Virus record (IMG/VR): IMGVR_UViG_3300045741_000480
Location: 1-32,488 of that record
DNA: 32,488 bases
Direction: 5' to 3' (one strand)
DNA from: a virus
Shown here: piece after piece, positions 1 through 32,488 of the stretch
Position numbering within the stretch: position 1 is the stretch's first letter
Layout: every line of letters begins with the position of its first letter
Made by a program: the position numbers and the translations under genes
The notes under the pieces: generated by a model
What the model was told of the DNA's origin: nothing
Seen by the model: the letters and a program-made list of their open reading frames with translations, nothing else
Database searches by the model: none

Positions 1-2
1 CC

Positions 3-161
3 GAGCTTGATGGCGTAAAAGTAATTATTGATCCTCTTTCATTCCAGTATATGGATGAAGTAACAATGGATTATATTGAAGGAACTATTAGTGCTGGTTT
101 TAAATTTATAAATCCAAATGTTAAAGGTACTTGTGGTTGTGGAAACTCTTATTCATTTTAA
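3..161 (+). CDS. IscA/HesB-like iron-sulfur carrier, C-terminal part (5' end outside window)
   Basis: The reading frame is open from the window edge to a TAA at 159-161 and encodes about 52 residues. It ends in GFKFINPN followed by CGCG and an aromatic SYSF tail. This is the C-terminal signature of A-type Fe-S carriers (IscA/HesB), where the closely spaced Cys pair helps bind the cluster. It strongly resembles the end of the complete IscA-like gene at 4141-4485 (GFKFINPN, CSCG, SFSF), so the two are paralogues. The first conserved Cys lies outside the window. The stop codon overlaps the stop of the convergent endonuclease gene by a few bases. Confidence 0.85.
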   Translation, partial: ELDGVKVIIDPLSFQYMDEVTMDYIEGTISAGFKFINPNVKGTCGCGNSYSF

Positions 162-835
162 ATATCTGCCCACCTTTTTCTTTTATAAATAAGTCGGATC
201 ATTGGAATTGATATTTTGTATTTTTTAGATAATTTTTTGTATTTACAATTTCTTTCTCGTTTATTAATACAAAGATCGCATTCAGATCTAATTTTCAATA
301 CATTGTTAATTGTTAGTTTAGATCGTTTTAGTACTTGTTCTTTAGGTTGTTTCTTTCCTAGATGGGTTTTACTAATTATTAATTTAGTTTTTTGTGAATG
401 ATGTTTCCCATAAAAAGTATTTTCTTTGCCTAAACGAGTTCCCTTTCTAGATTTACTCATTTTTTCTTTTGATTCTTTTGAGTGTTTAAATCCAGATGAT
501 CCATCGCCACCTTCTGTTAAATTGTATCCAAATTCATTTCCATACTTATAAACATTAGATTTGTATTGTTCTATCCAAAACTTTTCACGTTCTAATCCTA
601 TGTTTTCAACATTACATATTTCTATTACTTCAAAAGTAAAATTTTCTTTTCCATATTTATTAATAGCTTTATGAATTAATTGATAAGTATGATTAACAGT
701 TGTTTTATGTTTAGCCGTGTTTAAATGTCTGGCCCATCTATTAAAAGGGTTTTTATTGCAAGTTTTACCAATATAAATTTTATTATTTATTTTATTAGTT
801 ATTTTGTATATAAATGTTTTTGTCATACTATGCAT
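158..835 (-). CDS. GIY-YIG homing endonuclease with NUMOD3 motifs
   Basis: The 225-residue protein starts with a GIY-YIG nuclease domain: YKIT and KIYIGKT form the GIY/YIG pair near residues 10-25, followed by an Arg-containing helix (NRWARHL). An E of the EKFWIEQY segment is a candidate metal ligand. The middle carries NUMOD3-type DNA-binding repeats (SKESKEKMSKSRKG, then ENTFYGKHHSQKTK). This is the Seg/I-TevI-like layout of phage freestanding homing endonucleases, which cut a homing site in related phages and spread their own gene. It is on the strand opposite to its neighbours and overlaps the 3' end of the IscA-like gene by 4 bases, as expected of an inserted element. ATG at 835 is used; an in-frame ATG at 826 is equally plausible and neither has a clear ribosome site. 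Confidence 0.88.
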   Translation of the reverse strand: MHSMTKTFIYKITNKINNKIYIGKTCNKNPFNRWARHLNTAKHKTTVNHTYQLIHKAINKYGKENFTFEVIEICNVENIGLEREKFWIEQYKSNVYKYGNEFGYNLTEGGDGSSGFKHSKESKEKMSKSRKGTRLGKENTFYGKHHSQKTKLIISKTHLGKKQPKEQVLKRSKLTINNVLKIRSECDLCINKRERNCKYKKLSKKYKISIPMIRLIYKRKRWADI

Positions 836-894
836 GGTATATTATGCATGGTTGCGGTATCTGCGTAATATTTATATTAAGGAATTAAATAATT

Positions 895-981
895 ATGAAA
901 AATAGTTTTATTGCTAAAATTTTTGAAGAAATAAATAAATTAAAATCATTTGATGAAAAAGAGTTTTTTAAAAAATGTTAA
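895..981 (+). CDS. small ORF, likely 5' part of a frame-disrupted gene
   Basis: This ATG is preceded by an AAGGA ribosome site about 11 bases upstream and opens a 28-codon frame ending at TAA 979-981. The frame runs into T6A6 (964-975) just before the stop. Moving one base forward there joins it to the downstream 88-residue frame, giving a coherent Lys/Glu-rich helical product of about 106 residues. The downstream frame has no ribosome site of its own. Either a programmed or natural +1 shift, a real indel, or a homopolymer sequencing error would explain this. The function is unknown. Confidence 0.5.
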   Translation: MKNSFIAKIFEEINKLKSFDEKEFFKKC

Positions 982-1216
982 AGAAGAAATTATTCTTCAA
1001 AGAGAAGCTAAATTAGAATTTGTATTTATATTATCTACATTAATGCGCGATGTTGATGCATGTTTAGATGTAATTAAAAGTGATCATAATGAAGAAGAAT
1101 TAACTGATCTTTTAAATCAAATGCTCGACTTAAAAGATAAAAATGAAAATCAAAATGATCCAGAAATATTAGATATGATTGATAAAATATTAAAAACAAT
1201 GGGCCTTAAAGAATAA
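953..1216 (+). CDS. hypothetical acidic helical protein, probably continues the preceding small ORF
   Basis: The frame encodes about 87 residues and ends at TAA 1216. It is charged and predicted helical, with acidic C-terminal stretches rich in Asp, Glu and Asn. I do not recognise the family. ATG 953 (or TTG 950) lies inside the upstream 895-981 frame and has no Shine-Dalgarno sequence, so independent initiation looks weak. Translational coupling or a frameshift at the T6A6 run (964-975) is more likely. Its location between a homing endonuclease and a conserved phage gene gives no functional clue. Confidence 0.6.
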   Translation: MKKSFLKNVKEEIILQREAKLEFVFILSTLMRDVDACLDVIKSDHNEEELTDLLNQMLDLKDKNENQNDPEILDMIDKILKTMGLKE

Positions 1217-1241
1217 CTTTAAATTGTGAAAGAATAAAATT

Positions 1242-1838
1242 ATGGGATGCGATATTCATCTATTTGTTGAGCGGAAGGTTGGCGATGTTTGGAAAAGAGT
1301 TTCTTCCAAAAGAGGATATAAGGGGCCACATGATTTAGAGCCATCTTGGAGGCCATGCAGAAATTATACTTTATTTGGAATCTTGGCCGGTGTTAGATCT
1401 ACAATTTTAAATGCAGATATACCCCCAAGAGGCTTACCAGAAGATGTATCTAAAGCCGTTAAAAAAGAATTTAAAAATTATCATCACACTCCATCCTATT
1501 TAACTCTTCCCGAATTAATTGAGATGAGAGAAAAATTTGCTGATATTCCATGTTATTTAGATGTAACAAAATTTAAAAAATATAAGAAAACCGGAGTTGT
1601 TCCTCAAGATTATTATTCTTCTATACCACGAAATATCAGACCAGTTTCAAATGAACAAATGGCTAGGGTAATGAATATGGCCGCGTTTTTAGATGAAAAT
1701 GAGTATTTTACTAAAATAGATTATAAAGAATCATACAAAGATATTGCGCCAGATTTTTTCGTTCATATTGTTTCTGAAATGGAAAAATTATCTAAAGATA
1801 TAAATAAAGTTCGTTGCGTATTTTGGTTTGATAGTTAA
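1242..1838 (+). CDS. conserved phage protein, MGCDIH N-terminal family, unknown function
   Basis: The 198-residue protein begins with MGCDIHLFVE, an N-terminus I recognise from small phage and bacterial proteins of unknown function. It also has a Pro/Arg-rich segment (PPRGLPEDVS) around residues 60-70 and several His and Trp residues in the first third. The conserved Cys-Asp-His at the N-terminus could be catalytic or metal-binding, but that is inference. There is no signal peptide or membrane segment. It is followed after 2 bases by the next small gene, so the two are probably co-translated. Confidence 0.75.
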   Translation: MGCDIHLFVERKVGDVWKRVSSKRGYKGPHDLEPSWRPCRNYTLFGILAGVRSTILNADIPPRGLPEDVSKAVKKEFKNYHHTPSYLTLPELIEMREKFADIPCYLDVTKFKKYKKTGVVPQDYYSSIPRNIRPVSNEQMARVMNMAAFLDENEYFTKIDYKESYKDIAPDFFVHIVSEMEKLSKDINKVRCVFWFDS

Positions 1839-1840
1839 TC

Positions 1841-2080
1841 ATGAAAATTGTTAAACAATTTAGTAGTAATGATTTTGCAATCAAAAAATCTTCTCCAGAT
1901 ATGATAGGAGCCAATTGGACATGGGGTCTTGGGAATGATGGAGAACTTTACGGTCGCGGCTCTTTTGCGCAATATTATATACGGGAATGGTTTATTTATA
2001 GAAATGCTTCATTTGGAATACCAATTTCAGAAATGAAAAAGATTATAAAAGAATTTGGGCATTTAGTTATTTTTACTTGA
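1841..2080 (+). CDS. hypothetical protein (79 aa)
   Basis: This is a short gene whose ATG lies 2 bases after the preceding stop, suggesting coupled translation with the MGCDIH-family gene. The product has a Gly/Trp-rich core (NWTWGLGNDGELYGRGS) followed by an aromatic stretch and a basic C-terminus. No family is recognised. The Trp/Gly pattern suggests a small compact beta domain, which is inference only. Confidence 0.6.
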   Translation: MKIVKQFSSNDFAIKKSSPDMIGANWTWGLGNDGELYGRGSFAQYYIREWFIYRNASFGIPISEMKKIIKEFGHLVIFT

Positions 2081-2090
2081 AAGAATTATT

Positions 2091-3194
2091 ATGACACATC
2101 ATGTTATTAAAACAATTATAAAAAGAAGCCATCATATGGATTGGATTGAGAAGGGAACCATATTGCTTGTTCGCCATGGATCTCATGCTTATGGCACCAA
2201 TACTGCCACCTCTGATGAAGATTTCAAAGGTGTAGCTATACCATCTAAAGAATATTTTTATGGTTATACTAAAAAATTTGAGCAGGCTGAATTAAAAGCT
2301 CCCGATGATGATGTTGTTATTTATGATATTAGAAAGTTTTTTGCCCTTGCATCTGATTGTAATCCAAATATTATAGAAGTTTTACATACTGATCCTTCAG
2401 ATCATTTTGTTGTTACTCCATTGGGGCAAGAAATTTTAGATCATAAAGATGATTTTTTATCTAAAAAAATAAAGCATACTTTTCTTGGATACAGCGTTTC
2501 TCAGTTAAAACGTATAAAAACGCATCGACGTTGGATAATGAATCCTGCGCAAGTTCCGCCAACAAGAGCTTCTCTTGGATTGCCAGAACAAACTTTAATA
2601 CCACAAGATCAGCTTGTCGCAGCATTTTCTGAAGTTCAAAAAGAATTAGATAGAATGCAATTTGATTTTATGGAGAATTTAGAGGAATCAACTAAAATCG
2701 AAATTCGCAACACTATGGCATCTATGTTGGCTGAAATGAAAATTACTACAGATGAGCAATTTGAAGCCGCGGCTCGTAAAATTGGATTAACTGATAATTT
2801 TATTGAACTTATGCAAAAAGAAAGAGCATATACTAATGCTAAACGTGAATGGGATCAATATCAAAATTGGAAGAAAACTCGCAATGCAAAACGAGCTGAA
2901 TTAGAAGAAAAACATAGATATGATACCAAGCATGCATATCATCTTGTTAGATTAATTCGTATGTGTAGAGAGGTATTATTAACTGGTAAAGTAATAGTTA
3001 AACGTCCAGATCGTGAAGAATTGTTAGCCATTAGAAATGGCGCCTGGTCTTATGATCAGTTAATTACTTTTGCAGAAAAAGAAGAAATAGAATTAAATAA
3101 TCTATATAATACAACTAATGTATTGCCAAAAGTTCCTAATAAAGAAAAATTAGATGCTCTTTGCATTAGTTTAGTTGAAAAGTTTTTATCATAA
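2091..3194 (+). CDS. RlaP/YcgL-type nucleotidyltransferase
   Basis: The 367-residue protein has the polymerase-beta superfamily nucleotidyltransferase signature: GSHAYGTNT at residues 30-38, then SDEDFKG with candidate metal-binding acids D42 and D44. This arrangement matches the RlaP/YcgL family of predicted nucleotidyltransferases, which are common in large phages and may modify RNA or nucleotides; the substrate is unknown. The C-terminal two thirds is helical and charged, with HAYHLVRLIRMCREVLLTG typical of the helical half of this family. An internal Met at residue 16 is an alternative start, but ATG 2091 with a weak GAAAG upstream was kept. Its neighbours in an RNA-processing region fit an RNA-directed role. 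Confidence 0.8.
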   Translation: MTHHVIKTIIKRSHHMDWIEKGTILLVRHGSHAYGTNTATSDEDFKGVAIPSKEYFYGYTKKFEQAELKAPDDDVVIYDIRKFFALASDCNPNIIEVLHTDPSDHFVVTPLGQEILDHKDDFLSKKIKHTFLGYSVSQLKRIKTHRRWIMNPAQVPPTRASLGLPEQTLIPQDQLVAAFSEVQKELDRMQFDFMENLEESTKIEIRNTMASMLAEMKITTDEQFEAAARKIGLTDNFIELMQKERAYTNAKREWDQYQNWKKTRNAKRAELEEKHRYDTKHAYHLVRLIRMCREVLLTGKVIVKRPDREELLAIRNGAWSYDQLITFAEKEEIELNNLYNTTNVLPKVPNKEKLDALCISLVEKFLS

Positions 3195-3202
3195 GGATTT
3201 AT

Positions 3203-3541
3203 ATGTTACATTATTTTATATCATATTTTGTTGAAATTATTATTTCTGTAATATTAATTACAATTATTTATCAAGTGTTTTTATCTGATTTTATTGCGGC
3301 TAAAAGGCTTGCTAAAAATGAATTGGATGAAAAAATAAGCAATACAGAAAAAATAGCTAGAGTAAAATTAGTGTTTGATTCAGCAAAAGATATTGAAGAT
3401 TTTATTACAAATAATGCTCAATATCTTTCTAATGAAATGGTTAAGATATTAGTTTGCAAAATTGAAGAAATTAAAGCAAATGATGTTGTTGAATCAGACT
3501 CTGTTTTAAAAGATAAAATTAATCAATTGGAAGTAAAATAA
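3203..3541 (+). CDS. small membrane-anchored helical protein
   Basis: The first 25-28 residues are hydrophobic (HYFISYFVEIIISVILIT) and form one membrane anchor. They are followed by about 80 charged residues with a coiled-coil-like pattern, probably cytoplasmic. An AAGGAT ribosome site lies about 5 bases before the ATG. The last base is shared with the start of the exonuclease gene (TAATG), showing translational coupling. I do not recognise the family. The layout resembles small phage inner-membrane proteins, but that is only a topology argument. Confidence 0.65.
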   Translation: MLHYFISYFVEIIISVILITIIYQVFLSDFIAAKRLAKNELDEKISNTEKIARVKLVFDSAKDIEDFITNNAQYLSNEMVKILVCKIEEIKANDVVESDSVLKDKINQLEVK

Positions 3542-4119
3542 TGGCCAGAAATATGGATAGAAGCGTACTTGTTATTGATGTTGAAAGTACTTGCTGGGAA
3601 CCACCTGAAGTTCAACCTAGAAATGAAATTTCTGAAATAATTGAGGTTGGCATTGCGGTTGTTAATATTGACTCTCTTAAAATAGAAAAGAATGATAGTA
3701 TTATAATTCGACCTCAAAAATCTAGAGTTAGTAAATTTTGCACAAAATTAACAACTCTTACTCAAGAATATGTAGATCAAGGCATGACTTTTCAGGCGGC
3801 AATGGAAATTCTTCGAAGAGACTATAGATCCGAAGATAGAACTTTTGTAAGTTGGGGAGATTATGATCGCAAAATGTTTGAAAGAAATTGCAAAGACTAT
3901 GGCGTAAAATATCCTTTTGGACAGCGCCATATGAATCTTAAAAATTCTTTTGCCATATTCAATGCATTGGATAGAGAGGTTGGATTGGACGCTGCTCTAG
4001 AACATTTAGGAATGAAATTAGAAGGGATTCATCATAGGGGCGTAGATGATGCAAAAAACATTGCAAAACTATTTATTAATGTTGCAATGGGATATAGATC
4101 TGGGTTTGCGCAATTATAA
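3541..4119 (+). CDS. DEDDh 3'-5' exonuclease (RNase T/ERI-1-like)
   Basis: The 192-residue protein shows the DEDDh exonuclease motifs in order: Exo I LVIDVESTCWE with D13 and E15; Exo II around SWGDYDRKMF with D107/D109; and Exo III HHRGVDDA, where H165 and D170 form the H-x4-D pair. The segment NEISEIIEVGIAVV after motif I is typical of the ERI-1/KapD branch, whose members trim the 3' ends of RNA or small DNA. It is a single-domain enzyme with no polymerase fusion. The ATG overlaps the stop of the preceding membrane-protein gene. Given the nearby kinases and ligases, RNA 3'-end processing is a reasonable but unproven role. Confidence 0.85.
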   Translation: MARNMDRSVLVIDVESTCWEPPEVQPRNEISEIIEVGIAVVNIDSLKIEKNDSIIIRPQKSRVSKFCTKLTTLTQEYVDQGMTFQAAMEILRRDYRSEDRTFVSWGDYDRKMFERNCKDYGVKYPFGQRHMNLKNSFAIFNALDREVGLDAALEHLGMKLEGIHHRGVDDAKNIAKLFINVAMGYRSGFAQL

Positions 4120-4140
4120 TGGATAATACGATATAAAATA

Positions 4141-4485
4141 ATGGAAATAGATAAATTCAAAATAAATGTTTCAAAACCAGCAATTGAACAAATTAAAATA
4201 CAATTATCTAAAAGAGGAGCACCTAACGGTTATTTAAGATTGGGCGTTAAAGGTGGTGGCTGTTCTGGATTTGCATATCACATTCAATTTGAAGATTCTT
4301 TACCAAAAGAAAAAGATATTGTTTTCAATATAGATGGTGTGCAAATTATTGCAGACAATAAATCTATAATATATTTAAGTGGATGTACATTAGATTGGGA
4401 AGCAACTTTATTTAGCAAGGGGTTTAAGTTTATAAATCCTAATGAAAAATCAAGCTGTAGCTGTGGGCGATCGTTTTCTTTTTAA
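4141..4485 (+). CDS. IscA/HesB-like A-type iron-sulfur carrier
   Basis: The 114-residue protein is the usual length of an A-type Fe-S carrier. It has C41 in GGGCSGFAYH, then the C-terminal pair C106 and C108 in SCSCGRSFSF, preceded by GFKFINPN. These three cysteines are the cluster ligands of IscA/HesB/ErpA, which receive Fe-S clusters and pass them to apo-proteins in the cytoplasm. It is the second such gene within about 4 kb (see the partial gene at the window start), and all ligands are intact here. There is no obvious Shine-Dalgarno sequence; the upstream gap contains ACGATATAAAATA directly before the ATG. Confidence 0.9.
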   Translation: MEIDKFKINVSKPAIEQIKIQLSKRGAPNGYLRLGVKGGGCSGFAYHIQFEDSLPKEKDIVFNIDGVQIIADNKSIIYLSGCTLDWEATLFSKGFKFINPNEKSSCSCGRSFSF

Positions 4486-4496
4486 AAGGACAAAAT

Positions 4497-4721
4497 ATGA
4501 TTCATGGTATCTATTTAAAAAATAGACCTAAAAGCAAATGGCATTTAGTATCAATTGCAGATTCGCCTGAAGCTGCTGCAAAAGATATGAATGATGTATT
4601 AAATCAAGCTAAATCAGAAGGAAATGAACAAGCAAAGGTTGCTGAGCAAGTATTTGATTCCGCTTTTTGGATTCCACATTATTTAAAAGAAATAAAAGAA
4701 CAAAAATCAATGTATAATTAA
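4497..4721 (+). CDS. hypothetical protein (74 aa)
   Basis: A clear AAGGA ribosome site sits a few bases before the ATG, 11 bases after the IscA-like gene. The product starts MIHGIYLKNRPKSKWHLVS and contains an Ala-rich amphipathic helix (residues 24-50), then a short aromatic stretch. No family is recognised and there is no membrane segment. The N-terminal pattern resembles small phage proteins with one beta-hairpin and a helix, but the function is unknown. Confidence 0.65.
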   Translation: MIHGIYLKNRPKSKWHLVSIADSPEAAAKDMNDVLNQAKSEGNEQAKVAEQVFDSAFWIPHYLKEIKEQKSMYN

Positions 4722-4723
4722 CT

Positions 4724-5719
4724 ATGAATTATGAGAAAGAAAATTTAGAAACTTTGTTTATTGACAAGTTTGAATTAATAGTTAATAATTTGGTTTTGGA
4801 AAATTTTTCAGAAAATGATATAATTGTTTTTGCAAACACTATAAAAACTTTTCTTAAATTTTATGATATAAGACAATATGTTATGATGGCACTTTATACA
4901 AAAATAAAAGATTTATATAATGCTGCTACAAATTTATCACAAGATCATAACTCATATAGAAAATTAATTAAAGTTATTTTAAGCATCAATGATTATGAAC
5001 TTACTGATGTAATAGAAACTTATTTGGGAAAAAACAAAGATCCAAATTTATTTTTAATTTTTATGGAAGAAAAAATTTCTAAGAATTTAGACACTTCTAA
5101 TCTGGAGAAAATGTTTATTTCATTTTTTAGTATTCATCAATATTCTTATGAAAATATAAATAAGTTCCTATCTTTGTCTAAAAAAGATCCAATATGGTTG
5201 GCATCCATATTATTGGCGCAAAACCAAAACGTCTCAATAAGAAATTATATTCGAAAATTAAATGAATATGATCGTGGCACTTTAAATAAAGTTGTAGATT
5301 TGATTCTTAATCATAAATTTCAAGACACTAATGAATATGTTAATATTGTTGTAGATTTTATGTTAATTGATAATGCCTACACTTATCAGTTACTTAATAA
5401 TAGTCTGTTAAATAAAATAGACTTTTCAATCATTAAAAGATATGTTTTATCTAATTATAGATACAATGTAGAATTAATGTGTAATATATGCGAATATTTG
5501 TCTTCTATTTCTGTAAAAGAAATGGAATCTTTTGAGCAATCTTTTCTTGAATGTACAGATGGCACACTTATTATTAGATATGCTATTAAAAATAAATTAA
5601 GCAATAAAAGACATTGCCTGCAACAATTGGTTAAAATTAGAGATTCAAGAAATGAAGATAATTTAGTTGCATTTATTAATATGTTTCCAGAATATAAATC
5701 ATTGCTTCCCATGCTGTAG
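4724..5719 (+). CDS. hypothetical alpha-helical protein (331 aa)
   Basis: The protein is rich in Leu, Ile, Asn and Lys and appears entirely helical, with no Gly/Pro-rich catalytic loops. It may be a helical-repeat scaffold, but I cannot define a regular period. The ATG follows the previous stop by 2 bases. It ends 36 bases before the AAA+ ATPase gene in the same direction, so the two are probably co-transcribed and this product may be a partner of the ATPase. MoxR-type ATPases usually work with a VWA-domain protein; I see no MIDAS motif here, so this is not an obvious VWA partner. Family unknown. Confidence 0.65.
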   Translation: MNYEKENLETLFIDKFELIVNNLVLENFSENDIIVFANTIKTFLKFYDIRQYVMMALYTKIKDLYNAATNLSQDHNSYRKLIKVILSINDYELTDVIETYLGKNKDPNLFLIFMEEKISKNLDTSNLEKMFISFFSIHQYSYENINKFLSLSKKDPIWLASILLAQNQNVSIRNYIRKLNEYDRGTLNKVVDLILNHKFQDTNEYVNIVVDFMLIDNAYTYQLLNNSLLNKIDFSIIKRYVLSNYRYNVELMCNICEYLSSISVKEMESFEQSFLECTDGTLIIRYAIKNKLSNKRHCLQQLVKIRDSRNEDNLVAFINMFPEYKSLLPML

Positions 5720-5755
5720 TGATTGTTATATACTCATGTGATATTTAAGGAAAAC

Positions 5756-7951
5756 ATGAGTAACTCTCTGAATCTTACAGAAATAGATCAAGAACAAGCG
5801 CTGCATTTAAGTAAATTTTTTATTAGGTCAAATCAAAATTTATTTTTGTTTGGCCGTAGGGGTGTCGGTAAAATGATTGACCTCGAAACCGAATTACCAA
5901 CACCTAGCGGCTTTATTAAGCTTAAAAACTTGAAAGAGGGCGATGAATTATTCGATGAACAAGGAAATATTTGTCATGTAGTTAAGCTACACCCAATAGA
6001 TTATAGGCCTGAATCATATAAAATTACTTTTGATGATGGTAGTATTATTAATGCATGCGCAGATCATCTGTGGTTAACTTGGGACAAGAAGTCAAGAAAA
6101 TCGCATCATAGAGCTAATAATCCAACGATTCATCCACAGATAAGAACAACTAAAGAAATTTTAGAAACATTAAGGACTAATACTTCTAAAAAAGAGACAA
6201 ATCATTCCATACCTTGCGCACAGTCAGTAAAGTATCCTGAGCAAAAATTACCTATTGATCCTTATGTATTGGGCTGCTGGCTTGGAGATGGAAATAGTCA
6301 TAGTGGACATATTGAATGTGCAGATAAAGAAATTTTGGATGAAATTGTAAAACGTGGTTATGATATACATTTAGTAAAATCATCTGTAAGATCGAAATCT
6401 AAAAGTTGTCAATATAGAATTGGTGGCGTAGCCGAATCTTATAAAGATGAATATGGTTTACCACATACAACTTATTTGTTATCAAAACAGCTAAAAGAAT
6501 TAAATTTATTTAAAAACAAACATATTCCTGATATTTACCTTTGTAGTTCATATGAACAAAGGCTCGCTTTACTTCAAGGATTGATGGATACTGATGGGTG
6601 CTGCCTTAAAACTGGACTCATTGAATATTGTACAGTATTGCCAAATTTAGCCTTACAAATTCAAGAATTAATTTCTAGTTTAGGAATTAAGTCTACATTG
6701 CATTGCAATGAAAGTTGGCTTTATGATAAGCGATGCCAAAATAGATTTAGAATCAAAGTGATAACTAAATTACCAATATTTAAACTTGAAAGAAAGATAA
6801 AAAACCTTAAAAAATCCAATAATCAATGCACAAGAAATACTCATAGGTATATTGTTAATATTGAATCAATTTCTCCCGTACCAATGAGATGTATAACAGT
6901 AGATAGTTTTTCTAATTTATTTCTTGTAACACGCTCTTTTATTGCAACACATAATACACATATTGCAATGCAAGCTGCTGAAGAATGTGGCTATAATGTT
7001 AATTATATTAATTTAAGTGTAATAGAAAGGCCAGATTTAGCCGGATATCCTAATATGAATAGTCCGGGAGATATCATAACATTTAAATCGCCAAGTTTTT
7101 TACCTAAACTATTAGATTCAAATAAACCAGATAGCATTATACTTTTTGATGAAGTTGATAAAGCTCCAGTAGAAGTTACTGCACCATTATTAGAAATATT
7201 ACAATTTAAATCAATTAATGGTAATGCAATTAATGTTGCTGGTTGTATTCTTACCGGCAATTTGTCAAATGAGGGCGCCTATTCTAATTTAATATCTACG
7301 GCACTATTAGATAGAGGCGCAAAATATATACTGTCATTTAATTTTGAAAAATGGATTGATTGGGCAAAATTAAATAATGTTCATGATTTAATTTTAGGAT
7401 TTTTAAGAAGTAACCCTGAATTTGCGTGCGGAGATATAGAAGACACTTGTTATGCCAGCCCATCTCCACGTAGTTGGACACTGGCTTCAGAAGCTTTAAA
7501 TAGAGCCCGTGAATTAAAGATTGTTGATATAGAGAGCGTTACTCAAATTATATCTGGATTTGTTGGCGGGGAAGCAGGATTAAGATTTAAAATATGGTAT
7601 GAGCATTATCGTAGATTTGAACCTTATATTCATTCATTAATTGAAAGCGGCATTATGACTTTTGATTTTAATGCGCTGGCACCTACTGAAAAAGTTGTTT
7701 TTGTAGTTTCAGCTTGCTATTATTCTAAGCAAAGAGTTTTAGCAGAATCTGGCAAATCAAAGAATAAATTTGCATATCTAGAGAACCTGTGTAAATTTTT
7801 TACACACTATCAAGTAGATAATGAAGTTCAGGTTATGGGGCTGTATAATTCTTTTGACTTTGTTTTTATTTCTAAACATAAATTATATGCTTGTAAAGAG
7901 TTTTTTGATTTATTTACTAGAATAAATGAACACATATCGATAAAAAAATAA
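5756..7951 (+). CDS. MoxR-like AAA+ ATPase interrupted by a LAGLIDADG intein
   Basis: ATG 5756 has an AAGG ribosome site 5 bases upstream and is preferred to the longer TTG 5723 frame. The precursor is 731 residues. The N-extein is 39 residues ending in the Walker A piece GRRGVGK; then comes a 361-residue intein; the C-extein resumes with THIAMQ, rebuilding GRRGVGKT. The C-extein shows Walker B (SIILFDEVDKA), a sensor-1-like region (GCILTGNLSNEG), an Arg in LLDRGAKY and a sensor-2-like SPRSW. The spliced product would be 370 residues, normal for a MoxR-family ATPase, an ATP-driven remodelling chaperone. Until the intein leaves, the P-loop is split between Lys and Thr, so the unspliced protein should be inactive. 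The co-directional upstream helical gene is a possible partner. Confidence 0.88.
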   Translation: MSNSLNLTEIDQEQALHLSKFFIRSNQNLFLFGRRGVGKMIDLETELPTPSGFIKLKNLKEGDELFDEQGNICHVVKLHPIDYRPESYKITFDDGSIINACADHLWLTWDKKSRKSHHRANNPTIHPQIRTTKEILETLRTNTSKKETNHSIPCAQSVKYPEQKLPIDPYVLGCWLGDGNSHSGHIECADKEILDEIVKRGYDIHLVKSSVRSKSKSCQYRIGGVAESYKDEYGLPHTTYLLSKQLKELNLFKNKHIPDIYLCSSYEQRLALLQGLMDTDGCCLKTGLIEYCTVLPNLALQIQELISSLGIKSTLHCNESWLYDKRCQNRFRIKVITKLPIFKLERKIKNLKKSNNQCTRNTHRYIVNIESISPVPMRCITVDSFSNLFLVTRSFIATHNTHIAMQAAEECGYNVNYINLSVIERPDLAGYPNMNSPGDIITFKSPSFLPKLLDSNKPDSIILFDEVDKAPVEVTAPLLEILQFKSINGNAINVAGCILTGNLSNEGAYSNLISTALLDRGAKYILSFNFEKWIDWAKLNNVHDLILGFLRSNPEFACGDIEDTCYASPSPRSWTLASEALNRARELKIVDIESVTQIISGFVGGEAGLRFKIWYEHYRRFEPYIHSLIESGIMTFDFNALAPTEKVVFVVSACYYSKQRVLAESGKSKNKFAYLENLCKFFTHYQVDNEVQVMGLYNSFDFVFISKHKLYACKEFFDLFTRINEHISIKK
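5873..6955 (+). mobile_element. class 3-like intein with LAGLIDADG endonuclease, inserted in a Walker A motif
   Basis: The intein boundaries follow from restoring GRRGVGK-T and from the C-terminal THN. Block A reads MIDLETELPTPSGF, so residue 1 is Met and not the usual Cys or Ser. Block B is ACADHLWLTW (H65, W67). Block F is MRCITVDSFSNLFLV (C340) and block G is FIATHN (T359, H360, N361), with +1 Thr. Trp in block B, Cys in block F and Thr in block G is the WCT triad of class 3 inteins, which splice without a residue-1 nucleophile. Two LAGLIDADG motifs (YVLGCWLGDG at 131-140, LLQGLMDTDG at 233-242) give a homing endonuclease with intact acidic residues. The frame is uninterrupted, so the element looks active. 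Confidence 0.88.
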
Positions 7952-7958
7952 GCTCCCC

Positions 7959-7986
7959 TTGACATTCATTTTATAAAATTTATCTT
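7959..7986 (+). promoter_or_regulatory. sigma-70-like promoter for thioredoxin
   Basis: A perfect TTGACA at 7959-7964 is followed, after 16 bases, by TATCTT at 7981-7986. Transcription would start near 7993, directly before the GAGG ribosome site (7994-7997) and ATG 8003. The same TTGACA-N16-TAxxxT arrangement occurs at 12375 and 19436. Confidence 0.65.
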
Positions 7987-8002
7987 ATCAAGCGAGGCGT
8001 TT

Positions 8003-8329
8003 ATGAGTGATGTTGTACATGTAGATGATAATAATTTTGAAACCGAAGTTCTTAAATCTTCAATTCCTGTTTTAGTTGATTTTAGTGCAATATGGTGCGG
8101 CCCATGTCAAAGACAGTTGCCTATTATAGAAAAGTATGCAACTGATAATAAAGACAAAATAAAAGTTTGTAAAATTGATGTTGATGACTCTCCAGATATT
8201 GCAGGCAAATATTCTATTAGAGGCGTGCCAAGCATGCTTCTTTTTAATAAAGGAGAGAAGGTTGATACTAAAGTTGGGTTAGTAAGTTTGTCAGCTTTAG
8301 ATCATTTTGTGTTGGAAAAAATTGGTTAA
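8003..8329 (+). CDS. trxA: thioredoxin
   Basis: The 108-residue protein has normal thioredoxin length. It contains the active site WCGPC (C32, C35) after FSAI, the Asp in VDFSAIW, and the conserved cis-Pro in RGVPSMLLF (P76). It reduces protein disulfides in the cytoplasm; in phages thioredoxin may also support ribonucleotide reductase or phage polymerase. A GAGG ribosome site lies 5 bases before the ATG. It forms a transcription unit of its own, with a promoter at 7959-7986 and a palindromic terminator at 8356-8377. The symbol names the family; no orthologue was checked. Confidence 0.93.
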   Translation: MSDVVHVDDNNFETEVLKSSIPVLVDFSAIWCGPCQRQLPIIEKYATDNKDKIKVCKIDVDDSPDIAGKYSIRGVPSMLLFNKGEKVDTKVGLVSLSALDHFVLEKIG

Positions 8330-8355
8330 TAAATAACGATTATATTTAATGATTC

Positions 8356-8377
8356 AAGCCAGCTTAAGCTGGCTTTT
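8356..8377 (+). terminator. rho-independent terminator after thioredoxin
   Basis: AAGCCAGCTTAAGCTGGCTT is a perfect 20-base palindrome that folds into an 8-bp stem with a TTAA loop and ends in TTTT. It lies 27 bases after the thioredoxin stop. The stem is GC-rich against a very AT-rich background. As its symmetry implies, it may also work on the minus strand, though the T-tract favours plus. Confidence 0.8.
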
Positions 8378-8393
8378 CTATTTGGTGATTAAT

Positions 8394-8591
8394 ATGGATT
8401 TTATTACAGCAGCTCATTATGCTCAGTATGGATATAGAATTAGACGCTCCTCATGGCCTCAAGACAAGTGGTTATCAAAAGATGTATGTCTTGACGGTTA
8501 TAGTTGGATGGAAAATGTTTTAGCAAATGATTGGGAAATTATAACAAAAGGCGTTATAGAGGGGTTCCCAGTACAATATGATGAGGAATAA
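8394..8591 (+). CDS. DUF2829/Tad2-like small protein, candidate Thoeris inhibitor
   Basis: ATG 8394 is preferred because a longer frame from 8349 would run through the terminator hairpin. The 65-residue product starts MDFITAAHYAQYGYRIRRSSW and ends its core with LANDWEII. The pattern F-x-x-A...G-x-x-R-x-x-W...L-A-x-D-W-E-I matches DUF2829 proteins, the family of Thoeris anti-defence protein Tad2, which binds cyclic ADP-ribose signals. This copy is shorter than typical members and the match is from motif memory, not a search. It lies directly upstream of the kinase/phosphatase gene with a GAGG site between them. The family call is moderate; anti-Thoeris activity is inference. Confidence 0.5.
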   Translation: MDFITAAHYAQYGYRIRRSSWPQDKWLSKDVCLDGYSWMENVLANDWEIITKGVIEGFPVQYDEE

Positions 8592-8593
8592 TA

Positions 8594-9526
8594 ATGTTAG
8601 TAGCTATGGTTTGCGGTTATCCCGCTAGTGGAAAATCAACACTTACAAAACAAATTACTAATCCTAATACAGTTATTCTTAATAGAGACACTGAAGGTGG
8701 CACTATTGCTGGATTGCTTCCAAAATTGGAAGAACATTTAAAAAATAAAAAAGATGTTATTCTTGACAACTTGTTTCCAACAATAGAATCTCGCAAACCA
8801 TTTATTGAGATTAGTAAAAAATATGGCGCTGATATTCATTGTAAATTAATGGGAACTTCAATTGAAGATGCTCAATTTAATGCAGTTGAACGAGCTATTA
8901 AATTAACTGGTAAGTTCCCTACACCAGAAGTTATTAAAGCAGCCAAACATACCAATGTATTTTCTCCATTAGTTCTTTTTAAGTATAAAAAAGAATTTCA
9001 GAAACCAACTGTTGAAGAAGGCTTCTCTGATGTAGAGCTAACTAAATTTATCCGTAAAGATGATCCAACATTTATAAATAAAGCTTTAATTGTTGATTAT
9101 GATGGTACATTAAGAGAATGTGTTGGCGGTAATGATAAGTTTCCGGTAGCTAAACAACAAATTGAAATTAAGAAAAATAGGACTAAAGTTCTTCAAGCTT
9201 ACAAAGATAAAGGATATTTGTTACTTGGAATTTCAAATCAAAGTGGAGTTCATAAGGGAGATTTGACTGAACAAACTGCTCACGAATTATTTCAACATAC
9301 TAACAAACTTCTTGGAATAGATATAGAGTATCGTTTTTGCCCCCATCAATCAGCCCCATTATCTTGTTATTGCAGAAAGCCGATGCCTGGCGTTTTCGTT
9401 GAGTTTATGTTAAAACATAAGCTTAATCGTAAAGAGTGTATATTTGTTGGCGATATGACAACCGACAAAACATTTGCTGCTAGGGCCGGAATTCAGTACA
9501 TAGATCAAGAAGAGTTTTTTAAATGA
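8594..9526 (+). CDS. bifunctional polynucleotide kinase/phosphatase (P-loop kinase + GmhB-like HAD)
   Basis: The 310-residue protein has an N-terminal P-loop kinase domain (GYPASGKST at residues 8-16, with a second motif ILDNLFPT near 56-63). Its C-terminal HAD phosphatase domain has nucleophile D168 and acid/base D170 in VDYDGTLRE, and VGDMTTD near 285-291. A CPH...CYC cluster (C249, H251, C258, C260) before RKP matches the zinc site of GmhB/HisB-type HAD phosphatases. The kinase-then-phosphatase order is that of T4 Pnkp, but this HAD subtype is the GmhB-like one seen in PNKP 3'-phosphatases. It likely phosphorylates 5' ends and removes 3' phosphates from RNA or DNA. The next gene overlaps it by ATGA. 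Confidence 0.83.
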   Translation: MLVAMVCGYPASGKSTLTKQITNPNTVILNRDTEGGTIAGLLPKLEEHLKNKKDVILDNLFPTIESRKPFIEISKKYGADIHCKLMGTSIEDAQFNAVERAIKLTGKFPTPEVIKAAKHTNVFSPLVLFKYKKEFQKPTVEEGFSDVELTKFIRKDDPTFINKALIVDYDGTLRECVGGNDKFPVAKQQIEIKKNRTKVLQAYKDKGYLLLGISNQSGVHKGDLTEQTAHELFQHTNKLLGIDIEYRFCPHQSAPLSCYCRKPMPGVFVEFMLKHKLNRKECIFVGDMTTDKTFAARAGIQYIDQEEFFK

Positions 9527-9846
9527 AAAAATCTGATGAAACTTCTCCAATAATTAATTTTCTTTTTCAAGATTCAACTGGAAAACTTGGAAAACAATAT
9601 GTAGAAGAGTCAATTAATTTAATGAAAGCTAGACATAAAATTAATTTATCTTCTATTAAATGGCATCAAAAAGTATTGGGCAAACAAAATTATTGTTGGA
9701 CTGGTTCTTCTAAAAATTGGATATGGGAAACTGATGTTTGGAGAGTTTATGTTAGCAAAGAGGGCGCAGCCTTTGAAGTCTTAGCGTCACTAGCTCTTGA
9801 TGAAGCTTGGGCGGCGTGGCAAGATTATTATAATAAGATGAAATGA
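9523..9846 (+). CDS. hypothetical protein (107 aa)
   Basis: The start codon overlaps the stop of the kinase/phosphatase gene (ATGA at 9523-9526), so it is translated with it. The C-terminal half is unusually Trp-rich (about seven Trp in 60 residues, including KNWIWETDVWRV and AWAAWQDYY). No family is recognised. The tight coupling suggests that it works with, or regulates, the kinase/phosphatase, which is inference. Confidence 0.65.
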   Translation: MKKSDETSPIINFLFQDSTGKLGKQYVEESINLMKARHKINLSSIKWHQKVLGKQNYCWTGSSKNWIWETDVWRVYVSKEGAAFEVLASLALDEAWAAWQDYYNKMK

Positions 9847-10301
9847 GTTTAATATGTTAAAAATTACATTTGATTGTCGCAATATTTAGTTCCATTAGAC
9901 CTAAAAGTTTTTATGATTTTATTACATTATTTCAAATTATATTTATGTTAATAGCATCAATATTATTCGGATTACGAAATATAAAACTTGCTATTTTTGA
10001 TATTGAATCTTTTTAAAAGAATTAGAGGGGTCGCTTAATGTTGTATCATTTTCACCATAAATATTCTTATATTATGGATTAGAACATGATTCTAAAAATT
10101 TAAAAAATATTATTGAAAAAGTGAAAGCATCTAAAATTAATAATCATAAAATTTATTATGGATTAAAAATATTTATTTTATCTTCAATTTATAAAGATGA
10201 AATAAATATTGCTGGATATCCATATAATCCTTTTGCGTCTCGTTTTGGATAATAACTATTGATATTTCAGCTATCGCCTATTAATAATGTATCATTAATT
10301 T
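9847..10301 (+). pseudogene. decayed coding segment with no intact gene
   Basis: These 455 bases hold no complete gene. An open stretch at 9861-10016 encodes about 51 residues with a membrane-like segment (LFQIIFMLIASILFG) and no ATG at its start. Another open stretch in a different frame, 10061-10252, encodes about 63 residues (LEHDSKNLKNIIEKVKAS and IAGYPYNPFASRFG) again with no start. Very short ATG frames lie at 9854 and 10038. The pattern is that of one or two genes broken by indels and stops. It sits directly upstream of a homing endonuclease gene, which may mark the insertion history. Confidence 0.55.
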
Positions 10302-11120
10302 ATGTCTAAAAATAAATTTCAAAGAATTTGTCAATATTGTAATAAAATTATAAAGTATAAAAACTATAATTCTTTTTTTATGGCTAATAAACGAAATAGT
10401 GGATGCTATTCATGTAAAGCAAAAGGTGAGAGAAATTCTTTTTATGGTAAAAAACACTCACAAGAAACTAAAGATACAATATCAAATTTTAATTCTAATA
10501 TAAGAATTTTATCTGATGAGTTCATTAAAAAGGCTAAAAAAAACTTATCTAAAGTAACTAACAAGCGCCCGTTATATGATATTTGGATAGAAAAATATGG
10601 GAAAGAAATTGCAGATCAAAAACTGCAATCTTTTAAAATTAAACAATCAATCAATAATTCTGGAATTAATAATCCTATGTTTGGAAAACCATCACCACAA
10701 GGGAGTGGTAATGGTTGGTCAGGGTGGTATAAAAATTGGTATTTTCGATCTATTCGTGAGCTATCTTATATGATCAAAATATTAGAGAAACAACAATTGA
10801 CTTGGAAAATTCCTGACAAGAATTTTAAGATACCATATATAGATTATGCCGGGCAACATAGAACATATTTTCCAGATTTTATTGTAAATGAAACTCGTTT
10901 GATAGAAATTAAGCCAAGTAAATTACACAAAACACCAAAAGTTTTAGCTAAACGAAAGGCAGCCGAAGCTTTTTGTCAAAATAAAAATATGACTTATGAA
11001 ATAATTGATCCAGAATTATTAAGTGATAGTGAAATTAAATCACTATACATTAATGATCAAATAAAGTTCATAAAAAAATATGATAAAAAATTTAGAGAAA
11101 GGTTCATTGAAAATGCTTAA
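10302..11120 (+). CDS. PD-(D/E)XK homing endonuclease with zinc finger and NUMOD3 motifs
   Basis: The 272-residue protein begins with a zinc-finger-like region (C10, C13, C35, C38). NUMOD3-type repeats follow (NSFYGKKHSQETK near 45-57 and NNPMFGKPSPQG near 123-134). The C-terminal nuclease domain has E153 in RSIRELSYM, then YFPDF (P191, D192), then LIEIKPS (E202, K204), which together form a PD-(D/E)XK active site. This combination fits freestanding phage homing endonucleases of the PD-(D/E)XK class. Its 3' end overlaps the start of the T4-type kinase gene by 8 bases, so that gene's start lies inside it. It follows a decayed segment. HNH or GIY-YIG motifs are absent. Confidence 0.8.
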   Translation: MSKNKFQRICQYCNKIIKYKNYNSFFMANKRNSGCYSCKAKGERNSFYGKKHSQETKDTISNFNSNIRILSDEFIKKAKKNLSKVTNKRPLYDIWIEKYGKEIADQKLQSFKIKQSINNSGINNPMFGKPSPQGSGNGWSGWYKNWYFRSIRELSYMIKILEKQQLTWKIPDKNFKIPYIDYAGQHRTYFPDFIVNETRLIEIKPSKLHKTPKVLAKRKAAEAFCQNKNMTYEIIDPELLSDSEIKSLYINDQIKFIKKYDKKFRERFIENA

Positions 11121-12084
11121 AATAACTCTTTGTGTTGGAATACCCGCATGTGGTAAGTCAACTTGGGCCAAAGATGAGGTTCGTAAAAGACCAGAGGGCA
11201 TTACTCGTATTAATAGAGATGACCTTCGTAATATGATGAGTAATTATCACTTTTCAGATTCTAATGAAAAATTAGTTACTACTGCTAAAACATTTATTAT
11301 TCAACAGGCTTTGCGATACGGAAGAGATATTATTATTGATGAAACTAATCTTAATCGCAGAAACTTTGATGATGTTTGCAAATTAGTTCGTGAAATGAAT
11401 ATTGATTGTATGGTCATGGAAAAAGCTTTTTATGTGGAGCTTGACGAGGCCATTTTAAGAGATTCCAAACGTGAAGGTTCTGGCAAGGTTGGGGAAGACG
11501 TTGTTCGTAAATTCTGGAAAAAATCTGGAGGCACGCAACACAAACATTATAAGCCAAGGGTCGAAATCATTCAGCGAAAAACAGAACAATCTGTTGCGAC
11601 CTCTAAATTAGAAGTAGATAACTCACTTCCATTTGCAATTATGTGTGATTTAGACGGGACCATATCTTTATTTAATTCAAAAAGAAATGACGGTTCCGTG
11701 GATGTTAGACATGACAATGCTCATACCAGAAGCCCATATGATGCATCTAAAGCCGATGAAGATACTCTTAATGAGCCTGTTGCCGCAGTTATTGAAGCAA
11801 TGAGCAAAGCCGGCTATCATATTATATTTTGTTCTGGCAGAGAAGACCTTTATAGAGAACAAACCGAGCGCTTCCTAAAAAAACATATTAGTTGCGCATA
11901 TGATCTTCATATGCGAAAAACAGGTGATATGAGAAAAGATTCAATAGTTAAAGAAGAAATTTATAATATGCACATTAGGCCAAATTATAATGTTTTCTTC
12001 GTATTGGATGACCGTGGACAAGTGGTTTCCAAATGGCGTGAGCTTGGATTAAATTGTTGGCAAGTTGCAGAAGGAAATTTTTAA
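11113..12084 (+). CDS. pseT: T4-type polynucleotide 5'-kinase / 3'-phosphatase
   Basis: The 323-residue protein matches T4 Pnkp in order and motifs. The kinase P-loop is GIPACGKST (residues 9-17), with INRDDLRNMM near 33-42, DETNLN near 76-81 and REGS near 120-123. The HAD phosphatase domain follows, with D179 and D181 in CDLDGT, FCSGRED, TGDMRKD and VLDDR. It ends in WRELGLNCWQVAEGNF, very close to the T4 C-terminus. It heals RNA ends cut by anticodon nucleases by adding a 5' phosphate and removing the 2',3'-cyclic or 3' phosphate. ATG 11113 has an AAAGG upstream and starts in line with T4; the longer frame from 11080 was rejected. This is the second kinase/phosphatase in the window. Confidence 0.95.
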   Translation: MLKITLCVGIPACGKSTWAKDEVRKRPEGITRINRDDLRNMMSNYHFSDSNEKLVTTAKTFIIQQALRYGRDIIIDETNLNRRNFDDVCKLVREMNIDCMVMEKAFYVELDEAILRDSKREGSGKVGEDVVRKFWKKSGGTQHKHYKPRVEIIQRKTEQSVATSKLEVDNSLPFAIMCDLDGTISLFNSKRNDGSVDVRHDNAHTRSPYDASKADEDTLNEPVAAVIEAMSKAGYHIIFCSGREDLYREQTERFLKKHISCAYDLHMRKTGDMRKDSIVKEEIYNMHIRPNYNVFFVLDDRGQVVSKWRELGLNCWQVAEGNF

Positions 12085-12086
12085 CA

Positions 12087-12350
12087 GTGGCAGTTTATGT
12101 TGTTCTTAAAAGAAGAAGAGAAGATGGTGTAGCTCTTCCAAATTTTGAATCATTTATTGATTTGCCTGAAGTTGATCCAGAACATAAGCTTTTGACAATA
12201 GAAGATGGCGAATGTGTTGATGTTGCAAAATTTTATTTATCACAAGATAAGAGTTATGTAATAGCTAATCAATATCGCGTAAGCAATATTGACAATCAAC
12301 TTAAAGAAGAAATTATTGAAAGTTATACTTTGTCTAGGAATGGAAAATAA
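12087..12350 (+). CDS. hypothetical protein (GTG start, 87 aa)
   Basis: GTG 12087, 2 bases after the kinase stop, is chosen because an AAGGA site lies about 12 bases upstream; a longer frame from 12054 would overlap the kinase. The product begins (M)AVYVVLKRRREDG and is acidic afterwards (ESFIDLPEVDPEH, then LTIEDGECVDVAKFYL). It is probably a small beta-rich protein. No family is recognised. It is the last gene before the minus-strand LAGLIDADG endonuclease. Confidence 0.6.
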   Translation: MAVYVVLKRRREDGVALPNFESFIDLPEVDPEHKLLTIEDGECVDVAKFYLSQDKSYVIANQYRVSNIDNQLKEEIIESYTLSRNGK

Positions 12351-12374
12351 AAAATTCGAAATTCATTTATAAAA

Positions 12375-12402
12375 TTGACACGCAATTTTATATGATTAGA
12401 TT
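12375..12402 (+). promoter_or_regulatory. candidate sigma-70-like promoter, now upstream of an inserted endonuclease
   Basis: TTGACA at 12375-12380 is followed after 16 bases by TAGATT at 12397-12402. The layout equals the promoters at 7959 and 19436. It overlaps the 3' end of the minus-strand LAGLIDADG gene and points towards the RNA ligase gene at 13177, about 775 bases away, as if the endonuclease had been inserted between promoter and gene. Confidence 0.45.
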
Positions 12403-13136
12403 TGTGAATAGAAGTTATTCTTTTTTCTATCCATGAAAATTGTAGCATCATCATATAAATATTGAAACATTTTTTTAATATCATTTTTTTTATATATGAC
12501 TATTCTATGGCCATTAGTACCTTGAGTATAAATATGTAATTTTAATTTAGTTTCTAGTTCAATTATTTTTTTTATTTCTGTAATAAAAGATTTAGAAACA
12601 CTATATATGCTCCATGTTTTATTTCCAGTTTTTTTATGAATATAAATACAACCATCTCCATCAAAGAAACCACGAATAAAATGTCTTACTAAAAATTTTG
12701 GTATTTGTTTTGAATATTGTAGAGTATAAGATTTATTTTTTATACATCCTAATTCAGAAAGCTTTTTACACATATAACGACTTGACAAACCTAATAGCAC
12801 CATTTCACTATCTAATCTTTTTCTTCGTGAAATGATTTGTGTAGCATTTAAATCTTTTTTCATTTTTAATAAATGATCTTCATCTTTAGCAGATATTTCA
12901 ATTTTTAATTCGTTATTTGTATTACTACCATCAGCCATACAAAATCCAAGCCAATAAGCTTTATTTTCTAAATTGATTTCATCAAAAAAATGTTCATCAA
13001 ATGAATATTTTTTAGTAGCATATTTAGAGCATTGTTTGGAGCAATATTTGCCGCCGCCTCGTTTTTCATAAGCGATATTTTTTAAAATAAATTCTTTTTT
13101 GCAATGAAAGCATTGTCTGATATATTGTGTCATCAT
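12396..13136 (-). CDS. LAGLIDADG homing endonuclease with N-terminal zinc finger
   Basis: The 246-residue protein has two LAGLIDADG motifs: AYWLGFCMADG at residues 60-70 and FIRGFFDGDG at 153-162. Each ends in the acidic metal-binding residue, which makes it a monomeric two-motif enzyme. An N-terminal Cys4 finger (C9, C12, C32, C36) precedes them. It lies on the opposite strand to the flanking genes, between the small gene ending at 12350 and an RNA ligase gene starting 40 bases away. This is a typical position for a freestanding homing endonuclease that invaded an intergenic site. It contains no stops, so it is probably functional. Confidence 0.85.
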   Translation of the reverse strand: MMTQYIRQCFHCKKEFILKNIAYEKRGGGKYCSKQCSKYATKKYSFDEHFFDEINLENKAYWLGFCMADGSNTNNELKIEISAKDEDHLLKMKKDLNATQIISRRKRLDSEMVLLGLSSRYMCKKLSELGCIKNKSYTLQYSKQIPKFLVRHFIRGFFDGDGCIYIHKKTGNKTWSIYSVSKSFITEIKKIIELETKLKLHIYTQGTNGHRIVIYKKNDIKKMFQYLYDDATIFMDRKKNNFYSQI

Positions 13137-13176
13137 ATGTATATATCATTATATTGATATACCTAGAACAAATCAC

Positions 13177-13953
13177 ATGCCAAAATTACCCAGGACATTA
13201 CATTTAGAAGGTTCGCGTCTCAAGCCAGGAGAATCCGATCCAGATGCAAAAGAATTTAATAAATTGGCTGGACAATTTCTAGTCATAGAAGAAAAGGTCG
13301 ATGGCACTGGCGTTTCTATTAGTTTAGATAATCATTGGAATTTCATTATTGAACATCGTGGTTCAGCAGCTTCTTCAAAGGAATTTAACCTTTTGCACGA
13401 TTGGGCCGACAAACATTGGGAAGATCTTCTAATGTTATTGGGCGAGCGCTACGTATTGTTTGGCGAATGGATGTACAATAAGCATACAATATTTTATGAT
13501 AATTTACCACATTTCTTTTTAGAATCAGATATTTATGATAAAGAAAGAGAAGTTTGGTTATCTACATCAGCTCGTAATAATTTACTTAAAGATCATAATT
13601 ATATTAAACAAGTTCCAGTATTAGCTGCTTTTAAACCATCTGCATTGTGGCAGATTACAAACCTTATAAATAAAACCAATTTTCAATCTAAAAATTGGAA
13701 GGAAACTTTAAAAGAAAAATGTTTAATGATGGGAATTAATTTAGAAAAATCTTTAAAAGAAACTGATCAATCTGGGTTAATGGAAGGTTTATATATTAAA
13801 CATGAAGATGATTTTAAAGTTATTGGAAGATATAAATATGTTAGATATGAATTTTTACAATCAATTTTAAATTCAGAAACTCATTTGATAGATAGAGTTA
13901 CAATTAATAATTGTTTAATTAATGATAAATTTAGTTACAAGGCGGGTGAATAA
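13177..13953 (+). CDS. RNA ligase family protein (first of three)
   Basis: The 258-residue protein has nucleotidyltransferase motifs of the ATP-dependent RNA ligase family: motif I EEKVDGTG with the candidate adenylated lysine K40, motif III YVLFGEWMY near 95-105, motif IV MEGLYIK near 220 and motif V-like IGRYKYVR just after. There is no OB-fold or DNA-ligase extension, and the size fits an Rnl2-like or PF09414-type ligase. It would seal 5'-phosphate and 3'-OH RNA ends made by the kinase/phosphatases. It is transcribed divergently from the endonuclease gene, and no strong ribosome site precedes the ATG. Confidence 0.83.
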   Translation: MPKLPRTLHLEGSRLKPGESDPDAKEFNKLAGQFLVIEEKVDGTGVSISLDNHWNFIIEHRGSAASSKEFNLLHDWADKHWEDLLMLLGERYVLFGEWMYNKHTIFYDNLPHFFLESDIYDKEREVWLSTSARNNLLKDHNYIKQVPVLAAFKPSALWQITNLINKTNFQSKNWKETLKEKCLMMGINLEKSLKETDQSGLMEGLYIKHEDDFKVIGRYKYVRYEFLQSILNSETHLIDRVTINNCLINDKFSYKAGE

Positions 13954-13956
13954 AAT

Positions 13957-14202
13957 ATGGTATTTGGATTGTTGATGTTATTCGCACTATATCTTTTATG
14001 GGTGCTTTTTGTTCAAGGAGCACTCTGGAAGATTATATTATTCTTTGCTGGTTGGGCAGGAATATATTTTTTGATGAGAATTTATGTTAGTGGCGCAGAT
14101 AAGATTGCCATAACAATTACTGATTATACTTTTAGTTGGGCGGCAGTTATTCCAACTGTTATTTGTATTTTTGCATTATTAACGACCAGGGTAGAAGAAT
14201 GA
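13957..14202 (+). CDS. small multi-pass membrane protein
   Basis: The 81-residue product is almost entirely hydrophobic, with about three membrane segments: LLMLFALYLLWVLFV (residues 5-19), ALWKIILFFAGWAGIYFLM (22-40) and WAAVIPTVICIFALL (near 61-75). No signal peptide cleavage or catalytic residues are seen. The stop overlaps the next start (ATGA at 14199-14202), so the two are coupled. The function is unknown. Confidence 0.65.
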   Translation: MVFGLLMLFALYLLWVLFVQGALWKIILFFAGWAGIYFLMRIYVSGADKIAITITDYTFSWAAVIPTVICIFALLTTRVEE

Positions 14203-14606
14203 ATAAATTATTTAAAGAAAATGGCTCATTAACTGAAGATGGTCATAATTTTATAAAGCCATTACGAATGGCATTGTCAGAAATCTTCTTGTCAAATGAA
14301 GCTCAAGATATGTCTTCTTCTGAACTTTTAATTTTAGGCTCAATGTTATCTAGTATTGTTGCGGACTCTGTATCTGAAAGAATTCTTGCAAAAAATCATT
14401 TATTTAATAAAATTAATGCAATGACAGATGAGCAATTCGAAGCTTTTCTTAAAGTAAAATATGGTAAAAGATGGATGCTTTCTGCATTAACAAATGAAGA
14501 GCAAGACAGGCCTCCCAAACTAAATAAAGAAAAAATCGCCAATCTTCTTAAAGATGGATTAAAACATATTACAAAATTTCCCAAAAACGGTGTAAGGTTT
14601 AAATAA
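14199..14606 (+). CDS. hypothetical helical protein (135 aa)
   Basis: ATG 14199 overlaps the stop of the membrane-protein gene and is chosen over a longer frame that would lie inside that gene. The product is helical and charged, with NEAQDMSSSELLILGSMLSS in the middle and a basic C-terminus. It ends directly at the start of the next RNA ligase gene (TAA then ATG with no gap). No family is recognised. Confidence 0.65.
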   Translation: MNKLFKENGSLTEDGHNFIKPLRMALSEIFLSNEAQDMSSSELLILGSMLSSIVADSVSERILAKNHLFNKINAMTDEQFEAFLKVKYGKRWMLSALTNEEQDRPPKLNKEKIANLLKDGLKHITKFPKNGVRFK

Positions 14607-15836
14607 ATGTTACTTGTTCAAAAATTTTTAGAAAATCATACCTTCAAAGAGCTTCAAGAGCAACATGGGGTTTATGCTTCTTTTTCAAAATCTGGTTACA
14701 AATTCTCATTGAATTACGATCAAATTGAAGCGAAAGAAACTGATCCATTAGCTCAAGAATGCAGAGGACTAATCTTGTCTAGTGAAGATGGATCTCCATT
14801 TCAATTTGTTGAAATAAATGGTAAAAGAAATTATGATCACATTTGTCCCGGTAAAACTAAAATTTTAGCTTATCCTATGAAAAGATTTTTTAATTATGGA
14901 CAAGGCTGCGCGGTTGATATTAATTGGGCAGATCCAAATCTTGCTGTTCTTGAAAAGTTAGACGGAACTCTTTGCATTGTTTATTTAGATCCATTTATTG
15001 TAAAGTGGTGTGTTGCCACCAGATCAGTTCCAGAAGCCGATCTTCTTATGGATAATGGTATTTTTACATTTAGAACTTTATTTGAAAAGGCATTTGCAGA
15101 AACTACCGGATATGATTTTAATGGACCAGTTGGAGACTTAAGGCCTAATTGGACTTATTGTTTTGAATTAACTACTCCTTACAATAGGATTGTAGTTAAT
15201 TATCCAAATAATGGCGTTACTTTATTGGCAATTAGAGATATCAATACTTTAAAGGAAATTGACCCCCACGATGGCATGAGTATTGATTTAATACCTAAAA
15301 TGCCAATCGCACAGGCACATACGTACGTGTCTGTGGATGAGCTTATAGGTTGGGTATCAACTTTAAACCCAATGGAACATGAAGGTGTTGTTGTTAGAGA
15401 CTCCAAATTCAATCGTATTAAAGTTAAAAACGCAGCCTATGTTGCGTATAACAGAGTGCGAGAAACTCTTGGAGCTTCTGAGCGCAACATCATGGAATTG
15501 ATTTTATCAGAAAAAGATGATGATGTTGTTCCATTTTTGCCAGAAGAAATTGCTAAAAATCTTTATAAAATAAAAGTCGGCACACTTGCTGCCATTAAAA
15601 AGCATGATGAAAATTATCAGGCTGCATTAGCAGAAGCTAATAGTATTAAGCCTGGCGACAAAAAAACATTTGCCGTACTTGTTACTAAAAATAAAGATTT
15701 GTGGTCATCTCCGTTTTTCTCTATGTTTGATGGTAAAGCGGCAAACATGAGAGAGTTTATTTTTAACAATAAAAAAGAGGGAACTTGGGCAAATGGATTT
15801 CTTGATAAAATGTTGGAGATATCAAGAAAAGTTTGA
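14607..15836 (+). CDS. T4 Rnl1-like RNA ligase (second of three)
   Basis: The 409-residue protein is close in size to T4 RNA ligase 1 (374 residues). It has ECRGLIL at 51-57, matching the Arg-containing segment upstream of motif I in Rnl1. Motif I is LEKLDGT with lysine K117. Motif III-like YCFELTT, motif IV HEGVVVRD and motif V-like IKVKN follow. A C-terminal helical domain of about 100 residues (from about 290) corresponds to the Rnl1 C-terminal domain that recognises tRNA. The expected role is re-sealing of tRNA cut by anticodon nuclease after end healing. It starts immediately at the previous stop. Confidence 0.87.
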   Translation: MLLVQKFLENHTFKELQEQHGVYASFSKSGYKFSLNYDQIEAKETDPLAQECRGLILSSEDGSPFQFVEINGKRNYDHICPGKTKILAYPMKRFFNYGQGCAVDINWADPNLAVLEKLDGTLCIVYLDPFIVKWCVATRSVPEADLLMDNGIFTFRTLFEKAFAETTGYDFNGPVGDLRPNWTYCFELTTPYNRIVVNYPNNGVTLLAIRDINTLKEIDPHDGMSIDLIPKMPIAQAHTYVSVDELIGWVSTLNPMEHEGVVVRDSKFNRIKVKNAAYVAYNRVRETLGASERNIMELILSEKDDDVVPFLPEEIAKNLYKIKVGTLAAIKKHDENYQAALAEANSIKPGDKKTFAVLVTKNKDLWSSPFFSMFDGKAANMREFIFNNKKEGTWANGFLDKMLEISRKV

Positions 15837-15855
15837 TATAAATAATGGTTAATTT

Positions 15856-16410
15856 ATGAGTAAAACTATTATTTTTATATCTGGCTGGGCTGTTCCCAAA
15901 TTTATTGCCAAAAGCAAATACGTTTGGGATCAGTCCCATTGGTCAGATTATAAATGCATTTGGATATCAAGTAAAACGCCAACTTCTGACAGTATGGTCG
16001 AAAAAGAATTAATTAGACTTCAAAAATTACTTGAACTTTTTCCAAGTGCTACATTAGCTGGACAATCATTAGGTGCTTGGTGGGCCGCTAATTTGGCACT
16101 AAGACCTGAAGTTTTTATTAATAAATTAGTGTTATGGACACCATTATATGATACTAGCGAGTATCCAATTTTTAATGTATCTCAAAGATATTACCCTAAA
16201 TACATTAATAGAAATGAAAATAATGTTGGGCCACATAAAGTTCTTACTTTTATAGCCAATAATGACTTAATTGTTCCGCCACCAATACATGGAATTAATT
16301 TTTCTAAAAAATTTCTATCTACCATATATTCTTTGAATGGTGGTCATTTTTATCAGAGTAATCATAAAACAGCTTTAGCATATATGAAAGACTGGATAGA
16401 AGTAGAATAA
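15856..16410 (+). CDS. alpha/beta hydrolase-fold serine hydrolase
   Basis: The 184-residue protein has an alpha/beta-hydrolase layout: an N-terminal strand with FISGWAVPKF, the nucleophile elbow GQSLG (S71), an acidic candidate in ANNDLIVPP near residue 136, and the catalytic His in GGHFYQS near 158. It resembles the small BioH/YdeN-type esterases. It is cytoplasmic, with no signal peptide. The substrate is unknown. It lies between an RNA ligase and a repeat protein, so it may be a host-interaction gene. TATAAATA occurs 12 bases before the start but may be chance. Confidence 0.75.
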   Translation: MSKTIIFISGWAVPKFIAKSKYVWDQSHWSDYKCIWISSKTPTSDSMVEKELIRLQKLLELFPSATLAGQSLGAWWAANLALRPEVFINKLVLWTPLYDTSEYPIFNVSQRYYPKYINRNENNVGPHKVLTFIANNDLIVPPPIHGINFSKKFLSTIYSLNGGHFYQSNHKTALAYMKDWIEVE

Positions 16411-16433
16411 TATCATTATGATATATAATAAGT

Positions 16434-17156
16434 ATGAACAAGTACTTATTTGATAGTGATTTCAGCGAAGATTCTTTAAGATGGCTTAAAATACGAGAAA
16501 ATATAAATTTTAATAACCAAAATAAAGACAATAGCGAAATTCTTGAAAAATTACAAGAACAAATTATAAATAATAATGATTGTGCATTGGCTTACTTTTT
16601 TGCAACTGAATTTTTATATAAATCATATAAAATGCAAAAGGTTATTCTAGATAATAAAAATGCTAAATATGCTTTCTTATTTGCGCAAAACATTAAAAAT
16701 TGCGATATAAAAGCGCTACAAAAATTAGTATTGGAATCTAAAAAAACAAAATATATATGTAGGTTTGCTTGTTTTGTTAAGGGCGCTGATAAAAATCATT
16801 TAGAATCTATAATACTTAAATCAAAAAATGTTAAATATGCGCACATGCTGTTAAAACATATAAAGGGTTCAGACTTTAAAAAGTTTAAAAGTATTATAAT
16901 AGAATCAGGAAAGCCAAGATATTTATTTGAATTAGCAAAACATACAAATAATTTAAAAGAAATAGAAGAGATTGAAAATTTAATTATTGAATCAAAATCA
17001 TTTACTTATATGAGATTATTTGCTGAAAAGATAAAACTTGCTAATGTTGAAAAGATAGAGCAAGCAGTTTTAGATTCTGATAATGTTAATGAGATAAAAA
17101 AGTTTGCTAAATATGTTAAGCGCTCTAAAATGAAAAAATTCTTTTTAGTTCTTTAA
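16434..17156 (+). CDS. helical protein with 28-residue tandem repeats
   Basis: Residues 71-240 consist of six repeats of 28 residues (one is 29). Each starts with a pattern like I-L-[E/D/K]-S-[K/N], followed by KY or a variant, then FAxxIK and a D/N-K-x-L/I-E-x-I helix. The repeat heads are at residues 72, 100, 128, 156, 185 and 213. The N-terminal 60 residues are charged and probably a cap. The repeats suggest an extended solenoid of paired helices, but I do not recognise the family. The gene ends overlapping the minus-strand protease gene by 12 bases. Confidence 0.7.
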   Translation: MNKYLFDSDFSEDSLRWLKIRENINFNNQNKDNSEILEKLQEQIINNNDCALAYFFATEFLYKSYKMQKVILDNKNAKYAFLFAQNIKNCDIKALQKLVLESKKTKYICRFACFVKGADKNHLESIILKSKNVKYAHMLLKHIKGSDFKKFKSIIIESGKPRYLFELAKHTNNLKEIEEIENLIIESKSFTYMRLFAEKIKLANVEKIEQAVLDSDNVNEIKKFAKYVKRSKMKKFFLVL

Positions 17157-17744
17157 TTTAGACACATCGCAATGATAAAGGCTGCAAAATTGTTTTAAAT
17201 CTTTTTCAGTTATTGTTTCTGAGCCAATATCTATAGTTGGATACATTAAAGTATTAAATCCATTTGCGCCAACTAAATGCTGCAAACCAAGAGAGTGACC
17301 TAATTCATGAAGAACTACTTGTTCATAAGTATAATCATTAAGCCTGTCTGTAACTAATGATATTGTTGATAGGCCATATTTAGTATCATAATATCCAAGA
17401 GTTATATTATTCTTAACATTATCCATTACAATTATTTCTGGACTATCTGGAGATACTTTAACCATAAACAGTCCATTTTCCGCATCAATTTTTTCATTTG
17501 TTGGTAATTGTACTACATCATATTCTACTATATGATTTGTAGCCTTGCTCCATTTAATGGCAGCAGTAATTATTATTTCTTGTTCATAGTCATAAAAATT
17601 ACGATCTATATAAATCGTTGTATGTATATGATTTGGATATACTTTTGGTTGTTTATAAATATCAGAAGCAAATACAAATAAATATATTAAAATAATAAAT
17701 GATGATAATAAGTTAAAATAATTTAGCCCATGAAATAATTTCAT
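17145..17744 (-). CDS. matrixin-type (M10-like) zinc metalloprotease, membrane-anchored or secreted
   Basis: The 199-residue protein has the metzincin signature HELGHSLGLQH (H146, E147, H150, H156) and a downstream Met-turn LMYP (M167), which together bind zinc and define matrixin-like peptidases. An N-terminal hydrophobic stretch (residues 10-28) would act as a signal anchor, and a Cys pair lies near the end (C187, C192). It is the only non-selfish gene on the minus strand here and converges with the repeat-protein gene. ATG 17744 was taken over an upstream TTG at 17750. A possible role is cleavage of surface or periplasmic proteins during infection; the substrate is unknown. Confidence 0.8.
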   Translation of the reverse strand: MKLFHGLNYFNLLSSFIILIYLFVFASDIYKQPKVYPNHIHTTIYIDRNFYDYEQEIIITAAIKWSKATNHIVEYDVVQLPTNEKIDAENGLFMVKVSPDSPEIIVMDNVKNNITLGYYDTKYGLSTISLVTDRLNDYTYEQVVLHELGHSLGLQHLVGANGFNTLMYPTIDIGSETITEKDLKQFCSLYHCDVSKLKN

Positions 17745-17764
17745 TAACAACTCGTTCTATCTGC

Positions 17765-17793
17765 TCTATAACGGAGCTTAAAAGAATATACAA
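17765..17793 (-). promoter_or_regulatory. possible promoter for the metalloprotease gene
   Basis: Read on the minus strand, TTGTAT (17788-17793) is followed after 17 bases by TATAGA (17765-17770), about 20 bases before the protease ATG. Each box matches only four of six consensus bases, so this is weak. Confidence 0.25.
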
Positions 17794-17810
17794 AATTATT
17801 GAGATACAAT

Positions 17811-18488
17811 ATGAATTCTCCCAAATATAATAGAACTATGCATTTACCATGGAGTAAAGGCGCAACAAATGACGATAAAATTGCTACGTCTATTGAAAAC
17901 TTAATTGGCGCACCTATTGTCATTACAGAAAAAATCGATGGAAGTAATACGTCGTTAGAGCGCGAAGGTTGTTTTGCAAGGACTCATTCTGGTCCGCCTA
18001 ATCATCCATCATTTAATGGATTAAAAGCTTTGCATGCCGCTCTTAAGTATAAAATACCAGCAGGCATTCAATTTTTTGGAGAGTGGTGTTATGCCTTACA
18101 CTCTATTGCATATGATGCTTTACCAGGATATTTTTTAATGTTTGGCGTTAGAGAATATTATGCTATTGAAGATTTTTCTAAAGCTCAATGGTATTCTTGG
18201 GATGATGTTGAATTAATGGCTAATAATATGGGCCTGCCAACTGTTCCAGTATTATTTACTGGAACCGTTTCTTCTGAAAAAGAATTAAAAGAATTAACTG
18301 AATCTTTTATGATAGAACGTTCTGTTTGTGGCGGTATAAGGGAGGGTGTAGTTGTTAGAGTTCAACGAGATTTTAAAGATGAAGAGTTTTCTTCATGTAT
18401 TATGAAATGTGTTAGGGCTAATCATGTAACTACAGACGAACATTGGGCACATAAAATGATTGTTACCAACAAACTTAAATTAAAATAA
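17811..18488 (+). CDS. RNA ligase family protein (third of three)
   Basis: The 225-residue protein has RNA ligase motif I TEKIDGSN with candidate lysine K41, motif III FFGEWCY near 87-93, motif IV REGVVVRV near 175-182 and motif V MKCVRANH near 193-200. It is a compact core without C-terminal extension, like small Rnl2-type phage ligases. It differs in motif I context from the other two ligases (KVDG and KLDG), so it is not a recent duplicate. ATG 17811 follows a weak GAGA; a TTG at 17799 is less likely. It may be specialised for a different RNA break. Confidence 0.82.
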   Translation: MNSPKYNRTMHLPWSKGATNDDKIATSIENLIGAPIVITEKIDGSNTSLEREGCFARTHSGPPNHPSFNGLKALHAALKYKIPAGIQFFGEWCYALHSIAYDALPGYFLMFGVREYYAIEDFSKAQWYSWDDVELMANNMGLPTVPVLFTGTVSSEKELKELTESFMIERSVCGGIREGVVVRVQRDFKDEEFSSCIMKCVRANHVTTDEHWAHKMIVTNKLKLK

Positions 18489-18491
18489 TAA

Positions 18492-19391
18492 ATGGAAAAT
18501 AATAAAATAAAAATATCTTGGGATATGGAAACGGCTGATCCAGATGACGTATTTACTTTATGCTTGTTAGCTACACACCCTAAAGTTAATTTATTGTCTG
18601 TTACGGTTCATCCTGGTTCTCAACATCAAATTGGTGTAGTGCGACATATTTTATCGAAACTTGACCGTTCCGATATTATGATTGGTTCTGCTAAACCAGA
18701 TTATCCTAAACAATGTGTTTCCGAATTTCACTATAAGTGGTTAGGTGAGATTTTACCATCTAAACCTGATGCAACGGGCGATATTGTGTTGGGTCATAGT
18801 TGGGAAAATGTTAATTACAAAATCGTAACCGGAGCAGCCTTAACTAATGTTGATATGTTTGTAACAAACAATCCTACCAAACCATCTATTGAAGAGATTG
18901 TTGTACAAGGTGGATTTGCTGGCGATTCTGTTGTTCCAGAAGAATTTAGGATGGAAAAGTTTAAAGGCAGAGAAACGTGCCCCACCTTCAATTTAAATGG
19001 CAATATAGAGGCTGCTAAAAATATAATTGCTACAGATGTATTTAGGGCGAAAAGATTCGTATCTAAAAATGTATGTCATAGTATTATATATGATAATGAT
19101 ATGCATGAAAGAATTAAACCATATCGATATAATAATGCAGGGTTAAATCTAATTGTTGAAGGAATGGAAAAATATCTTAATAAGAAGTCCGGCGGAAAAG
19201 CTTTTCATGATCCATTAGCCGCTTGTGTTGCCATTTCAACAGATTGTTGCGAATTTAGGGAAGTAGAATTGTATAGAGAAAAAGGTGAATGGGGGTCTAG
19301 ACTAAAAGAAGGATCGAATACTTTTATTTCTGTTAAATGTAATAGAGAAAGATTTGAAGAAGTGTTGATGGGTAATTGTTCAAACATTTGA
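18492..19391 (+). CDS. inosine-uridine nucleoside hydrolase-like protein
   Basis: The 299-residue protein has an N-terminal acidic calcium-site motif WDMETADPDDVFTLCLL (D11, D16, D18, D19), a variant of the nucleoside hydrolase DxDxxxDD signature. A middle segment FNLNGNIEAA resembles the family FN..DPEAA loop, and FHDPLAACVA near 237-246 corresponds to the conserved HDP-A motif. Such enzymes cleave the N-glycosidic bond of nucleosides. The first acidic pair has Glu-Thr-Ala where the family usually has Asp-x-Gly, so specificity may differ. It starts 3 bases after the third RNA ligase gene and probably shares its transcript. Confidence 0.78.
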   Translation: MENNKIKISWDMETADPDDVFTLCLLATHPKVNLLSVTVHPGSQHQIGVVRHILSKLDRSDIMIGSAKPDYPKQCVSEFHYKWLGEILPSKPDATGDIVLGHSWENVNYKIVTGAALTNVDMFVTNNPTKPSIEEIVVQGGFAGDSVVPEEFRMEKFKGRETCPTFNLNGNIEAAKNIIATDVFRAKRFVSKNVCHSIIYDNDMHERIKPYRYNNAGLNLIVEGMEKYLNKKSGGKAFHDPLAACVAISTDCCEFREVELYREKGEWGSRLKEGSNTFISVKCNRERFEEVLMGNCSNI

Positions 19392-19435
19392 TCATTGGAA
19401 AGATCAAGAAATTATAAAAATTAAAATAAATGCCC

Positions 19436-19463
19436 TTGACAAGCTATTTTCAATGGTTAAAAT
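19436..19463 (+). promoter_or_regulatory. sigma-70-like promoter
   Basis: A perfect TTGACA at 19436-19441 is followed after 16 bases by TAAAAT at 19458-19463 (five of six matches). It lies in the 124-base gap between the nucleoside hydrolase-like gene and the next small gene. The downstream leader contains AGCGAGG, also found after the thioredoxin promoter, and an AAGGA site before ATG 19516. Confidence 0.65.
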
Positions 19464-19515
19464 TATGTGAATAATGAGATATGAAAGCGAGGGGAAATAA
19501 CCAAGGATCGTTTAT

Positions 19516-19776
19516 ATGGGTATGCGTAAATTTCATTTCATGCGATTGGAAGATGCGTCAGGTGTAAGCGGTTGTGGTATTGTTGCAGAAGGCGTCATAT
19601 TTTCTAATGGCAAGGTCGCCCTTGAATGGCTTACTAATCGTGCAAGTACTGCGCTTTATGACAGTATTGCTGATGTTGAATATATTCATGGACATGCAGG
19701 CCGCACCAAAATAATATTTGACGATGAAGCCCCTTGTCCGTTAAATAAGGAAGAAGTGAAAAAGGATGGAAGTTAA
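19516..19776 (+). CDS. conserved small phage protein, unknown function
   Basis: The 86-residue protein begins MGMRKFHFMRLEDASGVSG and continues with IVAEGVIFSNGKVALEWLT and YIHGHAGRTKI. I recognise this as a small conserved phage family of unknown function, probably a compact beta barrel. An AAGGA ribosome site lies 8 bases before the ATG, downstream of the promoter at 19436. Its end overlaps the metallophosphatase gene by 11 bases, so these two share an operon. Confidence 0.7.
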   Translation: MGMRKFHFMRLEDASGVSGCGIVAEGVIFSNGKVALEWLTNRASTALYDSIADVEYIHGHAGRTKIIFDDEAPCPLNKEEVKKDGS

Positions 19777-20491
19777 ACGCACTATTATCGTGGGAGATAT
19801 CCACGGATGTATTGAAGAATTTAATGAGCTTATAGATAAGCTCTCGTACAATAAAGAATTTGATAGGTTAATTTTATTAGGCGATTTGATTGATAGGGGA
19901 CCTGATTCTGTTGCTGTTGTTAAGAGAGCTAGAAAATTAGATCTTGAATGTGTAATGGGAAACCATGAGCACAAATTTTTAAAATGGTATAAAAGTTCTG
20001 GATCTAAAAATGATGTTTATGATCGCAGACCACATTATACTCAATTTTCTGATGAAGATATAAACTATATTGCTAGAATGGATCCATATATTTCATTACC
20101 AGATATGAACACAGTTATAGTTCATGCAGGTTTGAGACCAGGTATTAATTTACAAAATCAAACTAAAGATGATTTGTATTACATTAGATACATGGATTCT
20201 GATTCTAAATTTATTTCTTTAAAGAAAATTAGCAGACTTGGGAAAGATGCAATTGGAGCACACTTTTGGACTGAATTCTGGTCTGGTCCAGAATCAGTGG
20301 TGTATGGGCACAACGTACATTCATTTGAAAATCCGCTTATAGAAAAAGTGTCTTCTGATATTACATGTTATGGTTTGGACACTGGCTGCTGCTTTGGCGG
20401 CAGGCTTACGGCTCTAATTTTAGAGACAAAAGAAATTGTTCAGGTTCAAGCAAAGCGGACATATTACAAATCGGATTATAACATAAGATGA
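19766..20491 (+). CDS. calcineurin-like metallophosphatase (lambda PPase type)
   Basis: The 241-residue protein has the metallophosphoesterase motifs GDIHG (D11, H13), GDLIDRGPDS (D40) and GNHEHK (N66, H67), plus later His residues in VHAGLRPG and VYGHNVH. The arrangement matches lambda-type serine/threonine protein phosphatases and diadenosine tetraphosphatases, which bind two metal ions. The length is typical of that family. Its ATG lies inside the preceding small gene, and the stop overlaps the next gene by ATGA. Substrates could be phosphoproteins, nucleotides or RNA ends; they cannot be separated from sequence. Confidence 0.88.
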   Translation: MEVKRTIIVGDIHGCIEEFNELIDKLSYNKEFDRLILLGDLIDRGPDSVAVVKRARKLDLECVMGNHEHKFLKWYKSSGSKNDVYDRRPHYTQFSDEDINYIARMDPYISLPDMNTVIVHAGLRPGINLQNQTKDDLYYIRYMDSDSKFISLKKISRLGKDAIGAHFWTEFWSGPESVVYGHNVHSFENPLIEKVSSDITCYGLDTGCCFGGRLTALILETKEIVQVQAKRTYYKSDYNIR

Positions 20492-20835
20492 AATACACAG
20501 ACAATCAACTTGTAAGTTTAGCTCAAAACAACCCTAAAGAATTAGTAAGATTACTAACCAGACCCAATGCCGACATTAGAACGTTGACATTTGGGGCTGA
20601 AGTTTTAGGAGGGGAGGTTAAAGACGAGTCAATTGTCTTGCCAGTATTTCGAATGTTACTTAAACATATAAATGCTGTTGTAAGAGAAGGCGCTTGTATT
20701 GGAGTTTCTTCTTTTTATGGAAGTAAAAAGCCACCTCAAGATATAATTGATAAATTACAAATGATGGTTGCACATGATCCATCGCCAGCTATAAAAGAAT
20801 ACGCTAAAGGTATTTTAGAAGATTTTGAAAGTTAA
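20488..20835 (+). CDS. HEAT-like helical repeat protein (115 aa)
   Basis: The product is helical with a HEAT-like pattern: PNADIRTLTFGAEVLGG, then VFRMLLKHINAVVREGACIG and HDPSPAIKEYAKGILEDF. The VREGACIGV and P-A-I-K-E-Y-A pattern is typical of HEAT/Armadillo-like repeats that mediate binding. The start overlaps the metallophosphatase stop (ATGA), so it may be a partner of that enzyme, which is inference. Confidence 0.65.
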   Translation: MKYTDNQLVSLAQNNPKELVRLLTRPNADIRTLTFGAEVLGGEVKDESIVLPVFRMLLKHINAVVREGACIGVSSFYGSKKPPQDIIDKLQMMVAHDPSPAIKEYAKGILEDFES

Positions 20836-20878
20836 TATGAAAATATATTGATATATAATTGGGTGGAGGAAGCTATAT

Positions 20879-21355
20879 ATGCCCATAGAAACTAATTTAT
20901 TATCTTATTTAGCGGGATTTATTGATGCTGATGGATCAATTTCAATAGTAAAAACATCTTATTTTGACAAACAACTTAATAGAAAGAGATTTCAATATAG
21001 AATAAAACTTAGTGCTCATAATTGCAAAATCGAAGCGGTAAAAGTTTTTCAAGATACTTTTGGTGTAGGAAAATTAAGAGATAATAGAACGAGAAAAATA
21101 TTAAAAGATAATCCTAAATGGCGCCCATGTTATGAATGGACACTTTGGAGCAATCAAGCTCAAAAAGCAATAGAATCTATGTTGCCATTTTTGCGTATTA
21201 AAAAGCCACAAGCGCTGTTGGCATTAGAGCTACAAAATTTTAGGCATCAATTTGGAACTAATGATTTCAAGAAAGCTGATGTAAAAGAAAACTGTGAAAA
21301 AGTTTTTGCAGAATTAAAAGAAAAATGTATTCTTTTAAATAAAAGGGGCCAATGA
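20879..21355 (+). CDS. single-motif LAGLIDADG homing endonuclease
   Basis: The 158-residue protein has one clear LAGLIDADG motif, YLAGFIDADG at residues 10-19, followed by GSISIVK. Single-motif members act as homodimers. A basic region with KLRDNRTRKILK and a WTLWSNQAQKAIESMLPFLRIKKPQA segment follow, as in phage and intron-encoded members. A strong GGAGG site lies about 9 bases upstream. The stop overlaps the start of the macro-domain gene (ATGA at 21352-21355). It sits between the HEAT-like gene and the macro gene, probably inserted there. Confidence 0.85.
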   Translation: MPIETNLLSYLAGFIDADGSISIVKTSYFDKQLNRKRFQYRIKLSAHNCKIEAVKVFQDTFGVGKLRDNRTRKILKDNPKWRPCYEWTLWSNQAQKAIESMLPFLRIKKPQALLALELQNFRHQFGTNDFKKADVKENCEKVFAELKEKCILLNKRGQ

Positions 21356-21870
21356 AAGAATTAAAAAAAGATTTGTTTGATTGCATTTCTGATTTAAATG
21401 TTGATGCCATATGTATAACAACTAACGGACAGTATTTAAAAAATGGTAACGCGTGTATGGGCGGTGGTTGCGCTAAAATTGCCGCCGATAAATGGCCAGA
21501 AACGGCTAAGCGACTTGGTAAAATGCTAAAATCATTTGGCGTTAATATTCCTTTTGTTATTGGAGCTTTAAATGACAAAGGTGAGTTTATGGATCCAAAC
21601 AGAGAGATGATTAAAAATAAAGAATTTAAGTGCTTAATTTTTAGTTTTCCCACTATTAATAATTTAATGGACGGCGGCAATTTGCAACTTGTAAAACAAT
21701 CTGCAACTCTTTTAAAAGATTATGTTGATCAATTTAATTTAACTGGAGTAATTTTGCCTAGACCAGGCGTCGGAATAGCTGGCTTAGAATGGTCTGAAGT
21801 TAAACCAGAAATTGAAAAAATTCTTGATGATAGATTTACAATAGTATCTTTTGAACACGAAGCTCCTTAA
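21352..21870 (+). CDS. macro-domain protein (ADP-ribose phosphatase/hydrolase-like)
   Basis: The 172-residue protein shows macro-domain features: VDAICITTNGQYLKNGNACMGGGCA (residues 17-41) with the ligand-loop Asn-Gly and the Gly-rich loop, and ILPRPGVGIAGLEW (134-147), matching the second phosphate-binding loop. Macro domains bind ADP-ribose or its 1''-phosphate; the Poa1p/ALC1-like subgroup dephosphorylates or deacylates them. A GGGG ribosome site lies just before the ATG, inside the preceding endonuclease gene. In an RNA-repair setting it could process ADP-ribose phosphate by-products or reverse ADP-ribosylation; both are inference. Confidence 0.85.
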   Translation: MKELKKDLFDCISDLNVDAICITTNGQYLKNGNACMGGGCAKIAADKWPETAKRLGKMLKSFGVNIPFVIGALNDKGEFMDPNREMIKNKEFKCLIFSFPTINNLMDGGNLQLVKQSATLLKDYVDQFNLTGVILPRPGVGIAGLEWSEVKPEIEKILDDRFTIVSFEHEAP

Positions 21871-21885
21871 GTTATATTATGTTGT

Positions 21886-22362
21886 ATGACCGTACATACA
21901 ATCTCTGAAGTTGTAAAAGAAAACGAATATAATTTGGCAAAATATAAGGCTGTACAAGCTATATTTCCAAATGCTAAAGTGAATTATCATATGCAATTCA
22001 CAGACAAATCAGTTAATCAGCTATATACTAATTTTACATTTGAAAAACATTATGGATTATATGTAATCCCATATTATGAAATTCCATTTATTTGGAATGA
22101 TGTTGAGGAAACTATTAAAGTTCATTCATCTCCAAAACGTAATAGATTAGCATATTTATCTTGGAGAACAGACCCTTTTACAAAAAAGAGGACGATGAGA
22201 TTCTCAAGATTATCTATTAATATGAAAAATAACAAATTCAAAGATGATATGTTAAATTCATGTAAAGCAGAAATAATGAATTACATTAAAGAAAATCCAA
22301 CCTATCAATTAGACACTAAACATTTAGAGCCTAGACTTAAGAAACTATTATTATTTACCTGA
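21886..22362 (+). CDS. hypothetical protein (158 aa)
   Basis: The gene starts 15 bases after the macro-domain stop. The product has a mixed charged N-terminus (ISEVVKENEYNLAKYKAVQAIF), an aromatic middle (HYGLYVIPYYEIPFIW) and a basic second half (SPKRNRLAYLSWRTD, FTKKRTMRFSRLSI). The basic, aromatic composition could suit nucleic-acid binding, but I do not recognise a family. Confidence 0.6.
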   Translation: MTVHTISEVVKENEYNLAKYKAVQAIFPNAKVNYHMQFTDKSVNQLYTNFTFEKHYGLYVIPYYEIPFIWNDVEETIKVHSSPKRNRLAYLSWRTDPFTKKRTMRFSRLSINMKNNKFKDDMLNSCKAEIMNYIKENPTYQLDTKHLEPRLKKLLLFT

Positions 22363-22368
22363 GGCATA

Positions 22369-22539
22369 ATGAAAAACATAAAATTATGGTGGTATATTAG
22401 TGAGATCGTATTGTTTTTAATGTATTGGTTATTTTTTGGAAATAATTGGACTTTAGGATTTGCTGGAGCTGCACTTATATTTATTTTAAAATCTCTAGCA
22501 AACAGATCTCTTAATAAAATTAAATTGGATAAAGAATGA
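22369..22539 (+). CDS. small membrane protein (56 aa)
   Basis: This gene is very short. GAGG at 22361-22364 lies 4 bases before the ATG. The product has two hydrophobic segments (residues 10-23, IVLFLMYWLFF, and 27-42, WTLGFAGAALIFIL) and a basic C-terminus, so it is probably a two-pass membrane protein with Lys-rich tails in the cytoplasm. The stop overlaps the start of the next gene by ATGA. The function is unknown. Confidence 0.6.
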   Translation: MKNIKLWWYISEIVLFLMYWLFFGNNWTLGFAGAALIFILKSLANRSLNKIKLDKE

Positions 22540-22700
22540 AACTTTTAAAATGTAAGCTGTGTAGTGGTGAGATGGACATTGTTGATGGAGAGAGGGCTAT
22601 CAATAAAAAAGTAAAATGTAAGCAATGCGGATATTCAAATGAGAACGAATCTCATCGTAAAGGTCCTGAAGTAGTAATTATTCGTAAAAGACAAAATTAA
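22536..22700 (+). CDS. small zinc-ribbon protein (54 aa)
   Basis: The ATG overlaps the previous stop (ATGA), and the 54-residue product is basic. Four cysteines in CKLC (C6, C9) and CKQCG (C28, C31) form a zinc-ribbon or rubredoxin-like knuckle pair. Small zinc ribbons of this kind bind nucleic acid or partner proteins in phages, but the role is unknown. An AAAAGG site 13 bases later starts the glycan gene run. Confidence 0.65.
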   Translation: MKLLKCKLCSGEMDIVDGERAINKKVKCKQCGYSNENESHRKGPEVVIIRKRQN

Positions 22701-22712
22701 AAGGAATTTAAA

Positions 22713-23306
22713 ATGAGGATGAATATATCAGATACTGGATTTTGGGATGCACAAACTGCCCATTTATTTCATGGACATTCGCAACCATTAGTTGAATGGA
22801 TCGCCAAATTTTTAGAAAATGATAAGGAGAAACAACTTTATGATTTTGGATGTGGCACTGGACAATATTTAAAAAGATTACAAGATGCCGGATTTAAAAA
22901 ATTAATTGGTTTTGAAGGAGACCCTCCAGTTCAAAGAGAGTTTCAAGACATTAGAAAATTAGATCTAACTACATCATTTGTTTTACCCGAAAAAGGTAAT
23001 GTAGTTTGTCTTGAAGTTGCTGAACATATTCCTGCCCAATTTGAAAGCGTGTTTCTTGATAATTTAGCAAATGCTTGTGATGGTAAGTTAATTATGTCAT
23101 GGGCAGTTAGAGGTCAAGGCGGAGATGGACATGTTAATTGTTTAAATAATAATGAAGCAATTGATAGGGTAATTGCAAAAGGTTTTGTTTATTTGCCAAA
23201 TGAAACTGAAGCTGTAAGAGCAACAATTGATCCTGTTGCAAATGATATTCCAACTGGGCAATTACCTTGGTTTAAAAATACTACTTTAGTTTTTAAGAAG
23301 GTTTAA
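22713..23306 (+). CDS. SAM-dependent methyltransferase (glycan cluster start)
   Basis: The 197-residue protein has methyltransferase motif I LYDFGCGTGQYLK (GCGTG at residues 46-50), an acidic strand-2 end in IGFEGDPP, and VVCLEVAEHIP in the motif III region. This fits a class I SAM-dependent methyltransferase of the small-molecule or sugar type. An AAAGGA ribosome site precedes the ATG. The stop is shared with the start of the next glycosyltransferase gene, so it begins the translationally coupled glycan run. Confidence 0.8.
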   Translation: MRMNISDTGFWDAQTAHLFHGHSQPLVEWIAKFLENDKEKQLYDFGCGTGQYLKRLQDAGFKKLIGFEGDPPVQREFQDIRKLDLTTSFVLPEKGNVVCLEVAEHIPAQFESVFLDNLANACDGKLIMSWAVRGQGGDGHVNCLNNNEAIDRVIAKGFVYLPNETEAVRATIDPVANDIPTGQLPWFKNTTLVFKKV

Positions 23307-24112
23307 TGTTTTACTTAACACTAGGCTCTTGTTTAAAAAACGAAGAGCCTTACATGTTAGATTTTGTAAAATATCATAGATCTGTTGGCGTAGAAAAATT
23401 TGTATTTTTTGACAGAAACTATGAAGCAATGCATAATATGTTCGCTAATGATCATGATGTCGAAATTATTCATTTCCCAGATATTGAAGGTAATACACAT
23501 CAAGAGGCTTGGGGCCAATTAATAAAATATAATCAAGGTAAAACAAAATGGTTGGCTTTAATTGATGCTGATCAGGCGCTAGTTCCAGTAAAAAAAGATG
23601 ATGTTAAAGATATTTTAAAAGATTATGAAGAGTTTGCTAATCTTCAATTAAATTGGAAGTCTTTTGGATCAGGACATCAAGAAACAAGATTGCCAGGATC
23701 TGTGTATGAAAGATTTTTAATGACTTGTAAAGACGATTGTTTTTATAATGCTCATACGCAGTTCATATGTCAACCAGATAGAACGCTTCCTATTAAAACT
23801 GCCGAGCCACATTACCCATTTTTACCTGAAGGTGAAATAAGCGTTAATACAAACAAAGAACAAATTGATGCTCAAAAAAAAGTTGATTTAAATTTAAATA
23901 CACCACTTTCATTTAATGTTCCGCCACTTCATGATGTAATGTGGGTGGCCCACTATACAAATAAATCAAAAGAAGAGTGGATGATTAAAAATGCAAAAGG
24001 TAGGGCAGATATTTTTGGCGTCAAAATGCCAATTCATCAGTTTGATGAATATGAATCTCAATGTAATGAGTTGTGTGAAGATAGAGTATTAGAGCTTTGG
24101 AATAAAAAATGA
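23306..24112 (+). CDS. GT92/DUF23-like glycosyltransferase
   Basis: The 268-residue protein begins LGSCLKNEEPYMLDFVKYHRSVGVEKF, with the KNE..Y..EW/F..YH pattern of GT92-like transferases. It has a DXD-type acidic cluster, LIDADQALVP (D87, D89), which binds metal and nucleotide-sugar, and a later SGHQETRLPGSVYERF region. It is a soluble GT-A enzyme. Overlaps on both sides (TAATG before, ATGA after) tie it to its neighbours. Confidence 0.8.
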   Translation: MFYLTLGSCLKNEEPYMLDFVKYHRSVGVEKFVFFDRNYEAMHNMFANDHDVEIIHFPDIEGNTHQEAWGQLIKYNQGKTKWLALIDADQALVPVKKDDVKDILKDYEEFANLQLNWKSFGSGHQETRLPGSVYERFLMTCKDDCFYNAHTQFICQPDRTLPIKTAEPHYPFLPEGEISVNTNKEQIDAQKKVDLNLNTPLSFNVPPLHDVMWVAHYTNKSKEEWMIKNAKGRADIFGVKMPIHQFDEYESQCNELCEDRVLELWNKK

Positions 24113-24549
24113 TTATTATTGCTCATCGAGGAAATCTTAATGGCCCAAATCCTGATAAAGAAAATCATCCAGATTATATTGAAGAGGCTTTAAAAGCAGG
24201 ATTTGATGTAGAAATAGATGTTTGGTGTATTAATGGGCAATATATTCTTGGACATGATAAACCTCAATATGAGGTTAGTTACGAATTTATTTCAAATATT
24301 AAATTATGGCAACATTGTAAAAATATTACAGCACTTACTAATTTAGTAGAATCAATTGAATATTTAGATGTCCATTGTTTTTATCATAATACAGATGACG
24401 TTACCCTTACAACAAATTGTTGGTTATGGACTTATCCAGGAAAAGAGATAACAAAAAACTCTATTGCTGTTATGCCAGAAAGGGTTCCTGGTTGGGATAT
24501 TTCTAAAGCAGCTGGTGTCTGTACCGATTTTCCATACAAATACAAATGA
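24109..24549 (+). CDS. GDPD-like phosphodiesterase-fold protein (short)
   Basis: The 146-residue product starts MIIIAHRGN with the HR of the glycerophosphodiester phosphodiesterase fold, followed by VEIDVW (E35, D37) and YILGHD (H49), the typical metal and catalytic residues. Family members are usually 240 or more residues, so this one is short; the active-site set is present but the barrel is probably incomplete or compressed. It could remove a phospho-glycerol or phospho-sugar substituent from a glycan. ATGA overlaps lie at both ends. Confidence 0.7.
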   Translation: MIIIAHRGNLNGPNPDKENHPDYIEEALKAGFDVEIDVWCINGQYILGHDKPQYEVSYEFISNIKLWQHCKNITALTNLVESIEYLDVHCFYHNTDDVTLTTNCWLWTYPGKEITKNSIAVMPERVPGWDISKAAGVCTDFPYKYK

Positions 24550-24878
24550 AGAAATTTTCTCTTAATGAAATGTTTAAAGGGTGGTTTGTGGGTCATTTTA
24601 ATCCAACTATTATAGATACTAATGATGTAGAAGTTGCCATTAAACGTTACAATAAAAATGATTATGAAGACTTACATCATCACAAAATTGCGACAGAAAT
24701 TACAGTAATTATTGATGGATATGTAGAAATGAATAGCACTATATATGCACCAAATGATATTATAGTTATTATGCCCGGCGAATCAACAAATTTTAAATGT
24801 TTAACAGATAATGTAATAACTTGTGTTATTAAATATCCTGGCGCTAACAATGATAAATATATTGATGGATATGCGTAA
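24546..24878 (+). CDS. cupin-fold protein
   Basis: The 110-residue protein has a cupin motif 1-like EDLHHHKIATEITVIIDG (His 44-46, E51) and a second motif-like DIIVIMPGES. The length and motifs fit a single cupin domain, as found in sugar epimerases or isomerases (FdtA/RmlC-like) or in small regulators. The start overlaps the previous stop and the stop touches the next ATG (24879). Within a glycan operon a sugar-modifying role is likely but not proven. Confidence 0.7.
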   Translation: MKKFSLNEMFKGWFVGHFNPTIIDTNDVEVAIKRYNKNDYEDLHHHKIATEITVIIDGYVEMNSTIYAPNDIIVIMPGESTNFKCLTDNVITCVIKYPGANNDKYIDGYA

Positions 24879-25502
24879 ATGAAATTAGGAATATTATTTA
24901 ATGGCGTATCGTATGGATTTAGCAGAAATTGTTTTCATTGCTTTCAAAATCAAAAACAATTTCTAATTGATCCATTTAAAAATAATAATGATGTTAAAAT
25001 ATATTTATCATCTTATACTAGTGATCGTACAAGCGATATAATTAATTTATATTTACCAACATTATATAATTTTTCAAATATAGATGGATCTCATCAAATA
25101 CTTACTTATATTAAGGGTTTAGAATTGATTAAAAATCAAAATTTAGATTTTGTTATATCTACTAGATTTGATATTCATTTTAATCAAATAATAGCTAATA
25201 TTAATTTTGATTATAATAAATTCAATGCTCTTTTTAAAGAAAGAGGTTGGTGGGATAATATGAAATTTACAACTGATAATATGTTTGCATTTCCATATAA
25301 TATGTTAGATGATTTTATATCTGTTTTACATGAACTTTATCAAAATCCATCTAGACTGGGGCAAACAGATATGCATCAAGCTTTTTATAGAGTCAAAAAT
25401 AGAATAGGTGAATCTAATACACATATAGTATCACCAATTGATGAATTAAGTAATACAAATTTATTTTATTCACTATGTAGCGATAAATGGGGAATTAAAT
25501 GA
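24879..25502 (+). CDS. putative glycosyltransferase-like protein
   Basis: The 207-residue protein begins MKLGILFNGVSYGFSRN, and an acidic strand FVISTRFDIHFN lies near residue 90. That arrangement (start MK-x-x-I-x-x-x-G and later RFD or RPD) is also found in the gene at 26775 and in phage or bacterial proteins of glycan clusters. I read it as a GT-A-like transferase with weak DXD, but the family is not certain. It ends with an ATGA overlap to the next methyltransferase gene. Confidence 0.55.
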   Translation: MKLGILFNGVSYGFSRNCFHCFQNQKQFLIDPFKNNNDVKIYLSSYTSDRTSDIINLYLPTLYNFSNIDGSHQILTYIKGLELIKNQNLDFVISTRFDIHFNQIIANINFDYNKFNALFKERGWWDNMKFTTDNMFAFPYNMLDDFISVLHELYQNPSRLGQTDMHQAFYRVKNRIGESNTHIVSPIDELSNTNLFYSLCSDKWGIK

Positions 25503-26077
25503 CTAGAACTCAACTTTTACAAAATCTTATTCAAATATTTGGTTATAAATCGTATTTAGAAATTGGATGCGCTAATGACTGGAATTTTAATCAAATAACG
25601 GCCCCACTTAAAGTTGGAGTTGAACCTCATCCACATCATGGTGGAACAGTAAAAATGACTAGTGATGAATTTTTCGCAACCAATACTCAAAAATTTGATT
25701 TAATTTTTATTGATGGCTTACATATAAGCGATCAAGTAGACAAAGATATTCAAAACTCATTAAAATATCTTAATGATAATGGAACGATAGTAATGCATGA
25801 TTGTAATCCTGCTGGAGAAGAAAATCAAAGACAATACGTAGTTGTTAGTGATTGGAATGGCGACTGTTGGAAATCTTTTGTTAAGGCACGAAGTTTTGAT
25901 AATGTGGATGCTGCCGTAGGAGATTTTGATCATGGCTGCGGGGTTTTAAGAGTAAGGCCAAATTCAAAACAAATTAAAGTAGATGAGTCTTTATTTACTT
26001 GGGATAATTTTGCAGTTAATCGTCAAGAGTGGTTGCGCCTTATGTCTTTTCAAGATTTATTAAATTGGGTGCGATAA
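25499..26077 (+). CDS. SAM-dependent methyltransferase (Methyltransf_24-like)
   Basis: The 192-residue protein has motif I YLEIGCANDWNF (residues 19-30), VGVEPHPHH as the strand-2 region, LIFIDGLHISDQVDKDI as motif II, and TIVMHDCNP. This pattern fits class I methyltransferases of the Methyltransf_24 group, frequent in polysaccharide operons. A sugar or lipid O-methylation role is inferred. Its stop is shared with the next glycosyltransferase start. Confidence 0.8.
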   Translation: MTRTQLLQNLIQIFGYKSYLEIGCANDWNFNQITAPLKVGVEPHPHHGGTVKMTSDEFFATNTQKFDLIFIDGLHISDQVDKDIQNSLKYLNDNGTIVMHDCNPAGEENQRQYVVVSDWNGDCWKSFVKARSFDNVDAAVGDFDHGCGVLRVRPNSKQIKVDESLFTWDNFAVNRQEWLRLMSFQDLLNWVR

Positions 26078-26775
26078 TGAGCAATTTTAATATAACAGTA
26101 ATTATACCAGTACTAAATAGACCAAAAAATGTTGAAACATTTATTAATTCTTTTGTAAAAAATACTGATACTAGTAGGGCCGATTTATTATTTGTTACTA
26201 GTGCATCATGTCAAGAAGAGATCCAAGAAATAAATAAATTTACAGGAAATATTACAGTTGCTATTGCGCCAGATGATGTAATATCTTGGGGCAAAAGAAT
26301 TAATTGGGGAATAAATTATTCTAATACACATCATCACTTTTCGACACCAGCCCCTTGGATTTTATGCTGCGCTGATGATGTTGTTTTTCATCCTAATTGG
26401 TTTGAAGAGGCTGAAAAAGCTTCTGTAAATTTTGATGGAATTATTGGCACCAATGATTTGGGTCATCCAGCAACAATTGGTGGCTGGCATACTACTCATC
26501 CTATTGTTAGTAGAAATTATGTAATGACACAAGGTACAATGGATGAAGTTGGAAAATTTTGTCATGAAGAATATTTTCATAATTATGTTGATGTAGAAAT
26601 GGTCCATACGGCTATGAAACGTGGCGCTTGGAAACATGTGCCTCAATGTATTATAGAGCATATTCATCCGGCTTGGAATAAAGCTTTATGGGATGATGTT
26701 TATGAAAAAGGACAAGAAAAAATGCCGCTTGATAGAGACCTTTGGACTTTAAGAAAACAAAAATTTGGTCTTTAA
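26077..26775 (+). CDS. family 2-type glycosyltransferase
   Basis: ATG 26077 overlaps the previous stop (TAATG); a longer frame from 26029 would overlap the methyltransferase and was not used. The 232-residue protein begins NITVIIPVLNRPKNVE, typical of GT-A family 2. The acidic pair in ILCCADDVVFHPNWFEEA (D100, D101) corresponds to the DXD metal site. Later HEEYFHNYVDVEM carries probable catalytic acids. It is expected to be soluble and to transfer one sugar from a nucleotide-sugar donor. Confidence 0.83.
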   Translation: MSNFNITVIIPVLNRPKNVETFINSFVKNTDTSRADLLFVTSASCQEEIQEINKFTGNITVAIAPDDVISWGKRINWGINYSNTHHHFSTPAPWILCCADDVVFHPNWFEEAEKASVNFDGIIGTNDLGHPATIGGWHTTHPIVSRNYVMTQGTMDEVGKFCHEEYFHNYVDVEMVHTAMKRGAWKHVPQCIIEHIHPAWNKALWDDVYEKGQEKMPLDRDLWTLRKQKFGL

Positions 26776-27494
26776 TGAAAATAGCAATTTGTTTAAGTGG
26801 AGCAATGTCAAAATTAGGCAATAGATTTATTGCCCCAGATTCATTATACAATAATTCGCCTTATATAAATTTTAATATTTGTTTTAATTCAACTAAAAAA
26901 CACATTATAGAGGCTAATGCAAATTGTAAATTTGATTTTTTTATTCATTCTTGGAATTTAGATTTAAAAAATGATTTAGAAAAATTGTATTGTCCAATAA
27001 AAAGTTCTTTTGAAGATAATTTAATTTATAAAGAAGAAATAAATAAAAAAATTAAATCTAATGAAGATTATGCTGGAATAAGCAAATCACTTTCTATGCA
27101 AAAAAGCATTAAATTATTAGAAGAATATAATTCAAATTATGATTTAATAATGATTTATAGACCAGATATTTTGCTGCTAAAAAATATTATATTTAATAAA
27201 TACGATTTGAATAGAATATATGTTAATACATATGCAAATGGCCAAGGTGATTTTCATTTTATTATGAATTATGAAAATTTAAAAAAATTTAAATATCTCT
27301 ATAATTCTATAGAACAAGGAAATTTACATAAAACTCATTTTTGGATTAAAAATTATGTAAATAATTTCATGTGTCAAGATCTTGTAGAAGATGAAATAAT
27401 AGCAGGGCAAGATCAAGAAGTATTAAGAAAAGTATCAGACAAAATAAACACAACTATTAATCCCGAGGTATTATTACAATATGGATCAAAATAA
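26775..27494 (+). CDS. putative glycosyltransferase-like protein
   Basis: ATG 26775 shares its first base with the previous stop. The 239-residue protein starts MKIAICLSGAMSKLGNRF, has FDFFIHSWNLDLK near residue 56, and YDLIMIYRPDILLLKNI near 122, with a possible acidic metal site in RPD. The pattern (MKIAICLSG..., F-x-H-S/T-W, R-x-D) fits uncharacterised GT-A-like proteins from capsule or LPS clusters, and resembles the gene at 24879. The overlap with the next gene is 14 bases. Confidence 0.6.
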   Translation: MKIAICLSGAMSKLGNRFIAPDSLYNNSPYINFNICFNSTKKHIIEANANCKFDFFIHSWNLDLKNDLEKLYCPIKSSFEDNLIYKEEINKKIKSNEDYAGISKSLSMQKSIKLLEEYNSNYDLIMIYRPDILLLKNIIFNKYDLNRIYVNTYANGQGDFHFIMNYENLKKFKYLYNSIEQGNLHKTHFWIKNYVNNFMCQDLVEDEIIAGQDQEVLRKVSDKINTTINPEVLLQYGSK

Positions 27495-28209
27495 TATTTA
27501 CACTAAAATGCAAAGAGACTTTTATAATTCTACAGCCGATATTATGGCCATAGAAAATCATAGGGGCCACGATTCTAATCCAGATTATTATGGACTACTT
27601 CTGAAAGAAGTGTTTATTAATCCCAATTTATGGAAAGATAAAGTAGCATTAGATTTTGGTTGTGGTATTGGTAGAAATGTAGATAATCTTTTAAAAATTG
27701 CTGATTGGAAAAGTGTTGATGGATGCGATATTAGTGTTGAAAATATTAATCGTGCTGAAAAGTTTTTGCAAAATACACACGATTCAAATAAATTTAAATT
27801 ATATACCACAACAGGAACTACATTAAATCCAATAAATGATAACTTATATGATTTTGTAATGTCTACAATTGTTCTTCAACACATAGCCGTTCATCAAATT
27901 AGAAACAATCTTCTTACTGATATTTTTAGAGTTATGAAATCTGGTGGGTTATTTAGTTTTCAAATGGCCCAATATTCTCAAGGATATGGGACCGCCGCAA
28001 AATATCATGATAATATGTGGAATGCATCTGGTACAAATGGTGCTCAAGATGTTAGTGTAGATAATCCACAAGATTTAATAAATGATTTACTATCTATTGG
28101 TTATAATAATATTAGTTATGAAGTAAGGCCAGAGTGGGATGCTAAAAATAAATGTTATTTAGACTTAAAAAACTCTAGATGGCTTTTTATTAAAGCATAT
28201 AAACCATAA
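27481..28209 (+). CDS. SAM-dependent methyltransferase
   Basis: The 242-residue protein has motif I ALDFGCGIGRN (D58 to G63), the strand-2 acidic region VDGCDISVENINRAEKF, and VMSTIVLQHI as motif III, so it is a class I methyltransferase of the Methyltransf_11/25 group. The N-terminus carries a helical cap (FYNSTADIMAIENHRGHD). It starts inside the 3' end of the preceding gene. A glycan or lipid substrate is inferred from its place in the run. Confidence 0.85.
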   Translation: MDQNNIYTKMQRDFYNSTADIMAIENHRGHDSNPDYYGLLLKEVFINPNLWKDKVALDFGCGIGRNVDNLLKIADWKSVDGCDISVENINRAEKFLQNTHDSNKFKLYTTTGTTLNPINDNLYDFVMSTIVLQHIAVHQIRNNLLTDIFRVMKSGGLFSFQMAQYSQGYGTAAKYHDNMWNASGTNGAQDVSVDNPQDLINDLLSIGYNNISYEVRPEWDAKNKCYLDLKNSRWLFIKAYKP

Positions 28210-28227
28210 TCTACTTTTAAGGAATAA

Positions 28228-29589
28228 ATGATTAAGTTGATTATATCAGATTTTGATGGAGTGCTTTTAGATTTAAAAGAAATTCATTTTGAATCTTTAA
28301 ATAAAGCACTTGGAAATCAATATGCTATTTCAGAAGAAGAGCATGTTAAAATTTTTGATGGATTATCAACTAAAAACAAATTAAAATTATTATCTGAACT
28401 AAAAGATTTACCAAAAGAAACATTTGTTGAAATCAATAATTTAAAACAAAAATTTACAATAGATTTGTTAAAGTCATTTGATAATATAAATTATGATATA
28501 GTTAATGTTATTGAAAAATTAAAAGAAGAAGGATATTTATTTTATGTTGCCTCTAATGCAATTAGAAATACAATAGACGTTGGTTTAAATAAACTTGGAA
28601 TTTTACATTTAGTTGATAAAGTTTATTCTAATGAAGATGTAAAAAACTCTAAGCCTAATTCAGAAATATATTTAAAATGTATGGTTGATGCTGGAGTTAA
28701 TCCAAAAGAAACTATTATTATAGAAGATTCAAAACATGGCCGCGAAGCCGCTGTTAATTCAGGTGCTTATGTTTGTGGCGTAGATAATAGTTTTGACTTT
28801 ACTTACGATAGAATATCATCTGAAATAAAAAAAATTAAACCAGTTAAAATAAAATGGGCCGGCAAATCAGATCTGAATATTTTAATTCCAATGGCCGGTT
28901 CAGGTACTAGATTTGCTCAAGCAGGATATCAGCTACCAAAACCATTAATTGATGTTAATGGCACTCCAATGATACAAAACGTAATAAATAATTTAAATAT
29001 TGATGCTAATTTTATTTTTGTCGTTCAAAAAGAGCATTATGAGAAATTTAATTTAAATACTTATTTGAATTTGATGGCGCCAGGCTGTAAAATTGTTTTA
29101 ACCGAAGGTTTAACTGAGGGCGCCGCTTGCACCACATTATTAGCTAAAGAATTTATAAATAACGCCCAGCATCTTTTAATTGCAAATTCAGACCAGTTTG
29201 TTGAGTGGGACAGTTGTGACTTTATGTATTCAATGATGTCTTGTGCCTGTGATGCCGGTATTTTAACATTTCCTGCTCAAGATAAAAAATGGAGCTATGC
29301 CAAGGTTAATTCTGATAGATATGTGTGTGAAGTTGCAGAAAAGAAAGTTATTAGCAATGACGCTACTGTTGGGATATATTATTGGAATCATGGTAGTGAA
29401 TATATTAAATATGCCGAACAAATGATTTCTAAAAATATTAGAGTTAATAACGAATTTTATGTTTGCCCAGTATTTAATGAGGCCATTAAAGATAATAAAA
29501 AAGTTAAAATTTTTCCAATTGAAAAAATGTGGGGGCTTGGAACTCCCGAAGATTTAACTTATTTTATAAATAATTATAAGAGTAATTAA
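28228..29589 (+). CDS. fusion of HAD phosphatase and sugar nucleotidyltransferase
   Basis: The 453-residue protein has two domains. Residues 1-200 are a HAD phosphatase of the beta-phosphoglucomutase type, with nucleophile D8 and D10 in SDFDGVL and IIEDSKHG near 164-171. Residues 215-453 form a GT-A nucleotidyltransferase with ILIPMAGSGTRF (G224-R228) and QLPKPLIDVNG (K238), and an acid in ANSDQF as the metal site. It would make an NDP-sugar from a sugar phosphate, with the HAD domain trimming or preparing a sugar-phosphate intermediate. This pairing of steps on one chain suits a short pathway. An AAGGA ribosome site precedes the ATG. Confidence 0.83.
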   Translation: MIKLIISDFDGVLLDLKEIHFESLNKALGNQYAISEEEHVKIFDGLSTKNKLKLLSELKDLPKETFVEINNLKQKFTIDLLKSFDNINYDIVNVIEKLKEEGYLFYVASNAIRNTIDVGLNKLGILHLVDKVYSNEDVKNSKPNSEIYLKCMVDAGVNPKETIIIEDSKHGREAAVNSGAYVCGVDNSFDFTYDRISSEIKKIKPVKIKWAGKSDLNILIPMAGSGTRFAQAGYQLPKPLIDVNGTPMIQNVINNLNIDANFIFVVQKEHYEKFNLNTYLNLMAPGCKIVLTEGLTEGAACTTLLAKEFINNAQHLLIANSDQFVEWDSCDFMYSMMSCACDAGILTFPAQDKKWSYAKVNSDRYVCEVAEKKVISNDATVGIYYWNHGSEYIKYAEQMISKNIRVNNEFYVCPVFNEAIKDNKKVKIFPIEKMWGLGTPEDLTYFINNYKSN

Positions 29590-30287
29590 TGATAACTATT
29601 TTTACAATGGCATACAATGAAGAAGTTATGCTTCAATTTATGATAGATCATTATAGGTCTAGATTTCCAAATTGCCAAATTATTATTAGAGACAATCAAA
29701 GCACTGATAGAACTGTAGAAATAGCTTTATCTAATAATTGTGAAGTTTTGCCATATGATACTGGCGGCCAAATTGATGATTTTAAATTAAGAGATTTAAA
29801 GAATAATTGTTGGAAAGAATCTAAAACTGATTGGGTTTTAGTATGTGATGTTGATGAGCTTTTAGATATTAATGAAGAGCAATTAAAAAATGAAGCAGCA
29901 AATTTTACAATAATTAAAACGCAAGGATATGATATGATTAATATGGAAGATAATTTTGATTTATCTTCTATTAAATATGGATCTAAAGATAATAATTATA
30001 GTAAATCAGTTTTATTTAATAAACAATATATAAAAGAAATTAATTATTATTGTGGTGCTCATAATTGTACTCCAAGCGGAACTGTTCTTTATAGTGACAA
30101 TATCTATAATTTGTATCATTACAAATTTATTAATCAAGACTATTTAATTAATAGATTTAAATTAACTGCTCAAAGATTAAGTGAAGCAAATAAGAAGAGC
30201 GGTATGGGTGCATATAATTCTGACCCAGAAGAAAAAACAAGAAAAGTGTTTCAAGATAGACGATCTGTTGCTACCAAAGTATTGTGA
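29589..30287 (+). CDS. family 2-type glycosyltransferase, copy 1 of tandem pair
   Basis: The 232-residue protein has MAYNEE near residue 7, RDNQSTDRT (residues 34-42) and the DXD site VCDVDELLD (D87, D89). This fits GT-A glycosyltransferase family 2, subgroup with an N-terminal YNEE motif. Its neighbour at 30294 shares the same layout and long identical stretches. The ATG shares one base with the preceding stop. Confidence 0.85.
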   Translation: MITIFTMAYNEEVMLQFMIDHYRSRFPNCQIIIRDNQSTDRTVEIALSNNCEVLPYDTGGQIDDFKLRDLKNNCWKESKTDWVLVCDVDELLDINEEQLKNEAANFTIIKTQGYDMINMEDNFDLSSIKYGSKDNNYSKSVLFNKQYIKEINYYCGAHNCTPSGTVLYSDNIYNLYHYKFINQDYLINRFKLTAQRLSEANKKSGMGAYNSDPEEKTRKVFQDRRSVATKVL

Positions 30288-30293
30288 GGTAAA

Positions 30294-30998
30294 ATGATTA
30301 GTGTTTTTACAATGGCATTCAATGAAGAGGTTTTACTTCAATTTATGATAGATCATTATAGATCTAGATTTCCTGGATGTGAAATATATGTGTATGACAA
30401 TGAAAGTACAGATAGAACTGCTGAAATAGCGCTAGCTAATAATTGTCATGTAATTCCATATCTTACAAATGGGCAGGTTGATGATAAAAAATTAACAGAA
30501 CACAAAAATAGTTGCTGGAAACAATCTAAAACTGATTGGGTTTTAGTATGTGATGTTGATGAGCTTTTAGATATAAATCAATCTGATTTGATAAATGAAG
30601 AAACTCTTGGCACAACCATAATAAAATCAGAAGGCTATAATATGGTTAATATGGAAGATAATTTTGATTTGGCTGAAATTACTCATGGTGCAAGATGCCT
30701 TCCTTATGATAAATCTTATCTTTTTAATAAAAGGTTAATTAAAGAAATTAATTATGCTCCTGGTGGTCATAATTGTTCTCCAATAGGAAATATAGCTTAT
30801 AGTAATAAAGCTTATTTATTATATCATTACAACGGAATAAATATAGAATATCATGTTCAAAGACATATATTAACTGGACAAAGAATGTCTGAAGTCAATA
30901 GAAGTAATGGTTGGGGCAATCAATATTTGATTTCACCAGAACAAAAAAGACAAGCCATGCTACATGCAAGAACATATGCAACAAAAGTTAAATTATGA
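30294..30998 (+). CDS. family 2-type glycosyltransferase, copy 2 of tandem pair
   Basis: The 234-residue product repeats the plan of the previous gene: MAFNEE, YDNESTDRT and VCDVDELLD in the same order, with a similar MVNMEDNFDL stretch. A GAGGT ribosome site lies 7 bases before the ATG. A 52-base stretch (30523-30574) is identical to 29818-29869 in copy 1, while other parts diverge. It probably adds a different sugar or link. Its stop overlaps the next gene by ATGA. Confidence 0.85.
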   Translation: MISVFTMAFNEEVLLQFMIDHYRSRFPGCEIYVYDNESTDRTAEIALANNCHVIPYLTNGQVDDKKLTEHKNSCWKQSKTDWVLVCDVDELLDINQSDLINEETLGTTIIKSEGYNMVNMEDNFDLAEITHGARCLPYDKSYLFNKRLIKEINYAPGGHNCSPIGNIAYSNKAYLLYHYNGINIEYHVQRHILTGQRMSEVNRSNGWGNQYLISPEQKRQAMLHARTYATKVKL

Positions 30999-31735
30999 AT
31001 ATAGTTAAAAAATCAATTTCATTTAATGTAGAACCGTGCACAATATCTAAAATAAATGATGATTGGTTTGGTGGTTCTGAAAAATTTTGGAAAGATTTTG
31101 TAAGGGGTGGTTGGGAGCCAGATACATTTTCTATATTTGATAAATATTGTTCTAAAGAACATTCTTATTTAGATATTGGTGCTTGGGTTGGACCAACAGT
31201 TTTATATGGTGCAAATTTAAGTAAAAAATGTTATGCATTTGAGCCAGATCCAACGGCATTTAATTTTCTTAAAAGAAACGTTTTGCTAAATCCAAATTTA
31301 AATAATATTGAAATTTATCCTACAGCAATCGCTCCTCATACAGGGATAATTGATTTTGGCTCTAATACAAACATGGGCGACTCTATGTCTTCTATTTTAT
31401 GGAGTAAAAATTCTACACCTGTAGATTGTATAACTTTAGAGGATTTTATAGTAAAAAATAATATACAAGATTGTAATTTTATCAAAATGGATATTGAGGG
31501 TGGTGAATTTTCAACACTACCATCTTGCAGAGATATATTACAAAAGATTAAGCCAACATTATACTTGTCATTGCATACTCCATGGTTTAGTAATAAAAAA
31601 TTATTTTTAGAAACAATAGTTAATTCTATATCTTTTTATAAAAAAATATATACTATAGATGGAAAACAATTAAATTATAATGATGTTTTAAATTTACCAA
31701 ACACTTTTACATCAATTGTTGTGACAAATGACTGA
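30995..31735 (+). CDS. FkbM-family SAM methyltransferase
   Basis: The 246-residue protein has the FkbM-type motif YLDIGAWVGPT (D60-G66), then CYAFEPDPTAFNFLKRN as strand 2, and FIKMDIEGGEF near 158-168, which is characteristic of FkbM methyltransferases. Such enzymes O-methylate sugars in polysaccharides and antibiotics. It starts within an ATGA overlap with the tandem glycosyltransferase and ends 8 bases into the next gene. Confidence 0.87.
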   Translation: MNIVKKSISFNVEPCTISKINDDWFGGSEKFWKDFVRGGWEPDTFSIFDKYCSKEHSYLDIGAWVGPTVLYGANLSKKCYAFEPDPTAFNFLKRNVLLNPNLNNIEIYPTAIAPHTGIIDFGSNTNMGDSMSSILWSKNSTPVDCITLEDFIVKNNIQDCNFIKMDIEGGEFSTLPSCRDILQKIKPTLYLSLHTPWFSNKKLFLETIVNSISFYKKIYTIDGKQLNYNDVLNLPNTFTSIVVTND

Positions 31736-32414
31736 AGAATCTAAAAAAGTTACAGTATGCCTTACATCATGCAATCGTTTTGATTTATTGAAACAAACTC
31801 TGGATAGTTTTTTCAATATTAATGTTTATCCTATTGAAAAGTTTATTATAACAGAAGATTCTGCAAATATAGATATGCAAAATCTTATAATGAATAATTA
31901 TGGAAATAAAGTTGAATTAATTTTTAATACTGTTAATTTAGGGCCATATAGGTCAATTGATAATATGTATAATAAAGTTAATACTGAATATATTTTCCAT
32001 TGTGAAGATGATTGGGTTTTTAATAAAAATCCTTTCTTTATAAAAGATTCTATGGATATCTTAGAAGAAAGAAAAGATGTTAATCAAGTGTGGATAATAT
32101 CTGAAAATGTTCATCCTCATGCTATTGAGCAACAATTATTAATGACATCAACTAATGTTCCATATAAAATGGTAAATGGCAATCATGGTGGTGGATGGTG
32201 TGGATTTTCTGGAAATCCCGGATTAAGAAGAAAAAGTGATTATTTAAGAATCTTTCCAAATGGTTTATCTGAATTTATAGTGCCTGGAAAACCAATTGTA
32301 AATACAGAATATAATTGTAATGTCAATGCCGGAAAACATGGATATAGAGCTGCTATATTAGTTAATGATGCATGTCATCATATAGGATATGGACACTCTA
32401 CTCATGCCAAATAA
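31728..32414 (+). CDS. family 2-like glycosyltransferase
   Basis: The 228-residue protein starts VTVCLTSCNRFDLLKQTLDSF, a GT2-type opening, and has FHCEDDW (E93, D94, D95) as the metal/nucleotide site. Phage and bacterial proteins with this plan are putative glycosyltransferases of unknown sugar. Its 3' end overlaps the next gene start by 11 bases. Confidence 0.78.
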   Translation: MTEESKKVTVCLTSCNRFDLLKQTLDSFFNINVYPIEKFIITEDSANIDMQNLIMNNYGNKVELIFNTVNLGPYRSIDNMYNKVNTEYIFHCEDDWVFNKNPFFIKDSMDILEERKDVNQVWIISENVHPHAIEQQLLMTSTNVPYKMVNGNHGGGWCGFSGNPGLRRKSDYLRIFPNGLSEFIVPGKPIVNTEYNCNVNAGKHGYRAAILVNDACHHIGYGHSTHAK

Positions 32415-32488
32415 TTCTAATCCATTAGTTTTAAGAGATTTTTCAATTGAACAGCTGCTTCGTAGAGAATCTGTTGTTGTTGATATGA
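32404..32488 (+). CDS. CapD-like NDP-sugar dehydratase/epimerase, N-terminal fragment
   Basis: Only the first 28 residues are in the window. The segment FSIEQLLRRESVVVDM resembles the linker I-E-D-L-L-G-R-x-P-V-x-x-D found just before the Rossmann fold of CapD/WbpM-type NDP-sugar 4,6-dehydratases. If so, the fragment would start directly at this linker, without the membrane domain of long CapD proteins. The Rossmann motif lies outside the window, so this is a guess from one short pattern. The start overlaps the preceding gene by 11 bases. Confidence 0.45.
   Translation, partial: MPNNSNPLVLRDFSIEQLLRRESVVVDM

Follow-up and report, generated by a model that had tools for sequence, protein, structure and literature searches.

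The window analysed here is a 32,488-base stretch from an IMG/VR virus record that starts 5.7 kb upstream of a gene for a putative MoxR-like AAA+ ATPase, the Walker A motif of which is split by an intein. An uninterrupted open frame on the + strand (5723–7951) opens at TTG 5723; the likelier start is ATG 5756 (AAGGAAAACATG), which has AAGGA just 5' of it and is the equivalent of the Met at which the relatives begin. Computed from this frame, the precursor from ATG 5756 has 731 residues and the product after splicing 370, in agreement with the original prediction. The features of the gene are as follows:

5756–7951, + strand: precursor gene, MoxR-like AAA+ ATPase with the intein inside (open frame, AAGGA, start shared with relatives)
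5756–5872, + strand: N-extein, 39 residues, ending in the Walker A residues GRRGVGK (intein-free homologous loci)
5873–6955, + strand: intein, 361 residues, M1 to N361, between the Lys and the Thr of GRRGVGKT (intein-free alleles, alignment, profile, fold)
5873–5911, + strand: block A, MIDLETELPTPSG; residue 1 is the Met at 5873–5875 (alignment of 20 inteins)
6050–6073, + strand: block B, NACADHLW; C62 is position B:7 (6056–6058), H65 B:10 and W67 B:12 (alignment)
6260–6832, + strand: LAGLIDADG homing endonuclease domain, residues 130–320 approximately (Pfam LAGLIDADG_3, PI-SceI matches)
6266–6292, + strand: LAGLIDADG motif 1, VLGCWLGDG, intact in the window intein
6569–6598, + strand: LAGLIDADG motif 2, LLQGLMDTDG, intact in the window intein
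6881–6928, + strand: block F, PMRCITVDSFSNLFLV; M338 is F:2 (6884–6886) and C340 is F:4 (6890–6892), the presumed nucleophile (alignment)
6935–6955, + strand: block G, SFIATHN, with T359, H360 and N361 (alignment)
6956–7951, + strand: C-extein, 331 residues plus stop; Thr+1 is the Walker A Thr (intein-free homologous loci)

A scan with the C-extein recovered 19 viral loci that contain this ATPase gene. The loop is uninterrupted in 16 of these (a few being near-duplicate contigs) and reads GRRGVGKT in most, with GRRGTGKT or GQKGVGKT in a few. Because these homologous loci read through the loop, both intein junctions are exact, and the details proposed for the insert (361 residues between Lys and Thr, Met1, a THN end, W67, C340 and T359) were all found to be exact as well; a start elsewhere at a Cys, Ser or Ala, which would have refuted the reading, does not arise, as the intein-free alleles fix the start at Met. 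The remaining three loci carry an intein at exactly this point (L025, the L006 contig; L029, corresponding to L004; and L036), and the inteins of L006 and L036 begin with Met like that of the window, whereas L004 has Gln. Insertion between the Lys and Thr of a P-loop is the classic intein site (PMC5050341).

Assignment to the class 3 inteins was borne out by the WCT triplet, profile matches and the predicted fold. With Met1 fixed by the intein-free alleles there is no Cys, Ser or Thr nucleophile at residue 1, while W67, C340 and T359 occupy positions B:12, F:4 and G:5; in the alignment of 20 inteins T6, P11, H65, W67, C340, T359, H360 and N361 are invariant, which supports the proposal that the block F Cys, C340, is the presumed nucleophile. 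A profile of 20 relatives matches the solved class 3 inteins MchDnaB1 (6rix, 2.1e-33) and Msm DnaBi1 (6bs8, 6.7e-31) in two stretches around the endonuclease (for 6rix, profile positions 2–71 and 306–342), and matches of this strength show that the intein pattern of the insert is not due to chance; the same profile also matches PI-SceI across the endonuclease part. In a fold search the predicted structure of the intein (mean pLDDT 90.9) aligned along its entire length with PI-SceI (TMq up to 0.77), and it also matched the splicing domains of the class 3 inteins 6rix and 6bs8 (TMt 0.84–0.85). The spacing of 21 residues from C340 to N361 equals that from the block F Cys to the final Asn in the Msm and Mle DnaB inteins (C118–N139 and C124–N145), and the positions of H65 and W67 match too (PMC5222942). 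Position B:7, for which Asp has been given as the typical class 3 residue, is Cys62: judged from the aligned sequences this does not exclude class 3, as other B:7 residues are common in the family. We found no tested class 3 intein with the combination Met1-Cys62-Met338 in the literature searched.

Compared with known systems, Msm DnaBi1 (6bs8) and MchDnaB1 (6rix/6riy) resemble the window intein in HINT fold, WCT triplet, H65/W67 positions, THN end, P-loop insertion before a +1 Ser/Thr and, for Msm, the 21-residue Cys-to-Asn spacing; however, the solved mycobacterial DnaB inteins are without endonuclease and reside in DnaB, whereas the window intein includes a complete LAGLIDADG domain and interrupts a MoxR-like protein, and Msm DnaBi1 exhibits Ala1 and Asp at B:7 in place of Met1 and Cys62 (with Met338). 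PI-SceI, the yeast VMA intein, shares the two-domain build of splicing domain and LAGLIDADG endonuclease but uses class 1 chemistry with Cys1 and is only ~14% identical in the structural alignment. Large terminase subunits of phages also contain class 3 inteins (PHROGs 36964, 19299 and 15); these belong to the same family as the window intein over their whole length, carry a LAGLIDADG endonuclease and in many cases sit at a Walker A Lys/Thr or Lys/Ser junction like that of the window, although their host gene is another one and residue 1 mostly differs from Met. The nearest GenBank phages, e.g. Rhodobacter phage RcDurkin, are 36% identical.

From sequence comparison and structure prediction we consider it very likely that the window holds a full-length class 3 LAGLIDADG intein, mobile in the Walker A codons of a giant-phage MoxR-like ATPase gene, that splices with C340 acting first and Met1 in a non-chemical role, and that spreads by homing. 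In the proposed route, C340 would attack the Lys-Met1 peptide bond to give a branched thioester, the Walker A Thr (+1) would take over the N-extein by transesterification, and cyclisation of N361, aided by H360, followed by an acyl shift would leave a seamless 370-residue ATPase. Met1 would stay outside this chemistry and fill the residue-1 pocket, where Cys62 and Met338 would stand in for the usual Asp and Val, whilst the endonuclease would cut intein-free alleles and repair would copy the intein gene in. That the intein is instead degenerate, pseudogene-like and inactive, as Arth_1007 was shown to be, is very improbable: the non-standard block B (C62) and Met1 would fit such a state, but the catalytic residues are all retained, dN/dS across the intein (~0.09) points to purifying selection and, apart from the insertion, the gene is intact and conserved; Arth_1007, by contrast, had lost the block F Cys and the block B His (PMC3196547). 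The window intein is a real class 3 homing intein of known kind and is probably active. Met1 could also serve as an internal translation start, yielding free intein or endonuclease besides the precursor, as ATG encodes residue 1 in three alleles at the ATPase site (window, L006 and L036). We give this reading hardly any credence: the upstream GGCCGTAGGGGTGTCGGTAAA has no AAGGA like that at ATG 5756, its sequence being dictated by the Walker A codons, inspection by eye gave no Shine-Dalgarno-like support 5' of Met1, L004 has Gln1 at the same site, and residue 1 covaries with active-site residues (see below), which a start codon would not explain.

In order to place Met1 among class 3 inteins, viral and bacterial sequences were sampled in several ways. 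The DNA pattern GK/M...T...TP.G (slash, junction) returned 59 loci from viruses, almost all of which encode class 3 inteins that retain the block F Cys and the THN end, and Met1 occurs in 28 of 88 clusters (80% identity) of a joint, Met-enriched set from viral contigs. In a residue-1-blind viral sample (n = 57) residue 1 is Ala in 38, Gln in 8, Gly in 4, Met, Leu and Glu in 2 each and Asp in 1; among 63 clusters from bacterial genomes, drawn by endonuclease motifs only, it is Ala in 59 and Met in none. Across these samples Met1 is a recurrent minority state, mainly viral. The expectation that a Met at this position is unusual did not hold, as it recurs in viruses in combination with a B:7 Cys and an F:2 Met, and the 28 Met1 clusters among viral class 3 inteins rule out a unique oddity.

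The identity of residue 1 is linked to two further positions. For residue 1, B:7 and F:2, 132 representatives include 53 Ala-Asp-Val, 25 Met-Cys-Met, 9 Gln-Cys-Met and 6 Gln-Gly-Met; large residues at position 1 go with Cys/Gly at B:7 (46/7 against 4/75) and with Met at F:2 (50/3 against 3/76), both by Fisher tests that ignore kinship. The Met1-targeted search enriches Met1 and leaves B:7 and F:2 free of selection; one of three search patterns favours Cys62, and the blind samples avoid that pattern. Of 50 representatives in the viral sample that was blind to residue 1, 45 adopt one of the two settings, and the bacterial non-Ala exceptions conform too (two Leu-Gly-Met). On a tree with the three positions masked (a quick build with many weak branches) no fewer than 13 changes on branches with good support are required to explain the Met label, and on average 6.2 independent pairs associate Cys62 with Met1 whilst 0.0 oppose the association (median p 0.03); the remaining pairings point in the same direction, with supported pairs too few for significance. 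Covariation of residue 1, B:7 and F:2 (Ala-Asp-Val versus Met/Gln/Leu-Cys/Gly-Met) is thus present in the sequences sampled and is an observation new here. Published accounts give block B of class 3 as DxxH (PMC6195587, PMC12245125), and in Msm DnaBi1 the Asp at residue 62 lies close to Ala1 (PMC6195587); with two covarying settings, "DxxH" therefore fits only one of two active-site settings, and in the subfamily of the window intein Cys is nearly invariant at B:7. We lean towards two coordinated class 3 settings that have been switched several times: one combines a small residue 1 with a B:7 Asp (or Ser) and an F:2 Val, Thr or Ser, the other a large residue 1 (Met, Gln, Leu or Glu) with Cys/Gly and Met, respectively, at these two positions. 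The first residue would lie in a packed pocket against B:7 and F:2, a contact that we infer from the covariation observed, and a Cys at B:7 near the block F Cys might make the site redox-responsive. Such linked change suggests a way in which class 3 inteins tolerate bulky first residues and bears on engineering them for other N-terminal junctions.

The endonuclease part exceeds the Pfam cut-off for LAGLIDADG_3 (PF14528), and both motifs, intact as originally described, retain the catalytic Asp. Comparison of the window and L006 reveals 89.4% DNA identity for the intein (dS 0.48, dN 0.043) and 76.2% for the exteins (dS 1.6, dN 0.14), with identity falling beyond both intein junctions. A dS of 0.48 in the intein against 1.6 in the host gene indicates intein transfer between two diverged host alleles, although the ratio is rough, with extein dS near saturation, and recent transfer rests on this one close allele. 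In the endonuclease part dN/dS is ~0.07 (dN 0.032, dS 0.47), a low value that points to selection keeping the endonuclease. By these comparisons, the intein moved recently and is probably active. Two other inteins at this site have a damaged endonuclease, the catalytic Asp being absent from motif 2 in L004 (LLDTKG) and from motif 1 in L036 (WLGKG): read from their sequences, the empty, endonuclease-intact and endonuclease-broken alleles are stages of a homing cycle, all readable here at a single gene site. The same intein subfamily, 53–64% identical to the window intein, interrupts the Walker A motif in a helicase-loader-like gene (L002/L003, L069) and is also present in terminases (L005, at the end of a GK tripeptide), with the insertion preceding Thr at each site. 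The phages carrying these copies are related and of 350–450 kb; one related record of 353,765 bp holds three nearly full-length members of the subfamily, and in the L002/L003 record the ATPase gene itself is empty (L031/L032).

Seven class 3 intein matches each, some partial, were seen in the related giant-phage records L036/L098 (353,765 bp) and L069 (266,228 bp). The window itself encodes three free-standing homing endonucleases in 32 kb (158–835, − strand; 12396–13136, − strand; 20879–21355, + strand), one GIY-YIG with NUMOD3 and two LAGLIDADG, and hence the genome is rich in mobile endonucleases. The frame at 10302–11120 combines a NUMOD3 DNA-binding motif and a TnsA-like endonuclease domain in one chain, an uncommon make-up for a possible homing endonuclease.

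Turning to the host protein, intein-free homologues match AAA_5 and AAA (L041 matches PF07728, AAA_5, at 2e-6, over the cut-off), the interrupted protein matches phrog_1297 'ATPase' (8e-34), and the AAA_3 match to the host reaches only 0.03; an NCBIfam search gave no family over its cut-off. The ATPase fold model is poor (pLDDT 66.9), and its structural matches, CbbQ and NorQ among them, show an AAA+ fold only. PF13203 (DUF2201_N), the metallopeptidase-like part of the vWA partner, is encoded in all eight relatives tested, in several ~4–14 kb from the ATPase, and some relatives are labelled MoxR-like in phage records. Given these matches, record names and the metallopeptidase-like gene nearby in relatives, the label MoxR-like AAA+ ATPase appears reasonable, and the proposed MoxR-like P-loop host is supported. 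A search of the 32-kb window for the metallopeptidase-like part found no PF13203 gene: the vWA-type partner of the window ATPase would lie outside this fragment or be absent. In jumbo phages a MoxR and metallopeptidase-vWA cochaperone pair has been proposed for virion assembly (PMC7824862); the AAA+ ATPase and DUF2201_N gene of the eight relatives resemble this pair, whilst the window differs in its intein-interrupted ATPase and in the place of the partner, and by analogy the host ATPase may serve in virion assembly. No earlier report of an intein in a MoxR gene was found in the literature searched, mostly without subscription papers. The window intein extends class 3 inteins to a phage MoxR-like chaperone ATPase. 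The gene before the ATPase (4724–5719) has no family match above cut-off and is present in two of eight relatives (34% and 24% identity).

A P-loop intein disrupts RadA ATPase function, as quoted in PMC6195587, and splicing would therefore be needed for activity; by this analogy the need for splicing is a consequence of the insertion site and not evidence of regulation. The suggestion that splicing acts as a post-translational control of the ATPase found no support beyond P-loop logic: as a mobile element that most alleles lack, the intein can be dispensed with, and we found no regulatory feature specific to the intein. A regulatory switch, in which splicing is held until a signal such as a reducing environment and the ATPase is then turned on, possibly through a C62-C340 disulfide, is unlikely. 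Its appeal lies in the precedent of Msm DnaBi1, a P-loop intein of the same class that a disulfide between Cys48 and Cys118 blocks (PMC6195587), in the position of the conserved C62, equivalent to that of Asp62 close to residue 1 in DnaBi1, and in a thioredoxin gene (8003–8329) directly downstream of the ATPase. However, a thioredoxin gene also neighbours most intein-free ATPase genes, which rules out a link of this gene to the intein, most alleles are without the intein, Cys at B:7 tracks the identity of residue 1 and has a structural explanation, and class 3 inteins with LAGLIDADG have been suggested to splice constitutively (PMC7891396).

Elsewhere in the window, RNA-repair genes at 2091–3194, 13177–13953, 14607–15836 and 17799–18488 comprise an RlaP-type nucleotidyltransferase and an RNA_lig_T4_1 ligase (Pfam), the frames at 13177 and 17799 being RNA-ligase-like by eye. 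A Matrixin-like (M10) zinc metallopeptidase is encoded at 17145–17750 on the − strand, opposite to its neighbours, and a run of glycosyltransferase-, methyltransferase- and sugar-nucleotide-like frames, recognised by eye only, occupies 23306–32414.
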